Shown one piece after another: positions 1 to 64,000 of a stretch of DNA of 64,000 nt. The stretch is from Eubacteriaceae bacterium (GTDB taxonomy: Bacteria; Bacillota; Clostridia; Lachnospirales; Lachnospiraceae). The translations under genes were made by a program, and so were the position numbers. The notes under the pieces were generated by a model. The model did no database searches. It was not told the origin of the DNA and was given only the letters and a program-made list of their open reading frames with translations. The stretch is taken from assembly GCA_902362455.1 (NCBI GenBank), contig CABIWJ010000001.1, positions 62,001-126,000 on the forward strand, in the 5' to 3' direction. Numbering within the stretch: the first letter of the stretch is position 1; every line of letters starts with the position of its first letter.

Positions 1-618
1 AACCGTTATGGTGAGATTTTCTGGCTGATGTCTAAGTTCTATAAAGAGGGCAGGCTTAAAATGATATATGGAAATCACGATATTGTCAAAAGAAATAAGA
101 AATTCACTGATAAACATTTAGATAAATATTATTGCATACGTGAGAAAAGATTTGTTCCGATGTTAGAAGATATTGAGGTCAAACAAAGTTACGTATTGGA
201 AGATACAGTTAATGACAGGGATATATTTCTGTTGCATGGTCATCAGGGTTCATTTATTAATGATAAATGCTGGAGGTTGGGCAGGTGGCTTGTAAGAAAT
301 ATCTGGTCACCATTAGAGCTTGTGGGTTTTAATAATCCGAACACTCCTCCGGCAGATAATTATAAGAAGGCACGTAAGAATGAGAAACTGGAGAAATGGG
401 CAGATTATCACAGGATAAGCACAATAGCAGGGCATACGCACAGACCGTCTTATCCTGAAAATGGCAGTTACTATTATAATTCGGGAAGCCTGATTCACCC
501 AAGATGTATAACCGCAATTGAAATAGAAAGAGGAAGGATAATGTTAGTTAAGTGGTGCGTAAGCCCTGATGAATGTAACAAACTTACGGTATGCAGAGAA
601 ATATTAGCGGGAAACTAG
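1..618 (+). CDS. Metallophosphoesterase (5' end outside window)
   Basis: The reading frame is open from the first base, so the start codon lies upstream of the window; the internal ATG at 28 is probably not the true start. Visible calcineurin-type phosphoesterase motifs are YGNHD near the beginning and AGHTHRP about 50 residues from the C-terminus, the metal-binding blocks that close the two-metal active site; the earlier DxH and GDxxD blocks must lie upstream. LLHGHQG in between is the expected third histidine block. The substrate cannot be told; cytosolic phosphatases of this shape act on nucleotides, phosphoproteins or lipid precursors. It is followed by about 200 bases without a clear gene. 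Confidence 0.85.
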   Translation, partial: NRYGEIFWLMSKFYKEGRLKMIYGNHDIVKRNKKFTDKHLDKYYCIREKRFVPMLEDIEVKQSYVLEDTVNDRDIFLLHGHQGSFINDKCWRLGRWLVRNIWSPLELVGFNNPNTPPADNYKKARKNEKLEKWADYHRISTIAGHTHRPSYPENGSYYYNSGSLIHPRCITAIEIERGRIMLVKWCVSPDECNKLTVCREILAGN

Positions 619-833
619 AAATATCTTATAAGATTTTGCAGACAGAGAAACTAGTATGTGATTAATAATATTTTACCAGACCATACAGACAGAGAAATAT
701 GACAGATAATTGTAAATATTAAAGGTATTTTCCATTAGTTTACAGCATACATTATTATAAGTATACGAGTGAGGCCGCAAATTATTATGTGCATGCATTT
801 GCAAAGTAGTAATTAAGGCGTGGAGGAGTAAAA

Positions 834-1262
834 GTGAAGAAATGGAAAGGAGTACTTACAGGTATCCTGATATGTTTTGGGATATTTATGTGTGCTAATG
901 TTCTGACCGGGTGTAGTATAGAATCAAATGATGAAAAGAAGTTAGGGGAGGTTGATTTTACGGTAGTGCCTGAGGAGAGTATTCCGGTTGAATTAAAGAC
1001 TATTATCGATGAACGCAAGAAGGATATGTTTAAAACGACATTTATTGATAATGATAGTCTGTACATAATAATCGGATACGGAAGTCAGCCGACAGGGGGA
1101 TATAGCATTGGTGTAAGCGAATTATATGAAACGAAGAACGGAATATATGTTAAGACAGAATTTCTTGGACCATCGAAGAATGAGGTGGTCAGCCAGATGG
1201 TAACCTATCCTTATATTGTAATAAAATTAGATTATATTGATAAATCTGTTGTATTTAAATAG
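834..1262 (+). CDS. PrcB-like lipoprotein
   Basis: GTG start chosen because GGAGGAG sits 5 bases upstream (822-828). The 142-residue product has a lysine-containing N-terminus, a hydrophobic stretch and a lipobox LTGC, so the mature protein should be lipid-anchored outside the membrane. The C-terminal half, with IIGYGSQPTGGYSI and a final YPYIVIKLD block, matches the C-terminal domain of PrcB (protease complex subunit PrcB family). In oral spirochaetes PrcB partners a subtilisin-like protease, but no protease is adjacent here, so the role is open. The next gene begins 77 bases downstream on the same strand and may share its transcript. Confidence 0.7.
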   Translation: MKKWKGVLTGILICFGIFMCANVLTGCSIESNDEKKLGEVDFTVVPEESIPVELKTIIDERKKDMFKTTFIDNDSLYIIIGYGSQPTGGYSIGVSELYETKNGIYVKTEFLGPSKNEVVSQMVTYPYIVIKLDYIDKSVVFK

Positions 1263-1339
1263 AATAAAAACAGATAGAAATACTGAGTGTGTGGTATAAA
1301 GCAAAATCAAAAAAGAAAATTATGCTGGGAGGTAATGTA

Positions 1340-2890
1340 ATGTCACTGATAAGGAAAAATATTCATATGAATAAAATGAAAGGGAAAATCGTAAGTCAGA
1401 TTACGTTAGATGATGATGTAAATGTTGCTGACCGACTTCCCGATATTGGGAATAAAATTACAGAGACAGGAAATATCGTAGTAGATGGAATTAAGGTTTC
1501 ACAGAACAAGATTTTAACTAAAGGAAAACTTAAATTCGTAATGATGTATAAGGCGATGAATCCATCAGTCGAGATACATAAGTTAGAGGGAAGTATGCCT
1601 TTTGATGAGGTTATAAATATGGACGGAATAGAAGAGGGAGATACGATAAGCGTTGATTTAGTTATCGATGATTTAAGTGTAAGTGTGATTAATTCCAGAA
1701 AAATTAGCGTGAAAGCAGTAATTACTGTAATTGCACTTGCAGAAAATATCTGTGATGAAGAGTTTGCTGTTGATATAGATGATGATAATATCGAATATAT
1801 AAAGGATAGCATTGAACTTACCCAGATTGCTATAAGGAAGAGAGATTTGCTCAGAATCAGAGAGGAAATCAATCTTGGTACGGGTAAATTAAATATAAAT
1901 GAGATAATATGGTGTACATCGAGTCTGTTTGGCCAGCAAGTTAAGGTTATGGAGGATAAGATAGGAGTCTCCGGTGAAATCGACATTTTCGTGTTGTATA
2001 CAGCAGATGATGGACCACTGCAATGGGTAGATGCAAATGTGCCTTTTAATGGAATAATTGAAGTGCCGGGTTGTAGTGAAGATATGATACCAAATATCGA
2101 GCTAAAACTTGCAAATGCTGACATAGAAGCAAGACCAGATTATGATGGCGAGCAGAGAATGTTGCAGTTAGATGGAATAGTAAATATTGATATTAAGTTA
2201 TATGAAGAGCAGCAGTTTGATATCGTTAAAGATGCTTATTCGCATAAGAAGGACGTTATTCTTAAGAAGAAATCTACAGATTATGAGAATCTTCTTATGA
2301 AAAATGTTTCTAAATGTAAGGTTGTCGACAAACTCAAAACAAGAAATATGGACGGTACACATATATTACAGATATGCAGTTGCATAGGGAATGTTAAAAT
2401 CGATGACATATCCGTTGCGGAAGATGGTCTGCTTATAGAGGGTGTTATTGAAACGGATATATTGTATATTTGTTCGGACGATATGAACCCATTATGCTGT
2501 CTTAGAGACACCATTCCATTTAGCCAGAAAATAGAAGTAAATAACATTAATAACAATAGTATTTATAATATTAAGCCTGCAACAGAACAGATACAGGCGA
2601 ATATGACAGGAACCGATGAAATCGAGGTAAAAGCAGTAATCCTATTAGATTGTATAGTATTTGATAAAATGACGAAAGATGTAATTATTGACTTAGAGGA
2701 AAAAGATTATGATATGGAAATGATAAGTGAACTTCCGGGAATTGTGGGTTATGTTGTGAAAAATGACGATACTTTGTGGAGCATAGCTAAGAAATTCTAT
2801 ACAACTGTGGATAGCTTAAGACAAATCAATGATTTGAAAACCGATGAACTAAAGAGCGGACAGATGCTTGTGATAGTCAAGAAAATTTGA
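1340..2890 (+). CDS. sipL: SPOCS (DUF3794) and LysM domain protein, SipL-like spore morphogenesis protein
   Basis: The frame is open from 1289, but ATG 1340 has GGGAGG 7 bases upstream, giving 516 residues. The body is made of DUF3794/SPOCS-type beta-rich segments rich in Ile, Val and Asp; the last ~45 residues are a LysM module (GYVVKNDDTLWSIAKKFY, then LKSGQMLVIVKK). This order and length match SipL of Clostridioides difficile, which binds SpoIVA through LysM and builds the basal spore coat layer in the mother cell. SpoVID/SafA-type proteins are the other possibility, but LysM at the C-terminus favours SipL. A strong hairpin follows directly. Confidence 0.75.
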   Translation: MSLIRKNIHMNKMKGKIVSQITLDDDVNVADRLPDIGNKITETGNIVVDGIKVSQNKILTKGKLKFVMMYKAMNPSVEIHKLEGSMPFDEVINMDGIEEGDTISVDLVIDDLSVSVINSRKISVKAVITVIALAENICDEEFAVDIDDDNIEYIKDSIELTQIAIRKRDLLRIREEINLGTGKLNINEIIWCTSSLFGQQVKVMEDKIGVSGEIDIFVLYTADDGPLQWVDANVPFNGIIEVPGCSEDMIPNIELKLANADIEARPDYDGEQRMLQLDGIVNIDIKLYEEQQFDIVKDAYSHKKDVILKKKSTDYENLLMKNVSKCKVVDKLKTRNMDGTHILQICSCIGNVKIDDISVAEDGLLIEGVIETDILYICSDDMNPLCCLRDTIPFSQKIEVNNINNNSIYNIKPATEQIQANMTGTDEIEVKAVILLDCIVFDKMTKDVIIDLEEKDYDMEMISELPGIVGYVVKNDDTLWSIAKKFYTTVDSLRQINDLKTDELKSGQMLVIVKKI

Positions 2891-2897
2891 AAATAAA

Positions 2898-2930
2898 TAA
2901 GGAGTGCCAATGTTAGTGAGGCACTCCTTA
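2898..2930. terminator. Bidirectional intrinsic terminator
   Basis: An 11-bp perfect stem (TAAGGAGTGCC / GGCACTCCTTA) with an 11-base loop is followed by AATTTTA on the plus strand and A-rich DNA on the other side. It sits between the convergent SipL-like gene and the unknown gene ending at 2956, so it can serve both. Confidence 0.8.
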
Positions 2931-2955
2931 AATTTTACCTTATAGGCGTTTAATC

Positions 2956-3540
2956 TTATTCAGTATCAGTCTTAGAGTTCTTGTAATCATCGAATTTATT
3001 GATTACCGCATCATAAGTCTGGCTTGAAATATCTGGAAGGTTTTTACCCCATGCTTTTGTAGCCTGTGAGAATCCTTTTTTGAATGCTTCGAGCATCTTA
3101 TCCATTTTCTCAGAGTCACCACCTGAAAGTGATACTGCGAAATCAAAAATTCTCTGTGAAGTCTGGTTAACACCCCAGTAACCATCTTCGGAAATTGCAT
3201 CTTTTGCATCTTTAGCAGTCTGTGCATCTACGGTATAATCACCGCTTGCAAGGAATTTCCACATACTGTCTGCATTAGTATAAGTCTGTCCCTGTTTAAG
3301 CATCATCTCCTTAACAAGATTCTGCATCTGACTAAGTCTGCTTTCGGTATCTGCCTTTAATTTCTTAATTAATGCTGAGTTAGAAGAAGCCTTTTTAGCT
3401 TCATCTGATTTCTCATATACAGCTGCGGCATCCGTACCATATGAGCTGCTCTTAGTAGATGTGGTTTTAGCAGAAGAACTGCCGGATGTGTAAGTTTCAA
3501 CAGAATTTGTACTTACACTTGTAATTCCATTTACGTCCAT
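2956..3540 (-). CDS. Unknown Ala/Ser/Thr-rich protein
   Basis: Start placed at ATG 3540 (MDVNGITS), which has GAGG 6 bases upstream; ATG 3552 lacks a Shine-Dalgarno sequence. The product is about 194 residues, with no signal peptide or membrane segment. Residues 1-60 are low-complexity Ser/Thr/Lys; the rest is predicted helical and charged, with repeated DSxxMWKF and SGGDSEKMDKMLEAFKKG-type blocks. The MDVNGITS beginning recalls small proteins of motile clostridia, but no flagellar gene is near. I do not recognise a function. It is a single-gene unit convergent with the SipL-like gene and divergent from ispE. Confidence 0.75.
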   Translation of the reverse strand: MDVNGITSVSTNSVETYTSGSSSAKTTSTKSSSYGTDAAAVYEKSDEAKKASSNSALIKKLKADTESRLSQMQNLVKEMMLKQGQTYTNADSMWKFLASGDYTVDAQTAKDAKDAISEDGYWGVNQTSQRIFDFAVSLSGGDSEKMDKMLEAFKKGFSQATKAWGKNLPDISSQTYDAVINKFDDYKNSKTDTE

Positions 3541-3620
3541 ATCAAACCTCATTTCTGCGTAATACGCTTAATCTATTTTAAATAATATCGGCAAAACGAG
3601 ATAAAATATTAATACTTAAC

Positions 3621-3649
3621 TTGTATTTTTAAGTTGTGTAAAGTATAAT
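3621..3649 (+). promoter_or_regulatory. Sigma-A-type promoter of ispE
   Basis: TTGTAT at 3621-3626, 17-base spacer, TATAAT at 3644-3649; 40 bases before the ispE start. Confidence 0.6.
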
Positions 3650-3689
3650 GTATACAAAGTGTTACGTGTAGAAAAAGGAGGATTTGGTT

Positions 3690-4610
3690 GTGGAACAAAT
3701 GTATCTTAAAGCTTATGGAAAAATTAATTTAGCATTAGATGTACTTAGGAAACGTGAAGATGGATACCATGATGTAAGGATGATAATGCAGACTGTCGGT
3801 ATCTTCGATGGAATAGAGATAACCAGGACTGATACGGGCAGAATTGAAATAGAGACAAACTTATTCTATCTTCCAACTGATGAGAATAATATCGTGTATA
3901 AGGCGGCAAAAATGCTTTTTGATGAATTTAATATTAAAGATGGCGTGAAAATAGTATTGAAGAAATTCATTCCTGTATCGGCAGGTATGGCTGGTGGAAG
4001 TACAGATGCCGCTACTGTAATGTTTGGAATAAATAAAATGTTTAATTTAAAACTTACTTTACAGCAGTTAATGGACAGAGGTGTAAAAATCGGTGCTGAT
4101 GTCCCATATTGTCTTATGAGAGGAACGGCTTTATCGGAGGGTATCGGTGAGAAACTTACAAAATTACCTGATATGATTAAATGTCCGGTATTAATTGCCA
4201 AACCACCTATCAGCGTATCTACTAAATTTGTATATGAGAATCTTAGATTAGATGAGATTAATGAACACCCTGATATTGATGGAATGATAGAGGCACTTAA
4301 GCATAAGGACCTTGATGGAGTGGCAGCAAGACTTGGAAATGTATTAGAGACGGTAACAGCTAAGGAATATCCTGTAATTGAGGAATTAAAGCAGGTAATG
4401 ATGGAAGAAAATGCAATAAATGCAATTATGAGTGGCAGTGGTCCGACAGTATTTGGTTTATTCAGAATTGAAGAAGATGCTTATAGAGCGAAAGAGAGAA
4501 TTAAGGCATTGGGTTATACGAAACAGGCATATGTAACATATATGTATATACCGAATACAACGAGAAAGAAGAATGGAGGTTCTTATGAAAGAGTTAAGCA
4601 TGGCAATTGA
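3690..4610 (+). CDS. ispE: 4-diphosphocytidyl-2-C-methyl-D-erythritol kinase
   Basis: IspE phosphorylates CDP-methylerythritol in the MEP isoprenoid pathway. GHMP-kinase signatures are clear: GKINLALDV at the N-terminus, the ATP-binding SAGMAGGSTDAA at about residues 94-105, and MSGSGPTVFGLF near residue 252. Three starts compete: TTG 3684, GTG 3690 and ATG 3699. AGGAGGA ends at 3682, giving spacings of 1, 7 and 16, so GTG 3690 (about 306 residues) is preferred. The following GntR-family gene starts inside this gene's 3' end and is translationally coupled. Confidence 0.93.
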   Translation: MEQMYLKAYGKINLALDVLRKREDGYHDVRMIMQTVGIFDGIEITRTDTGRIEIETNLFYLPTDENNIVYKAAKMLFDEFNIKDGVKIVLKKFIPVSAGMAGGSTDAATVMFGINKMFNLKLTLQQLMDRGVKIGADVPYCLMRGTALSEGIGEKLTKLPDMIKCPVLIAKPPISVSTKFVYENLRLDEINEHPDIDGMIEALKHKDLDGVAARLGNVLETVTAKEYPVIEELKQVMMEENAINAIMSGSGPTVFGLFRIEEDAYRAKERIKALGYTKQAYVTYMYIPNTTRKKNGGSYERVKHGN

Positions 4611-5271
4611 TAACTATCTGCCACTAAGAGATGTTGTATTTAATACACTTAGAGAGGCGATATTAAAAGGTGATTTAGAGCCGGGAGAACGTCTTATGGA
4701 GATAGCGCTTGCCCAGAAATTAGGCGTAAGCAGAACACCTATAAGAGAGGCAATCAGAAAGTTAGAATTAGAGGGGCTGGTAGTTATGACACCGCGAAAA
4801 GGTGCTGTGGTGGCTGAGATTACTTTAGAGGATCTGACAGACGTTTTAGAGGTAAGAAAGAATTTAGAAGAATTAGCAGTTGTATTATCCTGCAAGAAAT
4901 CTACGAGAGAAGATATAGAGGAAATGTGCAGATGCAATGAAGCATTTAAAAAGGCACTCTTATCAGATGACCTTACAGTAATGGCAGAGGCAGATGTGAC
5001 ATTTCATGATGTAATATATAAAACAACAGGTAATAAGAGACTCATACAGATACTTAATAATCTTCGTGAGCAGATGTACAGATATCGATTAGAATATATT
5101 AAGGACGAGAATAAACGAAAGATACTTGTAGCAGAACATGATACTTTAGTAAAGGCAATATCTGAGAGAAACCCTGATAAGGCAAAGAATGCAATCAAGC
5201 TTCATATTAATAATCAGGAGAAAACAATTATAGATAATCTGACAACAGAAAAGGCAGTGAAAAAAAGCTAA
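4585..5271 (+). CDS. GntR/FadR-family (FCD) transcriptional regulator
   Basis: ATG 4585 has GGAGG 6 bases upstream and overlaps ispE by 26 bases. The 228-residue protein has a GntR winged-helix N-terminus (about residues 10-75: ILKGDLEPGERLMEIALAQ, GVSRTPIREAIRKLELEGLV) and an all-helical FCD ligand-binding domain with the metal-site pattern D...H (DVTFHDVIYKTTGNKRL) and a late histidine (LHINNQEK). FCD regulators bind small organic acids or metal-bound ligands and release DNA. The effector is unknown; coupling to ispE may only reflect an operon common in relatives. Confidence 0.88.
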   Translation: MKELSMAIDNYLPLRDVVFNTLREAILKGDLEPGERLMEIALAQKLGVSRTPIREAIRKLELEGLVVMTPRKGAVVAEITLEDLTDVLEVRKNLEELAVVLSCKKSTREDIEEMCRCNEAFKKALLSDDLTVMAEADVTFHDVIYKTTGNKRLIQILNNLREQMYRYRLEYIKDENKRKILVAEHDTLVKAISERNPDKAKNAIKLHINNQEKTIIDNLTTEKAVKKS

Positions 5272-5375
5272 TAAGATTTCTTATATGCGAAGTTTAAGTT
5301 AATTATGAATAAGTGATTATGAATTGCACACACTAATACCTATGTAGCAGATGTAACAGGGTAGGAGGGTGTGCA

Positions 5376-6779
5376 ATGTTTTTGTCTAAATCATTTGAGA
5401 AAAACAAAAATATGCTTGATGATATATTCAAAAATTGTAATGATGTAAAATGTCTTGATGTAAATATGAAATATTTAGATGAGGTCAGGGGACGTATATA
5501 TTTCTTAGAGGAAACGGTAAGCGACATTACGATAAAAAAAGTTCTGTATGGACTTACAGATGTAGAAAAAGTTGATACAATTGAAAATGCTATAAAGGGT
5601 GTAATGATAGGAAATGCAATCCTGATTCTAGAGGGTGAAGATAAGGCATTAAAGATAAGAGGAGACGGCTATCCCGGAATGGGAGTTCAGGAAGCAAAAA
5701 ATGAACAGGTAATAAGAGGTTCACAGGAAGGTTTTTCGAGTTCATATAAAACTAATGAAATGCTTGTGAGAAAGAGAATAAGAAGTCATGAACTTAAAAT
5801 CGAAGAGCAATTCGCAGGAGTCAGGACCAATACAGGAATTGCATTATTATATATGGATACAATTGTGGATAAAGGGTTATTAAAAGAGATTAAATCAAGG
5901 TTAGATGACTTTACGATTGATGGATTTATGGACAGCGGTGTAATCGAACAACTTACAAATGACAATGATTTGTCACCATTTCCACAATATATGACAACCG
6001 AAAGACCTGACAGGGCAGCACAATTTCTGTTAAACGGACACGTTGTAGTATTAGTCGATAATTCACCAATTGCACTGGTATTGCCTGTTAATTTTTCGTC
6101 ATTTATGAAAACCTCAGATGATTATTTTGAACATTGGGGACTTGTTACATTTACAAGGATATTGAGATATATAGCTGTGTTTTTCGCAATTTCGCTTCCA
6201 GCATTATATATTTCAGTTGTTAATTTTCACCCGGAGATATTACCGGTAAATCTTGTGATGATATTCATAAATGCAAGACGGGGAATACCATATCCGGTAT
6301 TTGTCGAAGTCATAATTATGGAGATTTCATTTGAATTAATCAGAGAGGCGGGAGTAAGAATACCGGGAGCTATGGGAAATGCAATCGGGATAGTAGGAGG
6401 TCTTATCGTTGGTTCGGCAGCAGTAGATGCTTCATTAGCAAGCCCGATAGTGGTAATTGTTGTGGCACTTACAGCATTGTGTTCATTCACTATTCCTAAT
6501 AATGAATTCTCATCTTCATTTAGAATTATAAAATATTTTCTGATTCTCACATCGGCAATCTGGGGGATATACGGATATATATTAGGCATTATGTGTGTAC
6601 TTATTCATCTTAGCGGTCTGATAAGCTATTCATTTCCATATCTCGGACCTGTCGCAGGCGGAGAAATTAACAGAGCTGAGAGGGGCAGGGATTTTATAAT
6701 TCGTGCACCTTTTAAATATCTTACGAGCAGGCCGGTATTTGCAAGAAAAGACAATCGCAGAAAACAGAGAATTAAGTGA
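5376..6779 (+). CDS. GerA-family spore germination receptor, A subunit
   Basis: ATG 5376 with AGGAGGG 6 bases upstream; 467 residues, the usual length. GerA A subunits sit in the inner spore membrane and, with B and C subunits, sense germinants. Residues 1-240 form the soluble N-terminal region; from about residue 255 come hydrophobic segments, with the family blocks LPALYISVVNFHPEILP, RRGIPYPVFVE and EAGVRIPGAMGNAIGIVGG. The C-terminal tail is basic. Nine bases separate it from the fused B/C subunit gene, and both form a two-gene operon in place of the usual three. Confidence 0.93.
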   Translation: MFLSKSFEKNKNMLDDIFKNCNDVKCLDVNMKYLDEVRGRIYFLEETVSDITIKKVLYGLTDVEKVDTIENAIKGVMIGNAILILEGEDKALKIRGDGYPGMGVQEAKNEQVIRGSQEGFSSSYKTNEMLVRKRIRSHELKIEEQFAGVRTNTGIALLYMDTIVDKGLLKEIKSRLDDFTIDGFMDSGVIEQLTNDNDLSPFPQYMTTERPDRAAQFLLNGHVVVLVDNSPIALVLPVNFSSFMKTSDDYFEHWGLVTFTRILRYIAVFFAISLPALYISVVNFHPEILPVNLVMIFINARRGIPYPVFVEVIIMEISFELIREAGVRIPGAMGNAIGIVGGLIVGSAAVDASLASPIVVIVVALTALCSFTIPNNEFSSSFRIIKYFLILTSAIWGIYGYILGIMCVLIHLSGLISYSFPYLGPVAGGEINRAERGRDFIIRAPFKYLTSRPVFARKDNRRKQRIK

Positions 6780-6788
6780 GGTAGTAGA

Positions 6789-8933
6789 ATGTATGGGAAT
6801 AACAAGATATCAGCACGACAGATAAAAAGGCTTATTATTGTAGAGGTATTGGCTGTCAGCAGTCTTATTTCTACAGATATTGCAGCAAAATACAGCGGAC
6901 ACGATGGAATATTTGCAATTTTAATCGCAGGAATATTGTCATACGCATATACAGCGGTAATACTCTGGATATGCAGGTATACTAAGTGGAATTTCTGGGA
7001 TTATACGGAGAAATATTATGGCAAATTGTGCAGTAAAATAATTGCATTTTTATTTTTTATTAAATATTTCATTCTTGCTATAATGACAATAGCTTTTTTT
7101 ACGAAGTTAATCAAAATCGAGGTCATAGATGAATTAAATTATGTATTTATATTTGTACCGGTTCTGTTGCTTGCGTTATATGGGGCTGCGAAGGGAATAG
7201 AAGCGAGAGGGCGGTTAGCAGAGTGTCTGTATATGGTATTTATGATACCTGTTATATTATTAATTATATTTGCAATAAGGGGAGTCGATATTTATTACAT
7301 TTCACCATTATTTGTATCAGGTATAAGCCGAACGCTCAAAGGAGCAGTAATATTATTTCTGATTTTCGCACCTGCAGAGATATTGCTTTTAGAAAGCAGC
7401 CATTTCTCTATAGAAGATAGTGAGGATTATGTTATTTTTAGAAAATACGTGTTCAGTGGAATTACTGTTGCAATCGTAATAAACATAATTATATTTGCAC
7501 TAAATGTAGGCAATCTGGGACTGAATACTGTATTGCAAAACGATGAGTCAACTGTGAAATTAATGGATACAGTTAAAATCTCAGGCTTGATTCTGGAAAA
7601 ACAGGGGGGTTTGTATCTTGTATTCTTTATTATGGCGCTTATCGTTACCTTGACAGGCTTGTTTGGAAATATATTTAATCTGTTGGATGTGATGTGTGGG
7701 TTATGCCACATTGGTAATAAAAATGTTGAAAGCAGAAATAAAGAATGTAGTAAACAAAATGAAGAAAATGTGGAAAATAAGAATTACAGGAATCTTCCAT
7801 ATGAAAGTATGAAGTTAAAAAGAATAAACATTATAAAATATGTCATAACGGGTCTGGTAGTAACTTTTGGCATAGTTGCAGTTGTTAACGAAAACAATAA
7901 ATTTAAAACAGTTATGGCATCAGGTGAAAAGCGGGTGGAAATTGATAGCAGGGAATATGTTGACAGTATATTTGTTGGTGTCAATGACGGAGAATATGAG
8001 GTTATATTATCATTTAATAATGGCGAAAAAGACAGTGATTTCAGAAACTTTAAAATGAAAAATATAGGTGGTCTGAACGAGGCATATCAAAAAAGTACGG
8101 ACAAGAAAATAGATTTCTCAAATGTGCAGGCAATTATTCTGAATGTTGATGTATACAAAGACTATCAGAAATTCTATGAGATTGTGAAAATGCTTAATAA
8201 TGAAGCAGAACTTTCAGACAATGTATATATATATGCGACAGATGAGCCGGTGGAAAGATTTAGTGACGTGGGAGGTGTTAATTTACCGGGGAAATATATA
8301 AGCGATATGACAGACAAGAATTTAGAATATGGCAAAACAACAATTGAAGATGTGCGAAAGGTAATAAATAAAACTGAAGAAACATGTATTATCAGTATAT
8401 TTAATATTAAAAATGAAGAGATATACCAGGACGGAATGATAATAATGAATGATGAGGGAGTAAAGGGAGAGTTCAAAGAAGAAATGGCAGATTATATCTG
8501 GCTTGCGAATGGAAGTGAGGGGATGTATATTGTCCTTGGAAATGGAAATGGAAATGGAAATGGAAATGGAAATGGAAATGGAAATGGAAATGGAAATGGA
8601 AATGAAAATGAATTTCATATAGATAAAAATTCCTACCACATAAGTCTTAGCACATCAGATAATGACAACATAGAAGTTAGAATTATATATAGAGGCATGA
8701 TTTCACCGATTAATGGTTCTACAATAGATGAAAATGAAGCAAATGAGTTAATAAAAGTAGTAATTTATAATAATCTACGGACGTTACTTGAGGAAAATAA
8801 ATGTGATCTCATAAATGTCTATAAATATCTGAGTGCAGCAGACAGGCATATATATAAGAAATATAACGAAGACAGACATAAGTTATACGAGAAAATTAAG
8901 TTTGTAATACAGACGGAGTACAAACTTGTATAG
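6789..8933 (+). CDS. Fused germinant receptor B and C subunits (GerAB-GerAC)
   Basis: 714 residues, about twice a GerAB permease. Residues 10-305 are an APC-type permease with about ten hydrophobic segments (SARQIKRLIIVEVLAVSSL at the start). A charged Asn/Glu linker (305-342) leads into one more membrane segment (346-366) and an exported region that follows the Ger(x)C pattern, ending with a C-terminal domain (VRIIYRGMISPING, then NKCDLINVYKYLSAADRH). GerAC is normally a separate lipoprotein; here the extra helix replaces the lipid anchor. A (Gly-Asn)11 tract lies at about residues 584-605. No separate C subunit gene follows. The GerAC assignment rests on pattern, not a search. Confidence 0.8.
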   Translation: MYGNNKISARQIKRLIIVEVLAVSSLISTDIAAKYSGHDGIFAILIAGILSYAYTAVILWICRYTKWNFWDYTEKYYGKLCSKIIAFLFFIKYFILAIMTIAFFTKLIKIEVIDELNYVFIFVPVLLLALYGAAKGIEARGRLAECLYMVFMIPVILLIIFAIRGVDIYYISPLFVSGISRTLKGAVILFLIFAPAEILLLESSHFSIEDSEDYVIFRKYVFSGITVAIVINIIIFALNVGNLGLNTVLQNDESTVKLMDTVKISGLILEKQGGLYLVFFIMALIVTLTGLFGNIFNLLDVMCGLCHIGNKNVESRNKECSKQNEENVENKNYRNLPYESMKLKRINIIKYVITGLVVTFGIVAVVNENNKFKTVMASGEKRVEIDSREYVDSIFVGVNDGEYEVILSFNNGEKDSDFRNFKMKNIGGLNEAYQKSTDKKIDFSNVQAIILNVDVYKDYQKFYEIVKMLNNEAELSDNVYIYATDEPVERFSDVGGVNLPGKYISDMTDKNLEYGKTTIEDVRKVINKTEETCIISIFNIKNEEIYQDGMIIMNDEGVKGEFKEEMADYIWLANGSEGMYIVLGNGNGNGNGNGNGNGNGNGNGNENEFHIDKNSYHISLSTSDNDNIEVRIIYRGMISPINGSTIDENEANELIKVVIYNNLRTLLEENKCDLINVYKYLSAADRHIYKKYNEDRHKLYEKIKFVIQTEYKLV
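8538..8603 (+). repeat. Hexanucleotide tandem repeat (GGAAAT)11
   Basis: Eleven perfect GGAAAT units followed by a degenerate GAAAAT, inside the germination gene, coding for Gly-Asn repeats. Unit length is two codons, so copy number changes alter a linker without breaking the frame. Confidence 0.95.
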
Positions 8934-9098
8934 AATAAGCTGAATTTTATGCTAACTGATGTACTTTAGAAATATTTGCAGTAGTGAATTTGAGTATATA
9001 AATTATGACATATTTTGTGGTATTGCATTAATTTGCCAAATATTATTTTTAGTTACATTGTAGTATTGGTTTTAATTCAATGCCTGTAACGTTTAAAG

Positions 9099-9306
9099 CA
9101 GAGTTATCTGTCTATGACACTCTCTTGATTTATGACGTATCGTGTGTGTGCGTTATATGCCATCAGATACAAAAGGTCGGTGCAGTAAATTACCGTTCAA
9201 GCGGAGCGCGTTTAATTTACTGTACCGTAATAAACGTTGCAGATGATGGCATTTAGGCACACCAGATTAAGAAATATGAAAGAGAGTGTCATAGACGGAT
9301 ACTCTG
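9099..9306. repeat. 208-bp nested imperfect palindrome (MITE-like or structured RNA)
   Basis: It lies in the 460-base gap between the germination gene and spoIIR. Three nested arm pairs: 9105-9126 with 9280-9301 (21 of 22 match), about 9144-9164 with 9244-9262, and 9179-9192 with 9213-9226 (13 of 14). The outermost CAGAG (9099-9103) pairs with CTCTG (9302-9306) after a one-base bulge. No open frame fills it. A miniature inverted-repeat element or a long folded RNA both fit. I see nothing else in 8934-9395. Confidence 0.75.
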
Positions 9307-9395
9307 TTCAAAGAATTTGTTTATTGAATATATAAAGAATCTACAAGAACAAACAATATCGACAAATTAATGCAATTAACAAAAAATTCAAGAGT

Positions 9396-10037
9396 TTATT
9401 TGATAAAGTAATTCAGAAATGTCAGATATTTAAAACGATATTTTACTGTATATTCATCTGAAACTGCCTGAAATTCATCGGTTGTAAGTGTCTCTTTTAA
9501 TAATTCTTCACTTTCCGGATTAACTGTGCCATGTGAAATGTCAATAAAGCAAAGTGGAGGATATAGAACACACCACCAGTTTTTACCTTTTGCCTCGCCG
9601 ATTTTTATCTGGAAGGCTCTATATGTTCCGGGAGGAAATGTATAGCTGCCATATGATTTGGTTGGAAAATAAGTATCAGTAATCTCGGCAGTGACTGGAT
9701 AATCATAATCATTTTCGGAGATAACGTTGTTGGCAATTGAGATTATGTCGTTGGTATGAGATGATAATAAATCTTCTGTTTCACTAATACTTTTGGAATT
9801 GCAAAGAAGTTCTGCAGTATAATTGACAACTGCTTCTTTGACCTTTAACTTGAGCGCCTGGTCAGCATCAGAATCACTATTGGCAATAACGTGAAAACGA
9901 ATTATTTTATGAGAGATGCCCTGTTGTATTGTGGAGATATCGTTGTTCGGTTTAGAAGTTATGTAAGCATATGCAAGTCCTATAACAATTGAGACAATAA
10001 AAATTGGCAGAGAATATGTTCTTTTTCTTGATTTCAT
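9396..10037 (-). CDS. spoIIR: Stage II sporulation protein R
   Basis: SpoIIR is made in the forespore and, across the septum, triggers SpoIIGA to process pro-sigma-E. The ~213-residue product has an N-terminal membrane/signal segment (about residues 8-27), then the family blocks IRFHVIANSDSDADQALKLKVK, a central YPVTAEI, YGSYTFPPGTYRAFQI and GKNWWCVLYPPLCF. Two ATGs are possible (10049 and 10037); AAAGGA directly abuts the first, so the second is preferred, though its spacing is long. It is a single gene, divergent from pyk. Confidence 0.93.
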   Translation of the reverse strand: MKSRKRTYSLPIFIVSIVIGLAYAYITSKPNNDISTIQQGISHKIIRFHVIANSDSDADQALKLKVKEAVVNYTAELLCNSKSISETEDLLSSHTNDIISIANNVISENDYDYPVTAEITDTYFPTKSYGSYTFPPGTYRAFQIKIGEAKGKNWWCVLYPPLCFIDISHGTVNPESEELLKETLTTDEFQAVSDEYTVKYRFKYLTFLNYFIK

Positions 10038-10139
10038 AACTAAATTCATTCCTTTCGATTGATGATAGGATTATTGACGGATTAATTAAAATTATACAAT
10101 ATTAATAAAAAATGACGTAAACATTGAATCAAAATTTAA

Positions 10140-10168
10140 TTGATTAAATCGACAAAGTGAATTATACT
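10140..10168 (+). promoter_or_regulatory. Promoter of pyk
   Basis: TTGATT 10140-10145, 17-base spacer, TATACT 10163-10168. The transcript would have a leader of about 100 bases containing ACTGCC...GGGCAGT (about 10207-10237), a weak hairpin. Confidence 0.55.
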
Positions 10169-10276
10169 TCTAGTGTGACATAGAGAATATAAAGAAAGGA
10201 TTATTGCACTGCCTTGTGTCATCTGTTTTATGGGCAGTTTCGAGGAACTTATCCACGATAATGCATTGGTATAAGA

Positions 10277-11692
10277 ATGAGAAAAACGAAAATTGTTTGC
10301 ACACTTGGACCATCGACAGATAATGATGAAGTTTTAAAGGGAATAATGAAGAATGGTATGGACGTTGCCAGATTCAATTTCTCTCATGGAACACATGAAG
10401 AACATAAAGGAAGATTAGATAAAGTTAAGAAATTCAGAAAAGAGTTAGGCCTTCCGATAGCAGCCATGCTTGATACAAAAGGACCAGAAGTCAGAGTCAG
10501 AGATTTCGAAGATGGAAAGATTATGTTAGAGAATGGCGATAAATTCACTCTTACCACAAGAGAATTAATGGGTAATTCGGAGATTGCTTCAGTAACATAT
10601 AAGGGACTTCCTAAGGATGTTGAAGTAGGAACAAGAATACTTATTGATGATGGATTAATTGAATTAAAAGTATTAGAAGTTACAGATACTGATGTTGTAT
10701 GTGAAGTAATATGTGGTGGACCTGTATCTAACCATAAAGGTGTAAATATTCCTAACGTTGATTTGTCAATGCCATATATAAGTGATGTTGACAGAAGCGA
10801 CATTATATTTGGTATTGAGCAGGGATTTGATTTTATCGCAGCATCATTTGTTAGATGTGCAGATGATATTCTTCAGATAAGAAAGATATTAGATGAGTAT
10901 AATTGTAAGTCAATTAACATCATTTCTAAGATAGAGAATATGCAGGGTGTTAAAAATATTGATGAAATTATTGAAGTTTCAGATGGTATTATGGTAGCCA
11001 GAGGTGATATGGGCGTAGAGATTCCTAATGAAGATGTTCCTGTTATGCAGAAAATGATCATTAAGAAAGTTTACAATGCAGGTAAACAGGTTATAACAGC
11101 AACACAGATGCTTGATTCAATGATTAAGAATCCAAGACCTACAAGAGCTGAGACAACAGACGTTGCAAATGCTATTTATGATGGAACAAGTGCTGTAATG
11201 TTATCAGGTGAAAGTGCTGCTGGTAAATATCCGGTAGAAGCAGTTCAGACAATGGCAAGAATTGCTGAGAGAACAGAAGAAGATATTGATTACAGAAAGA
11301 GATTCTTCGCATTATCAAGAACAGGAAAGATTGAGATAACAGATGCTATTTCTCATGCTACATGTACTACAGCATATGATATCGGAGCTAAGGCAATCGT
11401 TACAGTTACTAAATCAGGAAGAACAGCCAGAATGGTATCTAAATACAGACCTGATTGTGCAATTATAGCATGTGCAATGAGCGATAATGTAGCAAGACAG
11501 CTTAATATGTCATGGGGTGTAACACCTATTATTATTAAAGAAGAAAAAGATACATTTGAATTATTTGAACATGCAGTTGAGGAGGTTAAAGCCAAAGGGT
11601 ATCTTAAAGATGGCGATAATACTGTTATTACTGCCGGAGTACCTCTTGGAACTTCAGGAACAACAAATATGCTTAAGGTAGAGACTGTATAA
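10277..11692 (+). CDS. pyk: Pyruvate kinase
   Basis: Converts phosphoenolpyruvate and ADP to pyruvate and ATP, the last step of glycolysis. The 471-residue protein opens with MRKTKIVCTLGPSTDN, contains the active-site region KIENMQGVKNIDEI followed by ARGDMGVEIP, and PRPTRAETTDVANAI; the C-terminal allosteric domain (SGRTARMVSKYRPDC) is short and there is no extra PEP-utiliser domain. There is no good Shine-Dalgarno before ATG 10277 (the nearest, GAGGAAC, is over 30 bases away), unusual for such a highly expressed gene. Own promoter and terminator suggest a single-gene unit. Confidence 0.97.
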   Translation: MRKTKIVCTLGPSTDNDEVLKGIMKNGMDVARFNFSHGTHEEHKGRLDKVKKFRKELGLPIAAMLDTKGPEVRVRDFEDGKIMLENGDKFTLTTRELMGNSEIASVTYKGLPKDVEVGTRILIDDGLIELKVLEVTDTDVVCEVICGGPVSNHKGVNIPNVDLSMPYISDVDRSDIIFGIEQGFDFIAASFVRCADDILQIRKILDEYNCKSINIISKIENMQGVKNIDEIIEVSDGIMVARGDMGVEIPNEDVPVMQKMIIKKVYNAGKQVITATQMLDSMIKNPRPTRAETTDVANAIYDGTSAVMLSGESAAGKYPVEAVQTMARIAERTEEDIDYRKRFFALSRTGKIEITDAISHATCTTAYDIGAKAIVTVTKSGRTARMVSKYRPDCAIIACAMSDNVARQLNMSWGVTPIIIKEEKDTFELFEHAVEEVKAKGYLKDGDNTVITAGVPLGTSGTTNMLKVETV

Positions 11693-11725
11693 TCATAGAT
11701 AAGTAAATTCAATTTATATAAAGTT

Positions 11726-11758
11726 GGAGACGGAAAGTATTCTGCCTCCGGCTTTTTT
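11726..11758 (+). terminator. pyk terminator
   Basis: Stem GGAGACGGAA / TTCTGCCTCC (one mismatch, one G-T pair), loop AGTA, then GGC and six T (11753-11758). Confidence 0.8.
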
Positions 11759-11888
11759 ACTTACCAGGAAATTTTATTAAAATTGTCCTGGTAAGTAAAA
11801 AACGCTCCGCGAGGATCGCACTGCGGCGGAACGGAAAATGTTGCTATCGCAACCCGCCGCAGGCGGAGAATGTCGCAAGCGACATTCT
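11753..11888. repeat. Multi-hairpin intergenic repeat, copy 1
   Basis: Directly behind the pyk terminator lies a chain of hairpins: TTACTTACCAGGA/TCCTGGTAAGTAA (about 11758-11796), a GC-rich CTCCGC...GCGG segment, GTTGC-TATC-GCAAC (11840-11853) and GAATGTCGC/GCGACATTC (11868-11887). The first ~100 bases recur at 27162-27262, also right behind a terminator. The element is far more GC-rich than its surroundings and has no coding frame. Confidence 0.85.
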
Positions 11889-11900
11889 TAATTCTATTAT

Positions 11901-11930
11901 TTGACAAATAAAAACATTATGTATTATAAT
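11901..11930 (+). promoter_or_regulatory. Promoter of the metallophosphoesterase gene
   Basis: TTGACA 11901-11906, 18-base spacer, TATAAT 11925-11930; 45 bases before the start codon. Confidence 0.7.
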
Positions 11931-11974
11931 GCGAACGGACAAATACAACTTTAACATAAACGTGGAGGAACAAA

Positions 11975-13168
11975 ATGATTGCTGTATTTTTAGCACCACT
12001 ATATATATTGGTAAATGCATATTTATTTTGTAAGATTATGTGGTGGTTTAAATCGTGGTTTCCGGCATTTGAGAAGAAGAAATATTGGATACTGCCAACG
12101 ATTCTATATGTATTTTTTGCATTATCATTTCTGATAGCATTTTTCCTGCCGGCAGGACACTTCAGAAGAATAATGAAATTGATAGGAAACTATTGGCTTG
12201 GAGTTTTACTATACATTGCACTAACGATAATTATAGTAGATCTGGCAAGAATAATCATTGTGCGTGTACTTAAGATAAAATTCACCTCAAAACGTTCAAA
12301 CCAGATACATAGATTTGTGGGAATATTCTGCTCAGTAGTAATAATTGCAACTTCAATATTAGGTGTTATCAATGCAAGAATTATTAGGGTTACATCATAC
12401 GACATTACTATAGACAAAGAGGCTGGAGATATGGATTCCATGAAAGTTGTTCTTGTAGCGGATTTACACTTAGGATATAACATTGGTGTATCGCAGATGC
12501 AGAGAATGGTGGATAAAATTAATAAACAGGATGCCGACCTTGTTGTAATTGCAGGAGATATCTTTGACAATGAATGGGAAGCAGTTGGAGAACCTGACAA
12601 ACTCGCCGGAGTCTTACGTGGAATTAAGTCAAAATATGGTGTCTATGCCTGCTACGGCAATCATGATATAGAAGAACCCATTCTCGCAGGATTTACATTC
12701 GGCGGCAAAGATAAGAAGCAAAGCAGCATTGAGATGGACGAGTTCCTTGAAAATGCTGGAATTAAATTATTAAAAGATGAAGCAGTAATGATAGATGATG
12801 AAATATATCTTTATGGAAGACCGGATGCAAGACGCCCTGGAAGAGGTATTACTAAGCGAAAGACACCATCAGAAATTACAGCATCAATGGATAAAGATAA
12901 GCCTATAATAGTAATTGACCATGAACCAAGCCAGTTGAAAGCCCTTGCAAAAGCCGGTGTAGACGTGGATTTGTGCGGACATACACATGATGGTCAGTTA
13001 TTTCCCGGCAATCTGACAATAAAATTAATGTGGGAAAATGCATATGGATATTTGAAAAAGGGAAAAATGCATAATATTGTTACATCAGGAGTTGGATTAT
13101 TTGGTCCTAACATGAGAGTTGGTACAAAATCAGAGATAAGCGTGGTTAATATACATTTTAAAAGTTAA
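11975..13168 (+). CDS. Membrane-anchored metallophosphoesterase (YkuE/YaeI type)
   Basis: 397 residues; ATG 11975 preceded by GTGGAGG. Four hydrophobic segments fill residues 1-145, then a calcineurin-type phosphoesterase domain: VADLHLGYN (about 163), IAGDIFDNEWE (about 191), CYGNHDIEEP (about 227), VIDHEPSQ and CGHTHDGQLFPGN (about 337). All metal-ligand blocks are intact. Relatives act on phospholipid-linked or nucleotide substrates at the membrane; the substrate here is unknown. The 3' end runs into a degenerate tandem repeat before the next gene. Confidence 0.9.
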   Translation: MIAVFLAPLYILVNAYLFCKIMWWFKSWFPAFEKKKYWILPTILYVFFALSFLIAFFLPAGHFRRIMKLIGNYWLGVLLYIALTIIIVDLARIIIVRVLKIKFTSKRSNQIHRFVGIFCSVVIIATSILGVINARIIRVTSYDITIDKEAGDMDSMKVVLVADLHLGYNIGVSQMQRMVDKINKQDADLVVIAGDIFDNEWEAVGEPDKLAGVLRGIKSKYGVYACYGNHDIEEPILAGFTFGGKDKKQSSIEMDEFLENAGIKLLKDEAVMIDDEIYLYGRPDARRPGRGITKRKTPSEITASMDKDKPIIVIDHEPSQLKALAKAGVDVDLCGHTHDGQLFPGNLTIKLMWENAYGYLKKGKMHNIVTSGVGLFGPNMRVGTKSEISVVNIHFKS

Positions 13169-13169
13169 T

Positions 13170-13281
13170 AAAAAATACTTCAAAATAAATTTGTAAACAC
13201 TTCAAAATAAATTGAAAAATACTTTAAAATAAATTTGCAAATGCTTTAAAACAAAATAAAAAATACTTCAAAACAGATTGG
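13170..13281 (+). repeat. Five degenerate AT-rich tandem repeats of 20-25 bases
   Basis: Consensus about AAAAATACTTCAAAATAAATTTG, five times, filling the whole gap between two same-strand genes and ending in the Shine-Dalgarno (GGAG) of the second. Confidence 0.85.
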
Positions 13282-13288
13282 AGAATCT

Positions 13289-15115
13289 ATGGGTACAAGG
13301 AAAGAGATGAAAAAAAGAGCCAGAAGTACAGTGTTGCATCATTATGGAATACTGCTGGCGGTATGTCTTTTGGCAGCATTTTTTGGAACAGAATTCGCAG
13401 ACAGTCTTGATTTTGTGAATCTGTCTACTAAGTCTAAGACAAAAACTCATGAAAAAATTCTGATAGACAATACAATAGAAAGTCAGGGCAATGAACTGTT
13501 ACACGTTGTCAAGGAAGTTCTGAAAGGTAATTTAGAGCAGGGCGAACAGGAAGCAAATATAATTAAGAAAAATGCTGTGGAAAGTTCAAAAGAATCTGGT
13601 AATAAAGTACTTGGCAGGAGCAGAGGACATCTTGCAGAAATAGTAAATGGAGTTACGAGTGGTTCTATATTTGTAAAAATAGTCAGGATATTTTATCAGA
13701 TAGGGCTGTCTAAAGATGCAATTATTGGTATAGTCGTGATTGTGATAATGACAATCATAGTCGGCTTCTGGTTTCTCATTAAGAATACTTACAAAGCTGT
13801 TGCCAGAAGAATTTTTCTGGAATGTCGTACTTATGAAAGAGTTACACCACAACGTTTTCTATTCTTTATCAAGGCAAGAAAATGGATAAATGTGTGCGTC
13901 AATATGCTTATGCAGTATATATTTTATTTTCTGTGGTCATTAACGATTGTGGGTGCAGTGGTTAAGAGATATTCATATTATATGGTGCCTTATATTGTAG
14001 CCGAGAATCCTGATATACATTGGAAAGATTGCATAAATTTATCAAGAAAAATGATGAATGGACATAAATTCGAATGTTTTGTCTATGAACTTACATTTCT
14101 GTGGTGGGACATATTAGGTATCGTCACACTTGGATTAACTGATTTGTTCTATGCAAATGCATACAAAACAGCATTTTTTTCCGAATATTATACGAAAATC
14201 AGAAGTCTCGCAATAGAGAATAATATCGAAAATACATCAATATTTAATGATATTTATCTATTTGAAAAAGCTGATACAAATCTCTTAAAAGAGAAATATG
14301 CAGATGTAATCAAGATAAGAGAAGAGGTTGAAATTGAGCCACAGTACAAGGGATTACGTGGCTTTATAGAGAAGAATTTCGGAATTACTTTGCATAACAG
14401 ACCTGATGAGGAAAGATTCCAGACTGAGAAAGAACGTGAATTGGCGGTTATTGCAGCAGAAGCAGCGGTAGAAGGAAAGGCATATCCTGATAGATTATCG
14501 CCTAATATGATAACACAGAAGAAGGAAAGACCATTAAAAATACATTATCTCAGACGTTATTCGGTAGCATCTTTAATATTTATGTTTTTCATTTTCTCAT
14601 TCCTCGGCTGGACATGGGAAGTCAGCATACATTTATTCAAGCGTGGAATCTTTATTAACCGAGGTGTTCTGCATGGACCATGGCTTCCGATATATGGTTC
14701 GGGAGGAATACTAATTCTTGTATTGCTCTACAGGTTAAGGAAATGGCCTATATTAGAATTCTTAGCAACGATTCTTATATGTGGAGTGGTGGAATATTTC
14801 ACTTCATATTACCTAGAATTAACCAAAGGAATGAGATGGTGGGATTACAGCGGATATTTTCTTAACCTTAACGGACGTATATGCGCTGAAGGATTATTCG
14901 TATTCGGTGTGGGAGGAATGGCACTTGTCTATATCGTTGCTCCTATTATAGATAGTCTGTTCAGAAGAGTTAATGCAAAATTCACCATAATCATATGCAT
15001 AGTGCTTTTGACTTTATTCATAAGCGACCAGATATATTCAAGTAAATATCCTAATTCCGGAAAGGGAATTGCTAAAAAAGTGAATACTTCGGTACAGTTA
15101 AATATGAAGAGTTGA
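13289..15115 (+). CDS. DUF975 and CmpB-type multi-membrane protein
   Basis: 608 residues. The N-terminal ~330 residues resemble DUF975 (MKKRARSTVLHHYGILLAVCL, several membrane helices, WWDILGIVTLGLTDLFYANAY). A charged cytosolic segment (about 330-415) links to a C-terminal domain of the family annotated as putative ABC-transporter permease CmpB (FLGWTWEVSIHLF, RGVLHGPWLPIYGSGG, YYLELTKGMRWWDYSGYF, NGRICAEGLFVFGVGG). These two domains are often fused in Lachnospiraceae; neither has a firmly known role, and no ATPase is adjacent, so transporter status is doubtful. Confidence 0.8.
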   Translation: MGTRKEMKKRARSTVLHHYGILLAVCLLAAFFGTEFADSLDFVNLSTKSKTKTHEKILIDNTIESQGNELLHVVKEVLKGNLEQGEQEANIIKKNAVESSKESGNKVLGRSRGHLAEIVNGVTSGSIFVKIVRIFYQIGLSKDAIIGIVVIVIMTIIVGFWFLIKNTYKAVARRIFLECRTYERVTPQRFLFFIKARKWINVCVNMLMQYIFYFLWSLTIVGAVVKRYSYYMVPYIVAENPDIHWKDCINLSRKMMNGHKFECFVYELTFLWWDILGIVTLGLTDLFYANAYKTAFFSEYYTKIRSLAIENNIENTSIFNDIYLFEKADTNLLKEKYADVIKIREEVEIEPQYKGLRGFIEKNFGITLHNRPDEERFQTEKERELAVIAAEAAVEGKAYPDRLSPNMITQKKERPLKIHYLRRYSVASLIFMFFIFSFLGWTWEVSIHLFKRGIFINRGVLHGPWLPIYGSGGILILVLLYRLRKWPILEFLATILICGVVEYFTSYYLELTKGMRWWDYSGYFLNLNGRICAEGLFVFGVGGMALVYIVAPIIDSLFRRVNAKFTIIICIVLLTLFISDQIYSSKYPNSGKGIAKKVNTSVQLNMKS

Positions 15116-15147
15116 TGATATATTAAAGTTTGTATATGTAAATGTTT

Positions 15148-16242
15148 CTAGTCTAATTTAATATTAGTTAAACCAATTTCTTCCGGACTTACGGTTGTAT
15201 CACTTATTATCTGAATTTCATCACTTGCAAGCTTCTGGTATATTGAATCATATATTTTAGAATCAAATTTTGTAAATGATGATGTATTGTAAATGAGAGA
15301 TACAGCCTCTTCAGATGTTGAATATTCGATAACTTTACCTGCTTCAAAATTATTCTTATAGAATTTAGTAAGATAATCATATATAGGCAGATAATAATTC
15401 TTAAATGTATTGGCAATTATATTTTCACTGTCTTTAGGATAGCTGTCATCGCAGGCTATTACCTTCACATCATTTTCGGTAGCAAAATCAAGTGATTTAT
15501 TAACTAGTTCTTCATCACATATTATCATTACATCAGGCTTAGTTGCGTAAGCTTTATTTAATGATATATCGTAGTCTTCGATAGCAGTAAAAGTTGAAGA
15601 AATATGTATATCTTTGAGATTAGTATCTTTAGCTGCATAATCTGCACCCTGCAGAAAACCATAATAATAATGAAGCGACTTAATATCATTATCAACTCCA
15701 ACAAATGACAACTTCGAATATCCCTCATATACAGCAGCATAACCGGCAAGAAAACCTAATTCAGCCTCACTGAAAGTTAGCGATATCGAATTAAAATTAA
15801 GTGTTGCATCCGATGCATTACTATTATGTGGTATACCATCAATAATCAGGAAGTATACACCGATATATGAATTCTGGATATCATAAACAGTTTCCTCAAA
15901 TGTCGAGTCAGGACAGATAATAAGTGTTGCACCAGACTTAATGGCACTATCAATTGTTTTTTCGTAAGAACCATTGTAGTCATCAGTCTTGAAAACTGAA
16001 TATTTCTTATCATATTTATCAGAGCAATCAGCTACACTTTGCTTCAACTGGGAGATTTCTTCCTTATGAAGTTCAGAATCTATAATTAATGCTGTATTTA
16101 TGGATTGATTGTCTGAACCTGATGAAGTTTTCTTGTCAGACTTAAATATAGTAATATCAGATTTAAATAAAATAATCAGAATAAAAACTAAGAGAACTAT
16201 ACTTAATATGCCTATATATTTATAGTGTTTTATTAATTTCAT
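15148..16242 (-). CDS. BMP-family substrate-binding protein, membrane-anchored
   Basis: 364 residues. One N-terminal membrane helix (about residues 9-27) without a lipobox cysteine, then a Ser/Asp linker and a periplasmic-binding-protein fold of the basic-membrane-protein (PnrA/BMP) family: TALIID, ATLIICPDSTFEETVYDIQ, FSEAELGFLAGYAAVYEGYSKLSFVGV, YYYGFLQGADYAAKD, VMIICDEELV. BMP proteins bind nucleosides for ABC importers, but no permease or ATPase genes are adjacent, so it may be an orphan receptor. It is convergent with the upstream CmpB-type gene. Confidence 0.8.
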   Translation of the reverse strand: MKLIKHYKYIGILSIVLLVFILIILFKSDITIFKSDKKTSSGSDNQSINTALIIDSELHKEEISQLKQSVADCSDKYDKKYSVFKTDDYNGSYEKTIDSAIKSGATLIICPDSTFEETVYDIQNSYIGVYFLIIDGIPHNSNASDATLNFNSISLTFSEAELGFLAGYAAVYEGYSKLSFVGVDNDIKSLHYYYGFLQGADYAAKDTNLKDIHISSTFTAIEDYDISLNKAYATKPDVMIICDEELVNKSLDFATENDVKVIACDDSYPKDSENIIANTFKNYYLPIYDYLTKFYKNNFEAGKVIEYSTSEEAVSLIYNTSSFTKFDSKIYDSIYQKLASDEIQIISDTTVSPEEIGLTNIKLD

Positions 16243-16487
16243 ACGTTCACCTATTCGTTATGTAATAATTTTGTAATATATTTTACTATCTTTTTAAACA
16301 AATGACAACAAAAAACTTATAATGGATAGTAGTTTATGCGTTCTAAATCAATGTTATTCGAATTATAGAAATCTATGGAGCATTCAATTTGAGTGGAATG
16401 TGGATGACTTTATGCAGGTTCAATGATATACTTATATACAAGGAATGCTTTCAGAAACTGTCGGTTTTCGATGTTTCTTGAAAGTAA

Positions 16488-16553
16488 ATTATTTGGTATT
16501 TACTTTATACAAGTAAGTGGATTATTTGGTACTTACTTGACACAAGTGCAAAG
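16488..16553 (+). repeat. Tandem pair of 33-base repeats
   Basis: ATTATTTGGTA then TTACTT and ACAAGT occur twice head-to-tail (16488-16520, 16521-16553) in the 367-base gap before the HD hydrolase gene. Short frames across it are not supported by a ribosome site. I see nothing else in 16243-16609. Confidence 0.75.
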
Positions 16554-16609
16554 TGCGGGTTTGAGAGTCGCTATTTGTTATATAGTTTATGTAAGAAATG
16601 AGGTTAATT

Positions 16610-17815
16610 ATGAAGTATGAAAAGTTATCCGAAGAAATGGTAAAAAGAATTACTAATGATAGAGAAAATAATTATAAGAACCCATATGCATGTAAAAATA
16701 CAGATATTATAAGAAGAAACCCTGATATGGATAAGGAGAATCTATGGAGACCTGCATTTGTAAGAGATATTGAGAAGATTATACATAGTCCATATTATAA
16801 TCGATATGCAGATAAGACGCAGGTATTTTCATTTTATAAAAATGATGATATTACAAGGCGAGCCTTACACGTTCAGTTAGTATCAAGAATTGCAAGAAAT
16901 ATAGGAAACATTCTGGGATTGAATATCGACTTAATAGAAGCGATTGCATTAGGACATGACATAGGACATACACCATTTGGCCACGCAGGAGAGAGAATAC
17001 TTAATAAAATATACAATGGCAGAACAGGACGATACTTTAATCATAATGTTCATAGTGTACGTGTGCTTGACAATTTATTTGCGAGGAATATAAGCTTACA
17101 GACCTTAGACGGAATAATATGTCATAACGGTGAATTTGAGATGCAGGAATACAGACCTAAGAAAGGACTTACATTTGATAAGTACGATGAAATGGTCGAG
17201 CGATGTTATACGGATAAAGATGAAATTGATAAACTTATTCCGATGACACTTGAGGGCTGTGTGGTAAGAATCTGCGATATGATTGCTTATCTGGGTAAAG
17301 ACCGACAGGATGCAAGAAAAGCCGGCTTCATAGACAGCAGTGTTAAGTTCGAGGATAATGGAATCGGTGTGGAAAATGCGGATATGACTAATAATCTGGT
17401 GGTAAATATTATCGAGAACAGTTATGGCAAAGATTATCTATATATGGACGAGAAATATTATCAGGCAATCAAGATAGCTAAAAGGGAAAATTATGAGAAA
17501 ATCTATTTAAACGAGAAGTTAGACAGATTATATTCTGAAAATATTGAGCCGATGTTCTATGAAATATATGATAAGATGATTAAAGATTTAGAAGAGGAAA
17601 ATAAAAAGTCAGTCATCTATACACATCACATTGATTTTGTTAATTTGAACAGAGGATATTATAAAGATGGAAGAGATTATGCAAATGAGAATAAAGATGA
17701 TATTGTGGTAGATTATCTGGCAAGTATGACAGATGATTATTTTATAGATTTGTATAAATATCTGTTTCCGAAAGGAAAGTATTCGATTAAATATGTTCCG
17801 TATTTTGAAATATAA
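16610..17815 (+). CDS. dGTPase-like HD-domain triphosphohydrolase
   Basis: ATG 16610 (MKYEKLSEE) has GAGG 7 bases upstream, better than ATG 16598; 401 residues. HD-domain residues are visible: ALHVQLVSRIARNIG (first His), ALGHDIGHTPFGHAGE (HD pair) and VRICDMIAYLGKDRQDA (last Asp), with FNHNVHSVRVLDNL between. This is the layout of deoxyguanosine triphosphate triphosphohydrolases, which split dNTPs into nucleoside and triphosphate. Physiological substrate preference cannot be read from sequence. It is monocistronic, with the ileS leader promoter following. Confidence 0.87.
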   Translation: MKYEKLSEEMVKRITNDRENNYKNPYACKNTDIIRRNPDMDKENLWRPAFVRDIEKIIHSPYYNRYADKTQVFSFYKNDDITRRALHVQLVSRIARNIGNILGLNIDLIEAIALGHDIGHTPFGHAGERILNKIYNGRTGRYFNHNVHSVRVLDNLFARNISLQTLDGIICHNGEFEMQEYRPKKGLTFDKYDEMVERCYTDKDEIDKLIPMTLEGCVVRICDMIAYLGKDRQDARKAGFIDSSVKFEDNGIGVENADMTNNLVVNIIENSYGKDYLYMDEKYYQAIKIAKRENYEKIYLNEKLDRLYSENIEPMFYEIYDKMIKDLEEENKKSVIYTHHIDFVNLNRGYYKDGRDYANENKDDIVVDYLASMTDDYFIDLYKYLFPKGKYSIKYVPYFEI

Positions 17816-17875
17816 TAATTCTGATTGTGAAATTGTATAGAAATTGCTTGAACATAATTTTTTGAAAATCAATAA

Positions 17876-17904
17876 TTGACATTTACAAACAGCATTAGTA
17901 TAAT
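17876..17904 (+). promoter_or_regulatory. Promoter of the ileS T-box transcript
   Basis: Consensus TTGACA 17876-17881, 17-base spacer, TATAAT 17899-17904. Confidence 0.85.
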
Positions 17905-17918
17905 AATTTTCAAATGAG

Positions 17919-18216
17919 TAAAGGCTATGAAAGAGACAGTAAGTCTATGCAGAAAGTTTTAGAGAGTCCCGTATGGTGGAAAGGGATATGAGTAAGCATT
18001 GACCGAATATCACTCCGGAGCTGCAGTCCGAAATTATCGTATCTGATTTATATTATTAATTAATAGATACGAATCAGAAGAAGAGTAGAGACTGACGTAT
18101 TTCCAACGTTAAAGGGAACGCATATAAACATCAGATTATATCTGATATAGTATGTCTGTAACAGGTGGTATAACGTTAGAGAGCTTTCGTCCTATTACAG
18201 GATAAGCTCTCTTTTT
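17919..18216 (+). promoter_or_regulatory. T-box riboswitch (Ile) controlling ileS
   Basis: T-box leaders sense uncharged tRNA and permit transcription of the synthetase gene. The specifier region GACCGAATATCACTCC offers ATC (18009-18011), an isoleucine codon, fitting the gene behind it. The antiterminator T-box sequence is ACAGGTGGTATAACG (18161-18175), a slightly degenerate form of the GGTGG-containing consensus. The competing terminator pairs AGAGAGCTT (18178-18186) with AAGCTCTCT (18204-18212), ending in five T. Confidence 0.92.
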
Positions 18217-18224
18217 AGTGTATA

Positions 18225-18261
18225 GGATTAGGGCATCAAAAGCTCCTTTGAAACTCTAATC
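18225..18261. repeat. Small palindromic repeat, copy 1
   Basis: GGATTAGGGCATCAAAAG followed by CTTTGAAACTCTAATC, an imperfect inverted repeat between the T-box terminator and ileS. Related sequences lie at 29113-29138 and 34672-34735. Confidence 0.6.
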
Positions 18262-18295
18262 GGTATAGGAAATAAATTAAGAAAGGAATTTTAGA

Positions 18296-21200
18296 ATGTA
18301 CAAGAAAGTATCTACGAATCTCAATTTTGTTGAGAGAGAAAAAGAAATTGGAAAATTCTGGAAAGACAATGACATTTTTAAGAAAAGTATGGAAAACCGT
18401 AAAGAGGGAGAGACATATACTTTCTATGACGGACCTCCAACAGCAAACGGTAAACCACATATCGGTCATGTTCTTACAAGAGTTATAAAGGATATGATTC
18501 CAAGATACAGAACAATGAAAGGTTATATGGTTCCAAGAAAAGCAGGCTGGGATACACATGGTCTCCCTGTAGAGCTTGAAGTAGAGAAATTATTAGGCTT
18601 AGATGGTAAGGAACAGATTGAAGAGTATGGTCTTGATCCATTTATTAAGAAATGTAAGGAAAGCGTATGGAAATACAAAGGAATGTGGGAAGATTTCTCA
18701 GGTACTGTTGGTTTCTGGGCTGATATGGATAATCCATATGTAACATATGATGACAATTTCATCGAATCTGAATGGTGGGCATTAAAACAGATTTGGGATA
18801 AGAAGTTATTATACAAAGGCTTTAAGATTGTACCTTATTGTCCTCGTTGTGGAACACCTTTATCAAGCCATGAGGTAGCACAGGGATATAAAGCAGTTAA
18901 AGAACGTTCAGCAGTAGTACGTTTTAAGGTTGTAGGTGAAGATGCATATTTCCTTGCATGGACAACAACTCCTTGGACATTGCCATCTAACGTTGCACTT
19001 TGTGTAAACCCTGATGAGACATATTGTAAAGTTAAAGCAGCAGACGGATATGTTTATTATATGGCAGAAGCTTTATTAGATAAAGTTTTAGGCGGTCTTG
19101 CTGAAAAGAAAGGTGTAGAGGGTAAGGATTACGAAGTTCTTGAAACATATAAAGGAAAAGACCTCGAATATAAAGAATACGAACCATTATATAAATGTGC
19201 AGGAGATGCAGCAAAGAAACAGAATAAGAAAGCTCATTTCGTAACATGCGACACTTATGTAACAATGTCAGATGGTACTGGTATCGTTCATATTGCACCT
19301 GCATTTGGTGAAGATGATGCTAAGGTAGGACGTAATTATGACTTACCATTTGTTCAGTTTGTAGATGGTAAAGGTGATTTGACAGAAGAAACTCCTTATG
19401 CCGGATTATTTGTTAAGAAAGCAGATCCAGAGGTATTAAAAGACCTTGATGCAGAGGGAAAATTATTTGATGCTCCAAAATTCGAACATGATTATCCGTT
19501 CTGCTGGAGATGTGATACCCCACTTATTTACTATGCAAGAGAATCATGGTTCATCAAGATGACAGCCGTTAAAGATGACCTTGTAAGAAATAATAACACA
19601 GTAAACTGGATTCCTGAATCTATCGGTAAAGGACGTTTTGGCGACTGGCTTGAGAATATCCAGGACTGGGGCGTTTCACGTAACAGATATTGGGGAACAC
19701 CACTTAACATCTGGGAATGTGAATGTGGATGCCAGCATGCTATTGGAAGTCGTGATGAGCTTGAGAAAATGAGTGGTAATCCTAAGGCTCAGACAGTTGA
19801 ACTTCACAGACCATACATTGATGAGATAACAATTAAGTGTCCAAAATGTGGTAAAGATATGCACAGAGTTCCTGAAGTTATTGACTGCTGGTTTGACTCA
19901 GGTGCAATGCCATTTGCACAACATCATTATCCATTTGAGAATAAAGATTTATTTGAGCAGCAGTTCCCAGCACAGTTTATTTCAGAGGCTGTTGACCAGA
20001 CAAGAGGCTGGTTCTATTCATTAATGGCAGAGTCAACATTATTATTTAACAAAGCACCATATGAAAATGTAATCGTTCTTGGACACGTACAGGACGAAAA
20101 TGGTCAGAAGATGTCTAAATCAAAGGGAAATGCAGTTGATCCATTTGATGCATTACAGACACATGGAGCAGATGCAATTCGTTGGTATTTCTATACAAAC
20201 AGTGCACCATGGCTTCCAAACAGATTCCATGATAAAGCCGTTACTGAGGGACAGCGTAAATTCATGGGTACACTTTGGAACACATATGCATTCTATGTAC
20301 TTTATGCAAATATTGATGAATTCAATCCAATGAATTACACACTTGATTATGATAAATTAAGTGTAATGGATAAATGGTTATTATCTAAGTTGAATTCAAC
20401 TGTTAAAGCAGTTGATGATAACCTTGATAAATATAGAATACCTGAAGCTGCAAGAGCATTAGATGAATTTGTAGATGAAATGAGTAACTGGTATGTAAGA
20501 CGTTCAAGAGAACGTTTCTGGGCAAAAGGAATGGAGCAGGATAAGATAAATGCTTATATGACACTTTACACAGCATTAGTAACAATCTGTAAAGCCGCTG
20601 CACCAATGATTCCATTTATGACAGAAGACATTTACCAGAACTTAGTAAGAAGTATTGATAAAGATGCTAAGGAAAGTATCCATCTTTGCGACTTCCCTGT
20701 AGTAAATGAGAAACATATCGATAAGAAGTTAGAAGAAGATATGGAAGATTTATTAGAGGTGGTTGTTATGGGACGTGCATGCAGAAATGCTTCTAATATT
20801 AAGAACAGACAGCCAATTGGCAAGATGTATGTTAAAGCTGACTTCAATTTATCAGAATTCTATACAGATATTATCGCTGATGAGCTTAACGTTAAAAATG
20901 TTGAATTTACAGATGATGTAAGAGCATTTTCTTCATACAGCTTTAAACCACAGCTTAAGACTGTCGGACCAAAATTCGGTAAACAGTTAGGAGAAATCAG
21001 ACAGGCACTTTCGGCATTAGACGGAAATGCAGCAATGGACGAAGTTAATGCAAATGGTTCGTTGAAACTTGATTTACCAAGTGGAGAAGTTGTTCTTGAA
21101 AAAGATGATTTACTTATCGACATCGCCCAGACTGAGGGTTATGTATCACAGAGCGACAACAAGATAACAGTTGTTCTTGATACAAATCTTACACCTGAAC

Positions 21201-21457
21201 TTCTTGAAGAGGGCTTTGTAAGAGAAATCATTAGTAAGATTCAGACAATGAGAAAAGAAGCCGGCTTTGAAGTTATGGATAAGATTACAATCTATGCTAA
21301 AGGCAATGATAAGGTTACAGACATAATGACAAAGAATAAAGATGGCATTATTTCAGAAGTTATGGCGACTGACTTAGTTATTGGTTCAGTTGAGGGCTAT
21401 GAGAAAGAATGGAACATCAATGGCGAAGACGTTGTAATGGGCGTTAAGAAAAATTAA
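18296..21457 (+). CDS. ileS: Isoleucyl-tRNA synthetase (IleS2-type)
   Basis: Charges tRNA-Ile. 1053 residues; AAAGGAA precedes ATG 18296. Class I motifs: PHIGHVLTR (about residue 54) and KMSKSKGNAVDPF (about 604). The central editing (CP1) domain includes WTTTPWTLPSN and GTGIVHIAPAFGEDD. Length above 1000 and lack of the terminal CxxC zinc finger of the shorter bacterial IleS point to the eukaryote-like IleS2 group, which is associated with low sensitivity to mupirocin; that resistance is inference. Expression is under the Ile T-box upstream, and two hairpins follow. Confidence 0.97.
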   Translation: MYKKVSTNLNFVEREKEIGKFWKDNDIFKKSMENRKEGETYTFYDGPPTANGKPHIGHVLTRVIKDMIPRYRTMKGYMVPRKAGWDTHGLPVELEVEKLLGLDGKEQIEEYGLDPFIKKCKESVWKYKGMWEDFSGTVGFWADMDNPYVTYDDNFIESEWWALKQIWDKKLLYKGFKIVPYCPRCGTPLSSHEVAQGYKAVKERSAVVRFKVVGEDAYFLAWTTTPWTLPSNVALCVNPDETYCKVKAADGYVYYMAEALLDKVLGGLAEKKGVEGKDYEVLETYKGKDLEYKEYEPLYKCAGDAAKKQNKKAHFVTCDTYVTMSDGTGIVHIAPAFGEDDAKVGRNYDLPFVQFVDGKGDLTEETPYAGLFVKKADPEVLKDLDAEGKLFDAPKFEHDYPFCWRCDTPLIYYARESWFIKMTAVKDDLVRNNNTVNWIPESIGKGRFGDWLENIQDWGVSRNRYWGTPLNIWECECGCQHAIGSRDELEKMSGNPKAQTVELHRPYIDEITIKCPKCGKDMHRVPEVIDCWFDSGAMPFAQHHYPFENKDLFEQQFPAQFISEAVDQTRGWFYSLMAESTLLFNKAPYENVIVLGHVQDENGQKMSKSKGNAVDPFDALQTHGADAIRWYFYTNSAPWLPNRFHDKAVTEGQRKFMGTLWNTYAFYVLYANIDEFNPMNYTLDYDKLSVMDKWLLSKLNSTVKAVDDNLDKYRIPEAARALDEFVDEMSNWYVRRSRERFWAKGMEQDKINAYMTLYTALVTICKAAAPMIPFMTEDIYQNLVRSIDKDAKESIHLCDFPVVNEKHIDKKLEEDMEDLLEVVVMGRACRNASNIKNRQPIGKMYVKADFNLSEFYTDIIADELNVKNVEFTDDVRAFSSYSFKPQLKTVGPKFGKQLGEIRQALSALDGNAAMDEVNANGSLKLDLPSGEVVLEKDDLLIDIAQTEGYVSQSDNKITVVLDTNLTPELLEEGFVREIISKIQTMRKEAGFEVMDKITIYAKGNDKVTDIMTKNKDGIISEVMATDLVIGSVEGYEKEWNINGEDVVMGVKKN

Positions 21458-21470
21458 TTATAAAAACATT

Positions 21471-21501
21471 ATGATGCCGGGGCTTTTGTCCCCGACATCA
21501 T
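21471..21501 (+). terminator. Hairpin after ileS
   Basis: ATGATGCCGGGG / CCCCGACATCAT with one mismatch; only TTT follows, so it may act as a weak terminator or RNA-stabilising stem. Confidence 0.6.
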
Positions 21502-21548
21502 TTCGTTGAGTTTCGTTGATTTATCATTGAATTATAATTAAGTTAAAT

Positions 21549-21592
21549 AAAAACTGCTGTGTGGCAAAATTCTTGCACATAGCAGTTTTTTT
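21549..21592 (+). terminator. Second ileS terminator
   Basis: AAAACTGCT / AGCAGTTTT with an additional inner GTGTG(G)/(G)CACA pairing, ending in seven T. Confidence 0.75.
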
Positions 21593-21726
21593 CGTTATTA
21601 TATACTTAATAATATTATTTATCCTGAACGTTATTATTTATTTAAACAGCATTTTAAGGAAGACTTCTGAATGAAATTATTAATAGCGAAGAATAATGAG
21701 AAAGGCGTTTAGAAAGGAGGAATTAG

Positions 21727-22032
21727 ATGAAGATAGAGTATTATTTATTACCGGAAGCTGATTATAAAGGACAATATGACAGAAAAGAGGGACACTTTAT
21801 AATTAAGACAGGGACTATCGCAGATATGATACACGATAGTAAAATGCTTTGGGACCTCGATTTTGATAAATGTATTCCGGATTATGAGAGATTGAACGAC
21901 ATATTGAGAGAGGGATATTTTCAAAGATTAGCTGAATGGGAACCAATGGAGATTGATAGGGAAGAATATAATGCAATTGTTAAAATGTTATTGGATATAC
22001 AGATGGACAGACCATATAGAGTTGAAATGTGA
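21727..22032 (+). CDS. Small acidic protein of unknown function
   Basis: 101 residues, preceded by AAAGGAGGAATTAG, a strong ribosome site. The product is soluble, rich in Asp, Glu and Tyr, with no signal peptide or recognisable motif (KIEYYLLPEADYKGQYD at the start, EWEPMEIDREEYNAIVKMLL near the end). I do not recognise it. It stands alone between the ileS terminators and an AT-rich gap. Confidence 0.65.
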   Translation: MKIEYYLLPEADYKGQYDRKEGHFIIKTGTIADMIHDSKMLWDLDFDKCIPDYERLNDILREGYFQRLAEWEPMEIDREEYNAIVKMLLDIQMDRPYRVEM

Positions 22033-22464
22033 AGTTAAAAGTGTGGATTAAGTTGAAATTGATATTGAGTTCTGGGAAGAATGGATAATTAATCTATGTT
22101 AAAAGGGAAAAATGTATATTATATGTATTAAAAAGGTGTATTTACGGGATGGGTAAATAAATTACATTTAATTGGAAAAGAATGGTTTATAATGCGATAA
22201 AGCTTTGTTAAAGCAATATTAAAAAAAGAAATTTTATTTGTAGATACAAAACAATTGTATGAGCAATAATGCTTGTATGTTGATAATAGTTATGATATAT
22301 TGTATATATGTAGTGACAAAATAGTTTAAAAATTGTGCATAATTTACAATTTTAGACAGCTCTATTTGAGGTGAGCGAGGCAAATAGGGTAGAGAGGTAA
22401 ATGGGAAGTATTGTAGCATATGAATTACCATTTATATAGGTAATCGCTCAGAAAAGAGGTTTAT
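22033..22464. other. AT-rich gap with two small hairpins
   Basis: No convincing gene. Hairpin CTATTTG (22362-22368) / CAAATAG (22381-22387) has a purine-rich 12-base loop, and ATTACC (22424-22429) pairs with GGTAAT (22439-22444) just before the Shine-Dalgarno of the protease gene; the latter could affect its translation. No known riboswitch pattern was recognised. Confidence 0.5.
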
Positions 22465-23577
22465 ATGAATAAAAAAATTAAGAGAGTAGTAAGTAGTGTT
22501 TTAGTTGTTAGTGTAGTGTTTTTACTTTTGTTTGGGGAAGCAGCTTATGTTCAGGCAACAGAGGTAAATGAGGAAGCTTATACGATAGAAGATGAAATTG
22601 GGGATGTGGTTGAAGAGTTTTATGATGATTTGGAATGGAAAATATCAAATATAACACCGATTTATAATAATATTGGGGAAATTATACAATATGCTATTAA
22701 CATATCAGCAAATGATATAAATTATGGATATTTTATATATGATATTTCAAATCAGAAATTGATAAAATTTATGGTAGAACGTTATCATGGAGGCTTTGTA
22801 GAAACATATTTTCCAGAAGAGAATTTAGAAAATAAGAAAGTTATATTTAAGGATGAATTTACATATGACTTGGTTGATTATGAAAATTCTACAGATGAAG
22901 TTGGTGCGTTTTATGATAAATCAATAAATAAAACAAATGAATTATTTAGTATTTTTTTAGATAATTATCAATACATATTAAATGATTATAAATTAGCATT
23001 ATCAAGATATATACCTAGAGTATACAAATTTGGTCAGGATTATTGTGATGAAATAAATAAAGAATATTGTTGTGCGGCTGTTGCTATACTAAATGTATTA
23101 GCACATTATAATTGTTTTAAGACATGGGATAAAGATTCTATATTGTGGGCATATTATACAATTTATTCAATGGGAGGTGTAAAAAAATATGGGCAAGAAT
23201 ATGTAATGAATCAAAATAATATAGGATATGTTGTAAGTACATTTGCTAAATGGTATGGAAAAATTAATAATATGCCATATTCTGCACAGAATAATCCATC
23301 AAGTGCATTTTTTGTAGATGCAGTAAATAATAAATATCCATCTATATTGGGAATATCTACAAAATGTTATAGTGATGATAATAAAAGATGGGAAATTTGT
23401 GGACATGCAGTAACAGTATATGGATATTTGCGGTTTAAGTCAAAAAAGAATAATTCTTCGAAATATTTCCTATGTGTTGCTAATAGTTGGGATACAGGTG
23501 TAATTGAATATATAGCATATGATGATATAAGACTTCATTCGTCTTATGGAATAAAATTTATGCATGTTTATAAATAA
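22465..23577 (+). CDS. Secreted papain-like (C39-like) cysteine protease
   Basis: 370 residues, AGAGG upstream. A clear signal peptide (KKIKRVVSSVLVVSVVFLLLF, cleavage after about AYVQA) predicts export. Residues 25-180 are an Asp/Tyr/Asn-rich propeptide-like region. The catalytic domain shows EYCCAAVAILNVLAHYNC (Cys about 204), CGHAVTVYGY (His about 314) and VANSWDTG (Asn about 337), the Cys-His-Asn order of papain-like peptidases of the C39-like type. It is more AT-rich and richer in Asn/Tyr/Ile codons than its neighbours, which suggests acquisition. The target is unknown. Confidence 0.75.
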   Translation: MNKKIKRVVSSVLVVSVVFLLLFGEAAYVQATEVNEEAYTIEDEIGDVVEEFYDDLEWKISNITPIYNNIGEIIQYAINISANDINYGYFIYDISNQKLIKFMVERYHGGFVETYFPEENLENKKVIFKDEFTYDLVDYENSTDEVGAFYDKSINKTNELFSIFLDNYQYILNDYKLALSRYIPRVYKFGQDYCDEINKEYCCAAVAILNVLAHYNCFKTWDKDSILWAYYTIYSMGGVKKYGQEYVMNQNNIGYVVSTFAKWYGKINNMPYSAQNNPSSAFFVDAVNNKYPSILGISTKCYSDDNKRWEICGHAVTVYGYLRFKSKKNNSSKYFLCVANSWDTGVIEYIAYDDIRLHSSYGIKFMHVYK

Positions 23578-23600
23578 TTATTTATTAACGGAGGTGCGGT

Positions 23601-24347
23601 ATGAGAATTAAGTTAAAAGAATATAAAGAACTTATATGCGTGATAGGTGTCGTAATCTTAGTGGCAGCCATTATTTTCGTGAGAAAATATAATGGTAATA
23701 AGACGGATAAAGTGGAAGATATACATATAGATGTTGATACCGGGGATATACAATATGCAACAGTATCAGGCAGAGGACACAAATATACAATTTATAATAA
23801 AGAAACAATACAAGAGATAATAGACAAAATTAATGCTGAAACTATAGTAAAGAATGGTAAGAAACATCAATTTTCAACAAGTGACTATGGAATAGGCATT
23901 TATACTGCCGGTGGTGAACATATTGGGCTGGTTATAGGAAGAGAATCGGCAGGATATAATGGCAGGAAATATTATTTTCAAGATGAGGGAAAACTACAAG
24001 ATGAAATAAGGGATATGCTAAAGTATTGCGGAAAAGCTTTGCCAATAATAAAAGCAGATGAAGATGTTGAATTCAGTGCAAAAGGAATAGAATTTACACA
24101 AAACGAAGCAATTGGTGAATATAATACATTATTAACGGCGAAACCTATAGAAAAGGAACAGTTTAAAGATAGTGAGCAGTATTATTGTATAAAAACTGCA
24201 TATTCCCAGGAAATATATGTCTATTATGTTGAAAATGAGATATACATAAAATATACAGATTATCATGCCGGAGTGTCAGATGTCGATGAAAATGGAAATG
24301 AGGTACCGATTGTAAAGCAGTGGTATTATGTGATTGATAAGATATAA
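23601..24347 (+). CDS. Membrane-anchored protein of unknown function
   Basis: 248 residues; GGAGG precedes ATG 23601. One N-terminal membrane helix (about residues 11-28), then an extracytoplasmic region with YTIYNKETIQEIIDKINAE, GIGIYTAGGEHIGLVIG and a Tyr-rich C-terminal half. No domain recognised with confidence. It follows the cysteine protease gene by 23 bases and probably shares its transcript; a role as partner or inhibitor of the protease is conceivable but unsupported. Confidence 0.65.
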   Translation: MRIKLKEYKELICVIGVVILVAAIIFVRKYNGNKTDKVEDIHIDVDTGDIQYATVSGRGHKYTIYNKETIQEIIDKINAETIVKNGKKHQFSTSDYGIGIYTAGGEHIGLVIGRESAGYNGRKYYFQDEGKLQDEIRDMLKYCGKALPIIKADEDVEFSAKGIEFTQNEAIGEYNTLLTAKPIEKEQFKDSEQYYCIKTAYSQEIYVYYVENEIYIKYTDYHAGVSDVDENGNEVPIVKQWYYVIDKI

Positions 24348-24580
24348 CAATAAACATTTACTTTAAAATCATCTTAAATATATGTTTTTGGAAAATCAAA
24401 TATCAGTGAAAAACTGACCAATTGTATAATTTATCTCCTAATATGATTGAAAATAATAAAAAATCACGATATAATATACCTTATATTGGGAATTAGCAAA
24501 ATATTATGTATTAAGAGAAGGATTTTGCGAATTATATATTACAGTTGCAACAAGGAGTGGTTGCAGAATGGAGGATTATA

Positions 24581-27034
24581 ATGGATACTTTTTCCAAAGC
24601 AGAATTCAAAAAAGAAGTAAATGATTATGTGAAGATTACTTCACGTAAGACATTAGATGAAGCATCACAGTTAGAGAAATATCAGGGTGTTGCTTATGCA
24701 CTGAAAGATTTTATCATTGACCAATGGATTGCAACTCATAAAGAATATGAGAAACAGGACGCTAAGACAGTATACTATTTGTCAATGGAATTTCTTATGG
24801 GTAGAGCATTAGGAAATATTATTATAAATCTTGCAGCAAGAAAAGAGATTAAAGAAGCTATTGAAGAATTAGGACTTGACTTAAATGCTATTGAAGATCA
24901 GGAACCTGATGCAGCACTTGGTAATGGTGGTCTGGGACGACTTGCAGCATGCTTTTTGGATTCGCTTGCAACTTTAGGCTATCCTGCATATGGTTGCGGA
25001 ATTAGATATAAGTACGGAATGTTTGAACAGAAGATAGAGGATGGTTATCAGGTTGAGGTGCCTGACAATTGGTTAAAGAATGGTAATCCATTTGAAGTAA
25101 GACGTGAAGAATATGCCTGTGAAGTTAAATTTGGTGGATATATCAGAGTAGAACGTGGAGAAGATGGAAGAGAGCATTTCATTCAGGAGAATTATAGCTC
25201 TGTAAAGGCTATTCCATATGATTTACCAATCGTAGGATATGGCAATAACGTGGTAAATACACTTAGAATCTGGGATGCTGAACCAATGCAGCATTTTATG
25301 CTTGATTCATTTAACAAAGGTGATTATCAGAAAGCAACAGAGCAGGAAACTCTTGCTAAAAACATTGTTGAAGTATTATATCCTTGTGATGACCATTATG
25401 CAGGTAAGGAATTAAGACTTAAACAGCAGTATTTCTTCGTATCAGCAAGTGTACAGACAGCTATTAAGAAATATATGGATAATCATGATGATGTCAAGAA
25501 GTTATATGAGAAAGTTGTATTCCAGATGAATGATACTCATCCAACTATAGCAGTTGCGGAGATAATGAGATTATTAATGGACGAATACGAACTTAACTGG
25601 GATGAGGCATGGGACGTAACAACTAAATGTTGTGCATACACAAACCACACAATTATGAGTGAAGCACTTGAGAAATGGCCTATAGAATTATTCTCAAGAT
25701 TATTACCAAGATGTTATCAGATTGTTGAAGAGATTAACAGAAGATTTGTACTTGAGATTCAGAATAAATATCCTGGTAATCAGGAGAAGATTGCTAAGAT
25801 GGCAATTATATATGACGGACAGGTTAAGATGGCTAATCTTGCAATCTGTGCAGGATTTTCTGTAAATGGTGTTGCAAAACTCCATACAGAGATACTTGAG
25901 AAACAGGAATTAAAAGATTTCTATGAAATGATGCCACAGAAATTCAATAATAAGACAAATGGTATCACACAGAGAAGATTCTTATTACATGCTAATCCAT
26001 TATTAGCTGACTGGGTAACAAGTAAGATAGGTGATGACTGGGTAACAAATCTTGCACATATTAAGAATTTAGAGATATATGCAGATGATAAGAAGTGCCA
26101 GAAAGAATTTATGAATATCAAATACCAGAATAAGGTAAGACTTGCAAAATATATTAAAGAGCACAATGGAATAGATGTAGATCCACGTTCGATATTTGAT
26201 GTTCAGGTTAAACGTTTACATGAATATAAACGTCAGCTTCTCAACATTCTTCATGTAATGTATTTATACAATGAGATTAAAGAACATCCTGATATGAAAT
26301 TTTATCCAAGAACATTTATATTTGGTGCAAAAGCAGCAGCAGGTTACAGAATTGCGAAACTTACAATTAAGCTTATTAACAGCGTAGCAGATGTAATTAA
26401 TAATGATAAATCAATTGATGGTAAAATCAAGGTTGTATTTATAGAGAATTACAGAGTATCAAATGCTGAGATTATATTTGCGGCAGCAGATGTAAGTGAA
26501 CAGATTTCAACAGCAAGTAAGGAAGCATCAGGAACAGGTAATATGAAATTTATGTTAAATGGTGCGCTTACACTTGGTACAATGGATGGTGCAAACGTAG
26601 AAATCGTAGAAGAAGTTGGCAAGGAAAATGCATTTATCTTCGGTATGAGTTCTGATGAAGTTATCAATTACGAGAACAATGGCGGATACAATCCAATGGA
26701 TATCTTTAATAACGATATGGACATCAGAAAAGTGCTTATGCAGTTAATCAATGGTTTCTATTCACCACAGGATCCTGACAGATTCAGACCTATTTATGAT
26801 TCATTATTAAATACTAATTACACAGACAGAGCAGACAGATACTTTATTCTTAAAGATTTCAAGTCATATGATGAAGCACAGAAGAAAGTAGAAGCAGCTT
26901 ACAGAGATGAAGCAGGCTGGGCTAAGTCAGCAATTATCAATGTAAGTAATGTTGGTAAATTCTCATCAGACAGAACAATTGAGGAATATGTTCAGGATAT
27001 CTGGAAACTTGATAAAGTAAAAGTTGAGGTTTAG
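24581..27034 (+). CDS. glgP: Glycogen/alpha-glucan phosphorylase
   Basis: Releases glucose-1-phosphate from glycogen. The frame opens at 24545 but ATG 24581 (MDTFSKAEF) has GGAGG 5 bases upstream; 817 residues. Signatures: YYLSMEFLMGRALGNII and DAALGNGGLGRLAACFLDS in the N-terminal half, and the pyridoxal-phosphate site EASGTGNMKFMLNGALTLGTMDGAN at about residue 648. It is monocistronic with a terminator and complements glgC and glgD about 22 kb downstream, indicating glycogen storage and mobilisation. Confidence 0.97.
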   Translation: MDTFSKAEFKKEVNDYVKITSRKTLDEASQLEKYQGVAYALKDFIIDQWIATHKEYEKQDAKTVYYLSMEFLMGRALGNIIINLAARKEIKEAIEELGLDLNAIEDQEPDAALGNGGLGRLAACFLDSLATLGYPAYGCGIRYKYGMFEQKIEDGYQVEVPDNWLKNGNPFEVRREEYACEVKFGGYIRVERGEDGREHFIQENYSSVKAIPYDLPIVGYGNNVVNTLRIWDAEPMQHFMLDSFNKGDYQKATEQETLAKNIVEVLYPCDDHYAGKELRLKQQYFFVSASVQTAIKKYMDNHDDVKKLYEKVVFQMNDTHPTIAVAEIMRLLMDEYELNWDEAWDVTTKCCAYTNHTIMSEALEKWPIELFSRLLPRCYQIVEEINRRFVLEIQNKYPGNQEKIAKMAIIYDGQVKMANLAICAGFSVNGVAKLHTEILEKQELKDFYEMMPQKFNNKTNGITQRRFLLHANPLLADWVTSKIGDDWVTNLAHIKNLEIYADDKKCQKEFMNIKYQNKVRLAKYIKEHNGIDVDPRSIFDVQVKRLHEYKRQLLNILHVMYLYNEIKEHPDMKFYPRTFIFGAKAAAGYRIAKLTIKLINSVADVINNDKSIDGKIKVVFIENYRVSNAEIIFAAADVSEQISTASKEASGTGNMKFMLNGALTLGTMDGANVEIVEEVGKENAFIFGMSSDEVINYENNGGYNPMDIFNNDMDIRKVLMQLINGFYSPQDPDRFRPIYDSLLNTNYTDRADRYFILKDFKSYDEAQKKVEAAYRDEAGWAKSAIINVSNVGKFSSDRTIEEYVQDIWKLDKVKVEV

Positions 27035-27119
27035 TTGTAAGAAATATATAATGTTATTTTTAAGACAATTTAAAATATATGACTTAAGATTTTTAGGTAT
27101 ATCGTCATAAATATATAAA

Positions 27120-27167
27120 ATGAGCTATACACAATTCAATTAATGAAAAGTATATGGCTCATTTTTT
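27120..27167 (+). terminator. glgP terminator
   Basis: ATGAGC-TATAC / GTATA-TG-GCTCAT stem followed by six T; 85 bases after the glgP stop codon. Confidence 0.75.
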
Positions 27168-27262
27168 ACTTACTAGGAAATTTCGTTGAAATTGTCTTAG
27201 TAAGCAAAAACGCTCCGCAAGGAGCGCACTGCGCGGAACAGAAAATGTTGCTATCGCAACCT
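27162..27262. repeat. Multi-hairpin intergenic repeat, copy 2 (truncated)
   Basis: Matches 11753-11853 closely, including ACTTAC(T/C)AGGAAA, AACGCTCCGC and GAAAATGTTGCTATCGCAAC, but stops at AACCTGC, where DNA of different composition starts. Copy 1's last hairpin is missing, so the neighbouring foreign segment probably inserted into or beside it. Confidence 0.85.
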
Positions 27263-27288
27263 GCAATCAAAAATATTACTATGAGAGA

Positions 27289-27562
27289 AGCTATCGTTAA
27301 CTGTAATTTTGATGAAGATTTCTTTGAAGGAATTGATCATCCGGAGGGATATATTCAGGATGCCTGGTTTCTATACAACATGAGAAAAGGTTTTGAGCTC
27401 TTTAATGAGATGCTGGGAATTCTCGGGGACGAAAAAGAAGAGTTTGTCCTGATTATAAGCGGAAAAAAGAAGATTGATGACGAGAACTATGGTTACAGTG
27501 AGGAATACGAGGACGATGATGTGGGTTTCATCGCTGATGATGAGGACAACGAACCCGTATAA
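27289..27562 (+). pseudogene. Acidic gene fragment beside repeat
   Basis: The frame is open from 27143, but its first 40 codons lie in the repeat, so only the part from about 27263 can be ancestral coding sequence; ATG 27289 lacks a Shine-Dalgarno. The 91 residues (DEDFFEGIDHPEGYIQDAWFL..., ending in an Asp/Glu-rich tail) look like the C-terminal part of a larger protein. Base composition is higher in GC than the flanks, like the ATPase downstream. Function unknown; probably a 5'-truncated remnant. Confidence 0.5.
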
Positions 27563-27750
27563 CAAAGAACAGGCATAATGCCTGGGGTAGTCTTCGGATT
27601 GCCTTTACATAGTCTCCACTTTCGAAAAATAAAATATTTTGTGTTTTTGAAATCAACCTCTTGCATATACTATTAGTAGACAGTATAATAAGTACATCGA
27701 AGCAGTTTCAAGAAATGAAAAATCTTCGAATTTTGAAAGCGAGTGACGAT

Positions 27751-28947
27751 ATGAAAATAATTACAAGAGCAAAGTATCTCGACAGAATCATTGAACTGAA
27801 TGGTACTCCTGACATCAAGATCATCACGGGCATTCGTCGATCTGGTAAGTCCAAGCTGATGCAGGCGTATATTGAGTATCTGAAAAGCCATTTTGAAAAT
27901 ATCAATATCATCTTCATTGACTTCATGGATTTGGCGTATGAAGAAATCAAGGAATACCATGCCTTACACGCCTATGTGGAAGAACATTATCAGGAAGGTA
28001 AAACGAACTACCTGTTTGTAGACGAGGTTCAGATGTGTCCAAAGTTTGAGTTGGCAATCAACAGCCTGTACTCTAAGGGAAAATACGACATCTATGTAAC
28101 TGGCTCCAATGCTTTTCTGTTGAGTGCGGATCTAGCAACTCTGTTTACCGGACGCTATACTGAAATTCATGTGTTTCCTTTCAGCTTCCAAGAATATAGC
28201 CAATATTATGATGATGTTAGTGACAAAGATAAACTCTTTGATGATTACGCTATCAAGGGCGGTTTAGCAGGTTCTTACGCTTACAGAACCGAAAAAGACA
28301 GAACAAACTATATCAAAGAGGTATACGAAACGATTGTTACAAGGGATTTGGTGCAGAAATATGCACTCCCGGACACTTTAGTTTTACAACATCTGAGCGA
28401 GTTCCTTATGGATAATATCAGCAACCTGACTTCTCCTAATAAGGTCAGTCAGCTGCTGACAGCAAATGAGACTCCAACCAATCATGTAACCGTCGGCAAG
28501 TACATTAAGTATTTGTGTAATGCTTTTGTATTTTATGATATTAAGAGATACGACATCCGAGGCAAGAAATACCTTGAAAGCTCTGAAAAGTTCTATCTTT
28601 GTGACAGTGGTATTCGATATGCAATACTGGGAAGCAGAAATATGGATTACGGCAGAGTATATGAAAACATCGTTTGCATCGAGCTTCTTCGCCGTGGATA
28701 CGATGTCTATGTCGGCAAGCTCTATCAAAAGGAGATCGACTTTGTTGCTCAGAGAGGCAATGAGAAGATTTATATTCAGGTCAGCGACAACATTTCTGGA
28801 CAGGAAACATTTGAGAGAGAATGCTCTCCTCTGCTTCAGATCCGAGATGCTTATCCGAAAATGATTATTGCCAGAACCAAACATCCAAAATATAGCTATG
28901 AAGGAATCGAAATTCATGATATAGCTGATTGGTTGCTACAAGAATAA
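27751..28947 (+). CDS. AAA ATPase with DUF4143 domain
   Basis: Start at ATG 27751 (MKIITRAKYLDRI) matches the usual N-terminus of this family; 398 residues. Walker A is TGIRRSGKSKLMQAY (about residues 29-43), Walker B-like YLFVDEVQMCP (about 89), a sensor VTGSNAFLLS follows, and the DUF4143 C-terminal domain includes KFYLCDSGIRYAILG and VYVGKLYQKEIDFVAQ, a PD-(D/E)xK-like strand. Such ATPases are widespread in gut Firmicutes, mobile and poorly understood. The gene uses more GC-rich codons than its surroundings and lies between a repeat and a dead IS, so it is likely acquired. Confidence 0.85.
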   Translation: MKIITRAKYLDRIIELNGTPDIKIITGIRRSGKSKLMQAYIEYLKSHFENINIIFIDFMDLAYEEIKEYHALHAYVEEHYQEGKTNYLFVDEVQMCPKFELAINSLYSKGKYDIYVTGSNAFLLSADLATLFTGRYTEIHVFPFSFQEYSQYYDDVSDKDKLFDDYAIKGGLAGSYAYRTEKDRTNYIKEVYETIVTRDLVQKYALPDTLVLQHLSEFLMDNISNLTSPNKVSQLLTANETPTNHVTVGKYIKYLCNAFVFYDIKRYDIRGKKYLESSEKFYLCDSGIRYAILGSRNMDYGRVYENIVCIELLRRGYDVYVGKLYQKEIDFVAQRGNEKIYIQVSDNISGQETFERECSPLLQIRDAYPKMIIARTKHPKYSYEGIEIHDIADWLLQE

Positions 28948-28955
28948 ACAAGGCG

Positions 28956-29001
28956 AAATATCTTCGTCATTCTCTTTTGAAATGATGGAGATATTTTTAT
29001 G
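28956..29001 (+). terminator. Terminator of the AAA ATPase gene
   Basis: A 16-bp stem AAATATCTTCGTCATT / AATGATGGAGATATTT with two G-T pairs, 9-base loop, then a T run. Confidence 0.85.
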
Positions 29002-29373
29002 TTGATGGAGATTAAGGGACAGGAAACTGTGTCAGGTTGCAAAAATCCTTTCCGAACTTTTCACATAGCAGTTATGCACTATGGTGTGTGGCTGCTTATT
29101 TTTTACTTTATAGGATTAGGGTGTCAAAAGCACCTTTTAATATTTGATTTTGCTTGTACTTTGAAAATTTAACACGAATTTGTGAAAGATATGATTTTTA
29201 TGCCTACAATTCATTGATATTTTGAAACCGTGGTTCATTGATTTTATGCTGTTTTCTTATTTGAAGTATACGAATCTAAGCTATTGGTATAATCTAATAG
29301 CTTTTGAAAATCTAATGCTGCTATTTTAAATCCAAAGAATAGCCGGGTACGTTTTTTAACATGTACAGGTATC
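29002..29373. other. Gap with repeat remnants
   Basis: No gene seen. It holds a half-copy of the small palindromic repeat (GGATTAGGGTGTCAAAAG, 29113-29130) and a TAGCAG...CTGCT element around 29064-29095 that resembles the second ileS terminator. The 3' edge merges into the transposase remnant. Confidence 0.6.
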
Positions 29374-30096
29374 TTATCCACATGATATCTTCGGCGCATC
29401 TTTGGCAACTACGGTTTTAGAATCACATTTATTAGGTTTGGCATAAACATAGAAACAATGTTTGTACTTTAAATAACATAAGGCTTTGATTTTCTTGAAA
29501 GAGGGGTCAAGCCGGCTTTCCATTTCATTAAGTAAAGCGGTACGGAAAGCATTTCGGAGGTATGTATAATTAAAATGCGTGATATTGTGCCAACCCCCAT
29601 TATCGCTGTAGCCACCTTCGGAAATCAGACAGTGAATGTGAGGATTCCATTTGAGATCTCTTCCAAAAGTATGGAGAACCATGATATATCCTGGAGTGAA
29701 GTTCATGGATTTATTGATTTTAAAGAACATATGTGAAACAACGTTGGCAACAGAATGAAAAAGACAATTAAGCAGAGTTCTGTATTGAAGGAAAAATCAC
29801 GAAGATTTTCATCAATCGTGAAGACACAGTGTCTGTGGTGGACATTATTTAAAAGACATAGATGTAGTGCGTTCCATAGAATACTTGTTACCGCAAGTGG
29901 GGCAGAAACGGCTATGGCAACGAAAAGGAACGAACTTAAGTTTTCCGCATTGTGGGCAGCCATACATAGTACCGCCAAAAGAAGGATTACCACAGTTGAT
30001 CATTTTTTCGATATTTTCCATCTCATAAAATCTGGGATGAAGAGTATATTTAATTTCTTCATAATAGTCTGTAAAGATTCTTTGTAATATATTCAT
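29374..30096 (-). pseudogene. IS91-type (HUH) transposase remnant
   Basis: Three minus-strand frames must be joined to read the protein. From 30096 down: a zinc-binding N-terminus (MYGCPQCGKLKFVPFRCHSR, CPTCGNKYSMERT), then HRHCVFTIDENLRDF in a second frame, then MFFKINKSMNFTPGY, the HUH motif in NPHIHCLISEGG, and TYLRNAFRTALL in the third frame. The C-terminal part, which should hold the catalytic tyrosines, is missing. With at least two frameshifts and a truncation it is not functional. Rolling-circle elements of this type can carry adjoining DNA, which may explain the neighbouring patchwork. Confidence 0.88.
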
Positions 30097-30185
30097 ATGT
30101 CTATTATGCAGGAAAATGAAGAAAAAGCCCCCTTAAGATTGAGGGCAGGGGAGTTGAATAGGCGAAGCCTATTTTTTATATAAAA

Positions 30186-30223
30186 AATTGCAGTTCAGGG
30201 CATGAGAATTGCAGTTCAGGGCA
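30186..30223 (+). repeat. Short direct duplication at the lipoprotein start
   Basis: AATTGCAGTTCAGGGCA at 30186-30202 and again at 30207-30223, period 21. The ATG proposed for the downstream lipoprotein (30202) is created at the junction. Confidence 0.85.
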
Positions 30224-30996
30224 GATTGCTTCTGAAATATTGTAAAATAAAAACAATAATTGTATTTTCTACAGTTTTGATATTATTATCCTCTTGTAGT
30301 AATAAATCTGAAACTGAATCAAAAGAGAATGAGAGTAAATCAGAAAATACAAGTTATGTCTTTGAATCAGTAGATACAGAAGATACAAGTACAGAAGAAA
30401 TCAGCACAGATGAGGCAGGTAACATTATTCAGGAAGAAGAAAGTAAATTTCCAAGACCAGAATATAAAATTAATAAATCCAATATTTATAAAATGAATGA
30501 TGAAGTATCTATAAATTGTATGGATATTTATGGAGTTACTTGGATAAAGAAATTTAAAATAAATAACGTAACAATTTCATCGGAATTGCCAGAAGGAATT
30601 ACGAAAGAACAAGTGAATTATTTTGATGAAAAAACAAATGAGAATGGTACACTACTAAATAAACAATACATATTTATGAATATATCAGTAAAAAATGAAA
30701 GTCAAAATGAAGTGGTATAGTATTTAAACTCAGGAAACTTTATTGAATTAAATGATGAAATGAAAGTTATAGATTCAACAAACGAAGCGAGATACCAGAG
30801 TCTTTACGATACATCAAAACAGGGCATTAAAGATTATTTTAGAATAATATTAAAACCAGAAGAAGAAATAGAAGTAACAATAGCTTATATATGTAACAAA
30901 TCAATGGCAGAATCAGATAGTATATATTATATGCTGGATGGAACAGATATAAATTCTGAAGATATAAAAGCATTCAAGATTGATATACAGAAATAA
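30202..30996 (+). pseudogene. Lipoprotein gene interrupted by an in-frame TAG
   Basis: Codons 1-172 (30202-30717) and the stretch to 30996 are in the same frame, separated only by TAG at 30718-30720. The upstream part has a hydrophobic signal and lipobox LLSSC, a Ser/Glu-rich linker, then a domain (ISCMDIYGVT-like, QYIFMNISVKNES) that continues as YLNSGNFIEL...DYFRIILKPEEEIEVTIAYI, the shape of DUF4352/DUF5028-like telomere-factor-fold lipoproteins. The start codon lies in a duplication and lacks a ribosome site. It probably began the ABC operon that follows; a nonsense mutation is the simple reading. Confidence 0.8.
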
Positions 30997-31022
30997 ATAA
31001 GAGAAATGAGGAATGTTTAGAC

Positions 31023-31741
31023 GTGAAAGATATGAAAGGCATTTTTAAAAATGAGATGAAGAGAGCATTTATAAATAGGAATATGTTTATAGCTGTCTTT
31101 ATAGGCTGCGTAATTGCAGTAATGCAGGTGATTAAATGTAGTATACCGGCAATAGAATCTCTTAAATTATATGAGTTATATGGAAAGGCGGAATATCCGG
31201 ACTCGTTGTTTAATACGTGGATAGGCGGGGTTGGATATACATATCATGCTGTATTATATACCATATTAATTCCGCTTATTGCAATATTTCCGTATGCGGG
31301 AAGTTTATATCAGGATATAAAAAGTGGATATGTGAAAATCATATTTACAAAAGTTAGTAAGAAGAAGTATTTTGTATCAAAGATTATTGCTGCTTTTCTG
31401 AGCGGTGGAACAGCCGTTGTAATTCCACTAATTTTAAATTTGTTTTTGACAGCATTATTTGTACCGGCATTACGACCGGATGCATCTACTATGATGTTCT
31501 CAATTAATGATGGTTCAATGTTTAGTGATATTTATTATAGTAAACCATTTGTATATATATTGTTGAAAATTATATTTGCCTGTATTTTTGGAAAACTATA
31601 TATTCATTTGAACAGTTTTTCAGAATCGACCAGCCGGCAGCAGGCATTTCAATAGGCTTTGTCCTTGGCAAATGTATGCTATTCTTTATAGTTTCATTGG
31701 GAATGTTAGTAGTGGAGGCAAAACGTGAAGAAATATATTAG
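31023..31741 (+). pseudogene. ABC-2 permease, frameshifted near its 3' end
   Basis: GTG start; the first frame stops at 31655 after 210 residues, but in the +2 frame the sequence continues from about 31585-31620 as QPAAGISIGFVLGKCMLFF and a further hydrophobic stretch ending EAKREEIY at 31741. Joined length (about 239) matches the two paralogous permeases downstream, and the restored stop overlaps the next start as in coupled operons. N-terminal cytosolic residues KGIFKNEMKRAFINRN and several membrane helices fit ABC-2 permeases. Either a real frameshift or a sequencing error. Confidence 0.7.
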
Positions 31742-32480
31742 CAGAATTAAGTTGTTTATGAATCTCAATCTGAAGATATATATAATTACTTTTGTTGCAC
31801 TTATGATGTCAGATTATTCATTTATGTATAACGAGAAAAATATATCGTTTATGTCATTTGAGTTTTCTAAGGCTGACGTATTTATGTTATCAGTCAATGG
31901 TTACTATAGTCTGGCATTGGCGGTATTCGTGTATCTGATATTTATTAATTATAATCGTAACAATATAGAAAGAAGTGCGATGCTTAAATTTAGGAATTTT
32001 AATAATATCTGGATATGTAAATGTGTTGCATTAATGGTGAAAACATTATGCTTTACATTAATATTTATGTTATCTGAATTCATTATTGCAATAAATTTAT
32101 CAGACGGGAATAATTGTAACTTCAATAGTACAAGAAGTATATTCTATTATATAAATGAGGGTAAAATGCCCGACAGAAATATAAAATTATCATATATTAT
32201 ATGTGTAAGTAGTATATACATATTTATATTGTTTATGGCAATTGGAATGATTAATTTATTAATGAACTGGTTAGAAATAAATAAGCATATATCCTTGATT
32301 GTAACAATATTTCTGGTAATTATCGTACAGGTCACAGGAATAATTAATACATATAATCTGTCCTATGATAAATTGCTTATGAGAACGGAATGGATATTTA
32401 TGTATCTGGCAATTGTAGTGATATTAAGCATATTTATTGGAAGTCTGTATTGCAGAAAAAAGGAGTGCATAAATGCGTAA
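31725..32480 (+). CDS. ABC-2-type membrane protein
   Basis: GTG 31725 with GGAGG 8 bases upstream; 251 residues with about six hydrophobic segments. No conserved motif beyond the general layout of ABC-2 permease subunits (basic N-terminus MKKYISRIKLFMNLNLK, then helices in pairs). Its 3' end overlaps the next permease gene by 8 bases, so both are translationally coupled. With the ATPase gene behind them it likely forms an exporter for a peptide, lipid or antibiotic; the substrate is unknown. Confidence 0.7.
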   Translation: MKKYISRIKLFMNLNLKIYIITFVALMMSDYSFMYNEKNISFMSFEFSKADVFMLSVNGYYSLALAVFVYLIFINYNRNNIERSAMLKFRNFNNIWICKCVALMVKTLCFTLIFMLSEFIIAINLSDGNNCNFNSTRSIFYYINEGKMPDRNIKLSYIICVSSIYIFILFMAIGMINLLMNWLEINKHISLIVTIFLVIIVQVTGIINTYNLSYDKLLMRTEWIFMYLAIVVILSIFIGSLYCRKKECINA

Positions 32481-33315
32481 CAGGATATTTCTAAGGCTGA
32501 TTAGAAGAGATACAAAAGAAGTATTCAGAAAGAATTTAATATTTATCGTATTTCTTATAATATTCTTATTTATGGAAAATATGAATCTGAGAAATACATT
32601 TACGGATATGGGTTATTCAGTAAAAGACATAGGTATATTCGACTTTTATGTATATTTATTCAGAGGAATGAAAGTTTATACTCCTGAAATTGGTGGAAGA
32701 TTTGAAATAGAAATGGATTGGCTTATATTACAGATATTTCCGGTTCTGATTGTAATTTCATATCTAAAGAGAGATTTATATCAGATGGGATATCAGACAC
32801 TTATTAAATCAGGAAGTAGAAAATTATGGTGGAATGAAAAGTGTCTGTGGATATGTGAATTTGTCTTAATGATTTACGGAATTATATATGCGTTTGGTTT
32901 CATAAATTATTACGGCTGCAGAAACACTATAAATAAATCATTGTGGGAAGAGTCATATGGAATAATATTTAAAAATTGTAGTCATATGGATTTTATAATG
33001 ATGTTTGTAATATCCCAGATATTAAATGCAATGTTTATGACATTGTTTATTTCATTGATTAGCATAACGGTTAATGAGATTATTGCAATAGTGGTCTGTG
33101 TATTTATAAATGTCATTACACTTTATTATACTACACCATATTTGCTTGGTAACAATACAATGATTTTAAGAAATTTCATATGTATTATGGGCGAAATTAA
33201 TATTAATCATTGTTATATTACATATTGTATATTGGTGCTTTTAGTTATTGTTATAGGGAATATTTATATAGAAAAATGTGATTTCAGAAATGCTGAAACA
33301 CGCACAAGAGAATAG
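32473..33315 (+). CDS. ABC-2-type membrane protein
   Basis: 280 residues, ATG 32473 preceded by AAGGAG within the upstream gene. Basic start (RNRIFLRLIRRDTKEVFRKN) followed by about six membrane helices, with a large loop between helices 1 and 2 (YSVKDIGIFDFYVYLFRGMKVYT region). It is the third permease-like gene of the operon. Three permeases with one ATPase resembles bacteriocin-immunity or peptide exporters of Firmicutes, but no bacteriocin precursor was found near. Confidence 0.7.
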   Translation: MRNRIFLRLIRRDTKEVFRKNLIFIVFLIIFLFMENMNLRNTFTDMGYSVKDIGIFDFYVYLFRGMKVYTPEIGGRFEIEMDWLILQIFPVLIVISYLKRDLYQMGYQTLIKSGSRKLWWNEKCLWICEFVLMIYGIIYAFGFINYYGCRNTINKSLWEESYGIIFKNCSHMDFIMMFVISQILNAMFMTLFISLISITVNEIIAIVVCVFINVITLYYTTPYLLGNNTMILRNFICIMGEININHCYITYCILVLLVIVIGNIYIEKCDFRNAETRTRE

Positions 33316-33363
33316 GTTAAAAATATAGATAAGAATGTTAAGAAAGGCAGATGGGTGAATTAA

Positions 33364-33987
33364 ATGATAAAAATAGAGAATTACTCAAAGAAAATTAAGG
33401 ATACAGTAGTTTTGGAAAATATAAATATGGTATTAAATGATGGAATGATATATGGTATTCAGGGCGAAAATGGCTCGGGCAAGACTATGTTAATGAGAGG
33501 CATATGTGGTCTTATAAAGGGAAGCGAGGGCTGTATAACCATTGATGGTAAAGTTATTGGTAAAGATATTTCATTTCCGGAAGACATAGGTGTATTGATT
33601 GAGAACCCGTCTTTTATTCCTAAATATACAGGTTATAAAAATCTGAAATTAGTTGCAGATATCCAGGGAAAAGTTGATAAAGAAGAGATAAAAAAAACAT
33701 TACAAAAAGTAGGGTTAAAGCCTGATGACAAAAGAACTTACAAGAAATATTCTCTTGGAATGAAGCAGAGGCTTGGTATTGCATGTGCAATTATGGGTAC
33801 ACCTAAGCTTATTATTTTAGATGAGCCATTTAATGGACTTGATGAAAAAGGTGTGCTGCAGATACGTGATGTTATCAAGGGACTTAAGCAAAAGAATTGC
33901 ATAGTGATAGTTGCGTGTCATGATAAAGAGCAATTAGAGTATTTGTCAGATGAGATATATGTAATAAAAGAAGGAAAATTGCAATAG
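33364..33987 (+). CDS. ABC transporter ATP-binding protein
   Basis: 207 residues, a short ATPase. Walker A GENGSGKT (about residue 37), Q-loop region VLIENPSFIPKYTGYKNL, signature YSLGMKQRLGIACA (about 126), Walker B LIILDEPFNGLDEKG (about 149) and H-loop VACHDKEQ are all intact. It lacks the C-terminal extension of longer relatives. It drives the permeases encoded just upstream and is the best preserved gene of this operon. Confidence 0.92.
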   Translation: MIKIENYSKKIKDTVVLENINMVLNDGMIYGIQGENGSGKTMLMRGICGLIKGSEGCITIDGKVIGKDISFPEDIGVLIENPSFIPKYTGYKNLKLVADIQGKVDKEEIKKTLQKVGLKPDDKRTYKKYSLGMKQRLGIACAIMGTPKLIILDEPFNGLDEKGVLQIRDVIKGLKQKNCIVIVACHDKEQLEYLSDEIYVIKEGKLQ

Positions 33988-34080
33988 ATATAAGATGTCT
34001 GAAAGCAGGTTTTATACATAATGAGAAATATAAAGATATAGAGGTTGAAAAATATAAGTGCCAGAAAAGAGGTTGAAGTA

Positions 34081-34665
34081 ATGAATAAACGATTGAAGAA
34101 AATATTAATTATATTAGGAAGTCTGATAGGGATTGTGGTTGTGGTTCTATCAGTAAAGCGTATCACATATATTAATAATAAATATCCTAATCCCCCAATA
34201 GTAGTATTTAAGCAGGGAGAAGATATTCAGGGGAGTAATCTGAAGATAAAAGTTGTGGATAGCGATATAATGGACAAGGAAGTTTTTGAAAAAAACTATG
34301 CTGAATTTGATGAAAATCCTGATAATGAACAATTAATGAATCAGGAAATGAAAGTGATGGTTGTAAAATTTAATGTTGAAAATAACGGTGATAAAATCAG
34401 CAGATTTGTATTTACTAATTTCATTGCACAGTCAGGAGGCTGGTCAAATGGCTGGAATCTTGAGATGTATCGAAAAATAAATGATTATAATGAAAATTCG
34501 ATTGAAGTAAAACCTGGCGAAAGTAAGGAATTAAAGCTGGTATATTGTATGTATAAGAGCCAGTTTAAGAAAAGCCATTGGAACAATCTTGAATCAAGAA
34601 AATTCTACATTATTATGAGCAGCTATCCGGTGAATAACAGAATTGAATTGAGTATTAAGCGATAG
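34081..34665 (+). CDS. DUF5028-like membrane-anchored protein
   Basis: ATG 34081 (MNKRLKKILIIL) has AGAGG upstream and is preferred to the in-frame codon at 34045; about 194 residues. One N-terminal membrane helix, then an extracytoplasmic beta-rich domain (GSNLKIKVVDSDIMDKEVF, MKVMVVKFNVENNGDK, VKPGESKELKLVYCM) typical of the DUF5028/DUF4352-like fold. It closes the ABC operon and has the same general shape as the interrupted lipoprotein that opens it. Likely an accessory or immunity-type component; function unproven. Confidence 0.7.
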   Translation: MNKRLKKILIILGSLIGIVVVVLSVKRITYINNKYPNPPIVVFKQGEDIQGSNLKIKVVDSDIMDKEVFEKNYAEFDENPDNEQLMNQEMKVMVVKFNVENNGDKISRFVFTNFIAQSGGWSNGWNLEMYRKINDYNENSIEVKPGESKELKLVYCMYKSQFKKSHWNNLESRKFYIIMSSYPVNNRIELSIKR

Positions 34666-34671
34666 GATAAT

Positions 34672-34735
34672 ATTAGGGCGTCAAAATGGTGCGTTGTACC
34701 AAATATGCACAATATAAATTTTTTGATACTCTAAT
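34672..34735. repeat. Small palindromic repeat, copy 3
   Basis: ATTAGGGCGTCAAAA pairs imperfectly with TTTTTTGATACTCTAAT across a 64-base element; same family as 18225-18261. Confidence 0.65.
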
Positions 34736-34774
34736 CAGGCATAATAAATTAACGTGACATTAATTGGAGGGATT

Positions 34775-35704
34775 ATGAGAAAATATTTAATAAGAAATCG
34801 AAGAAAGATAGGCATTATATTTATAATAGCCTTCTTTTTTATTATGTTTCCATATACTGTAACAATGATAAATTTTGGCAAAACCAGAGGTGTAGTATAT
34901 GAACCTGAAACATATGGTAAAAGCGTGGTAATTAAAAATAATAATAAAACTATGGAAATAGATGTAGAAATGTTTGTGCCGCTTGTAGTCTATTCAATGA
35001 TGCCTGTCCAATATGAAAAAGAAGCTTTGAAAGCCCAGATGGTAATAATAAGGACATTTATTCTGTACAAAATGGGAGATAATAATTCAATAGATGTGGA
35101 CGAACTTACACTACCATATACTACATACAGTGAATTAGAAAAAAAATGGGGCAAAAAGTATGAGAAAAATTACAATTATACAATGAAGTTGTTAGTAGAA
35201 ACTAATCGTGAAACTATCTATTATGATGGAAAAAATATTTGTCCATATTATCACGAATTAAGTGCAGGTATAACGAATACAGGTGAAGAACCATATTTAA
35301 AAAGTGTTGATTCATCAGCAGATAAGGAGAATAAGAATTTCAATAAAATCGCATATTTTACAATGGACGAAATAAGAGAAAAATTAAAGAATATCATTAA
35401 TCCGGATATAAGTGATGAAGATTTATCAGGCTCAATCAAAGTTAATTACGAGGAAAATGGCGAATATGTAAGAACTGTAAGCATTGGAGATAATATAATT
35501 CTTGCTAAAGACTGGTCAGAAATCTTTAATCTGCCATCATATGCATTTGCAGTGGAGAACTTCTCGGGTGGCTTTAAGATGAGTTCTAAGGGAATAGGTG
35601 ACGGCAAAGGTTTAAGTGTAAATGGTGCATTAAAAATGGCAAAAGATGGAAAAGGGTATAGGGACATTTTGAAATATTATTATTCAGAGGTTGAAATCAG
35701 ATAG
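34775..35704 (+). CDS. spoIID: Stage II sporulation protein D
   Basis: SpoIID is a lytic transglycosylase of the mother-cell engulfment machine. ATG 34775 has GGAGG 4 bases upstream; about 309 residues. Membrane anchor at about residues 10-30. The SpoIID/LytB core shows VPLVVYSMMPVQYEKEALKAQ (catalytic Glu region) and MVIIRTFIL, then HELSAGITNTGEEPYLKSV and a C-terminal GIGDGKGLSVNGALKMAKDGK block, where the usual GHGVGMSQ-type motif is altered. It is paired with the SpoIIQ-like gene, its forespore counterpart. Confidence 0.9.
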   Translation: MRKYLIRNRRKIGIIFIIAFFFIMFPYTVTMINFGKTRGVVYEPETYGKSVVIKNNNKTMEIDVEMFVPLVVYSMMPVQYEKEALKAQMVIIRTFILYKMGDNNSIDVDELTLPYTTYSELEKKWGKKYEKNYNYTMKLLVETNRETIYYDGKNICPYYHELSAGITNTGEEPYLKSVDSSADKENKNFNKIAYFTMDEIREKLKNIINPDISDEDLSGSIKVNYEENGEYVRTVSIGDNIILAKDWSEIFNLPSYAFAVENFSGGFKMSSKGIGDGKGLSVNGALKMAKDGKGYRDILKYYYSEVEIR

Positions 35705-35847
35705 AGAAAGGTATTATATATGCTACAACAAATTTATATTACATCAAAATGAAAAATGCAAAGAATAAATAGCCTCAATGTGGGAACAATACCATTATAC
35801 AAATATCTTAAAAACAAACATATAGAATATTTGAAAGGATTGGTGTA

Positions 35848-36696
35848 ATGGTGAGAGATAATTATAAAAAGAATCAGAAACGCAAAGAATTTATCATTGT
35901 GACATTTGCATGTTGTATTTGTCTTTCGGCAATTGCAATAGGAACAAGTGTTATTAATAAGAAATCTGATAAAACCGAGAAAGACACAAGTAATATTGTA
36001 AATCTGAATGAGACAACGAACAGATTAGAAGGAGACAGCGAAGAAGAAACAACGGAAAATATTGCAGTTGATGGTTCGGTAAATAAAGAAACGCTTGAAG
36101 ACAATAATACATCGGGAATAAAGACAGATTCATCTTCATATTCAGGCAAACATTCACAAAATGATGAAAAAAATAGTGGAGAAAATAATCAGTGTAATAC
36201 TCAAAATGGAAATGACGGCACTTCACAGACAGGCTCTGATGACGAAGTAAAAGATGTGGCAGGAATGGTTTCTAAATTATCATTTGGCACAGACAGTAAA
36301 TTAGGGTGGCCGGTTGAAGGAAGTATAATATTAGATTACAGTATGGATAGTACAATCTATTTTCCTACACTTGATTCTTACAAATGCAATCCTGCAATAG
36401 TTATCCAGAGTGAGGCAGGAACAAATGTCTTAGCAGGCGTTAAAGGTGTAGTTAAAGAAGTTTCTTCTAACGACGAAATAGGTAATTATGTCGTCTTAGC
36501 CCTTGGAAATGATTATGAATTAACTTTAGGACAGTTAGAAAATGTGGAACTTAAAGAGGGCGATATGGTAAATGAAGATACATGTATAGGAGTTGTGGCT
36601 AATCCTACAAGATATTATTCAAATGAGGGAAGTAATTTATACTATGAGCTGACTAAAGCAGAAGAACCATGTGACCCATTGGATTATTTGTCATAA
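35848..36696 (+). CDS. spoIIQ: SpoIIQ-like protein with degenerate LytM/M23 domain
   Basis: 282 residues; AAAGGATT upstream. N-terminal membrane helix (about residues 14-33), a long Ser/Asn/Glu-rich linker (to about 145), then a LytM fold: KLGWPVEGSIILDYSMDST, NPAIVIQSEAGTNVLAGVKGVV, GNYVVLALGNDYELTLGQLEN, LKEGDMVNEDTCIGVV, NLYYELTKAEEPCDPLDYL. The zinc ligands HxxxD and HxH are absent (DYSM; YELTLGQL, YYELT). Position after spoIID supports SpoIIQ, the forespore protein that pairs with SpoIIIAH. It probably acts as scaffold only. Confidence 0.8.
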   Translation: MVRDNYKKNQKRKEFIIVTFACCICLSAIAIGTSVINKKSDKTEKDTSNIVNLNETTNRLEGDSEEETTENIAVDGSVNKETLEDNNTSGIKTDSSSYSGKHSQNDEKNSGENNQCNTQNGNDGTSQTGSDDEVKDVAGMVSKLSFGTDSKLGWPVEGSIILDYSMDSTIYFPTLDSYKCNPAIVIQSEAGTNVLAGVKGVVKEVSSNDEIGNYVVLALGNDYELTLGQLENVELKEGDMVNEDTCIGVVANPTRYYSNEGSNLYYELTKAEEPCDPLDYLS

Positions 36697-36928
36697 TGAA
36701 AATGTAATATCATAAAAAATGTAATCATAAAAATATAATCATTGAAAATGCATATTTAAAAACAAAATATTATCAAACATTTGACTTAAGAATCAATATA
36801 ATTATAAAACACCTAAATATTGAGTAACTATTTAAAGCTACGTGAATAAAATATATCATAAAAAGATTAATAAAATTCGCATTTATCCATTATACAGTTT
36901 CAAAAGTGGGTAGTGCTTTAAATAGATA

Positions 36929-36945
36929 GCAGGCCATTGGCCTGC
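36929..36945. promoter_or_regulatory. Perfect palindrome upstream of hsdM
   Basis: GCAGGCCA-T-TGGCCTGC, 8-bp arms about 55 bases before the hsdM promoter; candidate regulator-binding site in an otherwise featureless AT-rich 375-base gap. Confidence 0.4.
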
Positions 36946-37000
36946 GATTACATATGTTGATGGAGTGAGAGTAATCGTTAATTGAGTCGTTACAAAGCAT

Positions 37001-37029
37001 TTGTAAATATAGGGTGGATTTGCTATAAT
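37001..37029 (+). promoter_or_regulatory. Promoter of the hsd operon
   Basis: TTGTAA 37001-37006, 17-base spacer, TATAAT 37024-37029, 42 bases before hsdM. It lies outside the repeats, so cassette exchange would not remove it. Confidence 0.7.
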
Positions 37030-37071
37030 AAAATTAATATTTTACACAGGGATTTGCGGAGGTAAGTAAAG

Positions 37072-38670
37072 ATGGCAGAATCAGATAACGGCAAAGATTT
37101 AATTAGCGTATTATGGAATGGAGCAGATATTTTGCGCTCTAAAATGGATGCAAATGAGTATAAGGATTACTTATTAGGAATAGTATTTTATAAGTATTTA
37201 TCAGATTCTTTTCTGATTGAAGTATATGATTTAATATATGATGAAAGACCTGAAAATCTAAAAGAAGCATTAGAGGCATATAAAGAGGCATTAGAATATG
37301 AGAGTGCAGAAGTATTAAAAGGACAGATAAAGTCAAGATGTCATTATATAATAGAACCCGAATTGACATATACAAGTTTTGCAGAGGCGGCAAAAAATAA
37401 TGCATTTAATCGTGAACAGCTACAAAAAGGATTTAACAATATTGAGCAGAGTGATCCTTTATTTGCAGATTTATTTACGGATATTGATTTATATTCTAAC
37501 AGACTTGGGACAGGCGATCAGAAACAGAGTGATACAATATCTAACCTGATTAAGGAGATTGATAAAGCAGATTTACTTAATTCTGATACAGAAGTGCTTG
37601 GAAATGCATATGAGTATTTGATTGGACAATTTGCTTCTGAAACAGGAAAAAAAGCAGGAGAATTCTATACACCTCAGGCGGTATCAAAGATTTTAACGAA
37701 AATAGCAATTGCAGGTCAGGAATCAAAGAGAGGTCTGTCTATATACGACCCATGTATGGGTTCAGGCTCACTTTTATTAAATGCTAAGAAATACTCGACA
37801 GAGCCACAGTATATCAGATATTACGGACAGGAATTAAATGTGTCTACATACAATCTGGCGAGAATGAATATGTTTTTGCATGGAGTTGATCCACAGAACC
37901 AGACTCTTCGTAATGGTGATACACTTGATGGAGATTGGCCTACAGGAGAAGAGACAGATTTCAATATGGTACTTATGAATCCACCATATTCTGCTAAATG
38001 GAGTGCAGCACCAGGCTTCCTACAAGATGAAAGATTTAGTGATTACGGAGTACTTGCACCTAAATCAAAAGCAGATTATGCATTTTTACTTCATGGATTA
38101 TATCATCTTAAGAATAACGGAACTATGGCTATTGTTTTACCACATGGAGTGTTGTTCAGAGGTGCAGCCGAGGGCAAAATAAGAGAAAAATTACTTAGAG
38201 CAGGGAATATATATGCTGTTATCGGACTTCCTGCAAATTTATTCTATAATACTTCTATTCCAACCTGTATTGTCGTATTAAAGAAACATAGGGATGGACG
38301 AGATGTGTTATTCATAGATGCATCAAAAAAGTTTGACAAGGGCAAGAAACAGAATTCAATGACAGATGAACACATAGAAGAAGTCATTAATTTATATAAC
38401 AACAGAGAAACAGTCGAGAAAGAAGCTTATCTGGCAAGCTTTGAAGATATAGAAAAGAATGATTTTAATCTCAATATTCCACGATATGTTGATAATTTCG
38501 AAAAGGAAGAAGAAATAGATATAAATGCATTACTTGATGAAATGAAGCAGACCGATGAAGAAATTGTACAGACAGAGACGGAGTTTGTGTCACTTCTTAA
38601 GGAACTCACAACTTCGGATGAAAATATTATGGCTTCTTTGGAACGCTATATTAGTATGATGGAGAGGTGA
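37072..38670 (+). CDS. hsdM: Type I restriction-modification methyltransferase subunit
   Basis: N6-adenine methyltransferase that works as M2S with HsdS. 532 residues; GGAGG upstream of ATG 37072. The N-terminal helical domain (ISVLWNGADILRSKMDANEYKDYLLG) precedes the N6_Mtase core: KKAGEFYTPQAVSKIL (about residue 197), the SAM-binding DPCMGSGSLLLNA (about 225) and catalytic NPPYSAKW (about 302). The C-terminal helices contact HsdS. hsdS starts within a few bases of the stop codon, giving tight coupling. Confidence 0.97.
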   Translation: MAESDNGKDLISVLWNGADILRSKMDANEYKDYLLGIVFYKYLSDSFLIEVYDLIYDERPENLKEALEAYKEALEYESAEVLKGQIKSRCHYIIEPELTYTSFAEAAKNNAFNREQLQKGFNNIEQSDPLFADLFTDIDLYSNRLGTGDQKQSDTISNLIKEIDKADLLNSDTEVLGNAYEYLIGQFASETGKKAGEFYTPQAVSKILTKIAIAGQESKRGLSIYDPCMGSGSLLLNAKKYSTEPQYIRYYGQELNVSTYNLARMNMFLHGVDPQNQTLRNGDTLDGDWPTGEETDFNMVLMNPPYSAKWSAAPGFLQDERFSDYGVLAPKSKADYAFLLHGLYHLKNNGTMAIVLPHGVLFRGAAEGKIREKLLRAGNIYAVIGLPANLFYNTSIPTCIVVLKKHRDGRDVLFIDASKKFDKGKKQNSMTDEHIEEVINLYNNRETVEKEAYLASFEDIEKNDFNLNIPRYVDNFEKEEEIDINALLDEMKQTDEEIVQTETEFVSLLKELTTSDENIMASLERYISMMER

Positions 38671-38675
38671 TGAGT

Positions 38676-39878
38676 ATGAAAAAACCAAAGATTAGATTTA
38701 AAGGTTATACGGAAGATTGGGAACAGCGTAAGTTGGGGGATATAGCTGATGTAACAAAACTTGCGGGGTTTGAATTTACTGAACATGTTGTCTATTCAGA
38801 TGAGGGCAATATTATCGCATTGCGAGGATTGAACATAAAAAATGGTCAGTTGATTTTAGATGATGTTAAGTATATAGATGGAAGTAATTTTTCTAAACTA
38901 AGTCGTAGTAAGTTATTTATAGATGACATCATGTTTACCTATGTCGGTACTGTTGGTGAAGTAGCTATAATCAAGGAAAATGATAGATTTTATCTTGCAC
39001 CGAATGTTTCGAGAATTAGAGTTAAAAGTGATGATTCACCCAAATTCATTAGCCATTATATGAGGACAGATAATTTTAAAAACAAGGTGATTTTTCCGTT
39101 AATTGCAACTTCATCACAGCCAGCACTAAGCATGGAAAATATTAGAAAATTTACTATTAATATTCCTATAAGCAGAGAAGAACAAGACTGTTTAGCAAAA
39201 TATTTTGATAACCTCGACCAACTCATCACTCTTCACCAGCGAAAGTGTAATCAAGCTAAAAAATTAAAAAAATATATGCTACAAAAAATGTTTCCACAAA
39301 ATGGTGAAAAGATTCCGGAGATTAGATTTGATGGATTTACTGACGATTGGGAACAGCGTAAGTTGGGGGATATATGTCAAGTTATAATGGGACAATCTCC
39401 TGATGGTTCAACATATAGTGAAGAACCAAGTGATTATATTTTAGTTCAAGGGAATGCTGATTTAAAAGATGGATGGGTAGAACCAAGAATTTGGACTACA
39501 CAAAAGACAAAAACTGCACAGGCAGGAGATTTGATTATGAGTGTTCGCGCACCAGCAGGAACAATGGGTAAAACTGCCTATGATGTAGTACTTGGCAGGG
39601 GCGTGGCAGGGATTAAAGGCAACGAGTTTGTATATCAATCACTTGTAAAAATGGATTCCGATGGTTATTGGAAAAAGATGGCTGCTGGATCAACTTTCGA
39701 ATCTATAAATTCAGATGTTGTAAAAAATGCAGAAATGCCTATACCGCAAGATATAGAGGAACAAGGTAAAAACGGTTTATGTTTTATGACCCTCGACCAC
39801 CTCATCACTCTTCACCAAAGAAAGTGCGATGAAATGAAAAAAATCAAGAAATTTATGTTGCAAAATATGTTTGTATAG
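38676..39878 (+). CDS. hsdS: Type I restriction specificity subunit, complete
   Basis: Two target-recognition domains (TRDs) set the DNA sequence methylated and cut. ATG 38676 lies 9 bases after GGAGAGG; 400 residues. TRD1 starts at EDWEQRKLGDIAD (about residue 13) and ends at LDQLITLHQRK; a helix (KKLKKYMLQKMFPQNGEKIP) links it to TRD2, which begins at DDWEQRKLGDICQ and ends at LDHLITLHQRK plus the helix EMKKIKKFMLQNMF. The two halves share near-identical DNA at both edges, matching the two downstream silent cassettes, so TRD2 can be exchanged. Confidence 0.95.
   Translation: MKKPKIRFKGYTEDWEQRKLGDIADVTKLAGFEFTEHVVYSDEGNIIALRGLNIKNGQLILDDVKYIDGSNFSKLSRSKLFIDDIMFTYVGTVGEVAIIKENDRFYLAPNVSRIRVKSDDSPKFISHYMRTDNFKNKVIFPLIATSSQPALSMENIRKFTINIPISREEQDCLAKYFDNLDQLITLHQRKCNQAKKLKKYMLQKMFPQNGEKIPEIRFDGFTDDWEQRKLGDICQVIMGQSPDGSTYSEEPSDYILVQGNADLKDGWVEPRIWTTQKTKTAQAGDLIMSVRAPAGTMGKTAYDVVLGRGVAGIKGNEFVYQSLVKMDSDGYWKKMAAGSTFESINSDVVKNAEMPIPQDIEEQGKNGLCFMTLDHLITLHQRKCDEMKKIKKFMLQNMFV
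38715..38740 (+). repeat. hsdS start repeat A
   Basis: Begins GATTGGGAACAGCGTAAG; opens TRD1. Core CAGCGTAAG at 38724-38732. Confidence 0.9.
39212..39247 (+). repeat. hsdS end repeat 1
   Basis: CCTCGACCAACTCATCACTC then TTCACCAGCGAAAGTG; closes TRD1. CAGCGAAAG at 39237-39245 differs from the start-repeat core by one base. Confidence 0.9.
39345..39370 (+). repeat. hsdS start repeat B
   Basis: Identical over 26 bases to repeat A; opens TRD2. Core CAGCGTAAG at 39354-39362. Confidence 0.92.
39791..39826 (+). repeat. hsdS end repeat 2
   Basis: CCTCGACCACCTCATCACTC then TTCACCAAAGAAAGTG; closes TRD2. The core is the most diverged of the set. Confidence 0.88.
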
Positions 39879-39893
39879 GAGGAAATGTGCAAA

Positions 39894-40547
39894 ATGAACA
39901 AAATTATTTTATATCATGGTACTCCTAACAAGGTTGTTGAACCAATATTTGGTGGTGGCGATGATAAACATGATTATGGAAAAGGATTTTATTTGACTGA
40001 AAATATAGAGCTCGCTAAGGAATGGGCGGTATGCAGACCAAATGAAACTAATGGATGGGTTCACAAGTATGAATTAGATTGCGAAGGTTTAAAAATATTA
40101 GATTTTCAGGAAAAAGATGTTTTGTCATGGCTTGCAGAATTGATGAAACATCGTGATGCGGCAGATACGAAACGATATAGAATGTTGGCAAAAAAATTTA
40201 TTGAAAAATATGGAATAGACACCAACGAATATGATGTTATAAAGGGATGGCGTGCTAATGCATCATATTTCTATATTGCTAAAGAATTTGTTAGAGATAA
40301 CATAGATATGGATATACTTGAAGAATTACTTTCTCTTGGTGGATTGGGAATTCAGTATTGTATAAAATCAGAATTAGCATATTCAAAATTGCATGAAATT
40401 TGTGAAGATTTGCTTTTGGTAAATTACAATGAGTTCAATAATAGATATAATCTGAGAGATGTTGAAGCTAGAAAGAATATGCGAAATTTAGTGAATTCTG
40501 ATGCTAATAAAGTAACTAAAGTATTTAGTACACTGTTCGAGAGGTGA
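39894..40547 (+). CDS. DUF3990 putative ADP-ribosyltransferase, module 1
   Basis: ATG 39894 lies 11 bases after AGGAGG (ATG 39885 would be only 2 away); about 217 residues. The N-terminal half follows DUF3990, a family of the ADP-ribosyltransferase fold: ILYHGTPNKV (His of the H-Y-E pattern), KHDYGKGFYLTENIELAKEWA (Tyr block), VHKYELDCEGLKILDF, EYDVIKGWRAN. The C-terminal half (VRDNIDMDILEELLSLGGLGIQYC) may regulate it. No signal peptide, so it acts in the cytosol. It begins 15 bases after hsdS and is followed by an overlapping small gene and a NADAR gene, a toxin-antitoxin-like layout. Activity is inference. Confidence 0.72.
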   Translation: MNKIILYHGTPNKVVEPIFGGGDDKHDYGKGFYLTENIELAKEWAVCRPNETNGWVHKYELDCEGLKILDFQEKDVLSWLAELMKHRDAADTKRYRMLAKKFIEKYGIDTNEYDVIKGWRANASYFYIAKEFVRDNIDMDILEELLSLGGLGIQYCIKSELAYSKLHEICEDLLLVNYNEFNNRYNLRDVEARKNMRNLVNSDANKVTKVFSTLFER

Positions 40548-40552
40548 TGAAA

Positions 40553-40969
40553 ATGAGAGCATACTCAGATGTATATTTAGGAGATGTTGTAGAGAATCAA
40601 GGAAAATTATTTGATTATGTGGCACAGGAATATCCTGATAAAGATACTGAGGATTTCATACAAACATATATGGCAAGTAAAACCAGAAGAAGCATAGATG
40701 AAGCGAAAGCATATGTTAATACCATGGATTCTATGGAATTATGGAAATATTTTCAAGAAAATGAACAATATAAATTAAAACCCGGAAAAGCACTTGATGG
40801 TTTTTTGCCAGACTGGGTAGGCGAATTTTATGCATACTATCAATGGTATTATAATAAGCCTAGTGATGAAATTGTAAAAAAAATACCAATTGATTTTTTG
40901 AAGAAAGCATATTACGGACTTCATGACCTTGATTTAGATTTGGCGGTTCAGAAAGTTGGTGAGGTATAG
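40553..40969 (+). CDS. Small partner gene of the DUF3990 module 1
   Basis: The stop of the DUF3990 gene overlaps the start region (GTG 40544, ATG 40547 or ATG 40553; the last has the best spacing to GAGAGG); about 139 residues. The product is acidic and helical with an aromatic core (DWVGEFYAYYQWYYNKPSDEI) and ends KKAYYGLHDLDLDLAVQKVGE. I recall similar short genes beside DUF3990 genes in Clostridia, but cannot name a family with certainty. Overlap on both sides with the ART-like gene and NADAR gene suggests one co-translated unit, perhaps antitoxin or adaptor. Confidence 0.65.
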   Translation: MRAYSDVYLGDVVENQGKLFDYVAQEYPDKDTEDFIQTYMASKTRRSIDEAKAYVNTMDSMELWKYFQENEQYKLKPGKALDGFLPDWVGEFYAYYQWYYNKPSDEIVKKIPIDFLKKAYYGLHDLDLDLAVQKVGEV

Positions 40970-41445
40970 TGAACATAATATGTTTTCATAACCCTGATGA
41001 AGAAAATGGATTTTTAAGTAATTGGTATCTTTCTAAATTTGTAGTAAACGAAATAGAATACACATCAATGGAACAGTATATGATGTATCAAAAGGCAATT
41101 TATTTCAATGATAATGATATTGCAGAACAGATTTTAGAAACACAAGATGTAGCACAAATTAAAGGTTTAGGTCGTCTTGTATCAAACTACAATGATAATA
41201 TTTGGAATGGTATTAGACAAATCATTGTTTATGAAGGATTAATTGCTAAATTTACACAGAATGAAAATCTTTATAAAAATTTAAAAGATACAAAAAATGC
41301 AATATTAGCAGAATGTGCAGTAAGGGATTGCATTTGGGGAATCGGATTATCTATGACTGACCCTAAAAGATTAGATATAAACGAATGGAAAGGGCAAAAT
41401 TTACTGGGATATTCACTAATGTTGGTTAGAAATAAGCTAAAATAA
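40969..41445 (+). CDS. NADAR-family ADP-ribosyl-guanine glycosidase-like protein
   Basis: Its GTG start shares a base with the previous stop (TAGTG); 158 residues, the usual NADAR/YbiA length. Motifs: FHNPDEENGFLSNWY, VNEIEYTSMEQYMMYQKAIYF (Glu and Gln of the pocket), AECAVRDCIWGIGLSM and NLLGYSLMLVRNKL. NADAR proteins cleave the N-glycosidic bond of ADP-ribose attached to guanine and serve as antitoxins to DarT-type transferases. Placement behind a DUF3990 gene suggests it reverses that enzyme's mark. Its stop overlaps the ATG of the next hsdS cassette (TAATG), tying it to the array. Confidence 0.85.
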   Translation: MNIICFHNPDEENGFLSNWYLSKFVVNEIEYTSMEQYMMYQKAIYFNDNDIAEQILETQDVAQIKGLGRLVSNYNDNIWNGIRQIIVYEGLIAKFTQNENLYKNLKDTKNAILAECAVRDCIWGIGLSMTDPKRLDINEWKGQNLLGYSLMLVRNKLK

Positions 41446-41978
41446 TGGCTATAGATTGGGAACAGCGTAAGTTGGGGGAGGTTGCAGCTTCTTTTGAATA
41501 CGGATTGAATGCAGCAGCAAAAGAATATGATGACGAAAATAAATATATTAGAATTACAGATATTGACGATAACACACATGAGTTTTTAACAGATAGTCTT
41601 ACTTCTCCAGATATTGATTTAACTGGTGCAGATAATTACAAACTAACTGAAGGAGATATTCTGTTTGCAAGAACAGGTGCAAGTGTCGGAAAATCTTATA
41701 TTTACAGGAATTCTGATGGATTAGTTTACTATGCAGGATTCTTGATTCGAGCAAGAATTAAAGAAGAATATGATGCGGAATTTGTATTTCAGAATACTTT
41801 GACAGACAGATATAACAAGTATATTGCTGTAACTTCTCAACGTTCTGGACAACCAGGAGTAAATGCACAGGAATATGCAGAATTTGAAATTAAAGTTCCT
41901 AAAAAGGAAGAACAGACCAAAATCGGAGCGTATTTTAAACAATTAGACCACCTCATCACTCTTCACCAGCATAAGTAA
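41445..41978 (+). CDS. Half-hsdS cassette (TRD3)
   Basis: 177 residues holding a single recognition domain. It begins DWEQRKLGEVAASF right after the shared stop/start TAATG, includes a complete TRD (ILFARTGASVGKSYIYRN, QRSGQPGVNAQEYAEFEIKVP) and ends LDHLITLHQHK then TAA inside the end repeat, lacking the C-terminal helix of full HsdS. It can be read as a silent donor for TRD2 or as a co-translated half subunit that could dimerise. Same strand and start repeat as hsdS. Confidence 0.85.
   Translation: MAIDWEQRKLGEVAASFEYGLNAAAKEYDDENKYIRITDIDDNTHEFLTDSLTSPDIDLTGADNYKLTEGDILFARTGASVGKSYIYRNSDGLVYYAGFLIRARIKEEYDAEFVFQNTLTDRYNKYIAVTSQRSGQPGVNAQEYAEFEIKVPKKEEQTKIGAYFKQLDHLITLHQHK
41454..41480 (+). 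repeat. hsdS start repeat C
   Basis: Same 26 bases as repeats A and B, continuing GGAGG; opens TRD3. Core CAGCGTAAG at 41463-41471. Confidence 0.92.
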
Positions 41979-41982
41979 TTTT
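41946..41982 (+). repeat. hsdS end repeat 3
   Basis: GACCACCTCATCACTCTTCA then CCAGCATAAGTAATTTT. CAGCATAAG at 41967-41975; the in-frame TAA ends the cassette. Confidence 0.9.
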
Positions 41983-42032
41983 GGTAATAAAAATAAAATT
42001 AATATAAAAAATGTCGTGGAAGGAGGCACTTT

Positions 42033-42509
42033 ATGAAAAAAGAAAGTATAGAATTGTATCATGGAAGTGGAGAAATTATTTATTTTCCTGAAGTAAGAAA
42101 AACAAAATACACAAAAGATTTTTCATGGGGCTTTTACTGTACTAAAAATTATGAACAAGCTAGTAGATGGGCGGAAAGAAAACATAGTAATGGTGTGGTT
42201 AATGTATATAGATATACTGAAAATGAAGAATTAAATATTAAAAAGTTTGAAAAAATGACGGACGAATGGCTTGATTTTATAGCTGATTGTCGTGCGGGAA
42301 AAGTTCATGAATATGATATAGTTGAGGGACCTATGGCTGATGATACAATTTGGAATTTTGTTAATGATTTTCTTAATGGAAATATAAGCAGAAGTGTTTT
42401 TTGGGAATATGCTAAATTTAAACATCCAACACACCAGATAAGTTTTCATAGTTTGCGTGCATTGGAGTGTTTAGAATTTGAAAGGAGCGTAAAACTATAT
42501 GAAGAATGA
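42033..42509 (+). CDS. DUF3990 putative ADP-ribosyltransferase, module 2
   Basis: 158 residues; GGAAGGAGG precedes ATG 42033. It matches DUF3990 more plainly than the module 1 protein: IELYHGSGEIIYFPEVRK, KDFSWGFYCTKNYEQASRWAER, NGVVNVYRYTENEELNIKKF, EYDIVEGPMADDTIW, and a C-terminal HQISFHSLRALECLEF. His (YHGS) and Tyr (GFYCT) of the ART pattern are kept. It overlaps the next small gene by 11 bases. Likely an intracellular ADP-ribosyltransferase toxin or effector; the target is unknown. Confidence 0.8.
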   Translation: MKKESIELYHGSGEIIYFPEVRKTKYTKDFSWGFYCTKNYEQASRWAERKHSNGVVNVYRYTENEELNIKKFEKMTDEWLDFIADCRAGKVHEYDIVEGPMADDTIWNFVNDFLNGNISRSVFWEYAKFKHPTHQISFHSLRALECLEFERSVKLYEE

Positions 42510-42939
42510 AGATGATTTATTTTTTGTATGTACAATGATAGAATGTGTTGCCAGAACGACTCATAATAAACCTAAGGATATTGTAGCGAAAATATCAGAT
42601 AGTGAATTGATACATGAATTAAAAGTTGCGAGTGTTAATCATTGTTTGTCATTTGAACAGATATGCGATGAGTGGATTGAAAAATTCCATATACAAAATG
42701 GTAAATTTGAAAATATATCAGAGTGTAAATATAATGTTCCGACCGAAACATCAATTGGCAGAGTCTATCAGACATTAATATCAAATGTTTGTGAGTCAGA
42801 TGAAGAACTTATTTCTACAATTAGAAGAGTATATAATTCGTTTATTAGTGATGAAATATCAAATTTTAATTCAAATGTATACTATTCAAATCCTGATTAT
42901 ATAAAATGTTCCTATGAGGCTGGAGAATTATTAGCATAA
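42499..42939 (+). CDS. Small partner gene of the DUF3990 module 2
   Basis: 146 residues; AAAGGAG lies upstream inside the DUF3990 gene, which it overlaps by 11 bases. Helical, soluble: DLFFVCTMIECVARTTHNK, VASVNHCLSFEQICDEWIEKF, VPTETSIGRVYQTLIS, SNVYYSNPDYIKCSYEAGELL. No NADAR gene is present in this module, so this protein is the only candidate antitoxin. It is not clearly similar to the 139-residue partner in module 1. The stop codon abuts the TTG that opens the next hsdS cassette. Confidence 0.68.
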   Translation: MKNEDDLFFVCTMIECVARTTHNKPKDIVAKISDSELIHELKVASVNHCLSFEQICDEWIEKFHIQNGKFENISECKYNVPTETSIGRVYQTLISNVCESDEELISTIRRVYNSFISDEISNFNSNVYYSNPDYIKCSYEAGELLA

Positions 42940-43443
42940 TTGACAAATGTTTGGGAACAGCGTAAGTTGGGGGAGGTTTTAAAAGAACGTTCAGAAAGAG
43001 CAATTGGTGATGAAGAATTATTATCTGTAACGATTGGTAATGGCGTTATTAAGCAAGTAGATTCAGATAAAAGAAATACAGCTTCTGAAGATAAAAGTAA
43101 TTATAAAAAGGTAAGAAAAGGAGATTTACCATATAACTCTATGAGAATGTGGCAAGGTGCTGTCGGAAACTCAGAATATGAAGGAATAGTAAGTCCTGCA
43201 TACACTGTATTAGTTCCAACGGATGAATCAAATAGTAAGTTTTTCGAGGAGTTATTTAAAAAGAAATCCACTTTGCAAATATTCCAAAGATGGTCTCAAG
43301 GGTTAACCTCTGACACATGGAATTTAAAATATCCAGCATTATCTACTATTCGGTTTTTTATTCCATCAGTGGAAGAACAAACAAAAATTGCGGAGTATTT
43401 TAGTTCCCTCGACCAACTCATCACTCTTCACCAGCATAAGTAA
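42940..43443 (+). CDS. Half-hsdS cassette (TRD4)
   Basis: 167 residues from a TTG directly after the previous TAA. Starts VWEQRKLGEVLKERSERA, holds one TRD (LPYNSMRMWQGAVGNSEYEGIVSPAYTVL, WSQGLTSDTWNLKYP) and ends LDQLITLHQHK then TAA in the end repeat, as TRD3 does. No ribosome site of its own is obvious, so it is either coupled to the upstream gene or silent. It is the last cassette before hsdR. Confidence 0.83.
   Translation: MTNVWEQRKLGEVLKERSERAIGDEELLSVTIGNGVIKQVDSDKRNTASEDKSNYKKVRKGDLPYNSMRMWQGAVGNSEYEGIVSPAYTVLVPTDESNSKFFEELFKKKSTLQIFQRWSQGLTSDTWNLKYPALSTIRFFIPSVEEQTKIAEYFSSLDQLITLHQHK
42950..42976 (+). repeat. hsdS start repeat D
   Basis: TTTGGGAACAGCGTAAG then TTGGGGGAGG; opens TRD4, differing from repeat C only at its left edge. 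Core CAGCGTAAG at 42958-42966. Confidence 0.92.
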
Positions 43444-43448
43444 TTTTT
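43407..43448 (+). repeat. hsdS end repeat 4
   Basis: CCTCGACCAACTCATCACTC, then TTCACCAGCATAAG and TAATTTTT; shares its right part with end repeat 3 and its left part with end repeat 1, a mosaic expected from recombination. CAGCATAAG at 43432-43440. Confidence 0.9.
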
Positions 43449-43528
43449 TAACCACATTTTCACACGAAAAACAACGAGTTTTAAATGAATTTTATAATTA
43501 ATAAACGATAGAAAAGGAGATATTTATA

Positions 43529-46495
43529 ATGGAATTAGAGTCAATGATAGAAAAGAAACTTATTGAGCAATTGATTTATGGCGATTCTCAATGGACATAC
43601 AGGGAAGATTTGAAAACAGAAGAAGATTTATGGAAGAATTTTAAGTATATTCTTGAGCAGAATAATAAGGATAGATTAAATGGTGAAAAATTATCCGACG
43701 CCGAGTTTGAACAGGTAAAGAACCAGTTACAATTTTCTTCGTTTTATAAAGCAGGCGAGTGGCTTGTGGGAGAGAATGGAAAAGTCCAGGTTCATGTGCA
43801 GCGTGATACAGAGAGATTACATCTCGTAGTAATGAATCATGAACATATTGCAGGAGGAAGCAGCGTATATGAAGTCATTAATCAATATAATGCATTAAAA
43901 ACAGATGAAGATATTAATGCACATGATAGAGACAGACGATTTGATGTGACACTTATGATTAATGGACTGCCTATGATACATATTGAGTTGAAGAATAAGC
44001 AACATTCGTATATGGACGGTTTCCGGCAGATAAAGAAATATATTGGTGAGGGGAAATTTACGGGTATATTTTCGGCTGTCCAGATGTTTGTTATAAGTAA
44101 TGGTGTCGATACTAAATACTTTTCAGCAGCAAGTGATACGGAATTAAATCCAGAGTTCATCAGTGGCTGGCTGGATAAAGAGAATAATCCTATTTCAGAT
44201 TATATTGATTTTGCGAAAGGTGTACTTAGTATTCCACAGGCACATGAGATGATTGCAAGATACACAGTTCTTGATGAAAAAGCTAAAAGACTTATTTTAC
44301 TTCGCCCTTATCAGATTCATGCAATTGAGTCTATAAGAGAAGCCTCAAGAACTGGTAAATCGGGGTTTGTATGGCATACTACAGGTTCGGGTAAAACATT
44401 AACTTCATATAAGGCGACAAGAAATCTGTTGATGGACATTCCGGCAATTGATAAAACTATATTTCTGATAGACAGAAAAGATTTAGATACACAGACAACT
44501 GTTGCATTTAAGGCATATGCGAATAACGATTTGATAGATGTTGATGAAACAGATAATGTAAATGATTTGAAAAATAAATTGAAATCAGATGATAGACAGG
44601 TAATTGTTACAACAATTCAGAAGTTACAGAGACTTATTACTAAGAGATTACAGGAAAATACTCCTGAATACAATAAGATAAGAAACTTGAAAATTGCATT
44701 TGTGGTAGATGAATGTCATAGAGCTGTAACACCTAATACGAAGAGGGATATAGAAAGATTTTTTGGTAATTCATTATGGTATGGATTTACGGGGACACCA
44801 AGATTTGCAGAGAATCCATATCCTCAGATGGGGGATTTGCCACGTACAACAGAAGAGTTATATGGTAAATGCTTACATAGATATACTATTCAGAATGCAA
44901 TACATGATAATGCTGTATTAGGATTTCAGGTAGAACATAATGGACCGAAGAATATTAAAGATGAAACAGATAGCAGTATATATGACAATGAAACTCATAT
45001 GCTAAAAGTTTTAGATATTATTTTAAATAAATCATATCATAAGCTTGGATTCCAAAATGGCAAAGGAAAAACATATGAGGGAATGCTTACCACAAGCTCG
45101 ATTCAGATAGCACAGAAATATTACGAGTTATTGAAAAAGGTAAAAAATGGCGAGACATCTTTGAAAATAGACGATAAGATAAAACAGGTATTACCGGATT
45201 TTCCTAAATTCGCCATAACATATTCTGTATCTGAAAATGAAGAAAGTTCACAGGTAAATCAAAATAAAATGTTAGAATCACTAGATGATTATTATGAAAT
45301 GTTTGGTAAGAAATACGAACTTTCTCAAATACAGACATACAATGAGAATCTTAATAACAGGCTTGCGAGAAAAGATTCAAGGTATAAGAGTAGAAATGAG
45401 CAGTTGGATTTAGTTATTGTTGTTGACAGATTACTTACTGGATTCGATGCACCATGTTTATCGACTATATATATAGACAGACAGCCAATGGGACCACATG
45501 ATCTTATTCAGGCATTTTCAAGAACAAATAGAATTTATGAAAAGAATAAAAAATATGGACAGATTGTCACATTTCAGGCACCTCATTTATTTAAGGAAAG
45601 TGTTGATAAAGCGGTAAAACTTTACTCAGCAGGAAGTACTGAAACTGCACTTGTAGCAGAATGGGACGAAGTTGAACCGGCATTTAGAAAGGCTCTTTCG
45701 GCACTTAGAATATCGGCAGAGAAACCAGAAGATGTTCCGGGACTGTCACATAAGGAGAAAGAGATATTTGTTAAAACGTTTCAGAATTTTGACAAATTAT
45801 TTGCACAATTGAAGTCATTTAGTCAATATGAGGATAATATGCTTGAAGAATATGAAATCACAGAGCAGGAGTACATAGATTATGCAGGACATTATCTGAA
45901 TGCCAGAGAAGAGATTATGTCAGACAGGGATAAGCTGTCAGAAGTAGAAGATGATATTGCTATGGATATGGATTATGAATTGATGGCATATAGTAATACA
46001 AAAATTGATTACGAGTATATTATTAATCTTATCCAGAATATCGTAACATCAGATGATGGGGAGGAACTTACACCTGAGCAGAGGCAGAAACAGATTGATG
46101 AAGTTAAACAATATGTTGATGAGCTTAGAAAAGATAACCCGAAGGTTGCAGATATTATGTCTAATCTTATATATGAAATTGAATCAGATAGTAACAAATA
46201 TAGAGGTAAATCAATTCTGAATATTGTAGACAATATGAAACAGGAATGCATAGATAAGGTAATAACGGATTTCTGTATTACATGGTATGCTTCAAAGTCA
46301 GATGTTATGTATGCTGCTACACATTATAGAAATGGCATAATTCCGAATGAGACTGTGATAACGACAACAATAGATTATAAAAGCTACAGGGCATCGCAGG
46401 AGAATGCTTTGCACAAATTTCAATATTACAATAAGGTAATGGAAGAACTTAGAAAGACTTTAGATGAAGAGATAAAACCACTTCTTAATAATTAA
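43529..46495 (+). CDS. hsdR: Type I restriction endonuclease subunit
   Basis: 988 residues; AAAAGGAGAT upstream. HsdR translocates and cleaves DNA in the R2M2S complex. The N-terminal PD-(D/E)xK nuclease shows FDVTLMINGLPMIHIELKNK; the motor has Walker A TTGSGKTLTSYKA (about residue 285), VVDECHRAV (about 391), GFTGTPRF, and helicase motif VVDRLLTGFDAPCLSTIY and QAFSRTNR. The C-terminal helical part is intact. With hsdM and hsdS the restriction system looks functional, so specificity switching would matter for both protection and attack. Confidence 0.96.
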   Translation: MELESMIEKKLIEQLIYGDSQWTYREDLKTEEDLWKNFKYILEQNNKDRLNGEKLSDAEFEQVKNQLQFSSFYKAGEWLVGENGKVQVHVQRDTERLHLVVMNHEHIAGGSSVYEVINQYNALKTDEDINAHDRDRRFDVTLMINGLPMIHIELKNKQHSYMDGFRQIKKYIGEGKFTGIFSAVQMFVISNGVDTKYFSAASDTELNPEFISGWLDKENNPISDYIDFAKGVLSIPQAHEMIARYTVLDEKAKRLILLRPYQIHAIESIREASRTGKSGFVWHTTGSGKTLTSYKATRNLLMDIPAIDKTIFLIDRKDLDTQTTVAFKAYANNDLIDVDETDNVNDLKNKLKSDDRQVIVTTIQKLQRLITKRLQENTPEYNKIRNLKIAFVVDECHRAVTPNTKRDIERFFGNSLWYGFTGTPRFAENPYPQMGDLPRTTEELYGKCLHRYTIQNAIHDNAVLGFQVEHNGPKNIKDETDSSIYDNETHMLKVLDIILNKSYHKLGFQNGKGKTYEGMLTTSSIQIAQKYYELLKKVKNGETSLKIDDKIKQVLPDFPKFAITYSVSENEESSQVNQNKMLESLDDYYEMFGKKYELSQIQTYNENLNNRLARKDSRYKSRNEQLDLVIVVDRLLTGFDAPCLSTIYIDRQPMGPHDLIQAFSRTNRIYEKNKKYGQIVTFQAPHLFKESVDKAVKLYSAGSTETALVAEWDEVEPAFRKALSALRISAEKPEDVPGLSHKEKEIFVKTFQNFDKLFAQLKSFSQYEDNMLEEYEITEQEYIDYAGHYLNAREEIMSDRDKLSEVEDDIAMDMDYELMAYSNTKIDYEYIINLIQNIVTSDDGEELTPEQRQKQIDEVKQYVDELRKDNPKVADIMSNLIYEIESDSNKYRGKSILNIVDNMKQECIDKVITDFCITWYASKSDVMYAATHYRNGIIPNETVITTTIDYKSYRASQENALHKFQYYNKVMEELRKTLDEEIKPLLNN

Positions 46496-46547
46496 ACTGA
46501 CTTTAATAACTGCCAACATTTATAAAATTACATTTAAAAACGTTTAT

Positions 46548-46562
46548 ATCAGCGTAAGCATT
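46548..46562 (+). repeat. Left inverted repeat flanking the recombinase gene
   Basis: ATCAGCGTAAGCATT, exact reverse complement at 47582-47596. Contains CAGCGTAAG (46550-46558), the core of the hsdS start repeats. Confidence 0.9.
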
Positions 46563-46583
46563 ACAGAGAAATGGAGGTAGTTA

Positions 46584-47510
46584 ATGCTAAATGATATGAA
46601 CGGAAATTCACTATTTTGTGATTATTATAAACAATGGGTTGATGTATATAAGAAAGATGCAATAAGAGAAGCTACGATGTCAAAGTACAAGATGACACAG
46701 AAATGGGTGGAAAGACTTGCACCGGAATTAAAGGTTTGTGAGATGTCAAGGACAGCATATCAACAGATTTTGAATGAATATGCAAAAGAACACGAAAGGC
46801 AGACGACGCTTGACTTTCATCATCAGCTAAAAGGGGCTATATTAGATGCTGTGGACGAAGGTCTTATAGAAAGGGATCCCACTAGAAAAGCAATTATAAA
46901 AGGCAAAACACCAAGAGAAAAGAAGATAAAATATCTGAATCAGTTTGAACTTCATACATTAATAGCGAATCTTGATATAAAAGAAGAAGCGAATTGGGAT
47001 TGGTTTATAATGCTGGTTGCCAAAACAGGAATGCGCTTTTCGGAGGCACTTGCCATTACACCTAAGGATTTTGATTTCTCAAGGCAGACACTCTCGATAA
47101 GTAAAACATGGGATTACAAAGGAGATGGAGGCTTTTTGCCAACTAAGAATAGTTCGTCAGTTAGAAAGATTCAGATTGACTGGCAGATAGTTGTTAAATT
47201 CTCTGAATTAGTAAAAGGTATGCCGGAAGATAAACCTATATTTGTGGGTAAATCCAAAATCTATAATTCAACAGTTAATGATGTTCTTTCAAGACATTGC
47301 AGAGAATGTGGAATATCAGAGATTTCCATACATGGACTTAGACATACTCATGCATCATTACTTTTATTTGCGGGTGTATCTATTGCAAGTGTTGCGAGGA
47401 GACTTGGACATGCCAGTATGACAACTACTCAGAAAACATATCTTCATATTATTCAGGAATTAGAGAATAAAGATGTGGATTTGGTAATGAGAACGTTATC
47501 AGGACTATAA
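46584..47510 (+). CDS. Tyrosine recombinase of the hsdS locus
   Basis: 308 residues; GGAGGT precedes ATG 46584. N-terminal SAM-like/arm-binding helical domain (residues 1-110), catalytic domain with TGMRFSEAL (Arg about 151), SIHGLRHTHASLL (His-x-x-Arg, about 250), ARRLGHASMTTTQKTYLHI (His and the nucleophilic Tyr). All catalytic residues are present. Integrases in this position shuffle hsdS recognition domains in many Firmicutes. It lies 88 bases after hsdR, within a perfect inverted repeat sharing the hsdS core sequence. A stray prophage integrase is less likely since no phage genes are near. Confidence 0.93.
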   Translation: MLNDMNGNSLFCDYYKQWVDVYKKDAIREATMSKYKMTQKWVERLAPELKVCEMSRTAYQQILNEYAKEHERQTTLDFHHQLKGAILDAVDEGLIERDPTRKAIIKGKTPREKKIKYLNQFELHTLIANLDIKEEANWDWFIMLVAKTGMRFSEALAITPKDFDFSRQTLSISKTWDYKGDGGFLPTKNSSSVRKIQIDWQIVVKFSELVKGMPEDKPIFVGKSKIYNSTVNDVLSRHCRECGISEISIHGLRHTHASLLLFAGVSIASVARRLGHASMTTTQKTYLHIIQELENKDVDLVMRTLSGL

Positions 47511-47581
47511 TGTAATATAAGATATATGCAAATAAAAATATATAAATATAATTTTAAATTCTAATGTAAAATGTAATTGTA

Positions 47582-47596
47582 AATGCTTACGCTGAT
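47582..47596 (-). repeat. Right inverted repeat flanking the recombinase gene
   Basis: AATGCTTACGCTGAT, reverse complement of 46548-46562; core on the minus strand at 47586-47594. Confidence 0.9.
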
Positions 47597-47622
47597 TTTT
47601 AGAAAATGAAAGTTTAGTATTT

Positions 47623-47664
47623 AAAACAGGTGTGAAAATTATGTTGAACTTCCACACCTGTTTT
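47623..47664. terminator. Bidirectional terminator between recombinase and rubrerythrin genes
   Basis: AAAACAGGTGTG / CACACCTGTTTT, 12-bp perfect stem with 18-base loop; T and A runs on both sides suit convergent genes. Confidence 0.85.
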
Positions 47665-47706
47665 ATTGCTCTAAAAATGAATCATTTAGTTAAATTATAT
47701 TCTAGA

Positions 47707-48252
47707 TTAGCCAAAGTATCTCTTTAATAATCCTTCGAATGCTTTTCCGTGTCTTGCTTCGTCTCTAGCCATCTCATGAACTGTATCGTGGATTGCATCA
47801 AGGTTAGCAGCTTTAGCACGTTTAGCAAGGTCAACTTTACCGGCTGTAGCACCATTTTCAGCTTCTACACGTAATTCAAGATTTCTCTTTGTGCTGTCTG
47901 TTACAACTTCTCCAAGTAATTCGGCGAATTTTGCTGCGTGTTCTGCTTCTTCGTAAGCAGCTTTCTCATAATACATACCGATTTCAGGATAACCCTCTCT
48001 ATGAGCTACTCTTGCCATTGCAAGGTACATACCAACTTCTGAACATTCACCCTCGAAGTTAGCTCTTAAATCAGCGATGATATCCTCGCTTACGCCTTTA
48101 GCAACACCTACAACGTGTTCTGCTGCCCAAGTTTTCTCACCCTCAGATACCTTTGTGAACTTATCGGAACCAACGCCACATACTGGACATTTTTCTGGAG
48201 CTGCATCTCCCTCATAAACATAACCACATACTGAACATACGAATTTTGACAT
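47707..48252 (-). CDS. Reverse rubrerythrin
   Basis: Reduces H2O2 (and O2) to water in anaerobes. 181 residues; AAAAGGAG precedes the start. The rubredoxin-like domain is at the N-terminus ([21 protein letters not shown], residues 4-30), followed by the ferritin-like di-iron domain with [36 protein letters not shown] and [15 protein letters not shown]. Rubredoxin first defines the reverse form common in Clostridia. The Fur/PerR-type regulator gene is just upstream on the same strand, and candidate operators lie between them. Confidence 0.95.
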
Positions 48253-48359
48253 AATTTCAATCTCCTTTTCTAAAATATTTTTTTATTTAATAACATGCTG
48301 TTATTGTATTATATTTTCAAATTAATATACGTAAATTACATTTTATCAATTTGAATTAA

Positions 48360-48373
48360 AATCAATAATGATT
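48360..48373. promoter_or_regulatory. Candidate Fur/PerR operator
   Basis: AATCA-ATAA-TGATT inverted repeat about 10 bases downstream of the -10 element of the rubrerythrin promoter. Confidence 0.4.
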
Positions 48374-48381
48374 ACTGCTTT

Positions 48382-48409
48382 AGTATAACATATAATTTCT
48401 GTTTGTCAA
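48382..48409 (-). promoter_or_regulatory. Rubrerythrin promoter
   Basis: On the minus strand TTGACA (48409-48404), 16-base spacer, TATACT (48387-48382). The leader is about 130 bases. Confidence 0.75.
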
Positions 48410-48417
48410 GAAGAAAA

Positions 48418-48432
48418 TGATAATTATTTTCA
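48418..48432. promoter_or_regulatory. Candidate Fur/PerR box upstream of the rubrerythrin promoter
   Basis: TGATAAT-T-ATTTTCA, a 7-1-7 box with one mismatch between arms, 8 bases upstream of the -35 element. Confidence 0.5.
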
Positions 48433-48437
48433 ATTAT

Positions 48438-48842
48438 TTAATTAACTTCTTCTTTAAGGCAGTTAGGACATTTACCATAGAAGTAAATATTGTGACCGCT
48501 TATTTTGCCGTTAAAATTAGTAGCGGCAAGGGTATCAATAAAATCAATATTCTCCATCTCTAAATCAATTACACTATAACATTCAGAGCATATAAAATGG
48601 TTGTGAGGCTTTGGATTGCCATCAAAATGTTCTGAATCATCACCACATGATATCTTCTGGATTATGCCGAGTTCAGCCAACAGAGAAAGGTTACGGTAGA
48701 CTGTTCCAAGGCTTATATTAGGAAAATCTTCCTTTACAGCATTGTAAATTGTATCAGCAGTAGGATGGTCCTTTCGTGGTAATAAATAATTAAGAATCGC
48801 ATCACGTTGTCTGCTTTTATTTAAAGTTCGTGTTATTGCCAT
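48438..48842 (-). CDS. Fur-family regulator (PerR-like)
   Basis: Start at 48842 (MAITRTLNKSRQRD) has AAAGGAG upstream; the longer frame to 48884 lacks one. 134 residues. Winged helix: QRDAILNYLLPRKDHPTADTIYNAVKEDFPNISLGTVYRNLSLLAELG; metal-binding half: HFDGNPKPHNHFICSECYSVIDLE, and a C-terminal CPNCLKE, so both CxxC structural zinc pairs are present. Adjacent rubrerythrin suggests peroxide sensing (PerR) rather than iron (Fur), but residues alone do not settle it. It may be cotranscribed into, or independently regulate, the rubrerythrin gene. Confidence 0.9.
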   Translation of the reverse strand: MAITRTLNKSRQRDAILNYLLPRKDHPTADTIYNAVKEDFPNISLGTVYRNLSLLAELGIIQKISCGDDSEHFDGNPKPHNHFICSECYSVIDLEMENIDFIDTLAATNFNGKISGHNIYFYGKCPNCLKEEVN

Positions 48843-49360
48843 AATAATCTCCTTTCTGCAGACACAAAGTACCAAAGGAATCATGAGCCAAATGTTAAAT
48901 TTGGCTCTGCGATAGATGCGATTTGTGGTGCCTGCGACACAAATCGTAGTGTGAAAAATAAGTGTATCAACATCATTTTTATACTAATCATATATTTTAT
49001 GAAATTAATAATCAATCCTATTTTATTTTAGAATATTATTATATTAATGTCAATGAAAATATGTTGTATACAAATAAAAAATAAAATTTTAAATTCCATC
49101 GTACTTCCAGGTAGTGAAATTTAGTAATGTGTATGTAAATAGTGAGATTGCTTATAAGAATTGTATTCGTTTTTTTAACTTCTTTAATAGAATGATTTGA
49201 CATAATCAATAAAAAATCTTACTAAAATTATACATTTCGACGAATAAAGTGAAGGTTGTAGAAAAATAACGAAAATTTAATAAGAAAAAATGTAAAATCA
49301 GTTCAATATTTTTCTGATATATGTTATAATAATTGCATAAAACTACAGCGAGGTGATAGC
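48843..49360. other. Divergent control region between the Fur-family gene and glgC
   Basis: Next to the Fur-family start lie two hairpins: GAGCCAAA/TTTGGCTC (48885-48907) and CGATTTGTG/CACAAATCG (48919-48946), which would be in that gene's leader or promoter on the minus strand. The rest is AT-rich with no gene; the glgC promoter is at its right end. Confidence 0.6.
49302..49330 (+). promoter_or_regulatory. Promoter of glgCD
   Basis: TTCAAT 49302-49307, 17-base spacer, TATAAT 49325-49330, 30 bases before the glgC start. Confidence 0.65.
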
Positions 49361-50635
49361 GTGATTAAGAAAGAAATGATAGCCATGTTACTGGCAGGCG
49401 GACAGGGAAGCAGACTTGGGGTTCTTACATCAAAGGTAGCAAAACCAGCAGTAGCCTTTGGTGGTAAGTATAGAATTATTGACTTTCCATTAAGTAACTG
49501 TATTAACTCGGGTGTGGATACAGTGGGGGTTTTAACGCAATATCAACCACTGCGACTTAACGCTCATATAGGTATAGGTATACCTTGGGATTTGGATAGA
49601 AATATTGGTGGTGTTACAGTATTACCACCATACGAGAGAAGTGGTAATAGTGAATGGTACACTGGTACAGCTAATGCTATTTACCAGAACCTGGATTACA
49701 TAGATTCATATAATCCTGACTACGTTCTTATATTATCCGGAGACCACATATATAAGATGGATTATGAAGTTATGCTTGATTATCATAAGGCTAATAAAGC
49801 AGATGTAACTATTGCTACTATGCCGGTACCTTATGAAGAGGCAAGCAGATTTGGTATTGTTCTGACAGATGAGGATAACAGAATAACAGAATTTGAAGAG
49901 AAACCTGAGAATCCAAGAGGTAATCTTGCTTCAATGGGTATCTACATATTTAGCTGGCCTGTTTTAAGGGAAGCACTTATTACAATGTCGAACCAGAGCA
50001 ATTGTGACTTTGGTAAGCATATTATTCCTTATGTTCATGGTAATAAGCAGAGGTTATTTGCATATGAATACAATGGATATTGGAAAGACGTTGGAACACT
50101 TTCTTCTTATTGGGAAGCTAATATGGAATTGATAAATATAATTCCTGTATTTAATCTTTATGAGGAATTCTGGAGAATTTATACTAAGAGTGATACACTT
50201 CCACCACAGTACATTTCAGAATATGCTAAGGTAGAAAGAAGTATTATCAGTGAAGGTACAGACATTTATGGTGAAGTATATAATTCAGTTATTGGCGCAG
50301 GAGTTACCATTGAAGAGGGTGCAGTAGTAAGAGATTCAATTATTATGAAGAATACTGTAATTGGAAAAGGCAGTAAGGTAACGAGAAGCATCATAGCAGA
50401 GAATGTTAAAGTTGGACATGATGTAGAGATAGGTATCGGAGAAGAAGCACCAAGTAAGCTTGATCCTAAGATATATAATAGTGGTCTTACAACAATTGGT
50501 GAGAATACAGTGATACCTAACGGCGTTAAGATAGGTAAGAATATTGCGATTTCAGGTATTACAACAGCCGAAGATTATCCGGATGGAGTTCTTCAAAGTG
50601 GCGAATTTATTATTAAGGCAGGTGACGTGAGATGA
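49361..50635 (+). CDS. glgC: Glucose-1-phosphate adenylyltransferase
   Basis: Makes ADP-glucose for glycogen synthesis. GTG 49361 follows GAGGTGAT at 6 bases; 424 residues. Motifs: [21 protein letters not shown] (nucleotide binding), [36 protein letters not shown] (metal Asp) and [14 protein letters not shown]-terminal left-handed beta-helix hexapeptides ([21 protein letters not shown]) follow. It overlaps glgD by 4 bases (ATGA). Confidence 0.96.
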
Positions 50636-51753
50636 GAGCGATAGGAATTATACTAGCTGGTGGTAATAATAACAAGATGAAGGAGCTATCATATAAACGT
50701 GCCATAGCAGCCATGCCGATAGCAGGAAGTTACAGAAGTATTGACTTTGCACTTAGTAATATGTCTAACTCACATATTCAGAAAGTTGCTGTACTTACAC
50801 AGTATAATGCATTGTCACTTAATGAACATTTAAGCTCATCAAAATGGTGGGATTTTGGTAGAAAACAAGGTGGTTTGTATGTATTTACACCATCTATTAC
50901 AGCAGAGAATGGTTTCTGGTATCAGGGAACAGCAGATGCTATTTACCAGAATATCAGCTTTTTGAAGAATAGTCATGAGCCATATGTAGTAATTGCTTCA
51001 GGTGATGGAATCTATAAGCTAGATTATAATAAGGTGCTTGAGTACCACATTGCTAAGAAAGCAGATATTACAGTTGTTTGTAAAGATTTTCCGGAAGGAA
51101 CAGACGTAACAAGATTCGGTTGCGTTAAGATGAACGAAGACAGCAGAATTATTGAATTCGAAGAGAAACCTCTTGTATGCAATTCTAATACAGTTTCAAC
51201 GGGTGTTTATGTAATCAGGAGAAGGTTACTTATAGAGCTGATTGAGAAGAGCGCATCAGAGGATAGATATGATTTCGTTAATGACATTCTCGTAAGATAT
51301 AAGAATGTTAAGAGAATATATGGGTACAAGCTTAGTACATATTGGAGCAATATAGCTACAGTTGATTCGTATTTTAAGACAAATATGGACTTCTTAAAAC
51401 CAAGTGTAAGAGACTATTTCTTCAAACAATATCCTGATGTATATTCAAAGGTTGATGATTTACCACCTGCGAAATACAATCCTGGTGCGATAGTTAAGAA
51501 CAGTCTTATAAGTAGTGGCTGTATCATAAATGGTGTTGTAGAGAATTCTATTTTATTTAAGAAAGCATATATAGGAAATAATTGTACAATCAAGAATTCA
51601 ATTATTCTTAATAATGTTTATATTGGCGACAATACATATATCGAGAACTGTATTGTAGAAAGCCGCGATACAATCAGAGCAAACGCAACATATATAGGAA
51701 ATAATGGCGATATTAAGATAGTAGTTGAGAAAAACGAAAGATATAGCCTATAG
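50632..51753 (+). CDS. glgD: GlgD subunit of ADP-glucose pyrophosphorylase
   Basis: 373 residues, shorter than GlgC, coupled by a 4-base overlap. It keeps the fold ([47 protein letters not shown]) but the GDH of the catalytic site is GDG and the glycine/arginine-rich start is altered, fitting the known non-catalytic GlgD that raises GlgC activity in Firmicutes. C-terminal beta-helix repeats are present ([12 protein letters not shown]). Confidence 0.95.
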
Positions 51754-51788
51754 AAAACTATAATAATGCGTTGGGAAGGGGACACAGA

Positions 51789-52061
51789 ATGCAGATTACA
51801 GATGTCAGAGTGAGAAAAGTTTCAAAAGATGGTAAAATGAAAGCGATTGCATCTATTACATTGGATAATGAATTCGTTATCCATGATATAAAAGTAATAG
51901 AGGGCGAGAAAGGTTTATTCATAGCGATGCCTAGCAGAAAAGCATCAGATGGTGAATACAGAGATATCGCTCATCCTATTAATTCGGATACAAGAGCCAG
52001 AATACAGAGTGTAGTTCTTAAGAAATATGATGAAACGGAACTTGAAGAGATTGAAGCATAG
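51789..52061 (+). CDS. spoVG: SpoVG regulator
   Basis: 90 residues from ATG 51789 ([11 protein letters not shown]), with AAGGGG upstream; the longer frame from TTG 51771 adds six residues without support. Conserved blocks: [45 protein letters not shown] and [13 protein letters not shown]. SpoVG is a small DNA/RNA-binding regulator of septation and sporulation. It follows glgD by 36 bases and shares its strand and terminator. Confidence 0.96.
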
Positions 52062-52082
52062 TAAGAATTAGGAAATGATATT

Positions 52083-52109
52083 GGACTGCCGCAGCGCGGC
52101 AGTCCTTTG
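52083..52109 (+). terminator. spoVG terminator
   Basis: GGACTGCCGC / GCGGCAGTCC perfect 10-bp stem with a very short loop, then TTTGTTTG. Confidence 0.85.
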
Positions 52110-52236
52110 TTTGAATAGTATGGACAGCTATTATTTTGATAAATTAAAAAGGTAAGACAGTTTGTGACAGGTAATATACATTTAAAATGTATTAGAAAAT
52201 ATTTTAATAAATCTTATAGAGAGGTAGGTTATAACA

Positions 52237-54135
52237 ATGATATTTACTAATGAAAATTGTGTAGATTGTAATAAATGCATTAGGAGTTGTCCGGTATTAA
52301 TTGCAAATATTTCTAAGGAGAATTCAATTAGTGTAAACGATGAGGCTTGTATCAAGTGCGGAGCCTGTTTTAAGGAGTGTCAGCATAGTGCCAGAGAGTA
52401 TGAGGATGATACGGAGAAATTTCTAAAGGATCTGAAAGCAGGTAAGAAGATAAGTGTGTTAGTAGCTCCTGCATTTGTTGCTAATTATCCAAATGATTAT
52501 AAAAAGATATATGGTTATCTCAAGTCTTTAGGGGTAGTTGATATTTATTCTGTTTCCCATGGTGCTGATATTTGTACATGGTCATACATTAAGTATATCA
52601 AGAAAACGGGTAAAAAGGGCCTTATATCTCAGCCATGTCCTGCAATAGTTAATTATATTGAGAAATACAGACCTGAACTTATTAAAAATTTGATGCCTTT
52701 ACAAAGTCCTATGATGTGTGAGGCAATATATCTTAAAAAATATAAGCAGGTAGCAGAGAGTTTAGCTTTTATCAGTCCATGTATTGCTAAGGGTGATGAG
52801 ATAAAGGATAAAAATACTAAGGGATTTGTGAAGTATAATGTAACATTTAAGAAATTATTAGCTGCTATTAAAGAAAGTTACTATTCGTCCAAGGAATATG
52901 ATGAGGTTATTGATTATGGCTTGGGTAGTATTTATCCGCATCCAGGTGGACTTAAGGAAAACGTAAACTTCTTTCTTGGCAATGTACCGGTATTACAGGT
53001 AGAAGGTACGTCAGAAGCATATAAATTTCTTGATTCTTATACGGATATGAAGGGAGATAAACCATTTCTTGTAGATATATTAAATTGTAGTAAAGGTTGC
53101 CTGAGAGGTACTGCTGTAGATGAGAATATTGATGATGTATCTGTTGAACTTGCTGTTTATAAATCAAAGGATTTAGTTGTTAATAAACTGGAAAAAAGAG
53201 GCATTTTCCATAAATCGGGGACGGTTAATCCTTGGAACGAATCTCTTACTTATGAGGAAAGATGGCAAGCTTTAGACCAGCAGTTTTCGGATTTAAAACT
53301 TGAAGATTTTAGTAGAAACTACAAGGATAAGTCTGTGCATATGAAAGTGCCTGGTGAAGCTGAGAAAAATGAAATCTTTAATAGTTTGCTTAAAGAAAAT
53401 ATTGAAGATAGAAGTATTAATTGCGGCTGTTGTGGTTACAGCACTTGTAGTATGATGGCACAGGCAATTCACAATGGTGTAAATAATAAAGATAATTGTA
53501 TATATTATAACAAAAAGGTAGCCGATTTAGAAAGACAGAAGGTAGCGGAGCTACATCAGAAAAATCTTAAGGAACAGGATATACATAACCAAAAACTATC
53601 TAAAGTAGTTGAAAGGTTCAATCTTCTTAATTATAGTATAGTAGATTTAGCTAAGGCTAATGAAATTACAGCGGAGGATGCTACTGAAATTACTCAGGCA
53701 GTAGCTGATATTTCAGAAAAATGCGAAATAATCAGAGGTGGATTAGAGGTCTTTTCTGAATTTATAAAAGAATATAATTGTAGTAATGAAAAAATTTCAG
53801 ATATAGCCAGTCAGACTAATTTATTAAGTCTAAACGCTTCAATAGAGGCGGCAAGGGCTGGAGATGCCGGTAGAGGTTTCACGGTAGTAGCAAGTAATAT
53901 CAGGGATTTATCTGATAATACAAAGAGATTAATTGAACAAAATAAAACACAGTCAGTGAATACAATTCCTAAGATAGAAGACAGTGTAAGGTCGATTACA
54001 GAGTTACTTGAGAGTATTGAAAAAATGAATGGTAAAGTTACAAATATCGCAGCTACCACAGAGGAAATTTCAGCTCAAAGCGAAAGTATACAATCTATGA
54101 GTGAGGAAATTCAAGTGGCTGTAGAGGATATATAG
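52237..54135 (+). CDS. [FeFe]-hydrogenase-like sensor fused to a methyl-accepting domain
   Basis: 632 residues with no membrane segment. Order: two 4Fe-4S clusters ([24 protein letters not shown], residues 9-50), an H-cluster domain (about 65-350) with reduced motifs [19 protein letters not shown] and [10 protein letters not shown], a CGCCGYSTC four-iron cluster (about 390), a coiled-coil, and a chemoreceptor signalling domain ([29 protein letters not shown], about 520-550). The proton-relay cysteine next to the first H-cluster ligand is proline here, so turnover should be poor. A cytosolic H2 or redox sensor, akin to HydS, is likely. pth overlaps its region by near-contact (16 bases). Confidence 0.85.
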
Positions 54136-54151
54136 GAGGCTGAAAATATAT

Positions 54152-54712
54152 ATGATACTTATAGCAGGTTTAGGTAATCCAACTGATAAATATAGAGGAA
54201 CAAGGCATAATGTTGGTTTTGATGCGATTGACAGAATTGCTGAAGATAATGATATACTAGTTGAGACGTACAGACATAAGGCATTGTGTGGAAAAGGAAT
54301 AATAGGTGGTCAGAAAGTGCTTATTATGAAGCCACAGACATTTATGAATAATAGTGGTGAAGCAATTAGGGAAGCTATGGACTTTTATAAGATTAACCCT
54401 GAAGATGATCTTATAATTATCTATGATGATATAAGTCTTGCTGAGGGCAAATTAAGAATAAGAGCCAAGGGAAGTGCCGGAGGACATAATGGAATTAAAA
54501 GCATAATTGCACATACAGGTACTGATAAATTCAAGCGTATTAGAATCGGAATTGGTGAGAAACCTGATAAAATGGACTTAGCAGATTATGTATTAGGACA
54601 TTTCAGTGTAGCAGATAGAAAATTAGTCGATGATGGCATAAAAAATGCATCAGAAGCAATTAATATAATTATAGAAAAAGATATTAATGCAGCAATGAAT
54701 AAATTTAATTAA
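54152..54712 (+). CDS. pth: Peptidyl-tRNA hydrolase
   Basis: Recycles peptidyl-tRNA dropped from ribosomes. 186 residues, AGGAGG upstream overlapping the previous stop region. Motifs: GLGNPTDKYRGTRHNVGFDA (catalytic His about 20), KPQTFMNNSGEAI (Asn about 66) and DDISLAEGKLRIRAKGSAGGHNGIKS. The pth-mfd order is common in Firmicutes. Confidence 0.97.
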   Translation: MILIAGLGNPTDKYRGTRHNVGFDAIDRIAEDNDILVETYRHKALCGKGIIGGQKVLIMKPQTFMNNSGEAIREAMDFYKINPEDDLIIIYDDISLAEGKLRIRAKGSAGGHNGIKSIIAHTGTDKFKRIRIGIGEKPDKMDLADYVLGHFSVADRKLVDDGIKNASEAINIIIEKDINAAMNKFN

Positions 54713-54831
54713 TATAATAGGATTATAATAGTAATGATGAATTTATTAATGCATTAATTGAATTGTGAAAAATATTAACGTAGTAATGAAGCAATACAAT
54801 TTATTTAATTAATATATGAGAGGATTCAAGA

Positions 54832-57800
54832 ATGAAAACTTTTGAAGAACCCTTGTTAGAATATAGTGAATATATTCAGCTGATGGATAGACTTGATAAA
54901 GATAAGAAAGGTAATATTGCATTAGGTGTAACCGGTTGTGTTGATTCACAGCAGGTCAATTTTATGAATGGAATTACCTCTAAATACAAATACAGTGTCG
55001 TCGTAACTCACAACGAAAAACGTGCCAGAGAGATTTATGAGGACTATTTGTTGTACAACAAGAACACTATCCTGTATCCTGCGAAAGATTTTATATTTTT
55101 TAATGCTGACATTCATGGCAATTTGACACTTACTGAAAGACTTAGTGCAATCAGGAGAATTATCGAGAATAAGGACACTGTTATTGTAACAACGATTGAT
55201 GGACTTATGGATAAACTTATTCCGATAGATATTATCAAGGAAAATCTTATTCATATTAATATGGAGGAAAAAATTGATTTAGACAAAGTCCAGGCTAAAC
55301 TTGTTAATATGTCTTATGAAAAAGTCAGTCAGGTGGAAATGAGTGGACAGTTTGCTGTCAGAGGCGAGATTCTTGATATATTTCCGATGACAGAGGATAC
55401 ACCAGTCAGAATTGATTTATGGGACGATGAGATAGATTCTATAAAATATTTCGACGTTGATAGTCAGCGTTCGATTGAAAATATTAATGAGATAACGATT
55501 TATCCAGCAACAGAATATATTCTTGACAAGGAAATGATTAACAACGGAGTAAAAGCCATCAATAAAGAGATGGTGAAAGTCGAAAAAAAATTTCGCGAAG
55601 CTATGAAAACTGAAGAGGCACACAGGATTAAAACGATTGTTAAAGAATTCACAGAACAGCTAGAACTCGGTAATATCAATGTTGCAATTGACAGCTTTAT
55701 TAATTATTTCTATAGTGAAATGTCATCACTCATAGAATATTTAGAAGATAAAGATGTAATATATATATTTGATGAACCATCAAGGCTTACAGACAGAAGT
55801 GAGACTATAGAGAAAGAATTCAGGGAGAGTATGTCTAACCGATTAGAGAAAGGTTACATACTTCCAGGACAGGCTGATGTTATGCATACCTATGGACAAC
55901 TTATTGCAATGACAAGCGATAAGCAGAGAATTGTATTCACGACCTTAAGCCAGAAGATTAGGAATATCGATATTAAGGAAACATTTCATATAGAAGCGAA
56001 AAATATTGTGTCATATAACAGTAGTTTTGAACTTCTTATTAAAGATTTGAAGGATTATAGAAAAAAGGGCTACAAGATTCTGATACTCACTAATTCGAGA
56101 ACCAAAGCTGAACGTCTTGCGGATAATATAAGGGATTATGAAATGGAAGCATTTTATTCGGAGAATCCCGAAAGAATATTAAAACCTAAAGAGATAATGG
56201 TTACTTATGGTAATCTACATCAGGGTTTTGAGTATCCACTTATTAAATTTATCGTAATTACACAATCGGATATATTTGGCAAAGAGAAAGCCAGAAAGAA
56301 ACGTGCCAAAAAGCAGTATTCGGGCAGCAAGATACAAGATTTCTCACAGCTTAATATTGGCGATTATGTAGTACATGAGAATCATGGATTAGGAGTCTAT
56401 CGTGGTATTGAGAAGATAGAAGTCGATAAGGTTATCAAGGATTATATTAAGATAGAATATGCAGGAAACAGTAATCTCTATATTCTTGCGACACAGTTAG
56501 ATTTAATACAGAAATATTCGGGTGCTGATGCCAAAGTTCCTAAGTTAAATAAACTTGGTACACAGGACTGGGTTAAGACTAAGACTAAGGTTAAGGGTGC
56601 AGTTAAAGACATTGCCAAAGATTTAGTAGAAATATATTCAGCCAGACAGAATCAGAAAGGATATGAATTCAGCCCTGATAATATATGGCAGAAAGAATTC
56701 GAGGAAATGTTTCCATATGAAGAAACGAATGACCAGTTAGCTGCGATTGAAGATACTAAAAAAGATATGGAAAGCAGCAGGATAATGGACAGACTTGTAT
56801 GCGGAGATGTCGGATATGGTAAGACAGAGATTGCCATAAGAGCAGCATTTAAGGCAGTTCAGGACGGTAAGCAGGTAGCGGTATTAGTTCCAACTACTAT
56901 TCTTGCACAACAGCATTACAACACATTTAGCCAGAGAATGAAGGATTATCCTGTAAGAGTAGATATGCTGTCAAGATTTAGGACAGCATCAGGTGCTAAG
57001 GATACAATTAATGGTCTTAAGACAGGTGAAGTAGATATTGTAATCGGAACACATCGTCTGTTATCTAAGAATATTGTATTTAAAGATTTGGGTTTATTAA
57101 TTGTAGATGAAGAGCAGAGGTTTGGAGTTACGCATAAAGAAAAAATCAAGGCAATGAAGAAAGAGGTAGATGTTCTGACTCTTACAGCAACGCCAATTCC
57201 TAGAACTCTTCATATGAGTCTTGTGGGAATAAGAGATATGAGTGTATTAGAGGAACCACCTGTAGACCGTCTTCCGATTCAGACCTATGTTATGGAATAT
57301 GATGACGAGATGATTCGTGAAGCAATCAACAGGGAAATGAGTCGTGGCGGACAGGTGTATTATGTATATAACCGGGTTAATGACATTGATGAAGTAGCTA
57401 GTCGAATTGCTAGGCTCGTTCCTGATGCAAATGTTGTATTTGCACATGGACAGATGAATGAAAGACAGTTAGAGCAGATAATGTACGACTTTATCGAAGG
57501 TGAAATAGATGTGCTTGTATCGACTACAATTATAGAAACAGGATTAGACATTTCTAATGTTAATACGATAATTATTCATGATGCTGATAAGTTCGGGTTG
57601 TCGCAGTTATACCAGCTTCGAGGAAGAGTTGGACGTTCTAATCGTACATCTTATGCATTTCTTATGTACAAGAGAGATAAGATGTTAAAAGAAGTGGCAG
57701 AAAAACGTTTGCAGGCAATCAGGGAATTTACGGAGCTTGGAAGTGGCTTTAAGATAGCCATGCGTGACTTAGAGATTCGTGGTGCAGGTAATGTTTTGGG

Positions 57801-58377
57801 CGCAGAACAACATGGACATATGGCAGCAGTCGGATATGACCTGTATTGCAAATTACTTAATGAAGCGGTATCTGTAGAGAAAGGTGAGCAGGTGCGTGAT
57901 GACTTCGAAACTAAGATTGACTTGAATGTTGATGCATTTATTCCGCCATCATATATAAGAAATGAGATGCAGAAGCTTAATACCTATAAGAAGATTGCAA
58001 GTATTACTTTAGAAGAAGAATATAGTGATATGCAGGACGAATTAATTGACAGATTCGGTGAAATGCCTAAAAATGTTATGAATCTTCTTGCAATTGCCCT
58101 TATAAAAGGAATGGCACATAAGGCATGGATAACAGAGATAACAAATGATGATGGAAATATTAAGATTATTATGTATCGCAATGCCGATATTGACACTACT
58201 AAGATTCCAGAGATAGTGGATAAATATGCAGGAAAATTGAAATTTATTCCTGAAGCAAATCCATATTTCATCTATTATAATGATAAAAAGATAAATGATA
58301 TGGAAGTATATAGAAAAGTATTGCAGGAAATAATAGAAGATATAAGCAGTTTGGATAATTCGTTGGCAGATAACTGA
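54832..58377 (+). CDS. mfd: Transcription-repair coupling factor
   Basis: Removes stalled RNA polymerase and recruits UvrA. 1181 residues, full length; GAGAGG upstream. UvrB-like N-terminus (residues 1-330), RNA-polymerase interaction domain (INIGDYVVHENHGLGVYRG, about 505), RecG-like motor with Walker A CGDVGYGKTEIA (about 657), VDEEQRFGV (about 756), TATPIPRTLHM, and QLRGRVGRS (about 925), then the TRCF C-terminal domain. All motifs are intact. Confidence 0.97.
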   Translation: MKTFEEPLLEYSEYIQLMDRLDKDKKGNIALGVTGCVDSQQVNFMNGITSKYKYSVVVTHNEKRAREIYEDYLLYNKNTILYPAKDFIFFNADIHGNLTLTERLSAIRRIIENKDTVIVTTIDGLMDKLIPIDIIKENLIHINMEEKIDLDKVQAKLVNMSYEKVSQVEMSGQFAVRGEILDIFPMTEDTPVRIDLWDDEIDSIKYFDVDSQRSIENINEITIYPATEYILDKEMINNGVKAINKEMVKVEKKFREAMKTEEAHRIKTIVKEFTEQLELGNINVAIDSFINYFYSEMSSLIEYLEDKDVIYIFDEPSRLTDRSETIEKEFRESMSNRLEKGYILPGQADVMHTYGQLIAMTSDKQRIVFTTLSQKIRNIDIKETFHIEAKNIVSYNSSFELLIKDLKDYRKKGYKILILTNSRTKAERLADNIRDYEMEAFYSENPERILKPKEIMVTYGNLHQGFEYPLIKFIVITQSDIFGKEKARKKRAKKQYSGSKIQDFSQLNIGDYVVHENHGLGVYRGIEKIEVDKVIKDYIKIEYAGNSNLYILATQLDLIQKYSGADAKVPKLNKLGTQDWVKTKTKVKGAVKDIAKDLVEIYSARQNQKGYEFSPDNIWQKEFEEMFPYEETNDQLAAIEDTKKDMESSRIMDRLVCGDVGYGKTEIAIRAAFKAVQDGKQVAVLVPTTILAQQHYNTFSQRMKDYPVRVDMLSRFRTASGAKDTINGLKTGEVDIVIGTHRLLSKNIVFKDLGLLIVDEEQRFGVTHKEKIKAMKKEVDVLTLTATPIPRTLHMSLVGIRDMSVLEEPPVDRLPIQTYVMEYDDEMIREAINREMSRGGQVYYVYNRVNDIDEVASRIARLVPDANVVFAHGQMNERQLEQIMYDFIEGEIDVLVSTTIIETGLDISNVNTIIIHDADKFGLSQLYQLRGRVGRSNRTSYAFLMYKRDKMLKEVAEKRLQAIREFTELGSGFKIAMRDLEIRGAGNVLGAEQHGHMAAVGYDLYCKLLNEAVSVEKGEQVRDDFETKIDLNVDAFIPPSYIRNEMQKLNTYKKIASITLEEEYSDMQDELIDRFGEMPKNVMNLLAIALIKGMAHKAWITEITNDDGNIKIIMYRNADIDTTKIPEIVDKYAGKLKFIPEANPYFIYYNDKKINDMEVYRKVLQEIIEDISSLDNSLADN

Positions 58378-58394
58378 TATGTCAAGATAAAGGA

Positions 58395-58451
58395 TGCAGT
58401 TCATAGGCTGGACTTTTAATTAGTTAGCAGGATATTTATATATGAACTGCA
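58395..58451. repeat. Inverted repeat after mfd
   Basis: TGCAGTTCATA (58395-58405) and TATGAACTGCA (58441-58451), perfect 11-bp arms, 35-base loop. No T run follows; could be an operator pair or processed RNA stem. Confidence 0.6.
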
Positions 58452-58504
58452 ACCAGATGTTTTGACGTTAATTAATGAATGAAAATTAATAGGGAGTGGT
58501 AGAT

Positions 58505-58594
58505 ATTAAGGTCAGATATGTTTTAGGTTATATATTTGGTGCAGTGGTGTTAGCTATATTAGTGATACTAATAATTGAGAAATATTTTATGTGA
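58505..58594 (+). CDS. Possible single-pass membrane micropeptide with ATT start
   Basis: GGGAG ends 8 bases before ATT 58505, opening a 29-codon frame: KVRYVLGYIFGA then a hydrophobic run (VVLAILVILII) and EKYFM. It has the charge pattern of a small inner-membrane peptide. A GTG at 58496 in the same frame would overlap the ribosome site. Non-ATG/GTG/TTG starts are rare, so this is a suggestion only. Confidence 0.25.
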   Translation: MKVRYVLGYIFGAVVLAILVILIIEKYFM

Positions 58595-58684
58595 ATGGAA
58601 GATGTGGTTAAATGGGTAAATAAGTAAAATAAGATATATTATTGAGTGATGGAATAATAACAAAATAAGAATAACAACGAAATA

Positions 58685-58726
58685 ATGCAGAGATGTATAG
58701 TTGCTTATGACTATATATCTCTGCAT
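58685..58726. terminator. Terminator of the LCP gene
   Basis: ATGCAGAGAT / ATCTCTGCAT with further inner pairing GTATAGT/ACTATAT; T-rich on the minus-strand side. Lies between convergent units. Confidence 0.75.
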
Positions 58727-58758
58727 TGTAATTTAATTATCTAATTATTTTGATTATT

Positions 58759-60006
58759 TTAATCATCTGAATCATCCGAAGTTGAATTATCATTACTATT
58801 ATTTGTTGGTGGGTATACACCTGTTTCATCAATAAGATAATCATTTATCTTCGTTACCATTCTTGATGGTGTATATGATTTATCAGGGAATAAGAACTGA
58901 TGTAATCGTATAACATTCTGTTCAAGCCCCATTGGAACTACATAACCATAATATGCTTCCCCTCTTTCAGGAGTATAGGTGTCATATGGGAAACCGACTG
59001 TATCCTTAAGATTACAATCCACAGCAACTGTAAGAAGATCAACGATTCTGTTCCAAGGTATGTTAGTTGATAAAATCTTTGAACCATTAATATCATTTTC
59101 CTTAATAATAGTGTCTGCCACCTTAAGCAATTGGTTAACACCTGCTGACTGGGCTTTCTCTAATATCTTAGTGAGGATAAGTCTCTGTCTGGCTGTTCTA
59201 CCGTAATCATTATGATAAACAGTTCCATCTGCTGCAGTAAATGGTGAGTATCTTATACGACAATATGCTGTTGCCTGAAGTCCTGAAAGATGAACATTAC
59301 CTGATTCCTCTACATCAGGAGCATCCATACCTGTAATTATTCTTGTTTCTGTAAGGTAGCCACTGATATAGAAAGCTTCTTCATCGGTTATGGTTATATC
59401 AACGCCACCAAGTGCATCGATTATTTTAGCAAGTCCCTGGAAGTTAACAAGTGCGTATTCTGTAATATCAAGGTCAAAGTTGTTATTAAGCATATTCAAT
59501 GCACCCTCAACACCATTTCTAAAGAATGCAGAATTTGCCTTTTCGTAATCAATATCTCCGTCAGATGTAGTCATACGTAGTAATGAATCGCGATATACAG
59601 AGACTAAATTCACATCATGTGTCTTATTATTAATACTTACAATCATAATAGTATCAGTATGTGTACCATTTTCGAATTCTCCATCACGTGGGTCAATACC
59701 GAATAATGCGATATTAGTGTATCCGTCACCTAGGTCAACTGTTTTGATTTTGTCCTTATCTGTTGTAGTATCTAATACATTTTTATCATAATCATCTTTG
59801 TAAAGAGATTTTAGCAGGCTCTGTCCAGCCGGGCATTTTGTAAATGTCTTGACTATAAATGATTTGGAGTTAGGCATAAGATAAATTGAAACACAGACAA
59901 TTACAAGTAATAGTACTATTGCTTCGATTGTAAGAAGTGCTATTCTTCTTCTCTTTTTTCTTTTTTTTCTTTTAAGTCTTTCGGCTTTTGATGTTGAAGT
60001 TGCCAT
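58759..60006 (-). CDS. LytR-CpsA-Psr (LCP) family cell-wall ligase
   Basis: LCP enzymes transfer lipid-linked glycopolymers to peptidoglycan. 415 residues; CGAGGT upstream. Basic N-terminus (SKAERLKRKKRKKRRR), membrane helix (about 22-43), LCP domain from about residue 95: NIALFGIDPRDGEFENGTHTDTIMIVSIN, VSVYRDSLLR, YALVNFQGLAKIIDALGGVDI, AYCRIRYSPF and YGRTARQRLILTKI (pyrophosphate-binding arginines). A Ser/Asn/Asp tail ends the protein. It is encoded behind the sensor-kinase operon but with a 230-base gap. Confidence 0.94.
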   Translation of the reverse strand: MATSTSKAERLKRKKRKKRRRIALLTIEAIVLLLVIVCVSIYLMPNSKSFIVKTFTKCPAGQSLLKSLYKDDYDKNVLDTTTDKDKIKTVDLGDGYTNIALFGIDPRDGEFENGTHTDTIMIVSINNKTHDVNLVSVYRDSLLRMTTSDGDIDYEKANSAFFRNGVEGALNMLNNNFDLDITEYALVNFQGLAKIIDALGGVDITITDEEAFYISGYLTETRIITGMDAPDVEESGNVHLSGLQATAYCRIRYSPFTAADGTVYHNDYGRTARQRLILTKILEKAQSAGVNQLLKVADTIIKENDINGSKILSTNIPWNRIVDLLTVAVDCNLKDTVGFPYDTYTPERGEAYYGYVVPMGLEQNVIRLHQFLFPDKSYTPSRMVTKINDYLIDETGVYPPTNNSNDNSTSDDSDD

Positions 60007-60237
60007 TATTTACCTCGTTTCTAAATAAAAATTTCTATGTTTATTTTGTAAAATTCTAGTTGTTATGAATATTATCTGCAATAATAAAAATAAGATGAAG
60101 GCAGAAAATATTGTCTGCTAATTGATACAGATATTTAATAATCATTTATCAATAAGCAAAGCTAAGTATACTTTATTACAATTATAATGTAAATATATTT
60201 ATAAATATCTTTTGTAAAAATAATGTAAAGATTAATA

Positions 60238-61281
60238 CTATTCTGACAAATTAAAACCATTAAAGACATGCAGCAGAGGATCATAATGGAATACTATATT
60301 GGAGTCAGAAAGAATCAGCAAGAATTCATTTTTGGTTTTAACAATCTGATATGAGTTCTGGTCATCATTTGTTAAATCAGAATCTTTGTATTTGGAATAT
60401 TTAGTATAATAATCTTCGTGCTCTTTTTCAAACTCATCTATGTCATATGAACTGTCATCCTGTAAATATTTCTCATAATAATCATTTGTATAATTAATTG
60501 TAATGTCAAGATTGGTTTCAGTATTTTCTTCTAAATTAACACTGATATCAGAAGATGAAGAGATATTCAGGTAATAATTCTTCAGAAAATCATTTAGAAA
60601 TATAATGTCATTTACTAATAGAAGCAGAGTATCTCTGTTACGTTCTGACACCAGACTACTAAGAATCTTGTTACCGTTTTCCATAACTTCATCAGTGTAT
60701 TTATCTGAACTGTTAATCCTTTGGCATTGAAATGAGTACAGAAAACCAGAACCATCAAATGAAAAATCAAGGTCAAATGAATGGTTGTCTATATTTATCC
60801 GGCCTTTGTAGAAGAAATAAGTAGTACTTCCTGAATATACTGTCACATAATTACCGAGATTAGTAAAGTCCATAACTGTGGATAAAGAGATATCATTTAC
60901 TGCCATGTATTTTCGTAAATCTGGTGGAATTGTACGATAGAAAAAGTATCTCAGATAATCATAAAGATTGCCGGTATCTACTATGGAAGAAAGCGTTATA
61001 TCATAAGTAAATGCATCGACGTTATTCAGGTAAAAATCTGCGTAGGTCATGACATCTACTGAATTGTTTGCATAATTCCATGGAAATAAAGTCACGTCAC
61101 TGTCGGTTTGAGAATAGAATACGTATGAATCATTTTTTTCTATAGCAACAGGTGTTATCTTATTATCATATCTGATAATATATCTGCTCGCTTTTGCAAG
61201 AATTGTATAACCTGCAATGATTATGACAGAGGCAAAAATAATTGTTTTAATAAATGAAAAAATACTATTTTTTAGCTTCAT
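60238..61281 (-). CDS. Extracytoplasmic protein encoded with the two-component system
   Basis: ATG 61281 is preferred to TTG 61290; AAAGGA lies upstream. About 347 residues. One N-terminal membrane helix (about 11-30), then a Ser/Asp/Tyr-rich exported domain (TLFPWNYANNSVDVMTYADFYLNN, YFFYKGRINIDNHSFDLDFSFDGSGFLYSFQC). No catalytic motif seen. The gene overlaps the kinase gene by 17 bases and must be co-translated with it. This layout recalls YycH/YycI, which restrain WalK in Bacillus, but no sequence similarity can be claimed. Function unknown. Confidence 0.75.
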   Translation of the reverse strand: MKLKNSIFSFIKTIIFASVIIIAGYTILAKASRYIIRYDNKITPVAIEKNDSYVFYSQTDSDVTLFPWNYANNSVDVMTYADFYLNNVDAFTYDITLSSIVDTGNLYDYLRYFFYRTIPPDLRKYMAVNDISLSTVMDFTNLGNYVTVYSGSTTYFFYKGRINIDNHSFDLDFSFDGSGFLYSFQCQRINSSDKYTDEVMENGNKILSSLVSERNRDTLLLLVNDIIFLNDFLKNYYLNISSSSDISVNLEENTETNLDITINYTNDYYEKYLQDDSSYDIDEFEKEHEDYYTKYSKYKDSDLTNDDQNSYQIVKTKNEFLLILSDSNIVFHYDPLLHVFNGFNLSE

Positions 61282-62707
61282 CAATTTCAAGTCCTTTCAT
61301 TACAATAGTAACAGTTGTTCCAACACCCGTTTCGCTTTCAATAATTAGTCTGGCATTATGAATTTCGCTTATACGTTTGCATAATGCAAGCCCGAGACCT
61401 GCTCCGCCCGCCTTACGGCTTCTGGCTTTATCTATCATATAGAATGGTTCAGTTATTTTATTTAATTCTTTCTTATCAATACCAATTCCCTCATCACGTA
61501 CAGATATATTAATAATTCCGTTTGTAAATCTTTCATTGATATAGATTGTATTATCTTTAGAAGATGCTTTGACAGCATTATCTACTATATTAAACAGCAT
61601 GGATTTAAAAAGTTCTAAATCTATACAAAGTATACATTCATCATAAGAGATTGAAAAATTCATATTATTCTTTTCGAAAATTGGTTTAAATACCAGCTCT
61701 AACTGTGAAAATAATGAGCTCGCAGTAACTTCTGTAAATTCTAAATTAGTCTCACCAACAGTAATTATCTCCATAAGTTTACCTGATAGACTCTTAAGGC
61801 GTTTTGCCTCTTCGAATATTATTCCACTATATTCTGCAAGTTCTTCAGGTGTAATATTTCTTTTAATTCTCATAATGTCAGCAAAGCCTAATATCGATGT
61901 AAGAGGCGTCTTCATTTCATGCGATAAATTATTAATGAATTGTTTTCTGTTTTCAGCTGTTTCCTGTAATAATGTAACATTTTCTTCGATGGAGTCTGCC
62001 ATTATATTCATATTATGTGCCAATTCGCCAAGTTCGTCATTAGTTTTTATATTAAGACGTTTTGAATAATCACCATTTGCAATAAGATGTGTTGAATTAT
62101 TAAGATTTGACAATGGTCTAAGTAATAGTTTAACAAGAATGAGCAGGATAAATGCACACAATAATGAAAGACATATACTAAGCAATTTCGCATAATCTAA
62201 TTGTGCAGAATATAAATCATAGATTTCTGTAATATCAGTCGATGAAACGAAGATGAATTCCTGTCGCTCTAATGATATATATGATGCAATTATAAGGTAA
62301 TGAGAACGACCATTTTTAACTACCTGCTTAGCTGTTTGATTATTAGGTGAAACAGCTTTTAACAGGTCATTACTTATATCAATATTTATATTATTATACA
62401 GAAAATCATAGGAAGTATTAAAAAGCGCAACGGAAGTAGTCTCCTTAGAAGATGAGTTGTCAAATATTGATTTCATCACATTTGCAATGTCTTTTGTAGG
62501 AAGTAAAACAGAGCCGCTTCTAAGTCGCTCGGCTATAATTCGGTTATTGATATTAGAAATAAGATATTCATGCACGGATAATGTACTTTCTGTCTGTCGT
62601 ATCATCGACGATTTAAAATTATTTTTAAGTAGCAGGACACCAAGTGTGCTTACAGCAAGCATTGCAGTAAGCAAAGCCCATAGGAAAATTTTCTGCCAGA
62701 GTTTCAT
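61265..62707 (-). CDS. Sensor histidine kinase
   Basis: 480 residues. Two membrane helices (about 7-27 and 168-190) flank an extracytoplasmic sensor (AERLRSGSVLLPTKDIANVMKS, SHYLIIASYISLERQEFIFVS); a HAMP linker follows, then HisKA with NLSHEMKTPLTSILGF (His about 261) and HATPase_c with NIVDNAVKASS, DEGIGIDKKEL and GGAGLGLALCKRI. All catalytic boxes are intact. It belongs to the PhoR/WalK group in layout. The partner response regulator gene lies 104 bases upstream and the exported protein gene overlaps downstream. Confidence 0.95.
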   Translation of the reverse strand: MKLWQKIFLWALLTAMLAVSTLGVLLLKNNFKSSMIRQTESTLSVHEYLISNINNRIIAERLRSGSVLLPTKDIANVMKSIFDNSSSKETTSVALFNTSYDFLYNNINIDISNDLLKAVSPNNQTAKQVVKNGRSHYLIIASYISLERQEFIFVSSTDITEIYDLYSAQLDYAKLLSICLSLLCAFILLILVKLLLRPLSNLNNSTHLIANGDYSKRLNIKTNDELGELAHNMNIMADSIEENVTLLQETAENRKQFINNLSHEMKTPLTSILGFADIMRIKRNITPEELAEYSGIIFEEAKRLKSLSGKLMEIITVGETNLEFTEVTASSLFSQLELVFKPIFEKNNMNFSISYDECILCIDLELFKSMLFNIVDNAVKASSKDNTIYINERFTNGIINISVRDEGIGIDKKELNKITEPFYMIDKARSRKAGGAGLGLALCKRISEIHNARLIIESETGVGTTVTIVMKGLEIDEAKK

Positions 62708-62811
62708 AGTTTCTCCAATTCTGTCAAAATTTTATATTAGTTTACATAATGTGTATTAATCTGTTATAAATTAAATATTATATGCATTAGTAATATCACG
62801 CATTAGTGGTA

Positions 62812-63474
62812 TTAAGCATCGGTTTCTTTATTTAAACGGTAACCGAGTTTAGGCAGTGTGACTAATTTAGTCTTAAGATTAAGCTTCTTTCTTAACTGCT
62901 GTATGTGAATATCGACAGTTCTGGATTCGCCCTCAAATTCATAGCCCCATATGGTGGAAAGAAGCTGCATTCTGGTGATTGCCACATCAACATGCCTAAT
63001 AAAGAATACTAAGAGTTCAAATTCCTTTGGAGTAAGATTAACATTAACACCATTCTGCTGACAGCTATGTACTGAGGTATCAACTACTATATCTCCGTAT
63101 GTAAGAAGGTGTCCCTCTTTATTATATCTTCTGAGTACGACTTCAATTCTGGCTAAAAGCTCCATCGCTTCAAACGGTTTAACAATATAATCTTCAGCAC
63201 CAAGCTTAAGACCAGTGACCTTATCCATTACGTCCTGTTTAGCTGTAATGAATATAACAGGAGTATCATTTGTTTTCCTGGAAATTATCTGGAAACCATC
63301 CATTCCAGGCAACATTACATCAAGAAGTATAAGGTCAAAAGCATTGGAGTTAATAAGTTCTAATGCCTTAATACCGTCCTGGCAGGACACAGAACTGTAA
63401 CCGCCTATTTCAATAGTAGTCTGAATCATTTTTGCAATATTTATATCATCTTCGACAACGAGTATTCTAATCAT
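62812..63474 (-). CDS. OmpR/PhoB-family response regulator
   Basis: Start at 63474 (MIRILVVEDD), with GGGAG upstream, is preferred to 63543; about 220 residues. Receiver domain with acidic pair VVEDD, phospho-acceptor in LILLDVMLPGMDGF (Asp about 52) and switch lysine FITAKQD; DNA-binding winged helix with NLTPKEFELLVFFI, ISRM-like TRMQLLSTIWGYEFEGESRTVDIHIQQLRKKLN and LPKLGYRLN. It is the first gene of the operon regulator-kinase-exported protein; the LCP gene nearby suggests cell-envelope control (inference). Confidence 0.95.
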   Translation of the reverse strand: MIRILVVEDDINIAKMIQTTIEIGGYSSVSCQDGIKALELINSNAFDLILLDVMLPGMDGFQIISRKTNDTPVIFITAKQDVMDKVTGLKLGAEDYIVKPFEAMELLARIEVVLRRYNKEGHLLTYGDIVVDTSVHSCQQNGVNVNLTPKEFELLVFFIRHVDVAITRMQLLSTIWGYEFEGESRTVDIHIQQLRKKLNLKTKLVTLPKLGYRLNKETDA

Positions 63475-63628
63475 ATGTTTTCTCCCTGTAAATTTTGTAT
63501 AATCATTATTGATTATGTTATAATAAGTATATTTTAAGTTCATTTTGCAAAAAAGTATACTGATTTTTGTAAATAAAATGCAAAATTAACAAATTAGCAT
63601 TAATAAGCAATTGTATCTGTTCGTGTAC

Positions 63629-63657
63629 TTGAATTTTTGTCAAGTAAGTGCTATATT
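63629..63657 (+). promoter_or_regulatory. Promoter of ptb
   Basis: TTGAAT 63629-63634, 17-base spacer, TATATT 63652-63657; 70 bases before the start. Confidence 0.55.
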
Positions 63658-63727
63658 ATCCATATTAGTGTGAATATGCAGGCGATATTGTGTAATCACA
63701 AATAAAATTAACGTAAGAGGTGTCATA

Positions 63728-64000
63728 ATGGCTAAAGGATTTGATGAATTAATTTCTAAAGTAAATAGTTGTAGTGTTAAAACTGTTTCAGTTGCGGTTG
63801 CACAAGATGCACCAGTTCTTGAAGCTGTAAAAGCAGCAAAAGAGAGAAACATTGCTAATGCAATTCTTGTTGGTGATGCTGATAAGATTAAAGAGATTGC
63901 AGCAACAATTGATATGGATTTATCTGATTACCAGGTAATTGATGAGAAAGATACAGAGCAGGCAGCACTTAAGGCTGTTGAACTTGTACATAATGGTACA
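63728..64000 (+). CDS. ptb: Phosphate butyryltransferase, 5' part
   Basis: Open from ATG 63728 (AAGAGGTG upstream) to the window end, 91 codons; the gene continues beyond. The N-terminus MAKGFDELISKVNS followed by KTVSVAVAQDAPVLEAVKAAKE, NAILVGDADKIKEIA and EKDTEQAALKAVELVHNG matches Ptb, which converts butyryl-CoA to butyryl-phosphate. A phosphate acetyltransferase is the alternative but Pta is normally less like this at VAVAQDxPVLEAV. butyrate kinase (buk) would be expected downstream, outside the window. Confidence 0.88.
   Translation, partial: MAKGFDELISKVNSCSVKTVSVAVAQDAPVLEAVKAAKERNIANAILVGDADKIKEIAATIDMDLSDYQVIDEKDTEQAALKAVELVHNGT

What the first reader, a model, noticed from the sequence alone, without database searches (positions are those of the whole stretch)
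38676..47596. Direct-repeat hsdS cassette array with ADP-ribosylation modules built into it
Seen: after a complete hsdS come two half-hsdS recognition cassettes in the same orientation. Each is preceded by a module led by a DUF3990 putative ADP-ribosyltransferase, in the order TRD2 - module 1 (with NADAR) - TRD3 - module 2 - TRD4 - hsdR - tyrosine recombinase. All TRDs open with a near-identical 26-base repeat. Known: tyrosine recombinases shuffle hsdS genes, usually by inversion between opposed copies. Here all copies are direct, so recombination B x C or B x D would excise a TRD together with one or both toxin-like modules, changing specificity. Inference: the modules may penalise cassette loss (addiction), keep the array stable, or act as a second defence layer tied to each specificity.
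Basis: partly seen in the sequence, partly recalled or inferred. Interest (0 to 1): 0.88.

Follow-up and report, generated by a model that had tools for sequence, protein, structure and literature searches.

The report
Shuffling restriction locus carrying ADP-ribosyltransferase modules
A gut bacterium's DNA-cutting defence locus keeps four interchangeable DNA-recognition cassettes that are reshuffled in nature, and two toxin-like ADP-ribosylation modules lie between the cassettes and appear to move with them.

Summary
The order is hsdM, full hsdS (TRD1, TRD2), DUF3990-B-NADAR, half-hsdS (TRD3), DUF3990-B, half-hsdS (TRD4), hsdR, tyrosine recombinase. Every TRD is bounded by direct repeats: R1 at its start, R2 at its end. 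The array shuffles in nature: 14 HsdS proteins (13 besides the window's own) carry the window's linker with two of these four TRDs at 99-100% identity, in 9 of 12 ordered pairs. Some begin at the module borders, so linker and modules also change neighbours; one fits an excised circle with TRD1, TRD2 and module 1. The modules match PADLOC candidates PDC-M42 and PDC-M10; the modelled DUF3990 has the ADP-ribosyltransferase fold. A related locus keeps both modules in place while nearly all TRDs differ. Arrays exist without such modules and modules without arrays, so addiction is not needed; I favour an embedded second-line defence (inferred). New variant of a known kind.

The parts
37072..38670 (+). 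hsdM, type I methyltransferase
   Evidence: Pfam N6_Mtase 356.9 bits, HsdM_N
38667..39878 (+). full hsdS (TRD1, linker, TRD2, C-terminal tail)
   Evidence: Pfam Methylase_S, two stretches; PADLOC Specificity_I
38715..38740 (+). direct repeat R1, copy A (start of TRD1)
39213..39239 (+). direct repeat R2, copy A (end of TRD1)
39345..39370 (+). direct repeat R1, copy B (start of TRD2)
39792..39818 (+). direct repeat R2, copy B (end of TRD2)
39885..40547 (+). module 1 gene A: DUF3990 putative ADP-ribosyltransferase (PDC-M42A)
   Evidence: Pfam DUF3990 134.9 bits, PDC-M42A 417.5 bits, model with ART-fold neighbours
40544..40969 (+). module 1 gene B: unknown (PDC-M42B)
   Evidence: PADLOC 252.7 bits; no Pfam family; low-confidence helical model, pLDDT 57.5
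40969..41445 (+). module 1 gene C: NADAR domain protein (PDC-M42C), putative ADP-ribosyl-guanine hydrolase
   Evidence: Pfam NADAR 159.3 bits; closest solved structure by sequence 8bau
41445..41978 (+). half-hsdS cassette TRD3, closed by R2 and a stop
   Evidence: Methylase_S; start overlaps the NADAR stop
41454..41479 (+). direct repeat R1, copy C (start of TRD3)
41943..41969 (+). direct repeat R2, copy C (end of TRD3)
42033..42509 (+). module 2 gene A: DUF3990 putative ADP-ribosyltransferase (PDC-M10A)
   Evidence: Pfam DUF3990 175.9 bits, PDC-M10A 268.3 bits
42499..42939 (+). module 2 gene B: unknown (PDC-M10B)
   Evidence: PADLOC 191.5 bits; no Pfam family
42940..43443 (+). half-hsdS cassette TRD4 (TTG start), closed by R2 and a stop
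   Evidence: Methylase_S
42949..42974 (+). direct repeat R1, copy D (start of TRD4, one mismatch)
43408..43434 (+). direct repeat R2, copy D (end of TRD4)
43529..46495 (+). hsdR, type I restriction subunit
   Evidence: PADLOC REase_I 531.4 bits
46584..47510 (+). tyrosine recombinase, outside the array; presumed shuffling enzyme
   Evidence: Phage_integrase 83.7 bits; beside hsd genes in many relatives; alignment A1

Best explanation
[quoted passage not shown] The linked tyrosine recombinase (inferred) recombines the direct repeats R1 and R2 that bracket each TRD. The stretches between TRDs are themselves exchangeable pieces: the HsdS linker, module 1 with the HsdS tail, and module 2. DNA leaves as circles (inferred, mainly from one protein) and re-enters at another repeat, so the four TRDs change places and the modules change neighbours. 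Shown: the anatomy, the TRD permutations, and the module-border rearrangements at protein level. The modules are ADP-ribosyltransferase units (fold supported for module 1, activity not shown), most likely embedded second-line phage defence or toxin-antitoxin units that lie in line with the hsd genes and act when phage damages or inhibits the restriction system, as PrrC does, or as DarTG sitting in the same slot. That last step is inference.
Confidence: 0.72

Rival explanations
1. Addiction: the modules are toxin-antitoxin pairs that kill cells which lose an excised circle, so the array cannot shrink.
For: Modules lie between direct repeats and would be lost with a circle; NADAR is a known antitoxin of DarT (abstracts); the nearest folds include toxin-antitoxin toxins (ParT, MbcT, NatT). 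In tvr, disrupting tvrT made the shortened locus more prominent.
Against: 4 of 16 slots with three or more R2 sites have no DUF3990-type module (one of them, L147, has another cargo) and 4 of 9 with fewer have one. In tvr, passage and growth tests found no evidence of addiction by TvrAT, though the authors do not rule it out in some growth phases (PMC6265443 section 19).
Confidence: 0.15
2. Recombinase control: module proteins set the rate of shuffling, as TvrAT does in tvr and SpxA1-TenA does for hsdS inversions.
For: Loss of tvrT raises tvrR expression (PMC6265443); SpxA1-TenA changes hsdS inversion (PMC11709252 abstract); a Fic/DOC gene occupies the slot in L157.
Against: Here the recombinase gene lies beyond hsdR, not directly behind the modules as in tvr; no DNA-binding domain was recognised in the modules, although their B proteins match no Pfam family; arrays without such modules exist.
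Confidence: 0.15
3. Passive cargo: the gap between hsdS and hsdR is a tolerant insertion spot; modules hitch-hike there with no working tie to specificity.
For: Several unrelated cargoes occur there: PDC-M42, M10, M13, Fic/DOC, DUF4869 plus ATPase; modules also stand alone elsewhere.
Against: The M42C stop lies 2-15 bases before R1's TGG in 6 of the 7 loci where an R1 follows M42C; both modules stay in the same slots in L121 while nearly all TRDs differ.
Confidence: 0.25
4. The TRD permutations arose by ordinary homologous recombination between or within strains, not by this recombinase.
For: Only proteins were seen; limited shuffling went on without TvrR in tvr.
Against: R1 is only 26 bases yet kept as DNA across genera; the recombinase is beside hsd genes in many relatives.
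Confidence: 0.12

Closest known systems
SpnIV tvr locus of Streptococcus pneumoniae (PMC6265443)
   Same: hsdM, TRD segments and hsdR in one locus; two types of direct repeat, all in one orientation; tyrosine recombinase; shuffling by excision-reintegration; a toxin-antitoxin homologue inside the array.
   Different: Here the recombinase lies outside the array after hsdR; TRDs pass between the N- and C-terminal halves, whereas in tvr each TRD type keeps its half; cargo is two ADP-ribosyltransferase modules instead of phd-doc; the TRD next to hsdM also varies (T1, T3 or T4 behind MSMKKP).
[quoted passage not shown] coli (PMC12255303)
   Same: An ADP-ribosylating toxin-antitoxin unit in the same place of a type I locus.
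   Different: No TRD array or recombinase in the passages seen; toxin family DarT2, not DUF3990.
PADLOC candidates PDC-M42 and PDC-M10
   Same: All five module proteins match their models.
   Different: The models say nothing about repeats or shuffling. That PDC stands for phage defence candidate and that these came from 'guilt by embedding' (Payne et al.) is recalled; only a citation of that idea was seen.
PrrC with EcoprrI (PMC2610378)
   Same: A toxic enzyme linked to a type I system and held in check by it.
   Different: PrrC is an anticodon nuclease; no check by HsdMSR was tested here. That prrC lies between hsdS and hsdR is recalled.

Membership tests
tvr-type excision-reintegration locus | Three or more TRD segments between hsdM and hsdR, all repeats in one orientation | tested here: met
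tvr-type excision-reintegration locus | Two types of direct repeat sharing a core | tested here: inconclusive
   Two types, R1 and R2, are present. CAGCGTAAGT is shared by R1 and many R2 copies in relatives, but the window's R2 copies differ from it
tvr-type excision-reintegration locus | Linked tyrosine recombinase | tested here: met
   46584-47510; it lies outside the array. Homology to TvrR itself was not tested
tvr-type excision-reintegration locus | hsdS shuffled among strains | tested here: met
   9 of 12 ordered TRD pairs in the same scaffold
tvr-type excision-reintegration locus | Circular intermediates | tested here: inconclusive
   P0003 on a 2,744-bp contig against 2,739 expected; no reads
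tvr-type excision-reintegration locus | N- and C-terminal TRD types kept apart (as in tvr) | tested here: not met
   T1-T2 and T2-T1, T1-T3 and T3-T1, T3-T4 and T4-T3 all occur; so it works like tvr but is not filed as a tvr locus
PDC-M42 / PDC-M10 | All component models match | tested here: met
DarT toxin family | DarT domain | tested here: not met
   Pfam at E <= 0.1 gives DUF3990 and ART-PolyVal (below its cut-off), no DarT
ADP-ribosyltransferase superfamily | ART fold | tested here: met
   M42A model pLDDT 82.1; best neighbours are ARTs at modest Z; DUF3990 is listed in Pfam's ART clan (PMC7955679). Activity untested
PrrC-like guarded toxin | Held in check by the restriction complex | not testable with these tools
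   needs experiment
Inversion-type hsdS shuffler | Opposed repeat copies | tested here: not met
   all four R1 and R2 copies are on the + strand

The most novel reading that the evidence does not exclude
The locus is an integron-like cassette platform for immunity: one recombinase and two repeat types exchange both DNA-recognition domains and whole defence modules (M42, M10, M13, Fic/DOC, DUF4869-ATPase), so a lineage can change its restriction specificity and its back-up toxin through the same sites.
Probability: 0.35. Interest if true: 0.82.

Novelty: new variant of a known kind. Interest (0 to 1): 0.62.

Why it matters
Among the papers I saw, direct-repeat TRD shuffling with a toxin-like cargo has been worked out in the pneumococcus only. 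Here it appears in gut Lachnospiraceae and relatives, with exchange between HsdS halves and with ADP-ribosyltransferase modules inside the moving stretch. That makes two questions testable: whether defence modules are exchanged as cassettes, and whether embedded toxins guard, stabilise or regulate a shuffling restriction system.

Tried and rejected
Tried without result: the window's own genome is not held. An exact border pattern (module-1 end plus R1) in viral contigs gave 0 hits. Plasmid and phage records hold no place covering 80% of the array; the best phage record looks like bacterial DNA. M42B gave a low-confidence model and was not interpreted. M42B and M10B show no relation in a profile comparison. 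A profile of the DUF3990 proteins found no ADP-ribosyltransferase by sequence among solved structures. PHROGs gave no family for the DUF3990 or B proteins. Contig lengths of M42A clusters were examined as a trace of breaks at the repeats and are only weak support (see full report).

Literature: no paper in the held library has DUF3990 with hsdS or with DUF3791; 4 hold DUF3990 at all. For hsdS, Lachnospiraceae, phase variation, recombinase and gut (4 of 5 terms) 33 papers matched and 20 were listed; for hsdS with excision, direct repeats and cassette terms 64 matched and 25 were listed; for tvr terms 16 matched and were listed. By title and abstract start I recognised none as this system outside the pneumococcus; I did not open most of them. 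No preprints are held.

Rejected: that half-HsdS is fused to HsdR in relatives. The frames run together, but HsdR keeps its own start codon, usually behind a GGAG- or GGGG-like stretch, in nearly all plus-strand loci listed. Also rejected: that every module ends with an in-frame start for the next TRD; for M42C this holds in 3 of 7 loci. My notebook entry lists L187, L189 and L193 as opposed hsdS arrays; on re-reading their hsdS pieces share one strand, so they are dropped here.
Full report
What is there. Between hsdM (37072-38670) and hsdR (43529-46495) lie a full hsdS with two target-recognition domains (TRD1, TRD2), then module 1 (DUF3990, an unknown protein, NADAR), a half-hsdS (TRD3), module 2 (DUF3990 and an unknown protein) and a second half-hsdS (TRD4). 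A tyrosine recombinase follows hsdR (46584-47510). All are on the + strand. PADLOC's models place the modules as PDC-M42 (A, B, C) and PDC-M10 (A, B).

The repeats are kept as DNA, not only as protein. In the window plus 80 loci found through the recombinase (the best 80 of 494 confirmed stretches), 107 of 109 sites that encode WEQRK use one 15-mer, although 48 are possible; 47 of the 81 loci hold at least one such site. R2 varies more: 134 sites in 63 loci, at least 12 spellings. In 60 relatives' genomes the 18-base R1 core occurs exactly in 4 (6 places). Five of the 6 places are on contigs with hsdS genes of this kind, in G003, G023 and G033, which have a close recombinase; 1 is in G011, which lacks a close one. 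The control, the pattern read backwards, gives 0. Several genomes with a close recombinase (for example G020, G029, G046, G052) have no exact 18-mer.

The array shuffles in nature. I searched a database of 5.8 billion proteins with the window's HsdS and with a hypothetical HsdS that carries TRD3 and TRD4. Each search scored only about 8,000 candidates that shared most words and listed the best 120; together they gave 234 distinct proteins. Fifteen of the 234 carry the window's exact linker. Fourteen of these (13 besides the window's own, P0002) have both TRDs from the window's set at 99-100% identity; the fifteenth, P0099, has TRD1 in second place, another TRD in first place and a different start. 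The ordered pairs are T1-T2 (P0002, P0003), T2-T1 (P0005), T1-T3 (P0053, P0055, P0071), T3-T1 (P0046), T3-T2 (P0050, P0051, P0076), T4-T1 (P0081), T4-T2 (P0086), T3-T4 (P0123) and T4-T3 (P0124): 9 of 12. T1-T4, T2-T3 and T2-T4 were not seen. Both silent cassettes therefore reach expressed positions, and TRDs pass between the two halves of HsdS.

The modules change neighbours too. The first residues show what lies upstream: MSMKKP follows hsdM, MAID is the right end of module 1, LTNV the right end of module 2. P0003, P0005 and P0123 begin with MAID and P0076 with LTNV, yet all four hold the linker and two TRDs. P0124 begins inside the repeat and tells nothing. P0071 is TRD1-linker-TRD3 with the silent HK tail, as a single R1B x R1C crossover gives; P0053 and P0055 have the same TRDs with the full tail, which needs a second exchange at R2. 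P0003 starts at module 1's right end and ends with the tail that in the window leads into module 1, so it fits a circle or a tandem copy. Its contig is 2,744 bp, and the circle from R1A x R1C would be 2,739 bp (38718 to 41457). P0005 and P0081 are each on a contig of 7,133 bp; if it is one contig it holds TRD1 twice, so a reintegrated circle or a misassembly is possible. These are inferences from proteins and contig lengths; I saw no DNA of the recombinants.

A weak trace in assemblies. Among the 120 best M42A clusters (mostly 82-87% identical, so other species), 67 have a longest contig under 4 kb. Fourteen of the 67 lie at 1,600-1,799 bp, against 0 in the 1,500s and 1 in the 1,800s; but 14 more lie spread over 1,000-1,299 bp, where short fragments are expected. 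The stretch from R2 to R1 around module 1 is about 1.64-1.69 kb here. This fits assemblies that break at both repeats because several TRDs flank the module, but it is only suggestive.

Relatives. The same order recurs. L121 has M42ABC, a half-hsdS, M10AB and a half-hsdS in exactly the same places. Against the window its HsdM is 87% identical, M42A/B/C 83/80/70%, M10A/B 86/76%, HsdR 81% and the recombinase 91%. TRD matches are 24-40% (short matches at the repeats and tail are higher), except that window TRD3 is 73% identical to the first TRD of L121's hsdS. So modules stay with the core while TRDs are replaced and change position. Modules also sit on other backbones: in L150 HsdM is 42% and HsdR 29% identical, yet M10A/B are 83/70% and the recombinase 86%; in L176 HsdM is 41% and HsdR 29%, M42A/B/C 73/70/68% and the recombinase 77%. 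In the 7 loci where an R1 follows M42C, the M42C stop lies 2-15 bases before R1's TGG in 6 and 51 in the seventh.

Census. Of the 81 loci (window and 80), 25 had hsdM, hsdR and recombinase in reach with hsdM and hsdR on the + strand; the other 56 were left out because of contig ends or other layouts. Of the 25, 16 carry at least one component of a DUF3990-type module (in L134 only an M10B-like gene): 12 of 16 with three or more R2 sites, 4 of 9 with fewer. The R2 count is a motif proxy; it undercounts L146 and L165, in which one search shows a further HsdS-like stretch ahead of HsdR. With those two moved the figures are 13 of 18 and 3 of 7. Other cargo in this slot: PDC-M13 (DUF3990 with a small partner), Fic/DOC (L157), DUF4869 with an ATPase (L135; L147 has the ATPase). 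Conversely, 8 of the 13 closest M42A matches and 2 of the 11 closest M10A matches in 299 family genomes lie beside hsd genes or hsd fragments; the rest do not. Some relatives of the recombinase sit in loci with opposed hsdS copies (L107, L169, L194 and others).

Known precedents. The pneumococcal SpnIV tvr locus shuffles hsdS by excision-reintegration through circles at two types of direct repeat, with the phd-doc homologues TvrAT in the array. Disrupting tvrT made the shortened locus more prominent; passage and growth tests found no evidence that TvrAT acts as an addiction system, though this is not ruled out in some growth phases; loss of tvrT raises recombinase expression (PMC6265443; read: abstract, sections 14 and 19, passages). 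[quoted passage not shown] coli island active against phage (PMC12255303, passages). PrrC is silenced by a linked type I enzyme and activated when a phage peptide neutralises it (PMC2610378, passages). So the machine is of a known kind; the differences are the recombinase outside the array, exchange between HsdS halves, and ADP-ribosyltransferase modules as exchangeable stretches.

Verdict. Shown: anatomy, TRD permutation, module-border rearrangement at protein level, conservation of the layout. Inferred: the recombinase as the agent, circles as intermediates, second-line defence as the modules' role. Addiction is not excluded but not needed.

Noticed in passing
L201 (MT837160.1) 1-8401: A record filed as 'Bacteriophage sp.' reads hsdM (partial), half-hsdS, M42ABC, half-hsdS, hsdR: bacterial DNA of the same kind, probably misfiled.
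   Followed up: partly
L122, L124, L129, L138, L149, L165 and others, upstream of hsdR: One to three silent TRDs run in frame into the hsdR reading frame, but HsdR keeps its own start.
   Followed up: yes
L157:838-1455: A Fic/DOC protein (PDC-S04) fills the slot between a half-hsdS and hsdR, recalling the Doc homologue of tvr.
   Followed up: partly
L135:8070-9482; L147:3609-5021: A two-gene cargo lies in the slot: DUF4869 and an ATPase (L135); in L147 the ATPase beside a 145-aa frame of matching size that was not scanned.
   Followed up: no
L105, L107, L169, L176, L186, L191, L194, L199: In these loci of the same recombinase family, hsdS pieces lie on both strands, so one recombinase family may serve both inversion and excision layouts.
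   Followed up: no
R1 and R2 in L121-L200: R1 and many R2 copies share CAGCGTAAGT; tvr's two repeats also share a core of about 11 bp.
   Followed up: no
P0208, P0219, P0227, P0233: Proteins starting MIHAW, 550-565 aa, hold a TRD3-like segment (94%) at different places among other TRD segments, which suggests a shuffling array in another species.
   Followed up: no
P0099: An HsdS with the window's exact linker and TRD1 but a TRD outside the window's set and another start: TRDs beyond these four reach the same scaffold.
   Followed up: no
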